48,793 bases of DNA from Syntrophomonadaceae bacterium. Its GTDB lineage: Bacteria > Bacillota > PH28-bin88. Made by a program: the position numbers and the translations under genes. Shown here one piece after another: positions 1 through 48,793 of this stretch. The DNA lies in NCBI GenBank assembly GCA_018333865.1, contig JAGXSE010000065.1:1-48793 (forward strand), given 5' to 3'. A model generated the notes under the pieces. It saw only the letters and a program-made list of their open reading frames with translations. It had not been told where the DNA came from and searched no databases. The first letter of the stretch is position 1. The number at the start of each line of letters is the position of its first letter.

Positions 1-2
1 TG

Positions 3-326
3 GAAATAAAACCCAGGGATTCGGTTGTTTCTTCGGCTGGCGATAAAGCCAGACCATTAGCGGCCTTAAGGGAGGAACAGCGGGAAACAGCACCTAAAAT
101 CGCCGAACACGAGCTTGCAAAGGTCATCGAAAAGGCGAACAAGGCTTTGCAGGGGCCGAAAACCGGGTTCCGCTTCAGTGTCCATGAAGGAACCCAGGAG
201 GTCCTGGTCAAAGTAGTCAATGAAGATACGGGAGAAGTGATCCGGGAGATCCCGCCGGAAAAAATCCTGGACATGGTGGCCAAGATGTGGGAACTGATGG
301 GGATTTTTGTGGACGAAAAAAGATAA
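3..326 (+). CDS. flaG: FlaG family flagellar protein (5' end outside window)
   Basis: This is the C-terminal 107 residues of a FlaG-type protein; the frame is open to the left window edge, so the start lies outside. The tail carries the FlaG signature: a beta-rich segment (FRFSVHEGTQEVLVKVV), then TGEVIREIPPEKILDM and a final amphipathic helix. FlaG proteins are small cytoplasmic proteins encoded beside fliD and linked to filament length in some species; the molecular role is poorly known. A second, diverged flaG lies at 2641-2997, so two copies flank fliD. A terminator follows directly. Confidence 0.85.
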   Translation, partial: EIKPRDSVVSSAGDKARPLAALREEQRETAPKIAEHELAKVIEKANKALQGPKTGFRFSVHEGTQEVLVKVVNEDTGEVIREIPPEKILDMVAKMWELMGIFVDEKR

Positions 327-330
327 CGGC

Positions 331-363
331 AAAAAAGGCGACAGCTCAGGCTGTTGCTTTTTT
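331..363 (+). terminator. Rho-independent terminator after flaG
   Basis: An 8-bp stem (338-345 with 350-357, one G-U pair) closes a 4-base loop and is followed by six T. An A-run at 331-336 mirrors the T-run, so the hairpin could also work on the opposite strand. It separates flaG from the fliD transcription unit. Confidence 0.8.
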
Positions 364-417
364 CTCCGTGCAACCCGGCAAAACCATGTTTTTGCGACAA
401 AATTTTTTTGGCTCAGT

Positions 418-444
418 TAATTATCAGCGAGATGCTGCCGATAA
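418..444 (+). promoter_or_regulatory. Sigma-D (FliA/sigma-28) type promoter for fliD
   Basis: TAAT at 418-421, a spacer of exactly 15 bases and GCCGATAA at 437-444 closely match the flagellar sigma-28/sigma-D consensus (TAAA-N15-GCCGATAT). It lies between the flaG terminator and the fliD start, where a late-class promoter is expected. The cognate sigma factor is encoded at 24082-24771. Assigned by eye from the consensus; not experimentally shown. Confidence 0.75.
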
Positions 445-477
445 TAATGGCAGGAAGCAATTTTTCCTTTAAGCGGG

Positions 478-2073
478 GTGGAACAAATGCTGGTTAATTC
501 CCTTAGAATTGGGGGCCTGGCCACAGGCCTGGATACGAACCAGATCGTTAAGGATTTGATGAGGGTGGAAAACATGCCCCTGGACCGGTTGCGGCAGGAC
601 CGGCAGCTTGTCCTGTGGCGCCAGCAGGAATACCGGGACATCAACAGGGCTTTGGACTCCTTCAGGGACCAGGTTTTTTCCCTGGGCCTGCAGTCCACTT
701 TTTTGGCTAAAAGAACTAATTCCAGCAATGCTGCTGTTACTGTAGCTCCTCTGCCCGCAGCCGATGAAGGACTGTTTGAACTGACCGTTGAGCAGCTGGC
801 GAAAGGGGTGTACCTGGCCAGCGATAGCAGGCTAGCGGACGACAAAGACAGCGGCGGCAGCCTGAGAACCTTAAAAGATCAGTTCGGCCTGGCGGAAGGC
901 GCCGTCATCTCTTTTGCCCTGGAGGGCAGCGCCAGGGACGGGGTAGGGAACTATCTTCAGAAAAGCTTCCTTTTTGATGCGGCCAGCAAAACCATCGCCG
1001 ATGTGGTCAGTGAAATCAACCAGGCCAATTTAGGTATCAGAGCGGTTTATGACAGCGCCAATGACCGGTTGGTATTAATGTCCTCCTCCACTGGGGCTGC
1101 CCAGCGGTTAAAGGTTGTCCTGGATGAGGAGTTGGCCCCTGGAGTTCGATTCTTAAGCGGCCCGGCAAACCTGCTCAGGCTGCCTATTGCTGCTCCTGAC
1201 GGTGTGCAGGTATATTCCGGCCAGGATGCCCTGGTGCGCTTAAACGGCGCCGCCTATAATTTTAGCGGCAACTCTTTCACCTTGATGGGACTTAGTGTTA
1301 CCCTCAACGAGGGACCGGAACGGCTGGGGGATCCGGTAATCCGGTCCATGATTTCGGTTGCCAATGACACGGAGGCTGTCTTTAATACGATTGAAAATTT
1401 TGTGGAAAAATATAACGAATTGCTGGAAAGAATCAATGATAAACTAAGAGAGCCCAGGTACAGGGATTATCGCCCGCTGACTGAAGAACAGCGCGCCGCC
1501 ATGACCGACAGGGAAATTGAACTGTGGGAAGAAAGGGCCAAAAGCGGGCTGCTGCAAAACGATTCATTGCTGGAAGGTCTGTTGCACCGGATGCGGGGGA
1601 TTGTGTCCGGTCTTCAGGCCGGCATGCCGTCTGGCCTGAACAGCCTGGCGGCTATCGGTATCAGCACCGGCCATCATTCCGAGGGAGGACGGCTTTTTCT
1701 TGACCCTGTCAGGCTGAGAGAAGCCCTGGCCCAGGACCCGGAAGGGATAGCGGATATATTCACGCGGGCCGGCCAGGAAGGAGGACCGGCAAACAGCCAA
1801 GGTATCGGCGTGGCTTTGGCGGCGGAATTAGACGGCGGGATCCGGCGCCTTTCCGCCTATGCCGGCGGCCTCTTGGCCTTCAGCCCGGCGGATCAAAGCT
1901 CGCTGGGGCAGGAGGTCAGCCGCCTGGACCGGCGCATCCTGGAAACAGTGGAGAGATTGCAAAAGATTGAGGACAGGTACTGGCGGAGGTTTACCGCTTT
2001 GGAGCGGGCTATCGCCAGAATGAATTCCCAGAGCGAATGGTTGGCGGCCCAGTTTATGAATCAAGGCAGCTAG
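478..2073 (+). CDS. fliD: Flagellar filament capping protein FliD (HAP2)
   Basis: FliD forms the pentameric cap at the tip of the growing filament and guides flagellin folding outside the cell. The N-terminus (NSLRIGGLATGLDTNQIVKDLMRVENMPLDRL) is the classic FliD_N signature, and the C-terminal third (VEKYNELLERINDKL, later RLDRRILETVERLQ and a final coiled coil) fits FliD_C. At 531 residues it is normal length. A GTG start at 478 is used; ATG at 487, nine bases on, is an equally plausible start behind a G-rich SD. It follows a sigma-D type promoter and is followed by a chaperone-like gene, flaG and fliS. Confidence 0.95.
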   Translation: MEQMLVNSLRIGGLATGLDTNQIVKDLMRVENMPLDRLRQDRQLVLWRQQEYRDINRALDSFRDQVFSLGLQSTFLAKRTNSSNAAVTVAPLPAADEGLFELTVEQLAKGVYLASDSRLADDKDSGGSLRTLKDQFGLAEGAVISFALEGSARDGVGNYLQKSFLFDAASKTIADVVSEINQANLGIRAVYDSANDRLVLMSSSTGAAQRLKVVLDEELAPGVRFLSGPANLLRLPIAAPDGVQVYSGQDALVRLNGAAYNFSGNSFTLMGLSVTLNEGPERLGDPVIRSMISVANDTEAVFNTIENFVEKYNELLERINDKLREPRYRDYRPLTEEQRAAMTDREIELWEERAKSGLLQNDSLLEGLLHRMRGIVSGLQAGMPSGLNSLAAIGISTGHHSEGGRLFLDPVRLREALAQDPEGIADIFTRAGQEGGPANSQGIGVALAAELDGGIRRLSAYAGGLLAFSPADQSSLGQEVSRLDRRILETVERLQKIEDRYWRRFTALERAIARMNSQSEWLAAQFMNQGS

Positions 2074-2109
2074 TTCTATCCTTTGATAAGGCGGGAGTGA
2101 GCAAGATTT

Positions 2110-2592
2110 ATGGGGGATATTGCGCAACTGGCAGGCAGGCTGAAAACCCTGGCCCAAGAAAAACTTGAGCTGATCCAGGAATTTCGCCTGCTTTCCCTGA
2201 AGCAGGAAGAGATCTTGTCAGGGGAGGACCTGGCAGAGTGGGAAAATCTGTTGGAGCAAAAAGAAACCCTGATCCGGCGCATCGACGGGCTGGATTTACA
2301 AGCCGGCCAGCTGGAGTCCGAAATATTGGATATCTTAGGTACGGGAACTTTGGAGGACCCCCTGTTACTGGCTGAGCACCTCTGGCAGGAGACTCTGGCT
2401 CTCCGCCAAACCATCCGGGAGACCATTGCTGAGGTCAGGCGGATAGATGAGGCAGTAACCAATAAGGTTCTGGTTTTGCGAGAGGACCTGGCCACAAAGA
2501 TGCACCGGCTCCAGCGGGAGAAGATGGCAGTTCAGGCTTACGGGCCAAAAACATCTCCGGCCGGGGGAGCCTTCCTGGACCAGAAAGAGTAG
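2110..2592 (+). CDS. Flagellar export chaperone-like protein (FlgN/FliT type)
   Basis: This is a 160-residue, charged, almost entirely helical protein with no membrane segment or cysteine. The pattern (QEKLELIQEFRLLSLKQEEIL, then WENLLEQKETLIRRID) is typical of the long helical hairpin of FlgN/FliT-like substrate chaperones. Between fliD and flaG/fliS a FliT-like role, holding FliD in the cytoplasm before export, is the natural guess. Sequence alone does not separate FlgN from FliT, so no symbol is given. ATG start with a GGGAG-like SD upstream. Confidence 0.6.
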   Translation: MGDIAQLAGRLKTLAQEKLELIQEFRLLSLKQEEILSGEDLAEWENLLEQKETLIRRIDGLDLQAGQLESEILDILGTGTLEDPLLLAEHLWQETLALRQTIRETIAEVRRIDEAVTNKVLVLREDLATKMHRLQREKMAVQAYGPKTSPAGGAFLDQKE

Positions 2593-2600
2593 CTGTTTCA

Positions 2601-2628
2601 GTAGTCGGTAGTCAGTAGTCGGTAGTCA
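2601..2628 (+). repeat. 14-bp perfect tandem repeat, two copies
   Basis: GTAGTCGGTAGTCA occurs at 2601-2614 and again directly at 2615-2628; each unit is itself a near-duplicate of a 7-mer (GTAGTCG/GTAGTCA). It fills the short gap between the chaperone-like gene and the second flaG, immediately before the SD. It is probably slippage-generated. Confidence 0.85.
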
Positions 2629-2640
2629 GGGGGGAGTGGC

Positions 2641-2997
2641 ATGATCAAAATTCCTGGATCGGATCCTGTGATTATCTCCCAGATCCACAGCCAGACGGCT
2701 AAAGGGGTGGTGCAGGAAACCCGCCAGATGAAAATCACCAGAGAGAAAGAGCGGGAGGGCCGCAAGCAGGAATACAAGGAAAAGCTGGCCAAATCCATAA
2801 GAAAGCTGAATCAGGCTACCCAGGTACTGGACAGCCCTCTCCGGTTTGAAATGGCGGAAAAAAACGGCGCCTGGCTGGTGCAGATAATAGACGGTCCCAC
2901 CAACCGGCTTCTGCGGGAGGTGTCCCCGGAAAAAGTGATGGATGTGGCGGGGCGGCTCCAAAAAGTCCTTGGCATCCTGGTGGATGAGCTGATTTAA
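2641..2997 (+). CDS. flaG: FlaG family flagellar protein, second copy
   Basis: This 118-residue protein has a charged helical N-terminal half (REKEREGRKQEYKEKLAK) and a FlaG-type C-terminal half (LRFEMAEKNGAWLVQIID, then NRLLREVSPEKVMDVAGRL). It is a paralogue of the partial flaG at the left edge but clearly diverged. The ATG start sits behind a GGGGGGAG SD. It lies between the chaperone-like gene and fliS, 17 bases before the latter. The exact function of FlaG is unsettled. Confidence 0.85.
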   Translation: MIKIPGSDPVIISQIHSQTAKGVVQETRQMKITREKEREGRKQEYKEKLAKSIRKLNQATQVLDSPLRFEMAEKNGAWLVQIIDGPTNRLLREVSPEKVMDVAGRLQKVLGILVDELI

Positions 2998-3013
2998 AAA
3001 GGAGGAGCAACTC

Positions 3014-3433
3014 GTGAGTATGGCGGAGCAATCCCACCGGGCTTACCAGCAAAACCAGATTATGACGGCTTCCCAGGAAAAACTGGTCTTGTTGCTTTAC
3101 GACGGAGCGATACGTTTTTTGAGACAAGCGGAAGAGGCCTGCGAGGCCAAAGACTGGAATAAATGCAGCAATAATTTATTGCGGGTCCAGGAAATAATCA
3201 CCGAGCTGCAAGCAAGCCTGAACCGGGAAGACGGCGGCCGGTTGGCGGAAAATCTGTTCCTGCTTTATGATTTTATGTTTCGGCGCCTGGTGGAGGCGAA
3301 TATCAAAAAGGACATCCGGCTGATTGCCGAGGTCAGAGATCTATTGCCGGAATTACGGGACGCCTGGCAGCAAATAACCCTCCGGCATCAAAGCCATAAC
3401 TATAATACCAACAGCCTGCGACTGCAGGGTTAA
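3014..3433 (+). CDS. fliS: Flagellin export chaperone FliS
   Basis: FliS binds the flagellin C-terminus in the cytoplasm to stop premature polymerisation and delivers it to FlhA. The N-terminal stretch (AYQQNQIMTASQEKLVLLLYDGAIRFLRQAEEA) is diagnostic, with the conserved Tyr-x-x-x-x-(I/V)-x-T-A start and the LLYDGAI helix. The length of 139 residues is standard. The GTG start follows a GGAGGAG SD. It is the last gene of the late block, followed by a probable terminator. Confidence 0.95.
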   Translation: MSMAEQSHRAYQQNQIMTASQEKLVLLLYDGAIRFLRQAEEACEAKDWNKCSNNLLRVQEIITELQASLNREDGGRLAENLFLLYDFMFRRLVEANIKKDIRLIAEVRDLLPELRDAWQQITLRHQSHNYNTNSLRLQG

Positions 3434-3453
3434 GAATAATTCAACCTTCAACT

Positions 3454-3480
3454 GGATGGCGGTGAAAGCCGTTTTTTTTT
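3454..3480 (+). terminator. Probable terminator after fliS
   Basis: A short stem (core GGC at 3458-3460 with GCC at 3468-3470, extended by weak A-U and G-U pairs) precedes nine consecutive T. The stem is weak but the T tract is long, and it closes the fliD-fliS block. Confidence 0.55.
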
Positions 3481-3503
3481 TGCCATTTATCATAGATAGC
3501 TAC

Positions 3504-3609
3504 CCGCTCTAATACCCCCGCTGCTAAGGAAAGGGGACACACCTGCTGAAGCTCGGGCCTGTCTTTGGGGACAGGAATGTCCCCAATTAAAGCGGCGGTA
3601 TAAGAGCGG
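3504..3609. repeat. Palindromic intergenic element with internal 9-bp hairpin
   Basis: Outer arms of 19 bases (3504-3522 and 3591-3609) are inverted repeats with 17 of 19 matches. Inside, TTGGGGACA (3565-3573) and TGTCCCCAA (3578-3586) form a perfect 9-bp stem around a GGAA loop. There is no ORF. The layout resembles a REP/MITE-type palindromic unit, and its core motif recurs elsewhere in the window (12525-12541, 44107-44123). Confidence 0.6.
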
Positions 3610-3624
3610 CTACGCTACTATATT

Positions 3625-3681
3625 AACTGGCTCTAAGCTTCAGTGGGGGTTGCAATCCCCCTCTGAAGCCAAGACCCAGTT
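3625..3681 (+). other. Long structured hairpin of unknown function
   Basis: Three nested perfect stems are visible: 3625-3630 with 3676-3681 (6 bp), 3637-3643 with 3663-3669 (7 bp), and a GGGGG/CCCCC stem (3645-3649 with 3657-3661) closing a 7-base loop. No T-run follows, so it is not a standard terminator. It lies between the palindromic element and the flgB promoter. I do not recognise an RNA family. From 3682 to 3800 I see nothing further. Confidence 0.5.
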
Positions 3682-3803
3682 GAAAACATTGGCCTGCCGG
3701 GAAGATTACTTTCCCTGCTTAATAACTGTATGCAGGAATTTTTTTGTTGAACATTATCCAAAACAGGCAGGAATCGACAAGATAATGTGGAACTGTTAAA
3801 AAA

Positions 3804-3833
3804 ATGACATATATTGTAGTTTCATGGTATTAT
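3804..3833 (+). promoter_or_regulatory. Sigma-A type promoter for the flgB operon
   Basis: ATGACA (3804-3809), an 18-base spacer and TATTAT (3828-3833) form a reasonable housekeeping promoter. Transcription would begin near 3840, about 25 bases before the riboswitch aptamer, which fits a riboswitch-controlled leader. Confidence 0.6.
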
Positions 3834-3862
3834 TTGCTAATAAAGTAATCAAACGGATATTC

Positions 3863-3956
3863 TCCTGCGAGGGGCAAGCTTTTCGAAAGGAAATGTGCGC
3901 AAAGCCATGGGTCTAAGGTCTGACAATGTCTGACTATGACTGCCAGGCTGCCAGGA
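3863..3956 (+). ncRNA. c-di-GMP-I (GEMM) riboswitch aptamer
   Basis: The segment has the GEMM-I hallmarks in order: closing stem TCCTG (3863-3867) with CAGGA (3952-3956), GGGGCAAGC, a short hairpin with the CGAAAGG tetraloop region (3884-3890), GCGCAAAGCC (3897-3906), GGGTCTAAGG (3910-3919), and the tetraloop-receptor side GCCAGGCTGCC (3942-3952). This class senses cyclic di-GMP and commonly sits before motility operons in Clostridia. It directly precedes flgB, the first gene of the basal-body/motor operon. Whether it is an ON or OFF switch cannot be fixed by eye; a terminator follows it. Confidence 0.92.
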
Positions 3957-3972
3957 TTATTTTTGCTGGCAT

Positions 3973-4014
3973 GCCTATCTGCAGGCGAACTTGCCCTGGG
4001 GGATAGGCGTTTTT
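3973..4014 (+). terminator. Expression-platform terminator of the c-di-GMP riboswitch
   Basis: GCCTATC (3973-3979) pairs with GATAGGC (4002-4008), with a small inner CAGG/CCTG stem (3982-3985, 3995-3998), and a T-run follows at 4010-4014. It is placed 17 bases after the aptamer and about 40 bases before flgB, as expected for transcriptional control of readthrough. Confidence 0.8.
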
Positions 4015-4055
4015 ATATATCTGGCTCTCAGGACTTCTTATAAGGGGGTTTAGGT

Positions 4056-4451
4056 GTGTGGAATGTGATGAATAGCCCAATTATGATGGCTCTGGCCAAA
4101 ACCCTTGACGCAGCGAGCCTTCGTCAGCAAGTAATTGCGCATAATATGGCCAATGTCAATACCCCCGGTTTTAAACGTTCCGCAGTTGCTTTTGAACAGG
4201 CCCTAGAGCGGGCATTGGAAGCCGGCAGGCAAGATGGCTCCCGGCGCGGGACTGTGGAGAGGCTTAAGGAAATCCGACCTCAGGTAGTGCGTGACAATGC
4301 TACCTCCATGCGGGCAGACGGCAATAATGTGGACATAGAGACCGAAATGGCCTTGCTGGCCCTGAACACCCTGAACTATAATGCGGTAGTTCAGCGGTTA
4401 AGCTCAAAATTTGCTTCAGCGAGTTATGTAATTCATGAGGGGAGGAGATAG
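4056..4451 (+). CDS. flgB: Flagellar basal-body proximal rod protein FlgB
   Basis: FlgB is a proximal rod subunit exported across the membrane by the flagellar type III apparatus. The rod-family N-terminal motif is clear (HNMANVNTPGFKRSAVAFE), and the C-terminus (NNVDIETEMALLALNTLNYNAVVQRLS) fits FlgB. It is 131 residues. GTG at 4056 is taken as the start because a GGGGG SD lies about nine bases upstream; ATG at 4068 is less well placed. It is the first gene after the c-di-GMP riboswitch. Confidence 0.95.
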   Translation: MWNVMNSPIMMALAKTLDAASLRQQVIAHNMANVNTPGFKRSAVAFEQALERALEAGRQDGSRRGTVERLKEIRPQVVRDNATSMRADGNNVDIETEMALLALNTLNYNAVVQRLSSKFASASYVIHEGRR

Positions 4452-4454
4452 GCC

Positions 4455-4862
4455 ATGAAAATATTTCACTCCATGAATATCAGCCTGTCCGGTTTAACGG
4501 CGGAAAGGCTTCGTCTGGACCTGGTGGCCAGCAACCTGGCCAACTCCAATACTACCCGCACTCCGGAAGGCGGCCCTTTTAAGCGGCGAGTAGCGGTATT
4601 TGCCGAGCGGCTGGAGCAAATGAGGGGCGTTAAAGGTGGGGTGCAGGTGACTGCAATAACAAAAGACAATTCACCGCCCCGGATGGTCCATGACCCATCC
4701 CACCCCGATGCTAACCATGAAGGTTATGTGGCCTATCCAAACGTGGATGTCTTGCAGGAAATGGTAGATATGATCTCTGCTGCCAGAGCTTATGAAGCCA
4801 ATGTCACCGTATTTAATGCCGGCAAGACCATGGCCTTGAAGGCCATGGAAATCGGCCGCTGA
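4455..4862 (+). CDS. flgC: Flagellar basal-body rod protein FlgC
   Basis: FlgC is a proximal rod subunit partnering FlgB. It shows the FlgC-specific SNLANSNTTRTPEGGPFKRR motif and the C-terminal VDVLQEMVDMISAARAYEANVTVFNAGK helix with its conserved M-x-x-A-x-R-A-Y-E-A-N. It is 135 residues, starts at ATG 4455 behind AGGGGAGGAGA, and follows flgB by three bases, implying translational coupling. Confidence 0.96.
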   Translation: MKIFHSMNISLSGLTAERLRLDLVASNLANSNTTRTPEGGPFKRRVAVFAERLEQMRGVKGGVQVTAITKDNSPPRMVHDPSHPDANHEGYVAYPNVDVLQEMVDMISAARAYEANVTVFNAGKTMALKAMEIGR

Positions 4863-4889
4863 ACATAACTGCTCAAGGAGGGTTGGCCC

Positions 4890-5186
4890 GTGAAAATAAG
4901 CCTGATGGCGCCGCAAAATCTGCCCTTGCCTAAGATTGTCCCTGTCTCAGAGGATTTAGCTGCAAATGCATCTTTCGGGGAATTAATGCGGCAAAAACTG
5001 GTCGAAGTTAATAACCTTCAGCTAAGGTCTGATGAACTTACCAAGGAAATGCTGACCGGAAAACCAGTAGACTTGCATCAGGTGATGATTGCCGCCGAAC
5101 AGGCAGGCCTGGCCCTGCAGCTGACGGTGCAAGTCCGGAACAAAATTATCGAGGCCTATCAAGAAATATCCCGGATGCAAATCTAG
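4890..5186 (+). CDS. fliE: Flagellar hook-basal body protein FliE
   Basis: FliE is the small adaptor between the MS ring and the rod and the first substrate of the export apparatus. The 98-residue protein has the typical C-terminal half: a helix ending GKPVDLHQVMIAAEQAGLALQL, then VRNKIIEAYQEISRMQI, which matches the FliE end motif. GTG start behind AAGGAGGG. It lies in the usual flgB-flgC-fliE-fliF order. Confidence 0.95.
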   Translation: MKISLMAPQNLPLPKIVPVSEDLAANASFGELMRQKLVEVNNLQLRSDELTKEMLTGKPVDLHQVMIAAEQAGLALQLTVQVRNKIIEAYQEISRMQI

Positions 5187-5281
5187 CCTTCAGGCAGGAA
5201 GCATTCTCCGCCTAGATTTCAAACCGGTTGTTGATCAGTTTAAGGCATATTTTATGCCTGATTAGATCAGGGGTGAAGGTA

Positions 5282-6844
5282 TTGGCAAATCTTTGGGGTG
5301 GGGTGTCCCAGTGGTGGTCTGCCCTGCCAGGCAATCGAAAATCCATGTATGTAGTTATGGCTGCAGCAATCGTAGCGGCCGGGTTTTTCTTTGTTCAATG
5401 GATGGGAAAGGTTGCCTACACTCCTTTGTTTACCCGTCTGGAACCCCGGGAGGCAAACCAGATTGTGGAAAGGCTAAAAGAGCTGAATGTTAGATACCAG
5501 CTTGCTGACCAGGGCGCTACTGTCCTTGTTCCCCAGGAGATGGTTTATGAATTGAGGATGCAGATGGCCGGTTCCGGTATGCTGGTAGGCGGCGGAGTGG
5601 GGTTTGAAATCTTCGATCAGAGCAAACTGGGCATGACTGATTTTGAGCGCCGGATGGACCATCTCCGGGCCCTCCAGGAAGAGTTGCGCAGGACCATCGT
5701 CCAGCTGGAGGCGGTGGAGCAAGCCCGGGTACACCTGGTACTGCCGGAGCCCAGTGTTTTTATTCGTGATGAACGGCCTGCTTCCGCATCGGTAACTTTA
5801 AAGCTAGGCCCCCTGGCAAAGCTGACGCAGGAACAGGTAAAAGCTATTGTTTATCTGGTCGCCAGCGGTGTGGAAAACCTGCCGCCTGAGAATGTCAAGG
5901 TGATTGACACTGGGGGGAATATTTTAAGCGATGGCATTGAAGTTCTTGGCAGTGGCAGCATTACCCAGCAGCGGGCGGCGCAACAGGAACTGAAAAAAGA
6001 GTTTGAACGGGACCTGGAGCGGCGGGTGCAGGGCATGCTGGAAAGAATCCTGGGGCCTGGGCGGTCTGTGGCCATGGTGACGGCAGATTTGGATTTCAAC
6101 TCCCGGGAAGTAACCCGGATTGAATATGCCAATCCTGGGGTTTTAAGATCCGAACAAGTCCGGGAGGAGGAAAGTTCCTCTACGGGAGGAGCGCCGGTTC
6201 CCGCCGGTTTTGAACCCAATACCACTGCCGGCGGCGGGTACCCCTTGTTAGAAAATCAGACCAGTTCTACCCAAAGCCGGACGGAAACAGAGCGGGTTTT
6301 TGAAATAGGTCAAACCCAGGAACGGGTCCTCCACGCGCCGGGAAGAGTAAAAAGCCTTTCAACGGCAGTTGTGCTGGATGGAGAACTTACCCCTGAGAAA
6401 GTGGCTGAAATCAGGAATATTGTTGCTGCTGCCATTGGTTTTCAGGATAACCAGGAGCGACAAGACCGGATTGAGGTGAGCAGCCTGGCCTTCAATACTG
6501 CCTACCTGGCAGAGGCTGAAAATGAAATGGCTGCCCTGGCAGCCGCCAGGGCCAGGGAGGAGCAGATCCGCCAGTGGGTAACCTGGGGCATCCAGGGCTT
6601 AGGGATTATTCTTGCCTTTATCTTAGCGTTAATATTTTTACGACGGCTCAGCCAGTTATCCTCCGGCAGGATGGTAGCTGCTACCCTGGATGAACAGGTC
6701 AGGCCTATAGCTACCTATGCTCCGCCTACCTTGTCCCCGGAAGAGGCCCAAAAACGGGGTAAGCAGGAACAAGTGCGGAAGTTAGCCCGGGAAAAACCGG
6801 ACGAAGTTGCTCATCTGATGAAGACCTGGATAACTGAGGATTAG
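5282..6844 (+). CDS. fliF: Flagellar MS-ring protein FliF
   Basis: FliF forms the inner-membrane MS ring that houses the export gate and carries the FliG rotor. A first membrane segment lies near residues 20-40 (MYVVMAAAIVAAGFFFVQWM), followed by YscJ/FliF ring domains (YTPLFTRLEPREANQIVERLK; QARVHLVLPEPSVF), a second segment near the C-terminus (GLGIILAFILALIFL) and a charged FliG-binding tail. The frame is open further upstream, but TTG at 5282 has the best SD spacing (GGGG eight bases before) and gives a standard 520 residues; GTG at 5273 is the alternative. Confidence 0.93.
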   Translation: MANLWGGVSQWWSALPGNRKSMYVVMAAAIVAAGFFFVQWMGKVAYTPLFTRLEPREANQIVERLKELNVRYQLADQGATVLVPQEMVYELRMQMAGSGMLVGGGVGFEIFDQSKLGMTDFERRMDHLRALQEELRRTIVQLEAVEQARVHLVLPEPSVFIRDERPASASVTLKLGPLAKLTQEQVKAIVYLVASGVENLPPENVKVIDTGGNILSDGIEVLGSGSITQQRAAQQELKKEFERDLERRVQGMLERILGPGRSVAMVTADLDFNSREVTRIEYANPGVLRSEQVREEESSSTGGAPVPAGFEPNTTAGGGYPLLENQTSSTQSRTETERVFEIGQTQERVLHAPGRVKSLSTAVVLDGELTPEKVAEIRNIVAAAIGFQDNQERQDRIEVSSLAFNTAYLAEAENEMAALAAARAREEQIRQWVTWGIQGLGIILAFILALIFLRRLSQLSSGRMVAATLDEQVRPIATYAPPTLSPEEAQKRGKQEQVRKLAREKPDEVAHLMKTWITED

Positions 6845-6857
6845 GGAGTGGGCAAAG

Positions 6858-7865
6858 TTGCCTAAAAAAAATCTGACCGGGCTGGAGAAAGCTGCCATTT
6901 TTCTGATTAATTTGGGCCCTGAGCTTTCAGCTCAGGTTTTAAAACAATTGCCGGAAGCAGATATTGAAAGAATTACCTACCAGATTGCCAATACCGTTGC
7001 TGTTGATAACGAAATGAAGGCACAGGTGATCGAGGAGTTTGTTCAGCTAAACGAGGCCCAACAGTTTCTGCTCCATGGGGGAATAAAATATGCTAAAGAG
7101 TTGCTGGAGAAAACCCTGGGCGCCAGCAGGGCGGCCGAAATAATTAAAAAGCTGACGGAGAACTCAAAAATCCGGCCCTTTTCGCTGGTCCGCAAGACAG
7201 ATCCCAGACACCTGGTTAATTTTATTTCCCATGAACATCCCCAGGCTATTGCCCTGATTTTATCTTACCTGGAGCCAGAGCAGGGCTCGGTAGTCTTAAG
7301 CGCGCTGCCTGATGAGCAGCAGGCTGATATTGCCCGCAGGATTGCTTTGATGGAACGAACTGCGCCTGAAGTGGTGCGGCAGGTGGAAAGTGTTCTGGAA
7401 CAAAAGCTGTCTTCCTTGGTGGATCAGAACTTTACCTCAGTGGGCGGAGTTGGCACCCTGGTGGACATATTAAACCGGGTTGACCGGGGGACCGAAAAGA
7501 CAATTTTAGAAACCCTGGAAATGGAAGACCGGGAGTTGGCTGAAGAAATCAGAAAACGCATGTTTGTCTTTGAGGATATTATCAAACTGGATGACAATTC
7601 TATCCGGCGGGTCCTGCGGGAGGTTGATACCAAGGAACTGGCCCTGGCCTTAAAAGGCGCCAGCATCGAAGTGGCAGATAAAGTGTTTAAGAACATGTCC
7701 CAACGGGCTGGTGAGATGCTCCGGGAAGACATCGAGTTTTTGGGCCCAACCCGTTTGCGGGATGTGGAGGAAGCCCAGCAGCGCATTGTACAGGTAATTC
7801 GCCGTTTGGACGAATCTGGCGAAATTATTATCGGCCGGGGTGGGGAGGATGCCATTATTGTCTAG
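6858..7865 (+). CDS. fliG: Flagellar motor switch protein FliG
   Basis: FliG is the C-ring component that contacts MotA and generates torque. The N-terminal KAAIFLINLGPELSAQVLKQLPEADIERI, the middle EHPQAIALILSYLEPEQ (EHPQ motif) and the C-terminal charged torque helix region (FVFEDIIKLDDNSIRRVLREVDTKELALALKGA) are all present. It is 335 residues, the usual size. The TTG start is preceded by GGGAGTGGG. It sits 13 bases after fliF and overlaps fliH. Confidence 0.97.
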   Translation: MPKKNLTGLEKAAIFLINLGPELSAQVLKQLPEADIERITYQIANTVAVDNEMKAQVIEEFVQLNEAQQFLLHGGIKYAKELLEKTLGASRAAEIIKKLTENSKIRPFSLVRKTDPRHLVNFISHEHPQAIALILSYLEPEQGSVVLSALPDEQQADIARRIALMERTAPEVVRQVESVLEQKLSSLVDQNFTSVGGVGTLVDILNRVDRGTEKTILETLEMEDRELAEEIRKRMFVFEDIIKLDDNSIRRVLREVDTKELALALKGASIEVADKVFKNMSQRAGEMLREDIEFLGPTRLRDVEEAQQRIVQVIRRLDESGEIIIGRGGEDAIIV

Positions 7866-8571
7866 GTTAATTAAGATGGCTCCCGTTGATGCAAAAAGCC
7901 CCGTCAGGCTTGAAAATAGAAATAAACTTACTTCTTCGGACAGCCTGCAAGGAGATTTATCTTTACATACACTTGTGAAGGCATCTGAGGCTCAGGCTTC
8001 CCTCATTTTGGAAGAAGCCCGCAGACAAGCAGCACAGATTAAGGAGGAAGCAACGCGAGAGGCGGAATCTTTGCGGCAGGAAGCCACCTATAGCGGTTAC
8101 CAGGAGGGCCGTCAGGCAGGTTATCAAGAGGGTATGACGGAGGCTGCCGGGGTCAAGGAGGAGGCTAACAGGATCCTGGCAGAGGCCCTCCGCCGCCGCC
8201 AAGAGATATTCGACAGCCTGCACGAAGATTTTATTGCTGTAGCTGTTGCAATGGCGGAAAAGATTATCCGGCAGGAGGTTAGCCTTGAACCGGGAGTGAT
8301 TATTAATATTTGCCGCGCAGTGGTAAAAAAGGCTCTTGATAGCACAACTTATTCCCTGTCCGTCCATCCAGAGTTATCGTCGGTGGTTGAGGCTCATCGC
8401 CACTTAATTGAACAGCATTTACCTAAAGACGCTGCCATGCAGGTTTCGCCGGATGCCGAGATAGAGCCAGGCGACTGTTACCTGGAGACAGATACTTCCG
8501 TGGTGCATGGAGGGGTAAAGGACCAGTTAGCCATGCTCCGCAAGGCCCTCTATGCCGAGGAGAGAACATGA
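7858..8571 (+). CDS. fliH: Flagellar assembly protein FliH
   Basis: FliH is the stator-like regulator of the export ATPase FliI. The central part is a long glycine/alanine/glutamate-rich helix (EGRQAGYQEGMTEAAGVKEEANRIL) with the G-x-x-x-G repeats typical of FliH; the C-terminal domain (AVAVAMAEKIIRQEVSLEPGVI) is the FliH/HrpE fold. TTG at 7858 is preferred because GGGAGG lies nine bases upstream, giving an 8-base overlap with fliG; GTG 7840, ATG 7849 and ATG 7876 are alternatives. About 237 residues. Confidence 0.9.
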   Translation: MSRLIKMAPVDAKSPVRLENRNKLTSSDSLQGDLSLHTLVKASEAQASLILEEARRQAAQIKEEATREAESLRQEATYSGYQEGRQAGYQEGMTEAAGVKEEANRILAEALRRRQEIFDSLHEDFIAVAVAMAEKIIRQEVSLEPGVIINICRAVVKKALDSTTYSLSVHPELSSVVEAHRHLIEQHLPKDAAMQVSPDAEIEPGDCYLETDTSVVHGGVKDQLAMLRKALYAEERT

Positions 8572-9899
8572 AAAACGGAAACTTGGCCGGACCCCCAGTC
8601 CAATTCATCCGCCGTTTAAAAGAGATTGATCCGTTGCGGTGCAGCGGAAAAATTGCCCAGGTAATCGGCCTTACTGTAGAGGCTGTAGGTTTAAAGGCTG
8701 CGGTGGGGGAGCTTTGCGAGATTCAAACACTGGCCGGGGGCCGCAGAATATCTGCCGAGGTAGTAGGGTTTAAAAACAAAAGGACTTTGTTAATGCCATT
8801 AGGAAGCCTGGAAGGAATCGGCCCGGGATGCCAGGTTCTTTCTTTAGGAAGGAATCATGAAATCATGGCGGGGCCGTACTTGTTGGGCCAGGTTTTAGAC
8901 GGTTTAGGCCGGCCAATCGGCGGCCACCAGTTCACCCCTGATCCGGCGGATTCGCCTTATTCTGTGAATAACCTCCCTCCCAGTCCCCTGGCGAGAAGCA
9001 GAATCAAAGATGTATTGGCTACCGGAATTAAAGCTATCGATGCCTTATTAACCTGCGGGAAAGGTCAAAGGATTGGTATTTTTTCCGGGAGCGGCATCGG
9101 GAAAAGCACCCTCTTGGGGATGATTGCCCGTCACAGTGCTGCTGATGTAAATGTAATCGGCCTGATTGGCGAACGGGGAAGGGAAGTCCTGGAATTCCTG
9201 GAGCGGGATCTGGGGGATGGTTTGCAGAAGTCGGTGGTTGTGGTGGCAACCTCAGACCAGCCGCCTTTGATCAGGATCAAGGGTGCCTTTGTTGCAACGG
9301 CAATTGCCGAGTATTTCCGGGACCAGGGTAAATCTGTAGTTCTCATGATGGATTCCATTACCCGTTTTGCCAATGCTCAGCGAGAGGTTGGCTTGGCGGT
9401 TGGAGAACCGCCGACTACCCGTGGCTACCCCCCTTCGGTTTTTGCGCTTTTGCCCAGGCTTTTGGAAAGAGGGGGGAAGACGAAGAATGGAGCCATCACC
9501 GGTTTGTATTCAGTTCTGGTAGAAGCTGACGACATGAATGAACCTGTGGCGGACGCAGTGAGAGGGATCCTGGATGGGCATATCGTCCTGTCCCGGGATT
9601 TGGCCCAGCGCAACCATTACCCGGCTATTGACGTTTTGGCCAGTATCAGCCGGTTAATGCCCGAACTGGTTGATGCCAAACACAGGGAGCTTGCCGGCAA
9701 GTTAAGGGATTACCTGGCTGCTTACAAGGAGGCGGAGGATTTAATCAATATCGGGGCCTACGAGGAAGGATCGAATCCCCGGGTGGACACTGCCCGCCGT
9801 TTTTATCCCTCTATTGTATCTTTTTTGCAGCAGAATATAAACGAACACTTTTCTTTCCAACAGGCCCTGGTTGGGTTAAAGACAACAATTGGGCACTAG
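8568..9899 (+). CDS. fliI: Flagellum-specific ATPase FliI
   Basis: FliI is the ATPase of the flagellar type III export machine and is related to the F1 beta subunit. A Walker A (FSGSGIGKSTLLG), the Walker B region (SVVLMMDSITRFANAQREVG) and the FliI/YscN signature around PPTTRGYPPSVFALLPRLLERGG are visible. At 443 residues it is complete. ATG 8568 overlaps the fliH stop by four bases (ATGA), indicating translational coupling. Confidence 0.97.
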   Translation: MKNGNLAGPPVQFIRRLKEIDPLRCSGKIAQVIGLTVEAVGLKAAVGELCEIQTLAGGRRISAEVVGFKNKRTLLMPLGSLEGIGPGCQVLSLGRNHEIMAGPYLLGQVLDGLGRPIGGHQFTPDPADSPYSVNNLPPSPLARSRIKDVLATGIKAIDALLTCGKGQRIGIFSGSGIGKSTLLGMIARHSAADVNVIGLIGERGREVLEFLERDLGDGLQKSVVVVATSDQPPLIRIKGAFVATAIAEYFRDQGKSVVLMMDSITRFANAQREVGLAVGEPPTTRGYPPSVFALLPRLLERGGKTKNGAITGLYSVLVEADDMNEPVADAVRGILDGHIVLSRDLAQRNHYPAIDVLASISRLMPELVDAKHRELAGKLRDYLAAYKEAEDLINIGAYEEGSNPRVDTARRFYPSIVSFLQQNINEHFSFQQALVGLKTTIGH

Positions 9900-9921
9900 C
9901 GAGGCCAAAAGGATGGTTTAA

Positions 9922-10371
9922 ATGCGGGATTTTAAATTTAAAATGGAAAAAGTTCTACAGTTCCGTCTTGCGGCGGAAGAGAAGGCGAAGCATGACCTGG
10001 CTGGCTCCCTGGCCAACTTGAAAACTGATGAAGCTCGCTTGCATTTATTCCGGCAGGAACTGGACAGCCGGCAGCAGATTATTGAGGCTGGGACGCAGGT
10101 TGACTTGAACCAGGCCCTGCTGGAGGCGGATTACAGGCACTATCTGGAAGGTATGGTTACCCGCCAGACAGCGGAGGTAGCAAGATCCAGCCAGGAGGTA
10201 CAAGCCACCAGAGACTCTTTGCTTACTGCAGTGCAGGATCGCCGGGTGATGGGCAGCTTAAAAGAAAAACAGCGAGGATACCACGACTACCTGGTAAGGC
10301 GCCTGGAGCAACGGGATTTGGATGAAATCGGCGGAAATCTGTTTTTGCGTCACACCAGGGAGGCAGAATAA
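9922..10371 (+). CDS. fliJ: Flagellar export protein FliJ
   Basis: FliJ is a coiled-coil protein that sits in the FliI hexamer and activates export with FlhA. The sequence is nearly all helix and starts with the family-typical FKFKMEKVLQFRLAAEEKAKHDLA, followed by heptad-rich segments. It is 149 residues, the normal FliJ size, and directly follows fliI. ATG start behind an AAAAGGATGG SD. Confidence 0.88.
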   Translation: MRDFKFKMEKVLQFRLAAEEKAKHDLAGSLANLKTDEARLHLFRQELDSRQQIIEAGTQVDLNQALLEADYRHYLEGMVTRQTAEVARSSQEVQATRDSLLTAVQDRRVMGSLKEKQRGYHDYLVRRLEQRDLDEIGGNLFLRHTREAE

Positions 10372-10401
10372 GGACTATTTTCTTGCTGGTCAGGGGTATA
10401 A

Positions 10402-10452
10402 CCGCTCTCAGGCCGCTGCCTCGCCGCCAGGCGAAAAAGAGGGTTTGAGCGG
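10402..10452 (+). other. Hairpin pair between fliJ and fliK
   Basis: CCGCTC (10402-10407) can pair with GAGCGG (10447-10452), enclosing a perfect 5-bp hairpin TCGCC/GGCGA (10421-10425, 10430-10434). No T-run of terminator type follows. It may affect mRNA processing or polarity within the operon; no function is assigned. Confidence 0.35.
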
Positions 10453-10493
10453 CTAACCGTCTGCGATATAAAAAACTAAAGGAGGTGATAAAT

Positions 10494-11576
10494 ATGCAAG
10501 TACAGATGAGGGAGCCGACTATGCCGGCAGCCAAGCACGAGGAATATGGGCCAAAAATGAAAGCAAAGGAGGATGCCGCATCCTGCAGGGATTTCTTTGC
10601 TTCGGTTTTGGCTTGCGCCCAAAACATGGAAGAACAGCATCCGTGCTCCAAGGACCTTTCAAGCCTGCCTGGCCCAGACCAGGAAAATCATTTTCTGACA
10701 GTTTTGCTGAGCCCTGCTCTGCAAGATTTGCAGCTTGTTCCGGGAGAGAAAGTAAGGCTATCTTCCAATCCCACAGGCATGATTTGGTATGATCAACAAT
10801 CACCGGGTTTTGCTGGGAGAATAGCAGGAGAACCTGCTCTTGGCCAGGTCCAAGGTGCTGCAGGAGAAATCGACACGAAAAAGAATGAATTGTTCTTGCG
10901 AGAACCGGGGGCAGGAAGAATGGCCAAAGAGACCATCCTGCTGATGCAAAGGCAGGAGGTCAATCATGCCGCAGTTATTGCTCCTGCTTTTACAGGGCCT
11001 GAAGCAAAACTGGTTGATCTGTCCCAACTGGCCCGAGTAAAATTGTTTGAGCCGGGACCTGTCGCTGGGAGTAAAGATTCCCCGGAGGCCGGGCAGGCAA
11101 ATTTCCTTTTGCTTAGCCAGGGAGAAACACTTAGCCCGTCGTTAGTCCGTCCGACGGTGAGCACCCAGTTTCCGTATCTCCACGTTTTATCGCACCAGCT
11201 GGTGGATCGGGCCAAGCTGGCAGTATCGGAGGGCCGCAGCGAGCTGGAGATACAGCTTAAACCCGAGCAACTGGGACGCCTCAAGCTAAGCCTGACCCTG
11301 GAAGACGGGGTGCTAACAGCCAGGTTTGTGGTGGAAAACCCCAGGGTAGGCCAACTGATTGAAACCAACCTTACCCATTTGCGGACTGTGCTGTCAGAAG
11401 CAGGGCTGAGATTCGAAGAGGCCAGCGTAAATGTCGGCGGAGAGGCTTTTAGCGGGTTTGATCAAGGTGAAGAGGCTTCTTATGCAAAGGATGCCGGCTC
11501 CTTGATCCAGCAAGATGCAGAGGATTTCATAGTGCCCGGTCAGGTTGCGGGCGCCGGGATTAACCTATTGGCATAG
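10494..11576 (+). CDS. fliK: Flagellar hook-length control protein FliK
   Basis: FliK is a secreted ruler that sets hook length and switches export specificity through FlhB. The N-terminal two thirds are low-complexity and poorly conserved, as expected; the C-terminal domain carries the FliK signature (GRSELEIQLKPEQLGRLKLSLTLEDGVLTARFVVENPRVGQLI), with the L-x-P-E-x-L-G-x-L core. ATG 10494 is chosen because AAGGAGG lies eight bases before it; GTG 10485 lies within that SD. 360 residues, followed by flgD. Confidence 0.9.
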   Translation: MQVQMREPTMPAAKHEEYGPKMKAKEDAASCRDFFASVLACAQNMEEQHPCSKDLSSLPGPDQENHFLTVLLSPALQDLQLVPGEKVRLSSNPTGMIWYDQQSPGFAGRIAGEPALGQVQGAAGEIDTKKNELFLREPGAGRMAKETILLMQRQEVNHAAVIAPAFTGPEAKLVDLSQLARVKLFEPGPVAGSKDSPEAGQANFLLLSQGETLSPSLVRPTVSTQFPYLHVLSHQLVDRAKLAVSEGRSELEIQLKPEQLGRLKLSLTLEDGVLTARFVVENPRVGQLIETNLTHLRTVLSEAGLRFEEASVNVGGEAFSGFDQGEEASYAKDAGSLIQQDAEDFIVPGQVAGAGINLLA

Positions 11577-11587
11577 GAGGTGGGCCG

Positions 11588-12082
11588 ATGAATATCAGCA
11601 GTGTTGCCTATCAACAGAACAATCTGTCCAGTGCCCAAAAGAGCATGAAAACCTTGGGTAAAGATGATTTCTTGAGCCTGCTGGCCGCTCAGCTGCAAAA
11701 CCAGGATCCGTTAAAGCCAATGGAAGACAAGGAGTTCATTGCCCAGCTGGCCCAGTTCAGCGCTTTGGAGCAAACCCAGAACATGGCTACCCAGATGGAA
11801 AACCTCTCCCAGGCGATGCATTATTTTATGGAAAACCAGGCTCAACGGAACAAGGAGGCTCAATTTGCCAAAGCCTTGTCGATGCTAGGCCGGCATATTG
11901 AAGGCGAAGCCCAGGGGGTTGGACTGGTTAGGGGTATTGTATCAGGCATTAAGATTAAGGATGAGCAAATCCTGCTTGCGGTTGAAAAATACCAGGTAGC
12001 CTTGACTGATGTAAAAGAAGTAGCCGTTTCCTTTAACACTGAAAACGGGCAGGGAGGAAACAAAGATGACTCACAGGATTGA
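11588..12082 (+). CDS. flgD: Flagellar hook assembly scaffold FlgD
   Basis: FlgD caps the growing hook. The N-terminal FlgD signature is clear (LGKDDFLSLLAAQLQNQDPLKPMEDKEFIAQLAQFSALEQTQNM). At 164 residues it lacks the longer C-terminal Tudor/FnIII domains of enteric FlgD, which is common in Firmicutes. ATG start behind AGGAGGTGGGCCG. Its end overlaps the next gene by 17 bases. Confidence 0.94.
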   Translation: MNISSVAYQQNNLSSAQKSMKTLGKDDFLSLLAAQLQNQDPLKPMEDKEFIAQLAQFSALEQTQNMATQMENLSQAMHYFMENQAQRNKEAQFAKALSMLGRHIEGEAQGVGLVRGIVSGIKIKDEQILLAVEKYQVALTDVKEVAVSFNTENGQGGNKDDSQD

Positions 12083-12455
12083 CCTGACAAGACAGGTGCT
12101 TCCGCAAACCTCTCATCAAACCCTGGCCGCCAGGCCGGATAAAACCAAAGAGCCGACTGGATCCTTTAAGGCAGCGCTGGAAAGGGAAATCAAGGATAAT
12201 GTCCGGATCAAGTTTTCCCACCACGCCCAGGAACGTCTGTCCAAGCGGCAGGCAACCCTATCCCCTCATGATTTGGATAGATTAAGCCAGGCGGTGGAGC
12301 AGGCTGCCAAAAAAGGTGCGCGGGAATCCCTCATTCTCCTGGACGATCTGGCATTAATTGTCAGCATTGCTAACCGGACGGTCGTTACGGCCGTTAATGG
12401 CACAAGCATTAAGGACGGTGTTTTTACTAATATTGACAGTGCGGTAATTTTATAA
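12066..12455 (+). CDS. Flagellar operon protein (TIGR02530-type)
   Basis: This 129-residue soluble protein matches my memory of the small conserved Firmicutes flagellar operon family TIGR02530, found between flgD and flgE. Its core is FSHHAQERLSKRQATLSPHDLDRLSQAVEQAAKKGARESLILLDDLALIVSIANRTVVTAVNG, ending in KDGVFTNIDSAVIL. No enzyme motif or membrane segment is seen. The family role is unknown, presumably in hook assembly. ATG 12066 lies inside the end of flgD behind AGGGAGGAAACAAAG. Confidence 0.8.
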   Translation: MTHRIDLTRQVLPQTSHQTLAARPDKTKEPTGSFKAALEREIKDNVRIKFSHHAQERLSKRQATLSPHDLDRLSQAVEQAAKKGARESLILLDDLALIVSIANRTVVTAVNGTSIKDGVFTNIDSAVIL

Positions 12456-12524
12456 TTAGCAAGGCCTGGGCTGGACCTCTTTGAGGAAGCCCGCAACCGC
12501 TGACTGACAGACGCGGTTAACCAC

Positions 12525-12541
12525 AATTGGGGACATTCCGC
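12525..12541 (-). repeat. Dispersed GGGGACATTCC motif copy
   Basis: AATTGGGGACATTCCGC here is identical, in reverse orientation, to 44107-44123, and shares 15 bases with 3574-3588. It lies in the 123-base gap before the flgE-like gene, which also holds an AACCGC/GCGGTT inverted repeat just upstream. All three copies are intergenic. Confidence 0.6.
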
Positions 12542-12578
12542 AGCAAAAACAACCACTTAAAGGAGGTCGACAACTACT

Positions 12579-13379
12579 ATGATGCGTTCTATGTTTGCCG
12601 CCGTATCTGGCCTTCGGATCCACCAGATGCGGATGGATGTAATCGCCGATAACATTGCTAATGTTAATACCACTGGTTTTAAGCGAGCCAGGATGACCTT
12701 TCAGGATATTTTTTACCAAACCTTAAGAGGGGGATCGGCTCCGGCTGATCCCCGTGGTGGGACCAATCCCCATCAAATTGGCCTAGGGGCTGGTGTAGCC
12801 AGTATCGATGTGATCCAAACCCAGGGGGCGGCAGGGGCTACCGGCAATCCTACTGACCTGATGATTCAGGGAGATGGTTTTTTTGTATTGACTGATGGTG
12901 AAAACTCCTTCTATACCAGGGCCGGAAATTTTGCCTTTGATGCCAATGGCAACCTGGTTGTTCCTGGTAGCGGACTCTTCTTGGTAGGGGCTGATGGTTC
13001 CAGCCCCATCAGTGTACCCACAGAGGCCAGCAGTTTTAGCATTGACACCTTCGGCAACGTATCCTTCATTGATCCGAATGGTCTTAATCAAGCCGGAACA
13101 ATCGGCCTGGTTAAGTTTGCTAACCCGGGGGGGCTGAAGAAGGTTGGAGAAAACCTGTATGTAATGGACCCCAACGCCCATGACGGCGAGCCTGAAATCG
13201 GCAACCCCGGCGCTGATGGCAGGGGTACCTTGATTGCATCGGCCCTGGAAATGTCTAATGTGGAATTAGCCCAGGAGTTCAGCGAAATGATTATCACCCA
13301 GCGGGGTTTCCAGGCTAATGCCAGGGTTATTACCACCTCTGATGAAATGCTACAGGAGCTCGCCAACCTGAAGCGTTAA
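12579..13379 (+). CDS. flgE: Flagellar hook-basal body protein (FlgE/FlgG family)
   Basis: The N-terminus (MFAAVSGLRIHQMRMDVIADNIANVNTTGFKRARMTFQDIFYQTL) and C-terminus (ALEMSNVELAQEFSEMIITQRGFQANARVITTSDEMLQELANLKR) are the conserved rod/hook family ends, with the YTRAGNF motif in the middle. Its position after fliK-flgD and before flbD is that of the hook gene flgE. The length of 266 residues is that of a distal rod protein FlgG, so the hook role rests on context. ATG 12579 or 12582, behind AAAGGAGGTCG. Confidence 0.85.
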   Translation: MMRSMFAAVSGLRIHQMRMDVIADNIANVNTTGFKRARMTFQDIFYQTLRGGSAPADPRGGTNPHQIGLGAGVASIDVIQTQGAAGATGNPTDLMIQGDGFFVLTDGENSFYTRAGNFAFDANGNLVVPGSGLFLVGADGSSPISVPTEASSFSIDTFGNVSFIDPNGLNQAGTIGLVKFANPGGLKKVGENLYVMDPNAHDGEPEIGNPGADGRGTLIASALEMSNVELAQEFSEMIITQRGFQANARVITTSDEMLQELANLKR

Positions 13380-13407
13380 AGACGCCAGGAAAACCAACCA
13401 AAACTAT

Positions 13408-13438
13408 GCCCGGTACTCAGTAGATCTGAGTGCCGGGC
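13408..13438 (+). other. 13-bp hairpin before flbD
   Basis: GCCCGGTACTCAG (13408-13420) pairs with CTGAGTGCCGGGC (13426-13438) through a 5-base loop, with only one G-U pair. It is very stable but has no T-run, so it is a poor Rho-independent terminator. It lies 18 bases before the flbD start and may stabilise or process the mRNA between hook and motor genes. Confidence 0.55.
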
Positions 13439-13456
13439 GGATGGGCGGGATAAGCC

Positions 13457-13669
13457 ATGATCCAACTGACTGGTATGGATAATAAGGTGTTTATCATAAA
13501 CGCGGAAATGATTGAACGGCTTGAAAGCATGCCGGAAACCCTGATTACTCTGATAAACGGCAAAAGGGTTCTGGTGCAGGAGGGCATAGACGTTGTACGG
13601 TGTCGAATCATCGACTACCGGCGAGCTGTGAACGGAGTCAGGCGCAGGTATTGTGCCCCAGCGAGGTGA
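13457..13669 (+). CDS. flbD: Flagellar protein FlbD (SwrD family)
   Basis: This is a 70-residue protein with the FlbD pattern: MIQLTGMDNKVFIINAEMIERLESMPETLITLINGKRVLVQE. In Bacillus the homologue SwrD supports motor torque. It lies between the hook gene and motA, the conserved family position. The C-terminus is basic and carries one Cys. ATG start behind GGGCGGGATAAGCC. motA follows after five bases. Confidence 0.9.
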   Translation: MIQLTGMDNKVFIINAEMIERLESMPETLITLINGKRVLVQEGIDVVRCRIIDYRRAVNGVRRRYCAPAR

Positions 13670-13674
13670 CTAAA

Positions 13675-14475
13675 ATGAACCGCTTAGATCTGCTGACCGG
13701 TGTTGGCCTGGTTTTGGGGAGTAGCCTGATTATCTGGGCAATTGTTATCGGCGGCACCCTGCAAATGTATTGGAATTTCCCCGCTATTTTGATTACCGTC
13801 GGAGGCTCTTTTGCTGCTCTGATGGTCAGTTATGACTTGAAACAGGTCAAAGGCGTCTTTAATACAGTCCGGCATGTTCTTACTTCCGATACTCCAGATC
13901 CCCAGCAGGTGATCCAGACGATGACGGAACTGGCCAAGAAAGCCCGGCGGGAAGGTCTCTTGGCATTAGAAGACGACGTCAACCGCTATCCTGATCCTTT
14001 TTTTCAGAGGGGAGTCCGGATGATGGTGGATGCTCTCGACCCGGAGTTGATCCGGGAAGTCCTGGAGACAGAAATCGAGTACACCCAGCGCCGGCACGAG
14101 CTGGGGCAAGGAATCTTCCGCACCTGGGCAGCGTTGTCTCCAGCCTTTGGCATGATTGGGACTTTAATCGGTTTGATCGCCATGCTGGCCAAACTTGACG
14201 ACCCATCCGCCCTGGGTCCTGGGATGGCGGTAGCCTTGATCACCACTTTTTATGGTACTATCATGGCCAATCTGGTTTTTACCCCGATTGCCAACAAGCT
14301 AAACCTCCGCAGCAAGGAAGAGCTGCTGTTGAAAGAAATGATCCTGGAGGCCATCATCTCCATTCAGTCCGGCATGAACCCCCGCATCCTGGAGGAAAAA
14401 CTTACAGCTTTCTTATCGCCGAAGGCTAATAAAGAAAATGCCGGCTCCAGAGAGGAGAGGTCATCCATTGCGTAG
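13675..14475 (+). CDS. motA: Flagellar motor stator protein MotA
   Basis: MotA forms the ion-conducting stator with MotB and pushes on FliG. Four membrane segments are visible (two near residues 5-50, two near 150-205), with the ion-channel motif AALSPAFGMIGTLIGLIAML and the TTFYGTIMANLVFTPIANKL segment. The cytoplasmic loop between them carries the charged FliG-contact region. ATG 13675 with a GCGAGGTGA SD is preferred although the frame is open upstream into flbD; 266 residues. Confidence 0.96.
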   Translation: MNRLDLLTGVGLVLGSSLIIWAIVIGGTLQMYWNFPAILITVGGSFAALMVSYDLKQVKGVFNTVRHVLTSDTPDPQQVIQTMTELAKKARREGLLALEDDVNRYPDPFFQRGVRMMVDALDPELIREVLETEIEYTQRRHELGQGIFRTWAALSPAFGMIGTLIGLIAMLAKLDDPSALGPGMAVALITTFYGTIMANLVFTPIANKLNLRSKEELLLKEMILEAIISIQSGMNPRILEEKLTAFLSPKANKENAGSREERSSIA

Positions 14476-15235
14476 GCGGCGCCAACAAGAAAGAGGAGGT
14501 GGGGTAGACGAGTGGATCGTCACCTATTCTGATTTAGTCACCCTTTTGTTAACTTTTTTTATCCTCCTGTATTCCTTTTCTGTTATTGATATAGTCAAAT
14601 TCAGGGCCTTTATCACCTCTTTTCAGGGTAGCGGGGTCCTAGACTGGAGCAGCTCTCCGCTGCAAGAAAGAAGTCCGCAGGACACCCAGCAACCTACCGA
14701 GGTGACAGCTACCCCCAGCGAACAGGAGATCCCTGAACTGGAACAAGTCAACCAGGTCAACCCTTTGGTGGAGGTCTACCTTGCTGTCCAGGACTTTTTG
14801 CAGGAGAGCGGTTTGGATAACCTGGTGGAGGTCAGGTACGAGGATCGGGGCATTGCGCTGGATATTAAAGATAGGGTTTTGTTTGATTCCGGCAAGGCTG
14901 ATTTAAGGCCGGAAGCCAGGCAATTGCTTAACAAACTGTCGGAACTCTTGAAGAGACTTCCCTATCAAATATCGGTGGAAGGCCATACCGATAACCGGCC
15001 GATAAACACCCAGGAGTTTCCAAGTAACTGGGAATTATCGGCAGCAAGAGCTGTCAGAGTGGTGCGGTACCTGGTTGAGCACCAGGGTTTAGATCCGCGG
15101 CATTTTGCTGCCGTTGGTTATGGGGAACACAAGCCGGTGGTGCCTAATGACAGCCTGGAGAATATGGCCTTAAACCGGCGGGTGGTAATCATGATTATTG
15201 CCCGGAATCCTTTTGCTGACGAACTTAATTTATAG
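14468..15235 (+). CDS. motB: Flagellar motor stator protein MotB (OmpA-like)
   Basis: MotB anchors the stator to peptidoglycan. A basic N-terminal tail precedes WIVTYSDLVTLLLTFFILLYSF, whose Asp in YSDL is the ion-binding residue. The C-terminal OmpA domain is complete (VLFDSGKADLRPEARQLL; ISVEGHTDNRPI; NWELSAARAVRVVRYLVE; NRRVVIMI). TTG 14468, eight bases inside motA, is chosen because GAGGAGAGG lies just upstream; the frame remains open to ATG 14438. 255 residues. Confidence 0.95.
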   Translation: MRRRRQQERGGGVDEWIVTYSDLVTLLLTFFILLYSFSVIDIVKFRAFITSFQGSGVLDWSSSPLQERSPQDTQQPTEVTATPSEQEIPELEQVNQVNPLVEVYLAVQDFLQESGLDNLVEVRYEDRGIALDIKDRVLFDSGKADLRPEARQLLNKLSELLKRLPYQISVEGHTDNRPINTQEFPSNWELSAARAVRVVRYLVEHQGLDPRHFAAVGYGEHKPVVPNDSLENMALNRRVVIMIIARNPFADELNL

Positions 15236-15255
15236 AAAATTCGGAGGTGTGGTAT

Positions 15256-15714
15256 TTGTCCCCAGGTTCTTCATCCGGGAAGCGCAAAAAAATTTTGGCT
15301 CTGGCCCTCGTGTTTATTCTGCTCCTGGCAGGGGGCGGCGGGGCATATTACTGGTTCTTCCTCCGCCAGGCCGGCGAGGAAGGAAAGACACCCGCAGCAG
15401 AGGAACGGTTAAGAGTTATTACTTTGAACAGCTTCACTGTAAATCTGGCCGATGCCGGCTCCCGCCGGTTTCTGCGCACTACGATCTCTTTGGAGTATTC
15501 CGGCAGTGGGAATGACGTGGAGAGAGCGCTGTTGGAAAAGGAGCACCGGGTTAGGGACGCGATTATCGGGGTCCTGCGCAGTAAAACTGTGGCTGAGATA
15601 AATAATCAGGAGAAAACTGTCCAGCTTCGTCAGGAGTTGGTTGAAGCGGTTAACCGGGTATTAGAGAATAATCAGATCAGAGACGTTTATTTCCGGGACT
15701 TTATCATTCAATAA
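15256..15714 (+). CDS. fliL: Flagellar basal body-associated protein FliL
   Basis: FliL is a single-pass membrane protein ringed around the stator and modulates torque. A basic N-terminus (SSGKRKKIL) precedes one membrane segment (ALALVFILLLAGGGGAYYWFFL); the periplasm-side domain has the FliL pattern (FTVNLADAGSRRFLRTTISLEYS and DAIIGVLRSKTVAEIN). TTG 15256 lies eight bases after GGAGG and is preferred over GTG 15247. 152 residues. Confidence 0.92.
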   Translation: MSPGSSSGKRKKILALALVFILLLAGGGGAYYWFFLRQAGEEGKTPAAEERLRVITLNSFTVNLADAGSRRFLRTTISLEYSGSGNDVERALLEKEHRVRDAIIGVLRSKTVAEINNQEKTVQLRQELVEAVNRVLENNQIRDVYFRDFIIQ

Positions 15715-15718
15715 GGGG

Positions 15719-16084
15719 ATGAAGCCTGTGCTGACCGAGGCGGAAATTCACCGGATAATCAATAAACTCCACCTGAGCAGCGGTCCAAGGATTGCCCCGG
15801 TTCAATTTTTGCCATTGGAGCCGGGACCTTTACGCGGGAATAAGGTTCCCCTGAGCCATGTAGCTGACATCGGAGTTACTGTTGCTGTCCAATTAGGCAG
15901 AACCAGCCTTACCATCAAGGAAATCCTGGCTTTGGAGGCTGGTGCTACAATTACGCTTGAATCCCTTGTCGGTGAACCGGCCGACATCCTGGTCAACGAG
16001 CAGCTCTTGGGCAAGGGTGAAGTGTTAGTAATTAATGACAGCTTCGGGGTCCGGGTTACTGCTTTAGCTGAAGTAAAGGAATAA
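15719..16084 (+). CDS. fliN: FliN-like motor switch protein (SPOA domain)
   Basis: The C-terminal 70 residues are a full SPOA domain (ADIGVTVAVQLGRTSLTIKEILALEAGATITLE, GEPADILVNEQLLGKGEVLVINDSFGVRVTAL), close to the SPOA end of FliY at 29912-30949. The N-terminal 50 residues are short and unlike FliM or FliY. It occupies the slot where fliM-fliN usually stand, between fliL and fliO, and gives the locus a second FliN-type C-ring component. ATG 15719 or GTG 15728 may be the start. Confidence 0.88.
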   Translation: MKPVLTEAEIHRIINKLHLSSGPRIAPVQFLPLEPGPLRGNKVPLSHVADIGVTVAVQLGRTSLTIKEILALEAGATITLESLVGEPADILVNEQLLGKGEVLVINDSFGVRVTALAEVKE

Positions 16085-16100
16085 GGAACGGTGAGACAAG

Positions 16101-16415
16101 ATGGGTGATCTGTTTGAAGCTGTCCTGCGGCTCTTGATTTTTCTTCCTCTGGTAGCCGCCCTGGCTTATTTCAGTTTAAAATACGGATTAGGGAAGAAAT
16201 GGCAGTTTCAGGGGACCGGTTCGATCAAGGTGCTGGACCGGGTGTCCCTTAACGCCAAAAGCCAGCTGTACCTTGTGGAAGCGGGAGGAAAGTATTTTGT
16301 CCTCGCCTCTGGTGAACAAGGCGCTCAGTTAATAACCGAACTTTCCGGTTGGCGCCCTCCTGATCCGGTGCCCACAACCGCTGGTACCGGCTGGAGACTA
16401 TGGGGTGGAAGATAG
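16101..16415 (+). CDS. fliO: Flagellar biosynthesis protein FliO
   Basis: FliO is a small membrane protein that helps assemble the FliP ring of the export gate. One membrane segment lies near the N-terminus (LLIFLPLVAALAYFSLKYGLG), followed by the FliO domain (GSIKVLDRVSLNAKSQLYLVEAGGKYFVLASG). It is 104 residues and lies directly before fliP, the canonical order. Confidence 0.9.
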   Translation: MGDLFEAVLRLLIFLPLVAALAYFSLKYGLGKKWQFQGTGSIKVLDRVSLNAKSQLYLVEAGGKYFVLASGEQGAQLITELSGWRPPDPVPTTAGTGWRLWGGR

Positions 16416-16435
16416 TGGAAGCCTGGGGGAAGAAA

Positions 16436-17188
16436 ATGACAAAGCTAAGGCATGGATTAATGCTTCTACTGGTGATAAACCTTTTCTTAACCAATTTACC
16501 TGCCTATGCAGAGCCGGTTTTCCCGGGTATAAGCCTGGAAATCGGCGGGGCTGAAGAACCCCAGGAAGTTGTAGGTTCCTTGCAGCTCCTGTTCTTATTA
16601 ACTGTTTTGACCCTGGTGCCTGCTATCTTGGTCTTGCTTACCTCCTTTACCAGGATAATTGTTGTGCTGTCCTTTGTCCGCAGCGCTATGGCAACGCCAA
16701 ATACGCCTCCTAATCAAGTCTTGATCGGATTGGCCCTCTTCTTAACCTTTTTTACTATGGCCCCGGTCTACCAGGAAGTCAAGGTTAAAGCCCTGGAGCC
16801 CTATCTGGCCCAGCAAGTGTCTTTTCAGGAAGCCTTGGCCTTAGCCGAAAAGCCGGTAAAGGAATTCATGTTCCGGCAGACAAGAGAAAAGGACCTGGCA
16901 TTGTTCGTTAATTTATCACAAGGGCCCCGGCCCCAGTCCAAGGAGGATGTGCCTATTACGGCATTGATTCCGGCATTTGTAATCAGCGAGCTGAAGACGG
17001 CTTTTCAAATGGGTTTTTTGATCTATGTGCCGTTTTTAGTAATTGATATGGTTGTCGCCAGCACCTTAATGTCAATGGGCATGTTTATGGTTCCGCCAGT
17101 GGTGATCTCCCTTCCATTTAAACTGCTGTTATTTGTCCTGGTTGACGGCTGGTACCTGGTGGTCAAATCCCTGCTAGAAAGCTTTTAG
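16436..17188 (+). CDS. fliP: Flagellar export gate protein FliP
   Basis: FliP pentamers form the core of the export gate in the membrane. A signal-peptide-like N-terminus (HGLMLLLVINLFLTNLPAYAEP) is followed by the diagnostic TSFTRIIVVLSFVRSAMATPNTPPNQVLIGLALFLTFF and the later ITALIPAFVISELKTAFQMGFLIYVPFLVIDMVVAS. ATG 16436 gives a proper signal sequence and lies behind GGGGGA; ATG 16400 would overlap fliO. 250 residues. Confidence 0.95.
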   Translation: MTKLRHGLMLLLVINLFLTNLPAYAEPVFPGISLEIGGAEEPQEVVGSLQLLFLLTVLTLVPAILVLLTSFTRIIVVLSFVRSAMATPNTPPNQVLIGLALFLTFFTMAPVYQEVKVKALEPYLAQQVSFQEALALAEKPVKEFMFRQTREKDLALFVNLSQGPRPQSKEDVPITALIPAFVISELKTAFQMGFLIYVPFLVIDMVVASTLMSMGMFMVPPVVISLPFKLLLFVLVDGWYLVVKSLLESF

Positions 17189-17198
17189 GAGGTCAAGC

Positions 17199-17468
17199 AT
17201 GTCTCAGGAGTATGTCATCCACTTAGCCAGAGAATCTTTAAGCTTAACCCTGCTCTTAGCTGCGCCCCCACTGGGTTTTGGCCTGGCAGTCGGGCTTTTA
17301 ATCAGCATTCTGCAGGCGACTACCCAGATCCAGGAGCAGACCCTGACCTTTGTCCCTAAAATTGTGGCCACGCTTGCTTCTTTAATCTTATTTGGCTCCT
17401 GGATGCTATCTGCTTTGGTTAATTTTACAACAGAATTATATGCCGGCTTAAGCGGAATCGTGCGCTAG
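17199..17468 (+). CDS. fliQ: Flagellar export gate protein FliQ
   Basis: FliQ is a two-helix membrane protein of the export gate. The 89-residue sequence has the family pattern: APPLGFGLAVGLLISILQATTQIQEQTLTFVPKIVA, with the conserved Q-A-x-T-Q-I-x-E-x-T-L. ATG start behind AGGAGG. It lies 10 bases after fliP and 2 before fliR. Confidence 0.96.
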   Translation: MSQEYVIHLARESLSLTLLLAAPPLGFGLAVGLLISILQATTQIQEQTLTFVPKIVATLASLILFGSWMLSALVNFTTELYAGLSGIVR

Positions 17469-17470
17469 CA

Positions 17471-18250
17471 GTGGAAGCCATGCTGGAGATGCAAAACTGG
17501 CAGCCGATGTTTTTAGTCCTGGTCAGAATAGCCTCGTTTATGCTGGTGGCGCCATTTTTTGCCATTCGCCAGGCCCCAGCATTAGCCAAGATAGGCCTGG
17601 CAGCCCTGATGACTTTCTTAATAACCCCTGTCTTGCCTTCGGTACCATTAGGAGTGTTGCATGATACTCTTTGGGAAGCAGTGCTGGTTATATTGGGTGA
17701 GGTTCTGGTAGGATTGGCAATGGGGTTTGTTGTCACCCTGACTTTTACTGCATTCAGGGTGGCGGGGGAACTGGCCGACCTCAATATGGGCTTTGCCATG
17801 GCTACCCTGATCGACCCCCAGACTGGCGCCACGACTAGTTTAATGGGGGAGTTTCTCTTCCTGTTAGGTATTTTGCTGCTATTAGCGACTGATGCCCACC
17901 ACCACCTGCTCGCTGGACTGGTCAAAAGCTTTCAGGTTGTTCCTCTGGGCAGCGCAGTTTTCAGCGGCGTTACAGCCGGTAACGTTGTGGAGATTTTTTC
18001 AGCCATGTTTGCGATGGCTTTAAGGATTGTGGCGCCCGTAATCGCGGTCTTGTTGATCACTGACCTGGCCCTGGGCATGGTCGCCCGGACTGTTCCCCAG
18101 CTCAATGTATTCATCCTGGGTTTTCCGTTAAAGATTGCCCTGGGCATCTTAACCTTCAGCCTGGCTGCGCCGCTTTTAGCCGTGGCGGCAAGTAATCTTT
18201 TCAGCCAAATGGAAAAGGATTTAGCCTTGCTTTTGGGGAGCTTAATATAA
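17471..18250 (+). CDS. fliR: Flagellar export gate protein FliR
   Basis: FliR completes the FliPQR gate. The 259-residue protein is hydrophobic throughout with about six membrane segments; typical motifs include FLVLVRIASFMLVAPFFAIRQAPALAKIGLA and GFVVTLTFTAFRVAGELADLNMGFAMATLIDP. GTG 17471 is used; ATG 17480 is an alternative. Its stop shares one base with the flhB start (TAATG). Confidence 0.95.
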   Translation: MEAMLEMQNWQPMFLVLVRIASFMLVAPFFAIRQAPALAKIGLAALMTFLITPVLPSVPLGVLHDTLWEAVLVILGEVLVGLAMGFVVTLTFTAFRVAGELADLNMGFAMATLIDPQTGATTSLMGEFLFLLGILLLLATDAHHHLLAGLVKSFQVVPLGSAVFSGVTAGNVVEIFSAMFAMALRIVAPVIAVLLITDLALGMVARTVPQLNVFILGFPLKIALGILTFSLAAPLLAVAASNLFSQMEKDLALLLGSLI

Positions 18251-19332
18251 TGCCCAGCGAGCTTTTGCGTTTTAACTTGCAGCTTTTTGCAGAAGAAAAA
18301 ACCGAGGAGGCTACCCCTCACCGCAGGGAAGAAGCCCGGCGAAAGGGTCAGGTTGCCCGGAGTGCGGACTTAAATGCGGCTGTTGGGATGGCTGCCATGT
18401 TTTTGCTCCTGTTAATGGTATGGCCGGATATTATCAGCCAGAAGAGCCGGGTCATGGTGTGGTTTTTTTCCGGAACGATCAGTAATCCGCTAGCTCTGGG
18501 TGATCTCCAATATATATTTAATACAACTGTTATGGTTTATCTGAAAATGATGGGGCCAGTTTTTTTGGTTGCTTTGGCGGCAGGTTTGGCTGTAAACTAT
18601 GCCCAAGTAGGTTTCCTTATTTCCGCTGAGCCGGTAAAATTCAAACTAAGCCATCTGGATCCTGTCCAAGGCTTTAAGAGGATTATTTCCAAGCGAGCTT
18701 TGGTAGAAATAGTTAAAACCTGTTGCAAGGTCGCGATTGTCGGCGTTATTTCCTACATGATCGTTAAATCCGGGTTTGCCAGGCTTTTGTTTTTAAGTGA
18801 GATGGGTCTTTATCAAGGGCTTCAAACCGCGGCTACCCTGGTTTTTCATGTTGCTTTTGGGGCTATTGGCGTTTTCTTCCTGGTGGCTGTGCTGGATCTT
18901 CTGTTTCAGCGCCGGGAGCACCGGGAACGGCTAAAAATGAGCAAACAGGAAGTTAAAGAAGAATACAAGCAGATGGAAGGTGATCCCCTGATCAGGTCGA
19001 AGATCAGGGAAAAACAAAAGCAACTGGCAGCAAAAAGAATGATCGCCAGTGTGCCGGAAGCCGCTGTTGTGATCACTAACCCTACTCACCTGGCAGTGGC
19101 CTTGAAATATGCGGAAAAGGAAATGGCGGCTCCTGTTGTTGTTGCCAAGGGAGCGGGAGATATTGCCCTGCGCATAGCCGAGGTGGCCCGGAGCCATCAG
19201 GTGCCGGTGGTGGAGAACAAACCGATAGCCCAGTTCCTTTATAAGAACGTGGAGATTGATCAGGAAATACCTCCTGAGTTGTATCAGGCAGTGGCGGAAA
19301 TCCTGGCCATGCTCTATAAAATTAAAAAATGA
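18250..19332 (+). CDS. flhB: Flagellar export specificity switch FlhB
   Basis: FlhB controls the switch from hook to filament substrates after self-cleavage. The N-terminal signature (EKTEEATPHRREEARRKGQVARSADLNAA), four membrane segments and the cytoplasmic autocleavage site NPTH (Asn277, in VVITNPTHLAVALKY) are all present. It is 360 residues, complete, and coupled to fliR. Confidence 0.97.
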   Translation: MPSELLRFNLQLFAEEKTEEATPHRREEARRKGQVARSADLNAAVGMAAMFLLLLMVWPDIISQKSRVMVWFFSGTISNPLALGDLQYIFNTTVMVYLKMMGPVFLVALAAGLAVNYAQVGFLISAEPVKFKLSHLDPVQGFKRIISKRALVEIVKTCCKVAIVGVISYMIVKSGFARLLFLSEMGLYQGLQTAATLVFHVAFGAIGVFFLVAVLDLLFQRREHRERLKMSKQEVKEEYKQMEGDPLIRSKIREKQKQLAAKRMIASVPEAAVVITNPTHLAVALKYAEKEMAAPVVVAKGAGDIALRIAEVARSHQVPVVENKPIAQFLYKNVEIDQEIPPELYQAVAEILAMLYKIKK

Positions 19333-19361
19333 TCTATCAGATAGAGAAGGGAGGGTGAGAG

Positions 19362-21446
19362 ATGGCTCAGGTAAACAGAAACGTTATATCATCGCTGAAA
19401 AGCACTTTTGGCGGGCGGTTCAGCGATTTTGCACTGGCAACTATCATAATTGGCATCGTGCTGATCATCGTCATTCCCTTGCCGCCGGAATTATTAAGTA
19501 TTTTGCTGATTTTCAGCCTGGCCTTCAGCATGATTATTTTACTGGCAACTTTATTTACCACCCATCCTTTACAGTTGTCGGTTTTTCCTGCCCTGCTCCT
19601 GGTGGTTACCCTGTATCGCCTGGCGTTAAACATCTCTTCCACCCGCCTGATCTTAAGCGAAGGGGACGCCGGTTCAGTCATCCAGGCTTTCGGTGATTTT
19701 GTTGTTGGCGGAAATTATGTTGTCGGGTTTATCGTTTTCATTATTATTACGCTAGTTCAATTTGTTGTGATTACCAGTGGCGCCGGGCGGGTAGCCGAGG
19801 TGGCGGCCCGGTTCACCCTTGACGCGATGCCTGGCAAACAGATGAGCATCGACGCTGATTTGAATTCTGGGTTGATTACCGAACAGGAGGCCAAAGAGCG
19901 CCGCCGCCTGATTCAGCGGGAGGCCGATTTTTTTGGGGCAATGGACGGCGCCAGCAAGTTTGTCAAGGGTGATGCTATTGCCGGCATCGTGATTACCCTT
20001 GTTAATATCCTTGGTGGAATAGTAATCGGCATGTGGCAGATGGGCCTTTCCCTGCAGGATGCATTGCTGAAGTTTACCCTCCTGACGGTAGGGGACGGAT
20101 TGATTACCCAGATTCCGGCGCTCTTGGTCTCAGCAGCCGCTGGTATTCTGGTAACCAGAACCGGGTCAAACGATAGTTTTGGCCAGGAAATTGTAAGCCA
20201 ATTTTCCGCCTACCCCAAGGTTATTGCTATGGCGGCGGGAATTTTAGCCTTTCTTGCGCTGGTGCCCGGGTTGCCCCCGGTGCCATTCCTGATTTTGGCA
20301 GCCGGTACTGGCTATATTGCCTATAACCTGAGCCAGGAAGCCAAGCGCAAAGAGGCGGAGGCGCTGCAAAAAGCCGCCATGCCGGAAGCCAGGCTGCGCC
20401 AGCCGGAAAACGTGCTGCAGCTTTTACAGGTAGACCCCTTGGAAATAGAAATCGGGTATAACTTGATTCCCTTTACAGATGAATCCCAGGGCGGGGATTT
20501 GCTGGACAGGCTGGCAGCAGTGCGGCGCCAGTGCGCTGTTGAGCTGGGGATTTATGTCCGCCCCATTCGCATCAGGGACAATCTCCAGTTGCCACCCCAT
20601 GCCTATGCCTTTCGCATCAGGGGGGCTGAAGTTGCCTCCGGTGAAGTATTTCCCGGTCTGTTTTTGGCCATGAATCCTGGGGGTATCGAGGAGCCGGTTG
20701 CCGGCAGCCAGACCAGAGAGCCAACCTTCGGCCTGCCGGCCTGGTGGGTTAATCAGGCTGAAAAAGAGCGATTGGAAATGAAGGGTTTTACCGTAGTGGA
20801 CAGTATTACGGTATTAATAACTCATTTAACAGAATTTATTAAGTCTCACAGCGCTGAGCTATTGGGCCGTCAGGAAGTAAAAGAACTGCTTGATTCGGTG
20901 AAAGAGAGCAACCCGGCGGTGGTAGAGGAACTGGTGCCTGATTTGCTGAGCCTGGGGGAAGTACAGCGAGTACTGCAAAACCTGTTAAGAGAAAAGGTGC
21001 CCATCCGCAACCTGGTGACAGTTTTGGAAACTATGGCGGATACGGCAAGGATGACCAAGGATCTGGACTTTATCACCGAGGCGGTGCGCCAATCTTTGAG
21101 CCGGATTATCAGTCGCATGTATGCCCAACACGGAAACTTCCTGGCGGTGATTACCCTGCATCCGAAGCTGGAGCAAGCCCTGGCCGAAGCTCTTCAGCCT
21201 ACTCAAAGTGGTACTTATCCAGTCTTGCAGCCTGACTTGGCGCAAGTTATTTTCAAGAATTTAGGCGAACAGGCGGAGAAAATGGCTTTGGCCGGCCGCC
21301 AACCGGTAGTGCTTGCATCTGCAAGGGTTCGTCTGCCTTTTAAGCGGTTAACAGAGAGATTTCTTCCCAGCTTGACAGTGCTATCCTTAAATGAGCTGGA
21401 GCCTGGTTTGGAAATAGAATCCATAGGGACGGTGACGATGGATTGA
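19362..21446 (+). CDS. flhA: Flagellar export gate protein FlhA
   Basis: FlhA is the main export gate subunit with a cytoplasmic ring that docks chaperone-substrate complexes. Eight membrane segments fall in the first half; the FHIPEP signature (RVAEVAARFTLDAMPGKQMSIDADLNSGLI) lies between segments. The C-terminal cytoplasmic domain covers about residues 340-694. At 694 residues it is full length. ATG start behind GGGAGGGTGAG. Confidence 0.97.
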   Translation: MAQVNRNVISSLKSTFGGRFSDFALATIIIGIVLIIVIPLPPELLSILLIFSLAFSMIILLATLFTTHPLQLSVFPALLLVVTLYRLALNISSTRLILSEGDAGSVIQAFGDFVVGGNYVVGFIVFIIITLVQFVVITSGAGRVAEVAARFTLDAMPGKQMSIDADLNSGLITEQEAKERRRLIQREADFFGAMDGASKFVKGDAIAGIVITLVNILGGIVIGMWQMGLSLQDALLKFTLLTVGDGLITQIPALLVSAAAGILVTRTGSNDSFGQEIVSQFSAYPKVIAMAAGILAFLALVPGLPPVPFLILAAGTGYIAYNLSQEAKRKEAEALQKAAMPEARLRQPENVLQLLQVDPLEIEIGYNLIPFTDESQGGDLLDRLAAVRRQCAVELGIYVRPIRIRDNLQLPPHAYAFRIRGAEVASGEVFPGLFLAMNPGGIEEPVAGSQTREPTFGLPAWWVNQAEKERLEMKGFTVVDSITVLITHLTEFIKSHSAELLGRQEVKELLDSVKESNPAVVEELVPDLLSLGEVQRVLQNLLREKVPIRNLVTVLETMADTARMTKDLDFITEAVRQSLSRIISRMYAQHGNFLAVITLHPKLEQALAEALQPTQSGTYPVLQPDLAQVIFKNLGEQAEKMALAGRQPVVLASARVRLPFKRLTERFLPSLTVLSLNELEPGLEIESIGTVTMD

Positions 21447-22501
21447 TTATCAGACGTTACCTTGTCAACCACATGCAGGAGGCTGTCGGCCTGATCAAAA
21501 GAGATCTGGGGCCGGACGCAGTGATCATCAGCTCTCGCCGGGTACGGCAGCCCGGTTGGCGCGGATTGTTTTCCCCTGGGCAAATGGAGGTAACAGCTGC
21601 TTTGGATGAAAGAGGTGAAAAACCAATTGCTGTCCAGGCTGCCCGCGTTGAACCGGCAAACTTGACCAAGGAAATTGGTGAGGTTAAGGCCTTGTTAAAA
21701 CAGTTGGCTGTAAACCATTTTGTTGCCGGTGAGAGGCAGGAATTGGCAAGTTGGCGCCAATTGCTAACCCAAATGGAGGTAAATGGGGAAACAATTCAGG
21801 AGCTGCTGCAAGGGATAGCTGATAATACCGGACTCCCACCAGATCAACATCAAGCGCGGCAGCGGCTGGAGGAACACATGGCAAAAATGCTTGTTGTTCC
21901 ACAGCAAAAGGGATTGAAGGTATTTGCTTTTGTTGGGTCCACAGGGGTTGGTAAAACCACCACCCTGGCTAAAGTGGCAGCTCAGTCGGCTCTCTTTCAA
22001 GAAAAGAGAGTTGCTCTGATTACCATTGACACCTACCGGATCGGTGCTGTCGATCAGTTAAAAATTTATGCGGAAATCCTCGGACTGCCTCTTGCGGTAG
22101 TAATGACCCCGCAGGAATTAAAGGGGGCGGTAGAACGATTTCACGGTTATGACGCTGTTCTGATTGACACGGCAGGCCGTCCGTCTAAAAATAAAATGGG
22201 AATTGCCGAACTTAAAGGGTTCCTGGACACCATTGCGCCATTGGAGGTCTTTCTTGTCTTAAGCTGTACGACAAAACCCAAGGATCAATACCGGATTATC
22301 GAGGATTTTAAGTGCCTGAACTATACCCAGTTAATATTTACCAAGACAGATGAAACTGATTCCCTGGGGTCAATCCTAAATATAGCCCGTGAAACAAGGC
22401 TGCCAATTGCTTTTATAACAAACGGCCAGAGTGTTCCCGACGATATTCGGTCTGGAGATCCCAACGAGTTGGCTAAATTGATTATCAGGCAGGTGGGATA
22501 G
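21443..22501 (+). CDS. flhF: Flagellar SRP-like GTPase FlhF
   Basis: FlhF is a SIMIBI GTPase that sets flagellar position and number. The N-terminal part (YLVNHMQEAVGLIKRDLGPDAVIISSRRVR) is FlhF-specific; the NG domain shows FVGSTGVGKTTTLAKVAA (G1), DTYRIGAVDQLKIYAEIL (G2/DTYR), DTAGRPSKN (G3) and TKTDETDSLG (G4). TTG 21443 overlaps the flhA stop (TTGA). 352 residues, followed by its partner flhG. Confidence 0.95.
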   Translation: MIIRRYLVNHMQEAVGLIKRDLGPDAVIISSRRVRQPGWRGLFSPGQMEVTAALDERGEKPIAVQAARVEPANLTKEIGEVKALLKQLAVNHFVAGERQELASWRQLLTQMEVNGETIQELLQGIADNTGLPPDQHQARQRLEEHMAKMLVVPQQKGLKVFAFVGSTGVGKTTTLAKVAAQSALFQEKRVALITIDTYRIGAVDQLKIYAEILGLPLAVVMTPQELKGAVERFHGYDAVLIDTAGRPSKNKMGIAELKGFLDTIAPLEVFLVLSCTTKPKDQYRIIEDFKCLNYTQLIFTKTDETDSLGSILNIARETRLPIAFITNGQSVPDDIRSGDPNELAKLIIRQVG

Positions 22502-22503
22502 TT

Positions 22504-23376
22504 ATGAAGGATCAGGCTGCCAGGCTTAGAGAATTGACCAGTTTTTATCAGCGGGACTATCAGGTGTCCCGGCCTGCAACAATGCGGATCATAGCTGTGA
22601 CCAGCGGAAAAGGCGGCGTTGGCAAAACCAATGTGGTGGTTAACCTCGCCATATCGTTAGGTCAGCGGGGAAAAAGAGTCATCATTTTAGATGCGGACCT
22701 GGGTATGGCCAATGTTGATGTGCTGATGGGCTTGATCCCAAGGTGCAGCCTGATCGATGTGGTGCAAGGTCAAAAGACGGTTAAGGAGATCATGCTGCGT
22801 GGTCCCGCTAATGTGGGGCTAATTCCTGGGGGTTCAGGCATCCAGGAACTGGCCAACCTTGAATACTACCAGCGGGAGCGTCTTTTGCAGGGGTTATTGG
22901 GTTTTGAAGATGAAGCTGATTTTTTGTTAATTGACACTGGGGCCGGAATATCTAAAAACGTGATCGGCTTTGTATCAGCAGCCCATGAAGTAATTGTGGT
23001 TATTACTCCAGAGCCGACCTCCATCACTGATGCTTACGGCCTGATCAAGATTTTATCCCGCATCAAGGTTCATGATAAGGTTAATTTGGTGGTAAACCGG
23101 ATCCGTACTCTGACCGAGGCTGAGCTGGCAGCCGAAAAAGTTACTTCTGCGGCTAGCAGGTTTCTCAAATTTAAAGTGGAACATCTTGGTTCAATTGCGG
23201 AAGACCGCAGCGTTGGCAGGGCTGTCATGAGCCAGGAGCCCCTGATGGTGGCGTTCCCCAATTCGGCGGCTGCCAAAAACTTAAGTGAAATAGCCGGCGC
23301 CTTGATAACCGGCGGGCAGGCAACTAGCCGGGGCATGGGAGGATTTATTAACCGGCTGACGCGCTTATTCAGCTAG
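22504..23376 (+). CDS. flhG: Flagellar number regulator FlhG (MinD/ParA-like)
   Basis: FlhG (YlxH) is an ATPase that activates FlhF GTPase through its N-terminal segment and limits flagellar number. It has the deviant Walker A (SGKGGVGKTNVVVNLAISLG), the DADLGMANVDVLMGL motif and LLIDTGAGIS (Walker B region). The N-terminal RLRELTSFYQRD holds the activator-like Gln/Arg-rich helix. 290 residues, three bases after flhF. Confidence 0.95.
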   Translation: MKDQAARLRELTSFYQRDYQVSRPATMRIIAVTSGKGGVGKTNVVVNLAISLGQRGKRVIILDADLGMANVDVLMGLIPRCSLIDVVQGQKTVKEIMLRGPANVGLIPGGSGIQELANLEYYQRERLLQGLLGFEDEADFLLIDTGAGISKNVIGFVSAAHEVIVVITPEPTSITDAYGLIKILSRIKVHDKVNLVVNRIRTLTEAELAAEKVTSAASRFLKFKVEHLGSIAEDRSVGRAVMSQEPLMVAFPNSAAAKNLSEIAGALITGGQATSRGMGGFINRLTRLFS

Positions 23377-23387
23377 GAGGGAATAAC

Positions 23388-24065
23388 TTGGTTGACCTGG
23401 AGAAATTCCTGGTGGTGAACCGGAAAATTGAGGTTCGCATAGATGGAGAGCGGGAGTTTTATAAAAGCAGTGTGCAGGGGTTTAGCTCGCAGGGTTTGGC
23501 GATCACTGTTCCCATGTTGAGGGGCGACTGGCTGCGCCTTTTTCCTGGGATGAAGGTTGAGGTGAAGTCTTTTGCTGACAACGCCCAGTATCTGTTCGCG
23601 GCTAGGGTGCTCGACCGGTTGAAGGAAAAAGACCTGCCCTTGTACCTGCTTTCATTGCCAGCCGATGTTAAGAGAATCCAATTGCGGGACTATGTGCGGG
23701 CAAAATGCGCTCTGGAGGTTTTTTACCGGGAAGTGCCCTTGTCTGAACTCGCTTCTGTTTCTCTCCTGGTGCCGGACAAAAAAGGGATCACCCTTGACAT
23801 AAGTGCTGGTGGCCTACGGATGTTGATCAAGGAACCCATAGACCCAGAAAACCTGATTTTAGTAAAAATGTCCCTGCCGGCACCCAGGAGAAAACCGGTA
23901 ACAATAACAGCTTTAGGAGAAGTCAAGGGATATGAAAAGACTTATGAGGAGCAAGCCCGTTATGAGGTGCGCCTGTTTTTTACGACTATCAGCGAAAGGG
24001 ATAGAGATAAAATAGTCGCGACAGTTTTTCAGATGATCATTGAAGCCGCCAAAACACTTGGTTGA
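23388..24065 (+). CDS. ycgR: c-di-GMP-binding flagellar brake protein YcgR (PilZ)
   Basis: YcgR proteins bind cyclic di-GMP and slow the motor. The N-terminal YcgR domain (residues about 1-95) precedes a PilZ domain with both ligand motifs: RxxxR in LRDYVRAKCALEV and DxSAGG in ITLDISAGGLRMLI. It is 225 residues. TTG start with GGAGGGAATAA upstream. Its presence inside an operon whose leader has a c-di-GMP riboswitch gives two levels of c-di-GMP control. Confidence 0.93.
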   Translation: MVDLEKFLVVNRKIEVRIDGEREFYKSSVQGFSSQGLAITVPMLRGDWLRLFPGMKVEVKSFADNAQYLFAARVLDRLKEKDLPLYLLSLPADVKRIQLRDYVRAKCALEVFYREVPLSELASVSLLVPDKKGITLDISAGGLRMLIKEPIDPENLILVKMSLPAPRRKPVTITALGEVKGYEKTYEEQARYEVRLFFTTISERDRDKIVATVFQMIIEAAKTLG

Positions 24066-24081
24066 AGGAGCGGGTTTAGCC

Positions 24082-24771
24082 ATGGATTTAGACAGGTTAT
24101 GGCTTCAATACCGCAGGTCAAAGGATGAGGAGGCCCGGCAGCAGCTCTTGATCCACTACCTGCATCTGGTAAAGCTTGCTGCCGGACGGCTCTATGTTAA
24201 AATGCCGGTGCACCTGGACCGAGAGGATTTAGCCAGTTTTGGTGTTTTTGGGCTATTGGATGCCTTGGAGAAGTTTGACCCTGCCAGGGGGGTTAAGTTT
24301 GAAACCTATGCCTATCAGCGGATCCGGGGAGCCATCATCGATGAGCTCCGCGCAGCCCACTGGGCTCCCAGATCTGCAGCCGATCGCTGGCGCAGACTGG
24401 CTGAAGTCTCCGCCGAAGAGGCCGAAGCACTTTCCCCTGATGAGACAATTGCCAGTCAGGTGGGTTTCCTTTCGACCGTTTCCCTGGAAAAGTTTTTTTT
24501 CGATGACCAGGAAGGGTTGCGACATGCCGACCTGGTGGCTGATCCTGCCAGCCCAAACCCGGAGGCCATCTACGAAGAGCGGGAGCTGTTAGCCGACTTG
24601 ACCAAAGCTGTAGCCCTTTTACCGGACAAGGACAGGCTGGTCTTATCATTATATTATTATGAAGGACTGACCTTAAAAGAAATTGGGCAGGTGTTGGAGG
24701 TTTCAGAGTCCCGGGTGTGCCAGTTGCATGCCAGGGCCCTGTTAAGGCTCAGGCAACTGTTGCAGGATTAA
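24082..24771 (+). CDS. fliA: Flagellar RNA polymerase sigma factor (sigma-D/FliA)
   Basis: This is the sigma-28 family factor for late flagellar genes. Region 2 (HLVKLAAGRLYVKMPVHLDREDLASFGVFGLLDALEKFDPARGVKFETYAYQRIRGAIIDELR), region 3 and region 4 (LPDKDRLVLSLYYYEGLTLKEIGQVLEVSESRVCQLHARALLRLR) are intact. ATG 24082 is chosen over the open upstream frame because it gives the standard start and an AAGGAG SD; 229 residues. A matching promoter stands before fliD (418-444). Confidence 0.95.
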   Translation: MDLDRLWLQYRRSKDEEARQQLLIHYLHLVKLAAGRLYVKMPVHLDREDLASFGVFGLLDALEKFDPARGVKFETYAYQRIRGAIIDELRAAHWAPRSAADRWRRLAEVSAEEAEALSPDETIASQVGFLSTVSLEKFFFDDQEGLRHADLVADPASPNPEAIYEERELLADLTKAVALLPDKDRLVLSLYYYEGLTLKEIGQVLEVSESRVCQLHARALLRLRQLLQD

Positions 24772-24787
24772 CCTGAGGAGGGCTGTC

Positions 24788-25228
24788 ATGATTTATTTCT
24801 TTCTGATAGTGGGGCTGATAATGATGGTAGTTGCCTTCAGGCCCACCTGGAACTGGTTAAAAAATGGCTCTTTAGAAATAACGCCTCAACCAGTAATTAT
24901 CCAAAGTGACATTTTGTTGCCGGAAAAAAAATGGCTTGCTGATGAAATAAAAGAAATGCAGGTCAAGCTTGATCTGCTCACTGAGGCCACCGGAGAATTA
25001 AATTACCGGGTCAGCAAGGTTGATACGAGGTTGAACAAAACCCCGGCGCTTTCCGCTGAAGCCGGCTTTTCCCGGTCCTTGGCAAGAGAAAAGAACTCCT
25101 CATTTCAACAATCGGTTTGCCAGGCATTTGACGAGGGGAAAGATGTTAATGAAATAGCCAGGGAATTTAACAGGGGAAAGGGTGAGATAGAATTAGTCTT
25201 AAGTTTGCGAAAGTCCGGCAAGACTTGA
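24788..25228 (+). CDS. Small membrane-anchored protein with C-terminal HTH-like segment
   Basis: The 146-residue protein has one N-terminal membrane segment (IYFFLIVGLIMMVVAFRPTW), a coiled-coil-like middle (WLADEIKEMQVKLDLLTEATGELNYRVSKVD) and a C-terminal motif (FDEGKDVNEIAREFNRGKGEIELVLSLRK) like an HTH of DUF6115-type proteins that follow fliA in Firmicutes. No function is known to me. ATG start behind GAGGAGGG; it overlaps the next gene by four bases. Confidence 0.7.
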   Translation: MIYFFLIVGLIMMVVAFRPTWNWLKNGSLEITPQPVIIQSDILLPEKKWLADEIKEMQVKLDLLTEATGELNYRVSKVDTRLNKTPALSAEAGFSRSLAREKNSSFQQSVCQAFDEGKDVNEIAREFNRGKGEIELVLSLRKSGKT

Positions 25229-25716
25229 AAAAACTGGCGCCTTTGATATTCGGCATTGGGCTGGGGATGTTCCTTGTTTCTGCTGCAATGTTATTCCAGG
25301 GGCCTGAGGAATTAAGCCGGGAAGAGATAGAAATGCGGGCAGAAAGACTAGGAATGGGATATCGCGAGCAGTTTCTCCTTTTCCCTGAGGAGAACCGGCG
25401 TCCCCCGCAAGACCCTGGCCATCCTCCAGCTTCCCAGGCGCCAACCAATAGCTCTGCTACCGGTAATGAAGGAGCCTTGCTGGAGGTTGTAATCAGCCAG
25501 GGAAGCACCTTGACAGAAGCGGCAAGAGTCCTTTTTGAGGCAGGACTTATTGCAGAGCCTGATATTTTTGTGCGAAAAGTGCAGCAAATGGGGTTGAGCC
25601 AGCACTTGCGGGCCGGTACCTTCCGGTTATCCCCTGGCATGGATCTTGAGGAGCTGGTGGGTCAGGTAACCAGGGCGCCAAGGCAAAAACCTCCGGCCCA
25701 GGCTGGACAACAATAG
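25225..25716 (+). CDS. Short YceG/MltG-like membrane protein
   Basis: An N-terminal membrane segment (LAPLIFGIGLGMFLVSAAMLF) is followed by a Pro-rich linker (residues about 50-80) and a C-terminal domain (VVISQGSTLTEAARVLFEAGLIAEPDIFVRKVQQMGLSQHLRAGTFRLSPGMDLEELVGQV). This resembles the LysM-like N-terminal module of the endolytic transglycosylase MltG, but the catalytic domain is absent at 163 residues. A peptidoglycan-binding role near the flagellum is inference. TTG 25225 overlaps the previous stop. Confidence 0.65.
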   Translation: MKKLAPLIFGIGLGMFLVSAAMLFQGPEELSREEIEMRAERLGMGYREQFLLFPEENRRPPQDPGHPPASQAPTNSSATGNEGALLEVVISQGSTLTEAARVLFEAGLIAEPDIFVRKVQQMGLSQHLRAGTFRLSPGMDLEELVGQVTRAPRQKPPAQAGQQ

Positions 25717-25730
25717 AAAGGAGTAAGGCT

Positions 25731-26489
25731 ATGCTCAGAGGTCTTTATTCTTCGGCTGCGGGGTTAAAGGTTCTCCAACGCAAACAGGATGTATTAGCTA
25801 ACAATGTGGCCAACGCCAATACGCCCGGGTTTAAAAGGGATCAAATAGTATTGCGTTCTTTTCCCGAGCAGGTGGTCTTAAGCCGGGAGGCAGGCAAGGG
25901 AACTGGGGCAAAGGTGGTGGGGCCTATTTCTCTGGGCGTCCAAATCCATGCAGTGAATACTGTTTTTGAGCAGGGTGTCCTGACTGAAACAGGGCGGCCA
26001 ACTGACCTTGCCCTTGGCGGCGGCAGGGAGTTCTTTGTCATCTCCACTCCCGAGGGGGAAAGATACACTAGAAATGGCAGTTTTACCTTGGATGGGGAAG
26101 GGTATTTAGTCACCAAAGCGGGAGATTATCTGTTAGGTGATGCAGGCAGAATTCGGCTGCAGGGCGATGATTTTTCGGTTGATCCGGCCGGACGGGTATC
26201 CCAGGCGCAGGAATTTATCGATCAACTGCGGGTGATCAGGATAAATGAACCTGCCCAGCTGATTAAAAAAGGTCATCACCTTTACCAGGCTGTTAACGAA
26301 GAAGCTGTGGAAGATGTTAGAGAACCCAAGCTTCGGCAGGGGGTGTTAGAATTATCTAATGTCAGCTTGACTTCTGAAATGGTCAAGATGATTGCCGGGA
26401 TCCGGGCATACGAAATTAATGCCCGGGTACTAAGAGTTCAGGATGAACTGCTTGGCAAAGCAGCAAATGAAATAGGTGCTATAAGATAA
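25731..26489 (+). CDS. flgG: Flagellar rod protein, FlgF/FlgG family
   Basis: This is a second rod/hook-family protein, 252 residues: N-terminal LYSSAAGLKVLQRKQDVLANNVANANTPGFKRDQ, central ERYTRNGSFTLDGEGYLV, C-terminal LELSNVSLTSEMVKMIAGIRAYEINARVLRVQDELLGKAANEIG. By length it is a distal rod protein. Most Firmicutes have two adjacent copies (FlgF/FlhO and FlgG/FlhP); only one is here, so the F/G choice is uncertain. ATG start behind AAAGGAG. Confidence 0.88.
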   Translation: MLRGLYSSAAGLKVLQRKQDVLANNVANANTPGFKRDQIVLRSFPEQVVLSREAGKGTGAKVVGPISLGVQIHAVNTVFEQGVLTETGRPTDLALGGGREFFVISTPEGERYTRNGSFTLDGEGYLVTKAGDYLLGDAGRIRLQGDDFSVDPAGRVSQAQEFIDQLRVIRINEPAQLIKKGHHLYQAVNEEAVEDVREPKLRQGVLELSNVSLTSEMVKMIAGIRAYEINARVLRVQDELLGKAANEIGAIR

Positions 26490-26525
26490 CAAGCTAGGTA
26501 GCGAAAGCATTGGAGGAAAAGGTTA

Positions 26526-27029
26526 ATGGCTTCTGACTACACTCCTGATGAAATCAGGGTGGGTATTGCTGAATGGCGGGTTGCGAAAGGTGCGGCGCAA
26601 ATTACCACTTTGGGTTTGGGTTCGTGTGTTGGGATCTCATTGTATGATCCTCTGGTTATGGTAGCGGGGTTGGCCCACATTATGCTTCCGGATAGCAAAC
26701 AGTTCTCAAATCCGGCAAACCCAGGCAAGTTTCCTGATCTCGTTTTGCCTTTGCTGCTAAAAGAAATGGAGATCTTAGGGGGCAGACGGCAGCGGATGCT
26801 GGCCAAGATTGCGGGAGGAGCCCAAATGTTTAATTATCCTGGCGGTCAAAAGGGATTCAATAGCGTAGGGTCGCGCAATATCCTTGCCAGCAAAGAAGTG
26901 CTTTTTTTGTATGGGATACCGTTGATAGCCGAGGAAACTGGAGGAAACTGGGGCAGGACCATGATAGTAGACACCAGGTCAGGGCAGGTGACAATCAGGG
27001 CAGTTGGGAAGCCCCTGTTGCTAATTTAA
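26526..27029 (+). CDS. cheD: Chemoreceptor glutamine deamidase CheD
   Basis: CheD deamidates receptor glutamines and partners CheC in the adaptation pathway. The catalytic Cys and His regions are visible: TTLGLGSCVGISLYDP and GLAHIMLPDS, followed by the conserved KIAGGAQMF. It is 167 residues. ATG start behind GGAGGAAAAGG. The neighbours cheR, cheC and cheY support the role. Confidence 0.95.
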   Translation: MASDYTPDEIRVGIAEWRVAKGAAQITTLGLGSCVGISLYDPLVMVAGLAHIMLPDSKQFSNPANPGKFPDLVLPLLLKEMEILGGRRQRMLAKIAGGAQMFNYPGGQKGFNSVGSRNILASKEVLFLYGIPLIAEETGGNWGRTMIVDTRSGQVTIRAVGKPLLLI

Positions 27030-27046
27030 GGCAAAGGGTGAAAGGC

Positions 27047-27844
27047 ATGGATTTTGCCGAATTTAAACGAAAAATACACACTCTCTGTGGGGTAAATCTG
27101 GATGGTTACAAGGAGAAACAGCTAAAGCGTCGAATAGATAGTCTTATGCAAAGCCTTGCAGTAAACGGTTATGATCGTTATCTGCAAATACTGGGGGAAG
27201 ACCGGCAGCAACTCAACCGTTTTCTTGATCGAATTACCATTAATGTGTCCGAGTTTTTCCGTAACCCGGATATTTTCAAGTTATTAGAGGATCAGATCTT
27301 GCCTGGTTTGCTGCGGGAAAAGGCCAGACTTAAGATATGGAGTGCTGCATGTTCTAACGGAGCTGAACCGTATTCTCTTGCCATTTTATTGGATGAGCAA
27401 TCCAAAGGACAGCATCATAGAATTGAAGCTACCGATTTAGACCTTAAAATTCTGGCAGCAGCACGGCAGGGCCGTTATGACGCCAATAGTGTGAAAAATG
27501 TTTCCGCTGACAGGCTAGCCAGATTTTTTACTTTTGATAACAATTCTTATTATCTTAAGGAAGAAATCCGAAAAAAGGTCTCTTTCAGTCAGCATGACCT
27601 GATCACCCAACCCTATGGCAATGATTATGATTTAATTCTCTGCCGCAACGTGACTATCTACTTTACCTCGGAGATACAAGACCGGATGTACAGGAAGTTT
27701 TGGCAGTCTTTAGCTGCAGGGGGAGTGCTCTTTATTGGCGCTACCGAGAGTATTTTGAACTACAGGGAAATTGGCTTCAGTAAGTTTTCCTCCTGGTTCT
27801 ATCAAAAAGGCACTTCGGGTTCCTTTGGCTCCAGGAATCAATAA
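27047..27844 (+). CDS. cheR: Chemotaxis methyltransferase CheR
   Basis: CheR methylates receptor glutamates using SAM. The N-terminal CheR_N helices (FKRKIHTLCGVNLDGYKEKQLKRRIDSLM), the TINVSEFFRNPDIF segment, SAM-binding KIWSAACSNGAEPYSLAILLDE, and YDLILCRNVTIYF are all present. ATG 27047 with AAAGG upstream is preferred to GTG 27038; 265 residues. Confidence 0.95.
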   Translation: MDFAEFKRKIHTLCGVNLDGYKEKQLKRRIDSLMQSLAVNGYDRYLQILGEDRQQLNRFLDRITINVSEFFRNPDIFKLLEDQILPGLLREKARLKIWSAACSNGAEPYSLAILLDEQSKGQHHRIEATDLDLKILAAARQGRYDANSVKNVSADRLARFFTFDNNSYYLKEEIRKKVSFSQHDLITQPYGNDYDLILCRNVTIYFTSEIQDRMYRKFWQSLAAGGVLFIGATESILNYREIGFSKFSSWFYQKGTSGSFGSRNQ

Positions 27845-27920
27845 AGAACTCTCTGGATTCCGGCAGTTGCCTGCTGCCAATTCAGGATGTGCAAAAAACT
27901 TGGTTAAAAGGGGTTAAAAC

Positions 27921-28538
27921 ATGAGCAATTGGGATGGCTTGACACCCATGCAGATAGATGCCTTAAAAGAAATAGGCAATATCGGGATTGGTAACGCAAC
28001 AACGGCCTTGGCTACGATGGTGCAGAGGAAAATTAACATGGAGGTTCCCAGGGCGGAAGTGCGTCATTTTGAGGATATCTTCTACCTGGTTGGGAGTGCA
28101 GAAGAGGTGGTTTCCTGCGTGAATTTGGCTGTCCACGGAGATGCCCCAGGCCGCATTTTATTTTTGCTGGGTCACTCCAGTTCTCTTTGTCTGATAGACC
28201 TTTTAATGGGTAATCCTGCGGGAACCACTAAAATAATTGGAGAGATGGAAACATCAGCCCTGCAGGAAGTAGGCAATATATTAGCCGGGTCTTTTCTGAA
28301 TTCTTTCAGCCAGGTTACAGGGTTAAGCATGTATCCTTCAGTCCCCGCCTTTGCCCACGATATGCTGGGTGCAATCCTGAGCAGTGCCCTGATTGAAGCA
28401 GGTTACTATGCTGAACGTGCCCTGTTCATTCAAACGGCTTTCCATGATGAGGGCATTATCCTTAACGGGCATTTTTTTCTGTTGCCGGAAACAGGAGCGC
28501 TGGATATAATTCTTAACTCGCTAGGCATTTCAGAATGA
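27921..28538 (+). CDS. cheC: CheY-P phosphatase CheC
   Basis: CheC removes phosphate from CheY-P and is stimulated by CheD. Both active-site helices are present with the E-x-G-N pattern: DALKEIGNIGIGNATTAL and SALQEVGNILAGSFLNSF. It is 205 residues, with no SPOA domain, which separates it from FliY. ATG start behind AAAAGGGG. It lies directly before cheY. Confidence 0.93.
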   Translation: MSNWDGLTPMQIDALKEIGNIGIGNATTALATMVQRKINMEVPRAEVRHFEDIFYLVGSAEEVVSCVNLAVHGDAPGRILFLLGHSSSLCLIDLLMGNPAGTTKIIGEMETSALQEVGNILAGSFLNSFSQVTGLSMYPSVPAFAHDMLGAILSSALIEAGYYAERALFIQTAFHDEGIILNGHFFLLPETGALDIILNSLGISE

Positions 28539-28553
28539 TAGGAGGTACATAAA

Positions 28554-28916
28554 TTGGGCAAAAGAGTTTTAATAGTGGATGACGCAGCATTTATGCGGAT
28601 GATGATCAGGGACATCTTATTAAAAAATGGGTATCAGGTAGTTGGTGAGGCGGAGAATGGCCTGAAAGCAATCAGTCTTTTTCAGGAATTGCGCCCCGAT
28701 GTTGTGACGATGGATATTACCATGCCGGAAATGGATGGCATTACAGCTGTGAAGGAGATCAAAAGAATGGATCCTGCAGCCAGGGTAATCATGTGCAGCG
28801 CAATGGGGCAGCAGATGATGGTGATGGAGGCAATTCAATCCGGCGCCAGAGATTTTGTAGTTAAACCCTTCCAGCAGGAGCGGGTGCTCCAAGCCCTGGA
28901 AAAAGCCTTGATATAG
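28554..28916 (+). CDS. cheY: Chemotaxis response regulator CheY
   Basis: CheY is a single receiver domain of 120 residues. It has the acidic pair in LIVDDAAFMR, the phospho-acceptor Asp in VVTMDITMPEMDG, the Ser of IMCSAMGQ and the Lys of FVVKPF. TTG start behind AGGAGG. It lies between cheC (phosphatase) and fliM (its motor target). The cognate kinase gene cheA is not in the window. Confidence 0.95.
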   Translation: MGKRVLIVDDAAFMRMMIRDILLKNGYQVVGEAENGLKAISLFQELRPDVVTMDITMPEMDGITAVKEIKRMDPAARVIMCSAMGQQMMVMEAIQSGARDFVVKPFQQERVLQALEKALI

Positions 28917-28931
28917 GATAGGTATAAATAA

Positions 28932-29900
28932 ATGAAGGAAGTCTTGTCTCAATCGGAGATTGACCTTTTGTTAAGCGCTCTGTCCTCCGGGGAACTGACA
29001 AAAGAGGACATTGCCACAAAAGCTCAAGTCAAAATAAAAGAATACGACTTCCGCCGGCCTAACAAATTTTCTCAGGAGCATCTGCGGACCCTTTCGTTTA
29101 TTCATGATAATTTTGCCCGGATGATATCCAATTTCCTTTCAGCTTTTTTGCGCACTTCGGTACAGGTGAAGGTTGCTTCGGTGGACCAGGTTACTTATGA
29201 GGATTTTGTCGTATCCTTGCCCACCCCTACTCTTTTTACGGTTTATACCATGCATCCATTGCCAGGAAAGGCAATGATCGAGACAAGTCCGGCCTTCACT
29301 TTCCCCATTATTGATTTATTGTTTGGCGGTTCTGGTGAAATGCCGCGCAAACTGAGGGAATTAACAGAGATCGAGATCGCTGTTTTGCGGAACCTTAACA
29401 CCAGTTTGCTGGAACACATGCAGTATGCTTGGGCTGATGTTTTTTCTATTGCCCCAAAATTGGAAGGCACAGAGACCAATCCCCAATTAACCCAAATAAT
29501 ATCTCCCAATGAAACCGTAGCGGTATTATCCATGACGACCTCCGTGGGCAAGTCTCATGGGCTGGTCAATTTGTGTTTGCCTTTTCTTACTCTCGAACCA
29601 GTTGTTTCCAAGCTTTCAGCCAGACATTGGTTTTCTGCCAGCGATTCTAACAGGAATACTGCTCATTCCGGCCTGATCGAAAGACTCCTCGGGGCAGCAG
29701 GTATTAACCTGTCTTTGATCGGCGGGCAGACTAGCTTAACGGTCAGAGATTTTTTGCGTTTACAAGTCGGTGATGTGGTACCTCTGGACAATGTTATTGG
29801 TAATGACCTGGAATTAGAGGTTGAGGGTAAACCAAAATTCAAAGTCCAGCCCGGACTGTCGGGGCAGAAAATAGCCGTGCAGGTAACAGCTATTAAGTAG
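28932..29900 (+). CDS. fliM: Flagellar motor switch protein FliM
   Basis: FliM is the C-ring protein that binds CheY-P. The N-terminal CheY-binding motif LSQSEIDLLLSAL, the FliM core (YDFRRPNKFSQEHLRTLSFIHDNFARMISNFLSAFLRTSVQV) and a C-terminal SPOA domain (LTVRDFLRLQVGDVVPLDNVIGNDLELEVEGKPKFKVQPGLSGQKIAVQV) are present. 322 residues. It follows cheY by 15 bases, whereas in many relatives fliM stands near fliL. Confidence 0.96.
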   Translation: MKEVLSQSEIDLLLSALSSGELTKEDIATKAQVKIKEYDFRRPNKFSQEHLRTLSFIHDNFARMISNFLSAFLRTSVQVKVASVDQVTYEDFVVSLPTPTLFTVYTMHPLPGKAMIETSPAFTFPIIDLLFGGSGEMPRKLRELTEIEIAVLRNLNTSLLEHMQYAWADVFSIAPKLEGTETNPQLTQIISPNETVAVLSMTTSVGKSHGLVNLCLPFLTLEPVVSKLSARHWFSASDSNRNTAHSGLIERLLGAAGINLSLIGGQTSLTVRDFLRLQVGDVVPLDNVIGNDLELEVEGKPKFKVQPGLSGQKIAVQVTAIK

Positions 29901-29911
29901 GGGGGCGGGCG

Positions 29912-30949
29912 ATGAGTTCATCCTATTTATCACAAGAAGAGATTGATGCTCTGCTCCGGCAGCAGCCCGGCGGGGCAGCAGGACAGGGTGCTGGTTTGAC
30001 TGAGACAGAAAGTGATACCCTTGGAGAAATAGGCAACATTTCCATGGGTTCAGCTGCTACTGTCTTGTCCCAGCTCTTAAATCAGCGCGTTACTATCACA
30101 ACACCCCGGGTGTCTGTTTCTACCCTAACAACCCTTTTTTCCGCATTTGAAGCGCCCTATGTCGTGGTGGAGGTTGACTTCATCGATGGGTTGAAGGGAT
30201 CCAATCTGCTCATTATTAATGAGAGGGATGCCGCAATTATTGCCGATATCATGATGGGTGGAAATGGGCTTAATCCTCCTGCTAAACTTACTGAGCTTCA
30301 CTTGAGCGCGGTTGCCGAGGCCATGAACCAGATGATTGGTTCGGCTGCCACTTCTATGTCCACGATGTTTGGCAGGGGAATAGGGATTTCCCCGCCCATT
30401 GTCTCACCGGTTGATTTTGAGAGCAGCAGTTATGTTTCTCCTCTGATCAATGGGGAAGACATTGTAGTCATCCGATTTCGGATCGAAATAGGTGCTTTAA
30501 TCGATAGCGAAATAATGCAGGTTATTCCGGTGAAGGTTGCAAAGGAAGAAGTGAAATTGCTGCTCTACCCGCCAGCCCCTGAGCAAATCTCACCACCGGT
30601 CAGAGCCGAACAGGCTCCGCAACCTGTTTCAAGCATGGAACACCTGCCTGTACAGGCTGTCAACCATCAACCTTTGCCGCCGGAAACCAAAAACCTGGAG
30701 CTAATTTTGGATGTTCCCTTAAGTGTAACTGTGATCCTGGCCCGGACCAGGCGCCAGATCAAAGAAGTGCTGGGCCTGGTTCCAGGAGCGATTTTGGAGA
30801 TGGATAAACTGGCGGATGAACCTGTTGACATTCTGGTCAATGGTACTCTTATTGCACAGGGTGAAGTTGTAGTAATTGAAGAGAACTTTGGCGTGCGGAT
30901 TACCAGCATCTTAAGCCCTGTGGAAAGGCTGCACAACCTGAAGAATTAA
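29912..30949 (+). CDS. fliY: Flagellar motor switch phosphatase FliY (CheC core + SPOA)
   Basis: FliY combines a FliM-like N-terminal peptide (LSQEEIDALLRQ), a CheC phosphatase core with two active-site helices (DTLGEIGNISMGSAATVL; AVAEAMNQMIGSAATSM), a Pro-rich linker (about residues 210-250) and a C-terminal FliN/SPOA domain. It dephosphorylates CheY-P at the switch. In the second helix, Ala-Met replaces the usual V/I-G before Asn (EAMN rather than ExxN with Gly), still keeping Glu and Asn. 345 residues; last gene of the supercluster. Confidence 0.94.
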   Translation: MSSSYLSQEEIDALLRQQPGGAAGQGAGLTETESDTLGEIGNISMGSAATVLSQLLNQRVTITTPRVSVSTLTTLFSAFEAPYVVVEVDFIDGLKGSNLLIINERDAAIIADIMMGGNGLNPPAKLTELHLSAVAEAMNQMIGSAATSMSTMFGRGIGISPPIVSPVDFESSSYVSPLINGEDIVVIRFRIEIGALIDSEIMQVIPVKVAKEEVKLLLYPPAPEQISPPVRAEQAPQPVSSMEHLPVQAVNHQPLPPETKNLELILDVPLSVTVILARTRRQIKEVLGLVPGAILEMDKLADEPVDILVNGTLIAQGEVVVIEENFGVRITSILSPVERLHNLKN

Positions 30950-31005
30950 ATTTAATAAAGAGCGCAAGTAGCCAACCGGTTTTTTCGTAGCAACAGAAAA
31001 CAGCC

Positions 31006-31032
31006 AAAAAATAACGCCGGCTTAAAGCCGGC
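31006..31032 (-). terminator. Terminator of the SASP gene
   Basis: A 7-bp GC-rich stem (31016-31022 with 31026-31032, 3-base loop) is followed on the minus strand by a U-rich tail (complement of 31006-31013). It lies ten bases beyond the SASP stop and may also end the fliY transcript from the other side. Confidence 0.7.
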
Positions 31033-31041
31033 TGGTGTGAT

Positions 31042-31242
31042 TTAGTAGGGGTTTCTGGCTTCGGGACCCATTCCCGCCAGCTGTCTTTCGGCCATCTCGA
31101 TGGCTTTGCGCACCATCAGGCCGCAGTTACGGGAAGATACTCCACCAAAACCTTCTGCAGCTACAATCCGGTCAACTCCCAATTCCTTGGCAATTTCCCA
31201 TTTGAGCCGGTCAGACATGATGGAACGGCCATTTCTCGCCAA
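31042..31242 (-). CDS. Small acid-soluble spore protein, alpha/beta type
   Basis: The 66-residue protein matches the alpha/beta SASP family: GRSIMSDRLKWEIAKELGV (with the GPR protease site EIAKELG) and GGVSSRNCGLMVRKAIEMAERQL. SASPs coat and protect DNA in the spore and are degraded on germination. TTG at 31240-31242 is chosen because AAGGAGG lies eight bases before it; the open frame further upstream is not needed. It shows that the host makes endospores. No sigma-G promoter could be assigned with confidence. Confidence 0.92.
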   Translation of the reverse strand: MARNGRSIMSDRLKWEIAKELGVDRIVAAEGFGGVSSRNCGLMVRKAIEMAERQLAGMGPEARNPY

Positions 31243-31484
31243 ATAAAAAACCTCCTTTTTATTATCCACACCAACTTTATTTTGCGCCTCCATCTGGTCG
31301 TTAAACCTGGTAAATTGGGGCAAACGCATTGTCTTTCCCGGAAATGGAAAATATACTCGGCAAGAGATAAGATTTGCATTTTCTGACCATCCGGAAGATG
31401 AAAATGTGAATAGTTGAAACCAGGCAGGACAATTGGCCTTGCAGTCGAAATTTAAAAATAAAAACTACTATGGGAGAGGGTTTG

Positions 31485-32264
31485 ATGGGGAAGCAGGTTG
31501 ATGCTGTCACATGGTACCAGGGCCAAATTCAGGAAACGCGGGTACACCTGGCGATGGAAATTCCATTTACTGTTTATTATAATGAGAGAGAAACCGTTAC
31601 CCTCTTATGCAGTCCCCAGGAACTGGATGAGCTGGCAATAGGATTTCTCGTTGGGGAAGGTCTCCTGAAACAGCCGCAAGAGATCAAGGGCCTGGTAGTG
31701 GATACCGCGCGGGGTTTGGCCTGGGTTTCTGCCGAACCAGACCGCCCCTTGGCAAAGGAAGCGATCGGCCGGCGCTTCGTTACCAGCGGCTGCGGCAGCG
31801 GTACCGGATATTACAGCCTGGCGGATGCAGTTCTTAGCGCTAAGGTTCAGACCAGTTTAGTTTTACTGCCCCGGCAGGTAAATGCTTTGCTGAGCAAAAT
31901 GCAAAATCTTGCTCAGCAGTACCAGGTTACCAGAGGCATTCATGGAGCAGGGCTTTGTTCGCCAGACCAGGTGGAGATTTTCAGAGAGGATATTGGCCGG
32001 CATAATGCTGTTGATAAAATCCTGGGCTACTGCTTTATCAAGGAAATAAAACCAGAGGATAAGGTCTTGGCTGTTACCGGCCGTATTTCTTCAGAAATAA
32101 TGCTGAAAGCCGCTAAAATGTCAATTCCCGTGCTGTTGTCCCGTTCCGTGCCCACAGATATGGCTGTTATTTTTGCCGAAGAATTGGGGATCACTATAAT
32201 TGGGGCAGCCAGAGCAGGGAAATTTATCGTCTATTCCCACCGGGAACGGGTGGCTCTTCCATAA
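31485..32264 (+). CDS. fdhD: Formate dehydrogenase accessory sulfurtransferase FdhD
   Basis: FdhD transfers sulfur to the Mo/W-bis-PGD cofactor of formate dehydrogenase. Family motifs include ELDELAIGFLVGEGLL, the active-site loop TSGCGSG, RGIHGAGLC, FREDIGRHNAVDKILGY and the GRISSEIMLKAAKMSIPVLLSRSVPTDMAV segment. ATG 31485 behind GAGAGGG is preferred to ATG 31470. 259 residues. No formate dehydrogenase gene is nearby; such enzymes often contain selenocysteine, in line with Sec use here. Confidence 0.95.
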   Translation: MGKQVDAVTWYQGQIQETRVHLAMEIPFTVYYNERETVTLLCSPQELDELAIGFLVGEGLLKQPQEIKGLVVDTARGLAWVSAEPDRPLAKEAIGRRFVTSGCGSGTGYYSLADAVLSAKVQTSLVLLPRQVNALLSKMQNLAQQYQVTRGIHGAGLCSPDQVEIFREDIGRHNAVDKILGYCFIKEIKPEDKVLAVTGRISSEIMLKAAKMSIPVLLSRSVPTDMAVIFAEELGITIIGAARAGKFIVYSHRERVALP

Positions 32265-32269
32265 ATCAA

Positions 32270-32290
32270 GGGGCTGTCAAAAACAGCCCC
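32270..32290. terminator. Hairpin between convergent fdhD and stress gene
   Basis: GGGGCTGT (32270-32277) pairs perfectly with ACAGCCCC (32283-32290) around a CAAAA loop. No clear T-run follows on either strand. Its position between two convergent stops suggests a shared terminator. Confidence 0.55.
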
Positions 32291-32298
32291 TACGTCAG

Positions 32299-32796
32299 CT
32301 AGTGTTTCTTGATTCCATCTGCTCCGTGATTCTGTAATACCTGCTGAGCTTCATCAGCTTTCCTTTCATCAGCCCGGACCGAGACCAGGATCTTGCCCCG
32401 TTTGACTTCTTCTTCATAACGGCGGCCTTCCGTCTCAGGGATGCCCCAATCAACCAGACCGCCGGCAATTCCCCCCGTTGCTGCTCCTGACAGCAACCCG
32501 GCAATTGGTCCTGCAGCAATCAGCGGTCCCAGGCCAGGTACTACCAGTGCGCCGGCACCTACCGCCAAGCCGGCCAATCCACCGACAACTCCGCCGGTAG
32601 TAATCCCCGTTGACAGGTTATTATCATCTCCTGCCCGCATGGTGGTTTCGCCTAAGTCTCCACCACGTTGACGGCGGCCGGCATCTTTAGCCAGGATGGA
32701 AATTTCTTTATCAAAGCCTGCCCGTCTCAGGTCGCTGATGGCTTCTTCGGCGACTTTTTGGGAATTAAAGATTGCCACGACTGTTCTGTTGCCCAA
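32299..32796 (-). CDS. General stress protein 17M-like (YflT family)
   Basis: The N-terminal 40 residues (RTVVAIFNSQKVAEEAISDLRRAGFDKEISILAKD) match the general-stress-17M fold, and a Gly/Ala-rich hydrophobic middle (GGVVGGLAGLAVGAGALVVPGLGPLIAAGPIAGLL) looks like a glycine-zipper membrane-associated segment. A C-terminal ILVSVRADERKADEAQQVLQNHGA repeats the ferredoxin-like half. TTG at 32794-32796 is chosen from AAAGGAG eight bases upstream; 165 residues. Function in the family is not established beyond stress association. Confidence 0.8.
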   Translation of the reverse strand: MGNRTVVAIFNSQKVAEEAISDLRRAGFDKEISILAKDAGRRQRGGDLGETTMRAGDDNNLSTGITTGGVVGGLAGLAVGAGALVVPGLGPLIAAGPIAGLLSGAATGGIAGGLVDWGIPETEGRRYEEEVKRGKILVSVRADERKADEAQQVLQNHGADGIKKH

Positions 32797-32849
32797 GTTG
32801 ATCACTCCTTTCCATATTTACATCCATTATGTTACCCTGTTCAAACTGA

Positions 32850-32877
32850 AATATACCTGATTGCTCTTGCTGGTCAA
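32850..32877 (-). promoter_or_regulatory. Sigma-A type promoter of the stress-protein gene
   Basis: On the minus strand TTGACC (32872-32877), a 16-base spacer and TATATT (32850-32855) lie about 55 bases before the TTG start. This fits a housekeeping promoter rather than sigma-B. Between this site and the hdr promoter region (32878-33040) I see no gene. Confidence 0.6.
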
Positions 32878-33044
32878 AGACCGCCACATCCTGTTTTGTC
32901 TGAGTTCCCGCGCCAGCCAGGTGATTAGAGGCAAAAATCTAAGGCCAGGATGTGTCCTGTAAAGGTAGTGACTATATAACTAGTTGCGAATTTTCTAAAA
33001 TATTTCTTTTCTGCAGGAGAAAAGGCATTTGTCTAGAATAACAA

Positions 33045-33073
33045 TTGCGAATGTGAGTTTTTTCGCATATCCT
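33045..33073 (+). promoter_or_regulatory. Putative hdr-flx promoter with overlapping palindrome
   Basis: TTGCGA (33045-33050), a 17-base spacer and TATCCT (33068-33073) form a moderate sigma-A promoter about 70 bases before hdrC. The spacer region contains the inverted repeat TGCGAA (33046-33051) with TTCGCA (33062-33067), which also reads as a Crp/Fnr-like TGTGA-N6-TCGCA (33052-33067). A further TTGCGAA half-site lies at 32984-32990. A regulator bound here would block or control the promoter; its identity is unknown. Confidence 0.5.
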
Positions 33074-33143
33074 GTTTTGTTACAGATGGCACTATGGTTT
33101 TAGCCAGCTTTAACAAAAACCTTTTTAAGAAGAGGGGGAGCTT

Positions 33144-33713
33144 ATGGAGCGGTTTGAACTTGGCTCAGCCCTGGCTGAATCTAAAAAGTTCGTCGCACAC
33201 CTGCAAGAGGAAAGCGGTGTCCATGTCAGTGAGTGTTATCAATGCGGCAAATGTTCCGCTGGTTGTCCGGTCGCTTCCGCAATGGATTATACTCCGCGGC
33301 AGGTTTTGCGCTTGCTTCAACTGGGGATGCGGGAAGAGGCATTAAAATCCCGCACCATCTGGCTGTGTGCTCATTGCCAGACCTGTTTTACCCGTTGTCC
33401 CAGGGAAATAGACCTGCCCCGGGTATTTGAGGTATTGATGAACGAAGCCAAAAAAGCTGGCCATGTACCTGAACGCCACTTGGACCTGTTTAACCGGTTG
33501 TTTTTGAGTTCCGTTGAGAACTTTGGCCGGGTGCACGAAATGGGCTTGATGATGCTGTTCAACTTGTGGTCCCTGCAGCCGATGAAAGACTCCCTGCTGG
33601 CCCCTAAGCTGCTTTTCACCGGGAAGATCAGCCCCTTGCCCCATCGGATCAAAGGGCAAGCCGCCGTTAAACGGATCTTTGAAAAGGTGAGAGCCATGGG
33701 AGGTGAAGCTTAA
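33144..33713 (+). CDS. hdrC: Heterodisulfide reductase-like iron-sulfur subunit HdrC
   Basis: HdrC carries electrons from HdrA to HdrB through two [4Fe-4S] clusters. Both binding motifs are present: CYQCGKCSAGCPVA and CAHCQTCFTRCPREI, in a 189-residue soluble protein. ATG start behind GAGGGGGAGC. The stop shares a base with the hdrB start (TAATG). It is the first gene of a seven-gene operon ending in flxA. Confidence 0.95.
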   Translation: MERFELGSALAESKKFVAHLQEESGVHVSECYQCGKCSAGCPVASAMDYTPRQVLRLLQLGMREEALKSRTIWLCAHCQTCFTRCPREIDLPRVFEVLMNEAKKAGHVPERHLDLFNRLFLSSVENFGRVHEMGLMMLFNLWSLQPMKDSLLAPKLLFTGKISPLPHRIKGQAAVKRIFEKVRAMGGEA

Positions 33714-34612
33714 TGAAATATGCGTATTATCCTGGCTGTTCCTTGGACGCCACCGGAGTAGAGTTCAATATGTCTGGCAAGGCGGTGGCCAAGCACCTGG
33801 GGGTAGAACTGTGGGAGATCCCGGATTGGAGCTGTTGCGGCGCTTCTGCAGCTCATAATACAAACCACCTGCTGGCCCTTGCCCTGCCGGCCCGCAACCT
33901 GGCCATGGCGGAAAAAGAGGGCTTGGATGTGGCTGTTCCCTGTGCCGCCTGTTTTAACAGGATGAAGCACACAGAGCACGCGGTCCGCGAATCAGTCAAT
34001 ACCAAAAAGACTGTGCAGGAAATAATTGAAATGGATTACCAGGGGACCAGCCGGGCTTTCAACCTGTTGGATATCCTGGTCAATCAGGTTGGGATAGAGA
34101 CGATTAAAGAAAAGGTTGTCAAGCCACTGACCGGTCTCAAGGTTGCTTGTTATTATGGCTGCCTCCTGGTCAGGCCGCCAAAAATCGCCCAGTTTGATGA
34201 TCCCGAAGATCCGCAGACAATGGACCGGCTAGTACAAGCCTTGGGGGGAACACCGGTCAGCTGGAGTTATAAAACCGAGTGCTGTGGGGTAGGTCATGCA
34301 ACGGTAAAGCCGCCGGCAGCTCTTCCCCTTTTGCATCGTATTTATCAAAATGCCAGGGATACCGGTGCTGATTGTTTAGCTGTTGCTTGCCCCCTCTGTT
34401 TTTTGAACCTGGACATGCGTCAGGCCGATGTGAAGAAGAGGAGGCAGGCTGAATATAACCTGCCTGTGTTCTATTTCACCCAGCTGATGGGCATGGCCAT
34501 GGGCTACAGTCCAAAGGAAATGGGCATCTCAAAACACTTTGTTGACCCGATGCCGCTTTTACAGAGCAAGGATATTTTGCGGCATCCCACCACAAGGAGG
34601 GAAAAAGCTTGA
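33713..34612 (+). CDS. hdrB: Heterodisulfide reductase-like catalytic subunit HdrB
   Basis: HdrB holds the two noncubane [4Fe-4S] clusters of the CCG domains that reduce a disulfide. Two CCG motifs are visible: WSCCGASAAHN with PCAACFNR, and TECCGVGHA with ACPLCFLNL; YYPGCSL and CYYGCLLVRP supply the leading cysteines. In bacteria without coenzyme M the substrate is not CoM-S-S-CoB; DsrC-type or other disulfides have been proposed for such Flx-Hdr systems. 299 residues; end overlaps hdrA by four bases. Confidence 0.94.
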   Translation: MKYAYYPGCSLDATGVEFNMSGKAVAKHLGVELWEIPDWSCCGASAAHNTNHLLALALPARNLAMAEKEGLDVAVPCAACFNRMKHTEHAVRESVNTKKTVQEIIEMDYQGTSRAFNLLDILVNQVGIETIKEKVVKPLTGLKVACYYGCLLVRPPKIAQFDDPEDPQTMDRLVQALGGTPVSWSYKTECCGVGHATVKPPAALPLLHRIYQNARDTGADCLAVACPLCFLNLDMRQADVKKRRQAEYNLPVFYFTQLMGMAMGYSPKEMGISKHFVDPMPLLQSKDILRHPTTRREKA

Positions 34613-36591
34613 AACGGATCGGTGTTTTTATTTGTCACTGCGGCACCAATATCGCGGCTGCTGTTGATGTGAAAAAAGTGGCCCAGGCTGCGGGACAAAT
34701 GCAAGAAGTGGTATTCTCTACCGACTACCAGTTTATGTGCTCGGAGCCGGGCCAATCCCTGATCAAAAACGCCATCAAGGAGCATCAGCTTAACCGGGTA
34801 GTTGTTGCGGCCTGTACACCCCGCCTGCATGAGCCTACTTTCCGTAAAACCCTGCAGGATGCCGGTCTTAATCCCTTCCTTTTGGAGGTTGCCAATATTC
34901 GTGAGCAATGCGCCTGGGTGCATGTAAAAGATAAGGGAAGGGCAACAGCCAAGGCAGTCGCGCTGGTGCGTACAGCCGTGGCCAAGGTAAGAAAGAATTA
35001 TGCGCTTGATATTCCTACCATCCCGGTAACCCACCGGGCCCTGGTAATCGGGGCCGGGATTGCCGGGATGCAGGCTGCCCTGGATATCGCGGATGCCGGC
35101 CATCAAGTGGTGCTGGTAGACCGGGAACCCACTATCGGCGGCAACATGGTAAAGCTGGACAAGACCTTTCCTACCCTGGACTGCTCTGCCTGAATAAGCA
35201 CACCCAAGATGGTTGCTGCGGCGCAGCATCCTAACATTAAGATTGTCACCTATGCCGAAGTGGAATCGGTTGCTGGTTATGTAGGCAACTTTGAAGTCAC
35301 AATCCGGAAAAAGGCCCGCTGTGTAAAGGAAAAACTGTGCACCGGCTGCGGAACCTGTTGGGAGAAATGTCCCAGCAAGGTGACGAGCGAGTTTGACCAG
35401 GGACTGGGCAAACGGAAATCCATTTATATTCCTTTTCCCCAGGCAGTTCCTGCCGTGCCGGTTATTGATAAGGATACCTGCCGCCAGTTTACCAAAGGCA
35501 AGTGCGGTGTCTGTCAAAAGCTCTGTCCCAGAGATGCGGTGGACTATGAACAGCAGGATGAAATAATTAAAGAAAGTTTTGGCGCTATTGTAATGGCCAC
35601 AGGTTTTGACCTGTTCGACTGGGGCCAGGCTTACGGAGAATATGGTTATGGCAAGTATCCTGATGTGATCACTGGCCTGCAGTTTGAGCGGATGAACAAT
35701 GCTTCCGGGCCTACCGGAGGGAAAATCCTCCGCCCCTCAGACGGGAGAGAGCCGAAAACCGTTGTGTTTATCAAATGTGTTGGTTCCCGTGACGATGCCA
35801 AGGGCAAGAGTTACTGTTCCAGAGCTTGCTGTATGTATACGGCCAAACACGCCCATCAAGTAATAGATAAAATCCAAGACTCCCATGCGATTGTGTTTTA
35901 TATGGATGTGCGCACTGCCGGCAAGGCCTATGAAGAGTTTTACGCCCGCACGGCTCACGAGGGAGCGGTTTATGTGCGCGGGCGGGTTTCCCGCATCTTC
36001 CCCCAAGGGGAAAAGCTGGTGGTGCGGGGAGAGGATACCCTGATCGGTAAGCAAGTTGAAGTGCTGGCGGATTTGGTGGTATTAGCAACCGGGATGGTGC
36101 CGGCCAGGGCTGCGGATGAAATTGCCAAATTGGTCAGTATTTCCACGGATAAAGATGGTTGGTTCCAAGAGGCCCATCCCAAACTCAGACCGGTAGAAAC
36201 CTTTACAGCAGGAGTATTTTTGGCTGGGGCCTGCCAGGGTCCCAAAGATATTCCGGATACCGTGGCGCAGGCCAGCGGGGCTGCGGTTAAAATCAGCGCC
36301 CTGTTCTCCAAGGACAGGATGACCACTGATCCCATGACCAGCCAGGTTAATGAAGCTACCTGTATTGGTTGCGGGATGTGTGTGGGGCTTTGTCCATACA
36401 AGGCTATTGAGCTCAAGGTTATCAGCGAAAGGTATCATGGCAAGGAGAGAAAACGGCAGGTAGCTTCTGTTAACAGCGGTCTTTGCCAGGGTTGCGGCAG
36501 CTGTACTGTGGCCTGCCCGTCCGGCTCCATTAACCTGAAGGGCTTCACCAACGAACAGATCTTAGCGGAGGTGGATGCGATATGTCTGTAG
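34609..36591 (+). CDS. hdrA: Heterodisulfide reductase-like flavoprotein HdrA, selenoprotein (Sec195)
   Basis: HdrA holds FAD and [4Fe-4S] clusters and is the flavin site of electron bifurcation. The reading frame carries one TGA at 35191-35193, in the conserved context LDCSA-U-ISTPKM where relatives have Cys (CSACILTPKM); beyond it the same frame continues as normal HdrA to 36591. Domains: N-terminal CHCGTN region, FAD-binding [33 protein letters not shown], the Sec/Cys site, CxxCxxCxxxC at [20 protein letters not shown] and [21 protein letters not shown] and [10 protein letters not shown]. About 660 residues. TTG start behind GGAGGG. An ORF caller would cut it at the TGA. Archaeal HdrA is known as a selenoprotein in some Methanococci. 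Confidence 0.93.
35191..35193 (+). other. In-frame TGA read as selenocysteine in hdrA
   Basis: TGA is codon 195 of hdrA, at the position where HdrA proteins carry a cysteine before ILTPKM. The same frame is open and HdrA-like for 600 bases before and 1,395 bases after. It is therefore not a true stop. Confidence 0.92.
35214..35228 (+). promoter_or_regulatory. SECIS-like hairpin for hdrA Sec195
   Basis: TGCTGC (35214-35219) pairs perfectly with GCAGCA (35223-35228) around a GGC loop, 20 bases after the TGA. Bacterial SECIS elements are short hairpins with G in the loop placed about 16-37 bases from the UGA, recognised by SelB. Fit is good by position and loop; not folded computationally. Confidence 0.7.
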
Positions 36592-37043
36592 AGAACTTGA
36601 CTAAAGAGGAAACCAGCAATTCGGAAGTTCCTTGGGAACCTAAAATAGTTGCTTTTTCCTGTCACTGGTGCGCCTATGCCGGGGCAGACCTGGCAGGGTT
36701 AAACCGCATGCAATACCCGGCTAATGTCCGGGTGCTACGGGTCCCCTGTTCCAGCCGGGTAAAGCCGGAATTTGTCCTGCGGGCTTTCCAAAAGGGGGCC
36801 GACGCGGTCTTGGTAGCCGGCTGACACCCTGGCGACTGCCACTATGGTAGTGGCAATTACTTCACCCGGCGCCGCTTTTTGATTCTGCAGCGGATGCTGG
36901 AGTACTGTGGAATTGATCCAGCCAGGTTTCAGGCCAGATGGGTTTCTGGCTCTGAAGCCCAGCGCTTTACCCGGATTGTCACCCAGCTTACTGACGACAT
37001 CAAGGCCTTGGGGCCGAACAGGAAGTTGAGGGATGCCGAATGA
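36582..37043 (+). CDS. flxD: MvhD/FlxD iron-sulfur protein, selenoprotein (Sec81)
   Basis: This MvhD/FlxD-type [2Fe-2S] protein links the electron-input module to HdrA. The frame starts at ATG 36582 (inside hdrA, GGAGG SD) and has TGA at 36822-36824 in VLVAG-U-HPGDCHY, where relatives have GCHPGDCHY; it continues as [33 protein letters not shown] to a stop at 37041-37043. [10 protein letters not shown] and RVPCSSRV supply further cysteines. With read-through it is 153 residues, the usual family size; without it only 80. The homologous VhuD of Methanococci is a known selenoprotein. It overlaps flxC by four bases. Confidence 0.93.
36822..36824 (+). other. In-frame TGA read as selenocysteine in flxD
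   Basis: TGA is codon 81, inside the family-conserved G-(C/U)-HPGDCHY motif. The downstream frame encodes the entire conserved C-terminal half of MvhD, so termination here would remove it. Confidence 0.93.
36837..36855 (+). promoter_or_regulatory. SECIS hairpin for flxD Sec81
   Basis: TGCCACTA (36837-36844) pairs perfectly over 8 bp with TAGTGGCA (36848-36855) around a TGG loop, 12 bases after the TGA. Stem, loop with G residues and distance all match the bacterial SECIS pattern recognised by SelB. Confidence 0.8.
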
Positions 37044-37927
37044 ATGAGATGACGCTAAAAATAAGGGAGATTGCCAGGGATCTGCTGGAAAGGGGAGAGG
37101 TGAAAAGAGTAATCGGTTGGGAGAAAGGCACCTTTTTTTACCAGTCAACCCCGTTTTTTGCCGAAACCCCGGCTGACACCGACAGGTTAATCTGGGATGA
37201 TTACTGTCTTAATAACCTGGCTGTTTACCTCTTAGATTTCCGCTATGGCGAGGAAAAGGTCGCTCTTTTTGTCAAGGGGTGCGATTCGCGGGGAGTAGTG
37301 CGCTTGATTCAGGATCAGCAGTTTCCTCGCGAGCGGGTCTACCTGATTGGTATTCCCTGCCCGGGACTGAAAGACGCTGCCGCCGCAGCAAATCTGCCTG
37401 CCGATAGCGAGGTGCCTCTGGCAGAGAAATGCCGTACCTGTACCCACAAAAATCCGGTCCTGTTCGACATCCTGGCTGGTCCGCAAGTGCCGGCTGCAAA
37501 AATGGCAGGAGATCATTTTGCCGGGGTGAGAGAACTGGAGGCCATGGATCCGGAGGAAAAGTTTGGGTTCTGGCAATCCCAGTACGGACGCTGTATCCGC
37601 TGTTATGTCTGCCGTAATGCTTGTCCGGCCTGCAACTGCCGTGAATGCATTTTCGATCAGACGGCCAAGGAGTGGCTAAGCAAGGAGGTTAACGGGACAA
37701 ATAACCAGCTTTTTGGTATGATCCGGGCCTTCCATGTCGCCGGGCGCTGCATTGACTGCGGGGAATGTGAGCGGGTTTGTCCCATGGATATCCCGATCAT
37801 GAGGCTAAACCGCAAGGTGATCAAAGACATTAACGAGTTATTTGGCGACTATGAAGCCGGCACCGATCTGGAAAAACTGCCTCCTCTGGGTCTATACAGC
37901 GCAGATGACCCGGAAGAGTTTATGTAA
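37040..37927 (+). CDS. flxC: Flx-type 4Fe-4S oxidoreductase subunit FlxC
   Basis: The 295-residue soluble protein has an N-terminal domain like the coenzyme F420 hydrogenase beta family (ALFVKGCDSRGVVRLIQDQ, LIGIPCPGLKD, CRTCTHKNP) and two C-terminal ferredoxin motifs: CIRCYVCRNACPACNCRECIF and CIDCGECERVCPMDI. By context it is the FlxC subunit of the FlxABCD-HdrABC complex, passing electrons between the FAD subunit and FlxD. ATG 37040 overlaps the flxD stop. Confidence 0.88.
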   Translation: MNEMTLKIREIARDLLERGEVKRVIGWEKGTFFYQSTPFFAETPADTDRLIWDDYCLNNLAVYLLDFRYGEEKVALFVKGCDSRGVVRLIQDQQFPRERVYLIGIPCPGLKDAAAAANLPADSEVPLAEKCRTCTHKNPVLFDILAGPQVPAAKMAGDHFAGVRELEAMDPEEKFGFWQSQYGRCIRCYVCRNACPACNCRECIFDQTAKEWLSKEVNGTNNQLFGMIRAFHVAGRCIDCGECERVCPMDIPIMRLNRKVIKDINELFGDYEAGTDLEKLPPLGLYSADDPEEFM

Positions 37928-37950
37928 ATAAGGAGGAGGTGGAATAAGCA

Positions 37951-38955
37951 ATGCAGACTTTTAAAAAGGAATCGATAGATCAGGTATTGGCCGCTTGGGC
38001 ACATGACGCTGTTGTTTATGTGCCGGTCTCCCAGGCTGGCAGCAAGGAATTTGGCCGCTGGTCTTTAAATACCAGGCCGGATTTCACCGGCAATACCCGC
38101 TTATCCCCCAAAGGCCTGATGTTTTTGCAAACGGAATCCATGTACAGCTATACCGTAACTGAGGGCGGGATGGGGGTAGTCTTGGAGGAGATTGACCACA
38201 AACCGGCCAGGCAGGTGATTGTGGGGATCCGTCCCTGTGATGTCCAAAGTGTGCAGGTAATGGACGAGGTCTTCCTGACCAAAGGTTATGTAGATAAACT
38301 GTATAAAGAAAAGCGGGATCATACTTGTCTGGTTGCTTTGGGTTGCCTGAGTCCCCTGCCAACCTGTTTTTGCTCTTCCATGGGTTTAAACCCGATGGCG
38401 GCGCCAGGGGCTGACCTGATGATGTATGACCTGGGGGACAGTTACGGGATAATTCCTCAGAGCGAGGCAGGAGAGGCCTTGATAGCTTCCTTGGGAGGAT
38501 TGGTTTTAGACGGTGGGCAGGTGCCCGCTGGAAACCCCTGTACCCTGAAGGTGGATACAGAAGGTTTAACGGCCAAACTGCAAAAAATGTTTGAACATCC
38601 GCTCTGGAACAAAGTCAACCAGAAGTGCCTGGCCTGCGGCACCTGCACCTACCTCTGCCCAACCTGTCACTGCTTTGATATTCAAGGCAAGAATAAGGGG
38701 GACGAAGGGTATAAGTTCCGTTGCTGGGATTCCTGCATGTATCCTGAATACACCTTAATGGCTGGCGGGCACCAGCCCAGGTCATCCAAAAAAGAAAGAT
38801 TGCGTCAGCGATTCTTGCATAAACTCCAGTACATGCCGGAAAGGTACCATGCTTGGGGCTGTGTGGGGTGTGGCCGCTGTCTGGCCTACTGTCCGGTTCA
38901 AGTAGATATCACCAGGTTTATGCGAGACGTAAAGGAGGTGGCCATCGATGGCTAA
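37951..38955 (+). CDS. flxB: Flx-type 4Fe-4S dicluster subunit FlxB
   Basis: The 334-residue protein matches the sulfhydrogenase-beta/anaerobic sulfite reductase A family: IVGIRPCDVQSVQVMDEVFL, then CLACGTCTYLCPTCHCFDI, the CWDSCMYPEYTLMAGGHQPR motif and CVGCGRCLAYCPVQVDITRFM. It binds [4Fe-4S] clusters and links NADH oxidation by FlxA to FlxC/D. ATG start behind AGGAGGAGGTGGAA. It overlaps flxA by 8 bases. Confidence 0.9.
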   Translation: MQTFKKESIDQVLAAWAHDAVVYVPVSQAGSKEFGRWSLNTRPDFTGNTRLSPKGLMFLQTESMYSYTVTEGGMGVVLEEIDHKPARQVIVGIRPCDVQSVQVMDEVFLTKGYVDKLYKEKRDHTCLVALGCLSPLPTCFCSSMGLNPMAAPGADLMMYDLGDSYGIIPQSEAGEALIASLGGLVLDGGQVPAGNPCTLKVDTEGLTAKLQKMFEHPLWNKVNQKCLACGTCTYLCPTCHCFDIQGKNKGDEGYKFRCWDSCMYPEYTLMAGGHQPRSSKKERLRQRFLHKLQYMPERYHAWGCVGCGRCLAYCPVQVDITRFMRDVKEVAIDG

Positions 38956-39793
38956 CCAGGAATTAGCCCATGCCCCGGGCGTGAATCCTCTGGTGCCGGT
39001 AGCGGGGAAGATTATCAAGATCGTTGAGGAAACCCCTGATGTGAAAACCTTTCATGTTGCAACTGAAAACGGAAAGCCCTTCACACCTATGCCGGGCCAG
39101 CTGGGTATGCTGTCCCTGGTTCCCGTTGGAGAGGCCATGTTTTCGGTTACTTCCCAGGGGGCAGGCCACCTGGAGTTTGCGATTAAAAAGACCGGCCTTT
39201 TGACCGATGCCCTGCATGAAGCTGTTGAGGGACAGGCTGTTGCGGTCAGGGGTCCTTACGGTAACGGCTTTCCCATTGAAATGTGCAAGGGCAAAGATAT
39301 TTTGTTTATTGGCGGCGGTATTGGCTTGGCGCCTGTCAGATCTCTGATTAACTACTGTGTTGAAAACAGGGAAGATTTTGGTCACCTGCAAATTGTCTAT
39401 GGGGCCAGATCTCAGGCAGACCTTTGTTTTAAGACGGATCTGTTTGAAAATTGGCCCAAGGTCCCAAACTGCCGGGTTGATGTAACTATAGATAGGGGAG
39501 AGGAAAACTGGACCGGGCCGGTGGGTTTTGTGCCTGCTTTTTTAGAAAAGTTAAACCCCTCGCCGGAGAATAAGATCGCTGTCACCTGCGGGCCCCCCAT
39601 CATGATCAAGTTTGTGCTGCAGTCATTGGCGAAGATGAACTATTCAGCGGAGCAAATTATTACAACCCTGGAAATGAGGATGAAGTGCGGCATCGGCAAG
39701 TGCGGGCGATGCAATTTGGGCAGTTGCTACGTGTGCCTCGACGGCCCTGTCTTTACCCTGGCCCAGCTGAATGTCATGCCCAACGAATATTAA
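38948..39793 (+). CDS. flxA: Flx-type NAD(H):FAD oxidoreductase subunit FlxA
   Basis: FlxA takes electrons from NAD(P)H. The ferredoxin-reductase-like fold is clear: FAD-binding FTPMPGQLGMLSLVPVGEAMFSV, RGPYGNGFPIEMCKGKDILFIGGGIGLAPVRSLI (NAD-binding glycine motif), TCGPPIMIKFVL, and the C-terminal [2Fe-2S] loop CGIGKCGRCNLGSCYVCLDGPVF as in AsrB/HydG. 281 residues. AAGGAGG precedes ATG 38948. A strong terminator follows, ending the operon. Confidence 0.92.
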   Translation: MANQELAHAPGVNPLVPVAGKIIKIVEETPDVKTFHVATENGKPFTPMPGQLGMLSLVPVGEAMFSVTSQGAGHLEFAIKKTGLLTDALHEAVEGQAVAVRGPYGNGFPIEMCKGKDILFIGGGIGLAPVRSLINYCVENREDFGHLQIVYGARSQADLCFKTDLFENWPKVPNCRVDVTIDRGEENWTGPVGFVPAFLEKLNPSPENKIAVTCGPPIMIKFVLQSLAKMNYSAEQIITTLEMRMKCGIGKCGRCNLGSCYVCLDGPVFTLAQLNVMPNEY

Positions 39794-39822
39794 AACAACA
39801 ATCCAATGAATATCGTCTTTTT

Positions 39823-39880
39823 GCCTCCTGCCTCCTGAACGGGCCAGCAATGCCCATTCAGGAAACAGGAGGCCTTTTTT
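39823..39880 (+). terminator. Strong terminator of the hdr-flx operon
   Basis: A long hairpin has three stem blocks: GCCTCCTG (39823-39830) with CAGGAGGC (39866-39873), CCTGAA (39834-39839) with TTCAGG (39857-39862), GGGC with GCCC, and a T-rich tail at 39874-39880. It ends transcription after flxA. Confidence 0.85.
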
Positions 39881-39961
39881 CTTCTTTTCACTGTGCTTAG
39901 CGCATAACCATTATCTGGTGGGGAGGATTTAGCGCAAATACGGTTGAAAGGGGGAATTGTT

Positions 39962-40963
39962 TTGGCACTGCAGTTGGGGATTATTCTCTCCAGCTTGGGA
40001 ATCCTGTTAATTGGTGCCGAGTTGTTTACCAATGCTGTGGAATGGGTTGGGAAAAGATTTCGCATGTCGGAAGGCGCTGTTGGAAGTGTTTTGGCAGCAG
40101 TAGGAACTGCCTTGCCTGAAACCCTGGTCCCGGTAATTGCTATTCTTTTTCGCCCGGGTGATATGGGACATGAAATAGGTATCGGGGCTATTCTGGGTGC
40201 GCCTTTCATGTTAGCCACCCTGGCCTTTTTTATTATTGGCGTAACATTGATCTTGTGGCGTCGTCAGGCCCCTTGTGCCAGGCTTGATGTTAATGTTCAT
40301 GTTATTGGGCGGGATCTGGTTTTTTTTCTGGCGGTTTACAGCCTTGCTCTGGCCGCGTCCCTGACAGAGGCTTGGGAATGGAAGAGATTTTTTTCCGCAG
40401 TAATGGTGATAGCTTACTGCCTGTATCTCTGGCTGGTCTTTACCAGGGGAGGGGAGGCTGCCGGAAAACAGGGACTTGAGCCGCTATTTTTTTGTCGGAC
40501 AAAAAAATCCCCGCCAACGTTTTTGGTGGTATTTCAGTTCGTTTTCGCCCTTGGTCTGATTATTGCCGGCGCTTACTTTTTTGTGGGAGGCATAGCTACT
40601 GTAGCTAATATTTTAGGTGTTTCAGCCCTGTTAATGGCTTTGATCGTTGTCCCTGTTGCCACTGAACTGCCGGAAAAATTTAACAGCATAATTTGGATTT
40701 TAAAAGGCAAGGATACCTTGGCTTTAGGAAATATTACTGGTGCAATGGTTTTTCAAAGCTCCTTAATTCCGGTTCTAGGCATCCTTTTAACTCCCTGGAA
40801 ATTAACTGGAGTGGCTTTATTAAGCGCTGTCCTGGCAATCTTATCCGCAACCCTGGTATTATGGCAGATTAAATTCAAGAGATCGTTAACTCCCTACGTT
40901 TTTTTATGGGGAGGCGTTTTTTATAGCGGATTTCTGCTGGCAGTGTACCTGGGCTTACGATAG
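39962..40963 (+). CDS. Sodium/calcium exchanger-family transporter
   Basis: The 333-residue protein is hydrophobic with about ten membrane segments. The two alpha repeats of the CaCA family are visible: SVLAAVGTALPETLVPVIAI near the N-terminus and LIVVPVATELPEKFNSIIWILKG near the middle. It should exchange Ca2+ or a similar cation for Na+/H+ across the membrane; the exact ion is not predictable. TTG 39962 with GGGGG seven bases before it is preferred to TTG 39944. It lies alone between the hdr-flx operon and the PLP gene. Confidence 0.85.
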   Translation: MALQLGIILSSLGILLIGAELFTNAVEWVGKRFRMSEGAVGSVLAAVGTALPETLVPVIAILFRPGDMGHEIGIGAILGAPFMLATLAFFIIGVTLILWRRQAPCARLDVNVHVIGRDLVFFLAVYSLALAASLTEAWEWKRFFSAVMVIAYCLYLWLVFTRGGEAAGKQGLEPLFFCRTKKSPPTFLVVFQFVFALGLIIAGAYFFVGGIATVANILGVSALLMALIVVPVATELPEKFNSIIWILKGKDTLALGNITGAMVFQSSLIPVLGILLTPWKLTGVALLSAVLAILSATLVLWQIKFKRSLTPYVFLWGGVFYSGFLLAVYLGLR

Positions 40964-41121
40964 TATGCTAACACCTACTCTGTCATCGCCGGGTTTGAAT
41001 TGAAGAGCAAAGAGGAGATGGGATTGTCCCTGGGAGTTGAGATTAAAGGAGTGCATATTGCAGATTCTTTTGATCATAATATCTTTTAAGAAATAATCCA
41101 GTCAAGGTGGAGGTAATTAAC

Positions 41122-42588
41122 GTGGCTAAGCCAAAGTATAAGTTTCAAATGTACAAGCAGTTGCAAGCTAATATACCTAATATCTATGCGGAAGCCCGTC
41201 AGGCAGCGGATGAAATTGGAATTCCTAAAGATTTACGGGGCAAATTCGGCTTGACTGGCGCTATTTCAGGCTGCCCGGCCCCTCTTCGGGACGATATCCT
41301 GCACGTGTCGGAAGTTGGGGCTAAGGAAGTAATACCATTGGCTAAACTGCAGGAGGAAATCCGGGAACTGGTCAAGAGCGTTTACGGGGATGAGTATGAT
41401 GCCTGCCCTATTACTACCTGCGAAGCAGGGCTATGGGTCACGTTCGATGTATTGTTTACTCCCCCCATGCAGGGACGGGGCGATAATTACCGGGCCCGCT
41501 ATATCGCTCCATATGAAAAACACCTGCACCATCAAGGAAGTTATGGCCGCCCTTTCCCTGGCCGCTTTAAAGACATTTTTGCTGACCGCGGAACCACTGC
41601 CGGCGAACTGGGGTTTAATGGCAAGCGACAGAACAACCTGGATACGGTTATTGTGCCATTGGAGGGTGCCAGGTATGATGTGCATGGAATAAAATACCAT
41701 CCTGTGCCCATGCTGGCTGACGTAGATCCGGACGCTGCCATTGAAAAACTTGCCCTGCACGCTGAGATTCATGAGTCGATGCTCACAGGTTTCACCTCCC
41801 TGGGCTATGAAACACCTGGCTATGGGTACGGGTTAAAAGATGAGGAGGGCACACCGCTGTTACAGAAGTATCTTGCCGACCTCGCTCATTCTTACGATTT
41901 GCCCTATGTCATCGACAATGCCTGGGGATGCCCTTTTATCGGCCACGATATCCGAAAAAGCAATGCCGATATAGTAATTTACAGCATGGATAAGGCCACG
42001 GGGGCTGCTACCAGCGGACTGATTATTGGGAAAGAAGAATATATGGTTCCCATCCGGCGGGCTTTAGGGATGCACGGAGATCGCTGGGGTACGGGAGCAT
42101 CCTATGGTAAAGCTGCCTATGTTACTTTCGATCCCGGTAAAGAGGCTCTCCTCAGTCAGGTGCGGGCCTTGACGGTGTTAAGGGACAACCCCGAGGTCCT
42201 TACCAGGCCAGTGGATGACCTGGAGAGGATCGTGTTGGAGGAATTTGGCCTCTTAGACAGTCGTTTAAAGGCCGGGATCATGATCAGTAAGTCTTATAAC
42301 TCCCGCGCCATTGAGGTTAATTATGAAGGAACCTGGAAAGATGGTCGGCTGGGGATACCTATATTTTCCATCGAGGATATGTATGCCGGTACTGCCCTGA
42401 CCCAAACCGCTTTTGCACAGATGGGCATTATTCCAACAGTTGGTTACGACGGGAATATTTATATTTCACCGGACCTGGGAACAACTGACGAGAAGGGCCG
42501 CCTGATTGAGGAGCATGCCCGTTATGCAGTCAAGGGGCTGGTTAGGGTCATTGAAATAATCTGCAAGTATGCAGGTATTTTGGAATAG
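41122..42588 (+). CDS. Fold-type-I PLP-dependent enzyme of unknown specificity
   Basis: The 488-residue protein has the features of a fold-type-I PLP enzyme: a candidate Schiff-base Lys291 in YSMDKATGAATSGLIIG, the preceding VIDNAWGCPFIG Asp, and the CPITTCEAGLWVTFDVLF segment resembling a PLP phosphate loop. It recalls selenocysteine-synthase-like and aminotransferase-like proteins but is not SelA by its motifs. GTG 41122 is chosen because GGAGG lies eight bases before it. It is followed 11 bases later by an FAD oxidoreductase gene, implying a two-step pathway. No reaction can be named. Confidence 0.7.
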   Translation: MAKPKYKFQMYKQLQANIPNIYAEARQAADEIGIPKDLRGKFGLTGAISGCPAPLRDDILHVSEVGAKEVIPLAKLQEEIRELVKSVYGDEYDACPITTCEAGLWVTFDVLFTPPMQGRGDNYRARYIAPYEKHLHHQGSYGRPFPGRFKDIFADRGTTAGELGFNGKRQNNLDTVIVPLEGARYDVHGIKYHPVPMLADVDPDAAIEKLALHAEIHESMLTGFTSLGYETPGYGYGLKDEEGTPLLQKYLADLAHSYDLPYVIDNAWGCPFIGHDIRKSNADIVIYSMDKATGAATSGLIIGKEEYMVPIRRALGMHGDRWGTGASYGKAAYVTFDPGKEALLSQVRALTVLRDNPEVLTRPVDDLERIVLEEFGLLDSRLKAGIMISKSYNSRAIEVNYEGTWKDGRLGIPIFSIEDMYAGTALTQTAFAQMGIIPTVGYDGNIYISPDLGTTDEKGRLIEEHARYAVKGLVRVIEIICKYAGILE

Positions 42589-42599
42589 GAGGTAATCCC

Positions 42600-43877
42600 A
42601 TGCGGGTGGTTGTTATCGGCGGCGGATGGGCTGGTTGTGGAGCAGCCTTACAGGCTAAAAAGTCAGGGGCCGAAGAAGTCATCCTCCTTGAGCGCACCGA
42701 TATGCTTTTGGGTACCGGATTGGTAGGGGGCATCATGCGCAACAACGGCCGTTTTACAGCAACTGAGGAAATGCTTGCTCTGGGAGGCGGGGAACTCTTC
42801 CAGATTGCTGATGAGGTTTCCCGGCACAAAGGGATTGAGTTTCCCGGCCATAAACATGCCAGTCTTTACGATGTGGCTAAAATCGAGTCTGCTGTCAAAG
42901 AAAGGCTGAAAAGGGCAGGGGTCGATGTCCGGCTGATGGCTAGAGTCAAGGATGTGGAACAGGACGGTACGAGGCTGAATAAAGTGATCACCGAGAGCGG
43001 GGGAACGGTTGCCGGGGAAGTATTCGTGGAAACCACTGGTACTGCTGGGCCTCAGGGCAACTGCACCAAGTACGGTAACGGGTGTGTGATGTGCATTTAC
43101 CGGTGTCCGGCTTTCGGGCCCCGGATTAGCATCGCCGCTAAAATGGGTGTACAGGAAATGATCGGCAAAAAAATTGACGGCACCTTTGGGGCCATGAGCG
43201 GCTCCTGCAAACTCCACAAGGATTCCCTCAGCGAGGAGATCCTGCGCCAGCTGAACACTACCGGTGTGGCTGTAATCCCGATTCCGGAAAAGCTGCAAAA
43301 AGGCGATCAATCACTGAGTCAGAAAGCCTGTCAACAATATGCCCTGAAAGACTTTGCCGAAAATATTATCCTCCTGGATACCGGGCATGCCAAACTGATG
43401 AGCGCATTTTACCCGCTGGAAGACTTGCGGCAAGTGCCCGGATTTGCCAATGCCAGGTATGAAGATCCCTATGCGGGGGGCATTGGCAACTCCATGCGTT
43501 ATTTGGCCTTATCCCCACGGGACAATACGCTGAAAGTGGAAGGGGTGACAAACCTTTTCTGCGCCGGCGAGAAGGCCGGACTTCTGGTAGGCCACACTGA
43601 GGCTATCGTGACAGGCACCTTAGCCGGTTATAACGCTGTCCAGTATGGAAGAGAAAAGGACTTATTGGAACTGCCCACTCAGCTGGCAGTAGGAGATGCG
43701 ATAGATCATGTCCGGCAGCAAATGCAAACGCCGGAAGGAATCACAAAGAAATTTACATTTTCAGGTTCAGTTTACTTCCAGCGGATGCTGGAACTGGGCC
43801 TTTATACCACTGATGTCGAGGAAATCAAAAAGCGGGTGGCAACAGCCAAACTTGCTGGTATCTTTCGAGCCAGCTAA
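42600..43877 (+). CDS. FAD-dependent oxidoreductase with Cys cluster motif
   Basis: The N-terminal dinucleotide fold (VVVIGGGWAGCGAALQAKKSGAEEVILLERTDMLLGTG) and a C-terminal FAD-contact segment (GVTNLFCAGEKAGLLVGHTEAIVTGTLAGYNA) are GidA/TrmFO-like. Between them C155-x6-C162-x2-C165-x3-C169-P resembles an iron-sulfur ligand set. It is 425 residues, preceded by AGGAGGTAATCCC. Translated with the PLP gene before it; the pair probably acts in one pathway. Substrate unknown. Confidence 0.75.
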   Translation: MRVVVIGGGWAGCGAALQAKKSGAEEVILLERTDMLLGTGLVGGIMRNNGRFTATEEMLALGGGELFQIADEVSRHKGIEFPGHKHASLYDVAKIESAVKERLKRAGVDVRLMARVKDVEQDGTRLNKVITESGGTVAGEVFVETTGTAGPQGNCTKYGNGCVMCIYRCPAFGPRISIAAKMGVQEMIGKKIDGTFGAMSGSCKLHKDSLSEEILRQLNTTGVAVIPIPEKLQKGDQSLSQKACQQYALKDFAENIILLDTGHAKLMSAFYPLEDLRQVPGFANARYEDPYAGGIGNSMRYLALSPRDNTLKVEGVTNLFCAGEKAGLLVGHTEAIVTGTLAGYNAVQYGREKDLLELPTQLAVGDAIDHVRQQMQTPEGITKKFTFSGSVYFQRMLELGLYTTDVEEIKKRVATAKLAGIFRAS

Positions 43878-43919
43878 GGAAAAAAGCTCGGCATCTACCG
43901 GGTTTGCCGGCAATCTTAA

Positions 43920-43944
43920 GGGGCAGTAACCTTGTTGCTGCCCC
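43920..43944 (+). terminator. Hairpin after the FAD oxidoreductase gene
   Basis: GGGGCAG (43920-43926) pairs with CTGCCCC (43938-43944), with an extra inner AAC/GTT pair. No T-run follows, so it is a weak Rho-independent terminator candidate. A second inverted repeat (AATTATTCTC at 43959-43968 with 43997-44006) lies just beyond. Confidence 0.5.
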
Positions 43945-44106
43945 CTAAACGATGGCTAAATTATTCTCCATAAAGGAGGAATTCTAAATTTAAGGAGAGA
44001 ATAATTCTTTTAGGGAAAGGTGACACACCGCTTACAATTTGCTTTTGCCGATACGGTTATATTAAGCTAAAGCAACAGGTAAATGCCTGCTGCAATACAA
44101 CTGTAC

Positions 44107-44123
44107 GCGGAATGTCCCCAATT
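44107..44123 (+). repeat. Dispersed GGGGACATTCC motif copy
   Basis: GCGGAATGTCCCCAATT is the exact reverse complement of 12525-12541 and shares GGAATGTCCCCAATT with 3574-3588. It lies 33 bases before the ylbF-like gene. Confidence 0.6.
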
Positions 44124-44155
44124 AATGAAATGTTTGATATCCTGGAGGTGGGAGC

Positions 44156-44518
44156 ATGTCCGCGTATGACAAGGCCCATGACCTTGCTAGGATGCTGGGA
44201 AAGTCAGAGGAGTACAAAAGCTACCAGATAGCCAAAACAAAGCTGGAGCAAGATGCCAATAATGTGCGGATGCTGGAGGACTTCAGACAAATGCAGTGGG
44301 AGATCCAGATGTGCCAAATGACCGGGCAAGAGATAGACGAAACCCAAGTGGTGCAGTTGGAGAGAGCCTATGAGCTTCTCAGCATGAGTCCCGTTATCAA
44401 TCAGTACCTGACCGCTGAATATCTTTTCGCCAAGCTAATGGCGGATATTCAAAAAATAGTAACTGATGCTGTGCCTGCCTGGTTCGATTCCCGCGGTAAG
44501 CAGGGGATGGTTAATTAA
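44156..44518 (+). CDS. YlbF family regulator
   Basis: A 120-residue all-helical protein with the YlbF/YmcA pattern: AYDKAHDLARMLGKSEEYKSYQIAKTKLEQDANNVRMLEDFRQMQWEIQMCQMTGQ. In Bacillus such proteins act with YaaT in RNA processing and development. The spacing of two conserved helices and the internal L-x-x-F motif fit. ATG start with GGAGGTGGGAG. Confidence 0.8.
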   Translation: MSAYDKAHDLARMLGKSEEYKSYQIAKTKLEQDANNVRMLEDFRQMQWEIQMCQMTGQEIDETQVVQLERAYELLSMSPVINQYLTAEYLFAKLMADIQKIVTDAVPAWFDSRGKQGMVN

Positions 44519-44589
44519 CCTAAATTGCAGCACCATAGCATAAACACTGGCTGCTAGGTTTAAGCTATTACTGTCATATTATCCGGAGG

Positions 44590-44757
44590 GTGGGGAACAA
44601 AATAGCTGCCAAAGTGACAGAAATCGCCAGCTGCCAGCGGTGCGGTAAAACGGGTCGAAAGCAGAAATTGCACCAGGTGCACGAGCTGTTTGCTACCAGA
44701 TTGTTGTGTAAGGAATGTTATATTAAATATCACCGTTCCCAGTGGGGCTTTTGGTAA
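44590..44757 (+). CDS. Small CxxC/CxxC putative zinc-ribbon protein
   Basis: An unlisted 55-residue ORF reads VGNKIAAKVTEIASCQRCG, then LLCKECYIKYHRSQWGFW, with two CxxC pairs 27 residues apart that could bind zinc. GTG 44590 lies within the GGAGGGTGGGG SD-like stretch, so the true start may be the GTG at 44614. It lies between the ylbF-like gene and the Crp/Fnr gene. Function unknown. Confidence 0.55.
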   Translation: MGNKIAAKVTEIASCQRCGKTGRKQKLHQVHELFATRLLCKECYIKYHRSQWGFW

Positions 44758-44821
44758 AGAGAGAAGTTCACCTGGATTAAACTCGCTGGCTTTTTGCACC
44801 AACATGACGGGGGTATTCCAA

Positions 44822-45508
44822 TTGACTTCAGATGTGGGTTCTTACCTGGCGGAAGTTCCTATTTTCCAGGGGCTGAATCAAAGAGAACTTCAGTCTATTG
44901 CCGATATTGCCATAGTCCGCCCCTATAAAAAGGGAATGGTAATTTTTGTTGAGGGAGAGCCAGGCGATGGGTTATATCTGGTCAAGACAGGAGTAGTAAA
45001 AATTGCCAAAACCCTGGCCGACGGGCGGGAAAAAACCCTCCACTACCTGCGGCAAGGGAATATTTTCGCAGAGGTGCTCTTGTTTGATGGAGGTAGTTTT
45101 CCGGCTACAGCCGAAGCCCTGGAGGATGCCGAAATTGCTATTTTGCGCCGGACAAAGTTCGAAGCTCTGCTAGCAGAAAACGGCACCATCACATTGAAAA
45201 TCTTAAAGGTGATGAGCCGCCGGTTGCGCGAGGCCCAGGTTCAGGTGCGGGATTTATCCTATGCCGATGTATACGCCAGAGCAGCTTTTAATCTCCTTCA
45301 GCTGGCAAGAGAACATGGTGTTCCAGGGAGCGAAGGTCAAATAATTGATCTGGCTTTGAGCCAGCAAGAATTAGCCAGCCTGGTAGGAACATCAAGAGAA
45401 ACTGTTGCCAGGATCTTTAGCGAATGGAAGCGAAAGGGAATTATTGCTGTAAGTAATCAAAGAATTACCATTTTAAAGCCTGACCGGCTACAGGGATGGT
45501 TAAGATAA
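44822..45508 (+). CDS. Crp/Fnr family transcriptional regulator
   Basis: An N-terminal cyclic-nucleotide-binding-like beta roll (IFQGLNQRELQSIADIAIVRPYKKGMVIFVEGEPGDGLYLVKTG; DGREKTLHYLRQGNIFAEVLLFDGGSFPATAEALEDAEIAIL) is joined to a Crp-type HTH (LSQQELASLVGTSRETVARIFSEWKRKGII). No Fe-S cysteines of the Fnr type are seen at the N-terminus. TTG 44822 with GGGGG eight bases upstream is preferred over ATG 44804; 228 residues. It could recognise the TGTGA-N6-TCGCA site before hdrC, but this is only inference. Confidence 0.9.
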   Translation: MTSDVGSYLAEVPIFQGLNQRELQSIADIAIVRPYKKGMVIFVEGEPGDGLYLVKTGVVKIAKTLADGREKTLHYLRQGNIFAEVLLFDGGSFPATAEALEDAEIAILRRTKFEALLAENGTITLKILKVMSRRLREAQVQVRDLSYADVYARAAFNLLQLAREHGVPGSEGQIIDLALSQQELASLVGTSRETVARIFSEWKRKGIIAVSNQRITILKPDRLQGWLR

Positions 45509-45645
45509 ATCTGGGATGTATCTGCCAGCTGGGGGTACATTATTTGCACATCAGTTGCCATTTTTAGCAATTCACCTGGAAGCCATGAATTAAGCCGCTT
45601 GTTTGAGTTATAATAAAGCAATAGCTCAGGCGGGAGGTGTGGGGT

Positions 45646-45768
45646 ATGCATGAACCCGAAGAACCCAAGAGGCGACAGGAAAGTATTTTGGATGAGAATA
45701 AAAAAGACATGTGGGTAGAAAGGCTAAGATGGCTAGGGATTAAAGTTGAAAAGCAAGCAGAATCATAG
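45646..45768 (+). CDS. Small charged ORF, 40 residues
   Basis: ATG 45646 follows a GGGAGGT SD and opens a 40-residue frame (MHEPEEPKRRQESILDENKK, ending LRWLGIKVEKQAES). A TATAAT box lies at 45609-45614, about 30 bases upstream, though its -35 is poor. The composition is highly charged. A terminator follows. Function unknown; small conserved proteins of this kind are easily missed. Confidence 0.5.
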   Translation: MHEPEEPKRRQESILDENKKDMWVERLRWLGIKVEKQAES

Positions 45769-45801
45769 TTGGTTGAAGTGTTATATGCTCAAAGCAAACA
45801 G

Positions 45802-45826
45802 GAGAGGGATCAAGCCTCTCTTTTTT
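45802..45826 (+). terminator. Rho-independent terminator before the moxR-like gene
   Basis: GAGAGG (45802-45807) pairs with CCTCTC (45815-45820) around a 7-base loop, followed by six T (45821-45826). It isolates the 40-residue ORF from the AAA ATPase gene. Confidence 0.8.
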
Positions 45827-45904
45827 ATCCCGTGTAACAGAGGTCACATTCTTTTTTTTTAAAAGGGCGTAATATGGAAATAAACAGCTGGGAGAGAAAA
45901 TCAT

Positions 45905-46771
45905 ATGTCCTTTACAATGGATCAATTGCGTCGGGGAATGGAAACAGAGGGATACATTTGCGATGATGAGATAGTCGTTACAGTGTATCTGGCCTTGCAA
46001 CTGGAAAAACCACTTTTAGTTTGCGGCGCCCCTGGAGTCGGCAAGACTGAAATCGCTAAGGTTTTAAGCCGGGTTTTCCATACGGAGCTGATCCGGTTGC
46101 AGTGTTATGAAGGCTTAGATGAGAATAAAGCCCTCTACGAGTGGAATTATCAGCGCCAGCTTCTGAAAATTCAAAGCAGCCGGAATAACGGTGAAGAAGA
46201 CATCTTTTCTTCTGACTACCTTTTGAAACGGCCGCTTCTAAAGGCTCTGCTGGCCGAAAAACGCCCTGTGCTCTTAATTGATGAAATTGATAAGACCGAT
46301 GAAGAATTTGAAGCCTTCTTGTTTGAGGTCCTTTCTGACTTCCAGGTATCTATTCCTGAACTTGGCACCATCCGGGCAAAACAAACCCCGATTGTCATTC
46401 TAACCAGCAATGGGGAAAGAGAATTATCGGATGGGCTTAAAAGAAGGTGTATTTTTCTCTATATTGATTACCCCAGTGTTGAAAAAGAAGTATCCATTAT
46501 CAGGATTAAGGTGCCCGAGGCAAGCGAGGTGCTGGCTCAGCAGATAGCAACCGCTGTATATTATATCCGCTCCAACCTTGACTTGAATAAAAAACCTGCC
46601 ATTGCTGAAACCCTGGACTGGGCCAAGGCTTTGCTTTTGCTAGGTACCCAACGGCTGACTCCTGAAATGATACATAAGACGTTAAATGTACTCCTGAAAG
46701 ATAAAGAAGATCAGGACCACTTCAAAAAGCAATTGGGGGCGGTGGGTCTGGTGAAAGCGGTTTGTGAGTGA
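45905..46771 (+). CDS. MoxR-type AAA+ ATPase
   Basis: A 288-residue AAA+ protein with Walker A (CGAPGVGKTEIAKVLS), Walker B (VLLIDEIDKTDEEFEAFLFEVLSDF), a sensor-1 Asn in IVILTSNGERELSDGLKRRCIF and Arg finger region. The CbbQ/MoxR subfamily pairs with a VWA protein, encoded next, to mature or remodel metalloenzymes (as CoxD/CoxE for CO dehydrogenase). The target is not in the window. ATG start after GGGAGAG. Confidence 0.9.
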   Translation: MSFTMDQLRRGMETEGYICDDEIVVTVYLALQLEKPLLVCGAPGVGKTEIAKVLSRVFHTELIRLQCYEGLDENKALYEWNYQRQLLKIQSSRNNGEEDIFSSDYLLKRPLLKALLAEKRPVLLIDEIDKTDEEFEAFLFEVLSDFQVSIPELGTIRAKQTPIVILTSNGERELSDGLKRRCIFLYIDYPSVEKEVSIIRIKVPEASEVLAQQIATAVYYIRSNLDLNKKPAIAETLDWAKALLLLGTQRLTPEMIHKTLNVLLKDKEDQDHFKKQLGAVGLVKAVCE

Positions 46772-46783
46772 GGGGGAGGCAGG

Positions 46784-48130
46784 ATGCTGGATGCTTATAG
46801 CCAGGTCGAATATAATTTAGTCCGGTTTATCCATGTGTTAAGGCATTTAGGCCTGAGGGTAAGTACTTCTGAGGTCATGGACGCCGTCAAGGCTTTGCAG
46901 CATATTTCCTTTGCTGATCAGAGCAGGTTTAAGTCTGCCTTGCGCGCTACCCTGGCAAAGGACCTGCAGGGAAGGGTTGTTTTTGACCAGGCTTTTCAAT
47001 CATTCTTTGTTACTTCAGAACAATCTCAGGAGCGCAGTGGGCAGCAATATAAAGCCAGGGCGGAAATGGAACAGCAGATAAAGCGGGCTGAACAGGAGTT
47101 AATCTTCCAGGGGCATTCCTTGTCGCTCTCCGAAGCAGAAAAGCTGTCCTATGCCAATCTTTCCCCGGAGTTGAAAAATAGACTGCAGGACTTCCTGCAT
47201 AAAACATCTCATGGTAAGAATATGGGGAAAAAGCATGAACCACTGGTGGCTCAAATAGTAAAAAACCACCTCGAATTTATGCGCAGGCGAATGGAGCCGC
47301 CCAGGCATCCGGATTTTAACTGGGATACCGGTGATCCGGAGATTGACAGGGTTTTGGAAGAAGCAGGAGCAGAGCTGGTTAAACAGCAGGCGGCTTTTTT
47401 ATACGGTAACCTGAAAAATATCAGGGAAGAGGATTACCCTAAAATTGTCCGCCTGATCCGCAGGCTTTCAACTAAGCTGGCAACGGGCATCTCGCGGCGC
47501 CAGCGTCAAACCCGCCAGGTTGGCCAACTTGACCTCCGGAGGACTGTCCGGCTGAATATTAACCGGGGCGGGGCAATGTTAAAACTTAAATACAAGCGCA
47601 GAAAGCTCTTGAAGCCCAAACTCCTGCTCGTCTGTGACGTGTCTGGTTCAATGATTAAGTACGCGGCTTTCATGCTGTTGTTCATATATGGGTTAACTTC
47701 AGTTGTCAAACAAATTGAAACCTTCATATTTGGAGAGAGACTGGAGCGGGTGACGCCATTTTTGCGCCACCACAAGTCTTATCAGGAAACTGTGTCGAGA
47801 TTGACAGCAGGAAGTCTCGCCTGGGGAGAGGGCACGGACATGGCCCAAGCCCTGACTGTTCTCTCAAGTAAGTACTTCCGTTTGCTGACATCCAGTACGG
47901 TGATCATTATACTGAGCGATACTAAAACCTTGCGGCCCGCTGAGACTTCGTTATTGCTAGAACGGCTGGCACGGGATGTGAAGGATATTATTTGGCTGAA
48001 CACCCTGCCTGAGTCCGACTGGCATAGTTATCCAGCAGTGGGATTATTTCAGAAAAACTCACGCATGTATGAATGCAACAGTCTTTTTCATCTGGAAAGG
48101 ATTTTGCGCCACCAACTTTTGCCCCAATAG
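46784..48130 (+). CDS. VWA (CoxE-like) protein partner of MoxR ATPase
   Basis: The 448-residue protein has a C-terminal von Willebrand A domain with the MIDAS motif DVSGSM (in LLLVCDVSGSMIKYA), the later TDMAQAL threonine and ILSDTKTLRPAE. The N-terminal 250 residues are helical and CoxE-like (QVEYNLVRFIHVLRHLGLRVSTSEVMDA). With the MoxR ATPase it forms a common two-gene chaperone module. It starts 12 bases after the ATPase, behind GGGGGAGGC. Confidence 0.88.
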   Translation: MLDAYSQVEYNLVRFIHVLRHLGLRVSTSEVMDAVKALQHISFADQSRFKSALRATLAKDLQGRVVFDQAFQSFFVTSEQSQERSGQQYKARAEMEQQIKRAEQELIFQGHSLSLSEAEKLSYANLSPELKNRLQDFLHKTSHGKNMGKKHEPLVAQIVKNHLEFMRRRMEPPRHPDFNWDTGDPEIDRVLEEAGAELVKQQAAFLYGNLKNIREEDYPKIVRLIRRLSTKLATGISRRQRQTRQVGQLDLRRTVRLNINRGGAMLKLKYKRRKLLKPKLLLVCDVSGSMIKYAAFMLLFIYGLTSVVKQIETFIFGERLERVTPFLRHHKSYQETVSRLTAGSLAWGEGTDMAQALTVLSSKYFRLLTSSTVIIILSDTKTLRPAETSLLLERLARDVKDIIWLNTLPESDWHSYPAVGLFQKNSRMYECNSLFHLERILRHQLLPQ

Positions 48131-48229
48131 TAGCAGCTATTTTGAATTGACAAGGCCAGCAGGCATGTAATATTATGTTTTTGATGCTCCTCAAGTAGTA
48201 GTACATTTAGATCAAGGAGTTGGTGTCCC

Positions 48230-48793
48230 TTGTCCATGATGGGTAAAATTCGTAAGGCTCGGCATAGTTCCCGCTGGGCCATGATAATTCTTGCACTTAT
48301 TCTTTGCATAAGTTTGGTCGTCCCTTTTGTCAGCCTGCCATCCGGCGGAGAACCAAGTCAACAGCAGGATATGGAAGACGTACTGCGGACCAGAATAGAT
48401 AGTCTGAAAACAGACATCCAGGCGAACCCCGAAAATGCTGATCTGATTATTCAACTGGGCAACGCATATTATGATTTGGGACGAGTCTGGTACGGCAAGG
48501 GGTTTGATCAGGCAGCGGCTAGCCAGTTTGCCGAAGCCGTTAAATCGTATCAAAGGGCTCTTGCTGTTGTGCCGGATAATTTAGATGTGATTGTAAATAT
48601 GGCAACGGCTGCGTTTTTCGCTAATGACAAGGATACGGCCAAAAGAGCTTATGAAAAGGCTATTGCCCTGGATCCAAAACATCTGATTGCCCGGTATAAC
48701 TACGGTGTATTCCTGTTAGAGGCTATGGGAGACAGTAAAGGAGCTATTGAACAGTGGGAGGCAGCTCTTGCTGCCCAGCCTGATGCTGAAGCT
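48230..48793 (+). CDS. Membrane-anchored TPR protein (3' end outside window)
   Basis: The N-terminus is a basic segment plus one membrane span (WAMIILALILCISLVVPFVSL), followed by TPR-like repeats: NADLIIQLGNAYYDLGRVWYGKGFDQAAASQFAEAVKSYQRAL, NLDVIVNMATAAFFANDKDTAKRAYEKAIALDP and HLIARYNYGVFLLEAMGDSKGAIEQWEAAL. The frame is open at the window end. TTG 48230 with AAGGAG about ten bases upstream is preferred; ATG 48236 is the alternative. Function unknown; TPRs suggest a protein-protein scaffold. Confidence 0.75.
   Translation, partial: MSMMGKIRKARHSSRWAMIILALILCISLVVPFVSLPSGGEPSQQQDMEDVLRTRIDSLKTDIQANPENADLIIQLGNAYYDLGRVWYGKGFDQAAASQFAEAVKSYQRALAVVPDNLDVIVNMATAAFFANDKDTAKRAYEKAIALDPKHLIARYNYGVFLLEAMGDSKGAIEQWEAALAAQPDAEA

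Follow-up and report, generated by a model that had tools for sequence, protein, structure and literature searches.

A probable OFF-type c-di-GMP-I riboswitch in the flgB operon leader of a Syntrophomonadaceae bacterium

In the Syntrophomonadaceae bacterium studied here, flgB opens a long run of flagellar and chemotaxis genes, which raises the question of whether an RNA element in its leader senses c-di-GMP, in which direction such an element would act, and how many genes it would reach. A first-pass annotation of the window (the whole stretch of DNA analysed, 48,793 nucleotides) had proposed a GEMM-I aptamer with all core motifs, followed by a Rho-independent terminator and then flgB, and had named a comparison with the covariance model RF01051 as a check. 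Comparison of the whole window with all Rfam families (cmscan) returned exactly one match, to RF01051 (c-di-GMP-I) at 3863-3955 of the forward strand, full length (1-87) and with E=1.2e-9; its 61.2 bits lie 26 above the gathering score of 35, so that the check was passed and the aptamer is borne out. The terminator holds as well: a folding-based scan found a hairpin at 3971-4010 (-20.1 kcal/mol) that runs directly into UUUUAUAU, and flgB is the next open reading frame (ORF). This hairpin was absent from the list of a simple consensus terminator scan, probably on account of internal loops in its stem. The layout of the leader is as follows.

3454..3482 (+): terminator-like hairpin with a T run, 3' of fliS, closing the upstream unit of fliD-flgN-flaG-fliS
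3804..3833 (+): candidate sigma-A promoter, ATGACA-18-TATTAT, its second hexamer preceded by TG; consensus match only
3863..3955 (+): c-di-GMP-I (GEMM-I) aptamer, RF01051, with a flgB-type P2 sub-variant inside at 3873-3905
3863..3867 (+): 5' strand of P1, UCCUG, pairing with CAGGA at 3952-3956; sequence and folding
3971..4014 (+): intrinsic terminator, stem 3971-3979 with 4002-4010, then UUUU; -20.1 kcal/mol
4042..4048 (+): ribosome binding site AAGGGGG for flgB, 7 nt before GTG; sequence
4056..4451 (+): flgB, first gene of the cluster, GTG start at 4056; Pfam Flg_bb_rod

Both its score above the gathering cut-off and its ligand-contacting residues point to the flgB-leader RNA as a c-di-GMP-I aptamer by family, with c-di-GMP as the presumed ligand: G3873, A3901 and C3951 fall in columns invariant across 32 aptamers, and we take them to be the equivalents of the ligand-contacting G20, A47 and C92 (Vc2 numbering). 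Since the hairpin at 3454 ends the upstream unit, flgB likely has its own promoter, and this hairpin together with the candidate promoter at 3804-3833 makes a transcription start near 3840 plausible; sigma-A consensus sites numbered three, against 1.4 expected by chance. Directly 3' of the aptamer, a UUAUUUUU tract at 3955-3964 is a candidate pause site that would prolong the ligand-binding window; a poly-U pause has been proposed for Cd1, the riboswitch before flgB in Clostridioides difficile (PMC9262584).

An antiterminator, and with it the direction of regulation, was absent from the first-pass annotation and is added by this analysis. Its two strands are placed by folding.

3945..3954 (+): 5' strand of the antiterminator, AGGCUGCCAG, the aptamer 3' strand, including C3951 (presumably the equivalent of Vc2 C92)
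3966..3976 (+): 3' strand of the antiterminator, CUGGCAUGCCU, with U3972 bulged; shares bases with the terminator 5' arm

These strands form 10 base pairs with one bulge (CUGGCA-u-GCCU) at -16.2 kcal/mol, or -21.4 kcal/mol with the outer CUGC:GCAG included. In silico, their pairing removes P1 and C3951 and takes GCCU of the terminator 5' arm AUGCCUAUC, so that, as in Cd1, the antiterminator takes the 3' strand from the aptamer and the 5' arm from the terminator. Minimum free energy (MFE) folds of growing transcripts contain it at 3978 and at 4002-4006, with the terminator 3' arm still incomplete. When P1 is forced, the terminator reaches a probability of 0.85 at 4006 and of 1.0 at 4014, which means that a bound aptamer does not stand in the way of the terminator; the two have no bases in common, and ligand binding can therefore only favour termination. 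The antiterminator thus excludes, and is excluded by, the aptamer on one side and the terminator on the other, which is the logic of an OFF switch. We consider it highly probable that the 5' leader of the flgB operon carries a transcriptional OFF-type c-di-GMP-I riboswitch, the exclusive pairings being those of in-silico folds, and ligand, direction, kinetics and operon reach being predictions. At low c-di-GMP, the nascent aptamer 3' strand AGGCUGCCAG would pair with CUGGCAUGCCU, breaking P1 and the binding pocket and occupying the terminator 5' arm, and RNA polymerase would read through into flgB and the later genes. At high c-di-GMP, the ligand would lock the aptamer and block the antiterminator, the AUGCCUAUC/GAUAGGCGU terminator would halt transcription at about 4014, and flagella synthesis would cease as the cell turns sessile.

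Folding energetics weigh against a simple version of this switch. In the full ligand-free leader at equilibrium the terminator (-63.4 kcal/mol) is favoured over the antiterminator (-60.6 kcal/mol), and thermodynamic switching sought at 37, 55 and 65 C was not seen in equilibrium folding alone, the full leader favouring the terminator at every temperature. The switch must therefore be kinetic, and readthrough at low ligand would depend on kinetics; the Cd1 antiterminator is likewise reported to be only transiently stable (PMC9262584). A terminated ground state of the free leader could also suit an ON switch, in which ligand prevents termination, and class I riboswitches of both signs do exist, Bc2 of B. 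thuringiensis being ON (PMC6366702). We regard this reading as very improbable here: with no bases shared between aptamer and terminator, forcing P1 still left the terminator fully formed, the same forced folds yielded no antiterminator compatible with the bound aptamer, and repression of flagella in the sessile state is the expected sense.

The window's aptamer departs from ordinary GEMM-I RNAs in the lower part of P2, which reads GGCAAGC-UUUU-CGAAAG-GAAA-U-GUGCGCAAAGC in place of GGCAAAC...GACGCAAAGC; the hallmarks of this sub-variant are GGCAAG, a bulged U and TGYRCGCAAAG, with an extra G-C/U pair in P2. Among the 32 aptamers of the model it occurs in the window's alone. Of 399 genomes of the phylum, 14 from three families contain the pattern RGCAAGCNNNNCGAAAGNNNNTGYRCGCAAAGC, each a single time, and all 14 matches sit 153-330 nt before a flgB match; as the pattern was derived from flgB-linked examples, this exclusivity means only that no match fell elsewhere among the 399 genomes. 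Five distinct sub-variant sequences have standard pairs in 35/35 cells, two of the pairs having changed in both partners, a sample too small for a strong claim of covariation. Mutations in lower P2 can alter cyclic-dinucleotide affinity and the selectivity between c-di-GMP and cGAMP (PMC9262584), so the sub-variant may matter, though the window keeps G20. That it forms a distinct, vertically inherited GEMM-I subclass which serves flagellar operons alone, in three families or more, and has an affinity or selectivity unlike that of the ordinary copies in the same genomes, is a doubtful proposition; the flgB-specific form itself is a detail that may be new.

Differing from ordinary GEMM-I in lower P2, just where point mutations shift affinity and selectivity, the sub-variant might sense another cyclic dinucleotide (for example 3'3'-cGAMP) or have relaxed selectivity, and one relative does carry A at the G20-equivalent position. 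We judge this improbable for the window, which keeps G at 3873 and C at 3951 (presumed equivalents of G20 and C92), and c-di-GMP is the expected signal given the 13 GGDEF and 2 EAL matches in the genome. The relative in question (L165 1501, genome G060), the only one with this A, has AGCAAGC in its flgB riboswitch, and a second GEMM-I aptamer of the same genome (L019) keeps the G. An A in place of G20 is the change associated with cGAMP-responsive GEMM-Ib and the mark of its cGAMP-selective members; assignment of the window's aptamer to that class was rejected on its G at 3873. Position 20 is a selectivity factor and not a hard filter (PMC9262584).

The same genome holds four GEMM-I aptamers, and the flgB copy has the lowest score, 61.2 bits against 76-81 bits for the other three. 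These lie between pilT-like and pilC-like genes, before a DUF342/FapA-like gene and before a small sigma-factor-like ORF (gene names from reading translations). The pilT-like/pilC-like copy (L001 1501-1585, contig C49) is a better match to RF03167, c-di-GMP-I-GGC (74.8 bits), so c-di-GMP may control type IV pilus genes at the RNA level as well. Native P2 is predicted at a probability of about 0.2 in the window's copy, against 0.76-0.998 in three sub-variant relatives (37-65 C), because a competing hairpin joins UCCU of the P1 5' strand to AGGA of P2. This hairpin (3863-3892, UCCUgCGAGGGG-caag-CUUUUCG-aa-AGGA, -10.2 kcal/mol) is possibly an extra element of the apo state or a sign of a weak aptamer. 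The ligand-bound fold lies 12 kcal/mol above the free MFE in a folding model that omits tertiary contacts. Low score, weak P2 and a terminator that dominates at equilibrium would all fit a degenerate sensor that binds poorly and leaves the terminator as a nearly constant attenuator; against this, all core motifs are kept, the score lies 26 bits above the cut-off, 13 other genomes have kept this sub-variant before flgB, and the tetraloop-receptor contact, which stabilises the aptamer, is left out of the folding model. We hold such a degenerate sensor to be unlikely and retain the OFF switch.

How widespread the arrangement is was judged from relatives. FlgB is present in 51 of the 61 genomes of the relatives set, and the upstream regions of 50 flgB-bearing genomes were searched with a covariance model built from the 32 aptamers: GEMM-I lies just upstream of flgB in 22 of the 50 (the window's own counted, and one of them weak at 27 bits), and likewise just upstream of flgB at 9 of 80 FliG loci of the named-genome collection, including that of Desulfotomaculum copahuensis. 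By scan, a terminator follows soon after the aptamer in 23 of 28 leaders (two of the 23 are identical and one is doubtful). Across 21 non-redundant leaders, aptamer tails pair with their own terminators at a mean of -17.9 kcal/mol, against -15.2 kcal/mol when terminators are swapped, a difference reached in 0 of 20,000 permutations but possibly inflated by base composition shared within a genome; the window's tail preferred its own terminator over all 20 others. A dinucleotide-shuffle control, which keeps composition, gave a combined Stouffer z of -5.3 over the 21 leaders, the window alone being not significant (z -0.93). In a relative of the same family (L116) the terminator arms CCUAUC/GAUAGG are conserved and the antiterminator is built otherwise (GAGAUA:UAUCUC), so that other bases serve the same logic.

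Two further arrangements were seen in these leaders. One genome (G026) has two tandem GEMM-I aptamers before flgB (L131, 1989-2072 and 2145-2228), and in one family (f14, L166-L174) many flgB leaders have GGACTNNAGTCC-like palindromes in the stretch from the terminator to flgB; the exact palindrome AGGACTWWAGTCC of relatives' leaders was sought in the window's genome and is absent there. An identity of this genome with Calderihabitans maritimus KKC1 was considered and is not supported, as it has 4 CooS matches over the cut-off against 6 cooS genes reported for KKC1. In the literature, nothing more on flgB-linked GEMM-I was found beyond C. difficile, the search covering non-subscription sources and hence giving weak evidence of absence.

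The likeness to C. difficile that had been claimed at the outset is confirmed by comparison with Cd1 (Cdi-1-3), a documented OFF switch before flgB with the same strand order (PMC6366702, PMC9262584). The two share aptamer class, position before the flgB operon, an intrinsic terminator between aptamer and flgB (3971-4014 in the window), the P-A-T-H order of strands (A and T forming the antiterminator, T and H the terminator) and a flagellar sigma factor within the operon. They differ in sequence and in P2, the window's being the sub-variant with a bulged U, and the window has a clear 5-bp P1 helix, whereas Cd1 is reported to have no canonical P1 beside the pocket (PMC9262584, PMC6366702); Cd1 is moreover a known switch, whereas the OFF function of the window's leader is read from sequence and in-silico folds. 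The flgB-linked GEMM-I RNAs of relatives (L116/L178, L165-L176) resemble the window's aptamer in distance to flgB (153-330 nt), in P2 sub-variant and, where examined, in having a terminator, but differ in the bases of the antiterminator and in that the window's P2 is weaker. The 3'3'-cGAMP riboswitch of pilM in Geobacter metallireducens has a homologous aptamer and also acts on transcription (PMC9262584), but is an ON switch with another strand order and cGAMP as ligand, unlike the window with its G at position 20. The flgB leader is thus a real and ordinary example of the known c-di-GMP-I/flgB OFF-switch arrangement, with ligand binding, direction and reach predicted; this analysis adds an antiterminator, a predicted direction, the spread of the arrangement in the phylum, a corrected gene count and an aptamer sub-variant that is possibly flgB-specific.

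The gene count concerns the cluster behind the leader, earlier put at more than 40 genes running to 30949; 4056-30949 holds 36 ORFs.

4056..30949 (+): flagellar/chemotaxis cluster from flgB to fliY, the presumed regulated unit; 36 ORFs, Pfam
23388-24065 (+): PilZ/YcgR protein in the cluster; Pfam
24040-24771 (+): sigma-70-family factor in the cluster; Pfam

Pfam identifies flgB, flgC, fliE, fliF, fliG, fliH, fliI, fliJ, fliK, flgD and FlgE/F/G proteins, together with flbD, motA, motB, fliL, a fliN-like gene, fliO, fliP, fliQ, fliR, flhB and flhA, as well as flhF-like and flhG-like genes, a YcgR-type PilZ gene, the sigma-70-family factor, cheD, cheR, cheC, cheY, fliM and a fliY-like gene. All 36 ORFs lie on the same strand with gaps of at most 123 nt; searches of 4056-30949 found no intrinsic terminator in the gaps and no sigma-28 promoter consensus, and four sigma-A-like matches lie inside genes. 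From the shared strand, the short gaps and the lack of gap terminators it is plausible that one RNA gates the whole cluster, though internal promoters are possible. Between a FlgE/F/G gene and flbD, a near-perfect GC-rich hairpin without a U tract (at 13380-13456, GCCCGGTACTCAG...CTGAGTGCCGGGC) is a possible processing or pause site.

Were the whole cluster a single transcript, the riboswitch would govern the late-gene sigma factor, the PilZ motility protein and the chemotaxis genes together. PilZ is a c-di-GMP-binding family and its YcgR-type members a family of c-di-GMP motor brakes; as the YcgR-type gene lies inside a cluster behind a c-di-GMP riboswitch, c-di-GMP may repress the synthesis of the very protein that senses it. 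How details of an aptamer may tune cyclic-dinucleotide sensing toward one target is a question for which the P2 sub-variant before flgB provides a concrete test case. The locus extends the flgB/c-di-GMP logic of C. difficile to a distant relative, and the survey suggests that the use of c-di-GMP at the RNA level to shut off the first flagellar operon is widespread in the phylum and not special to one pathogen.
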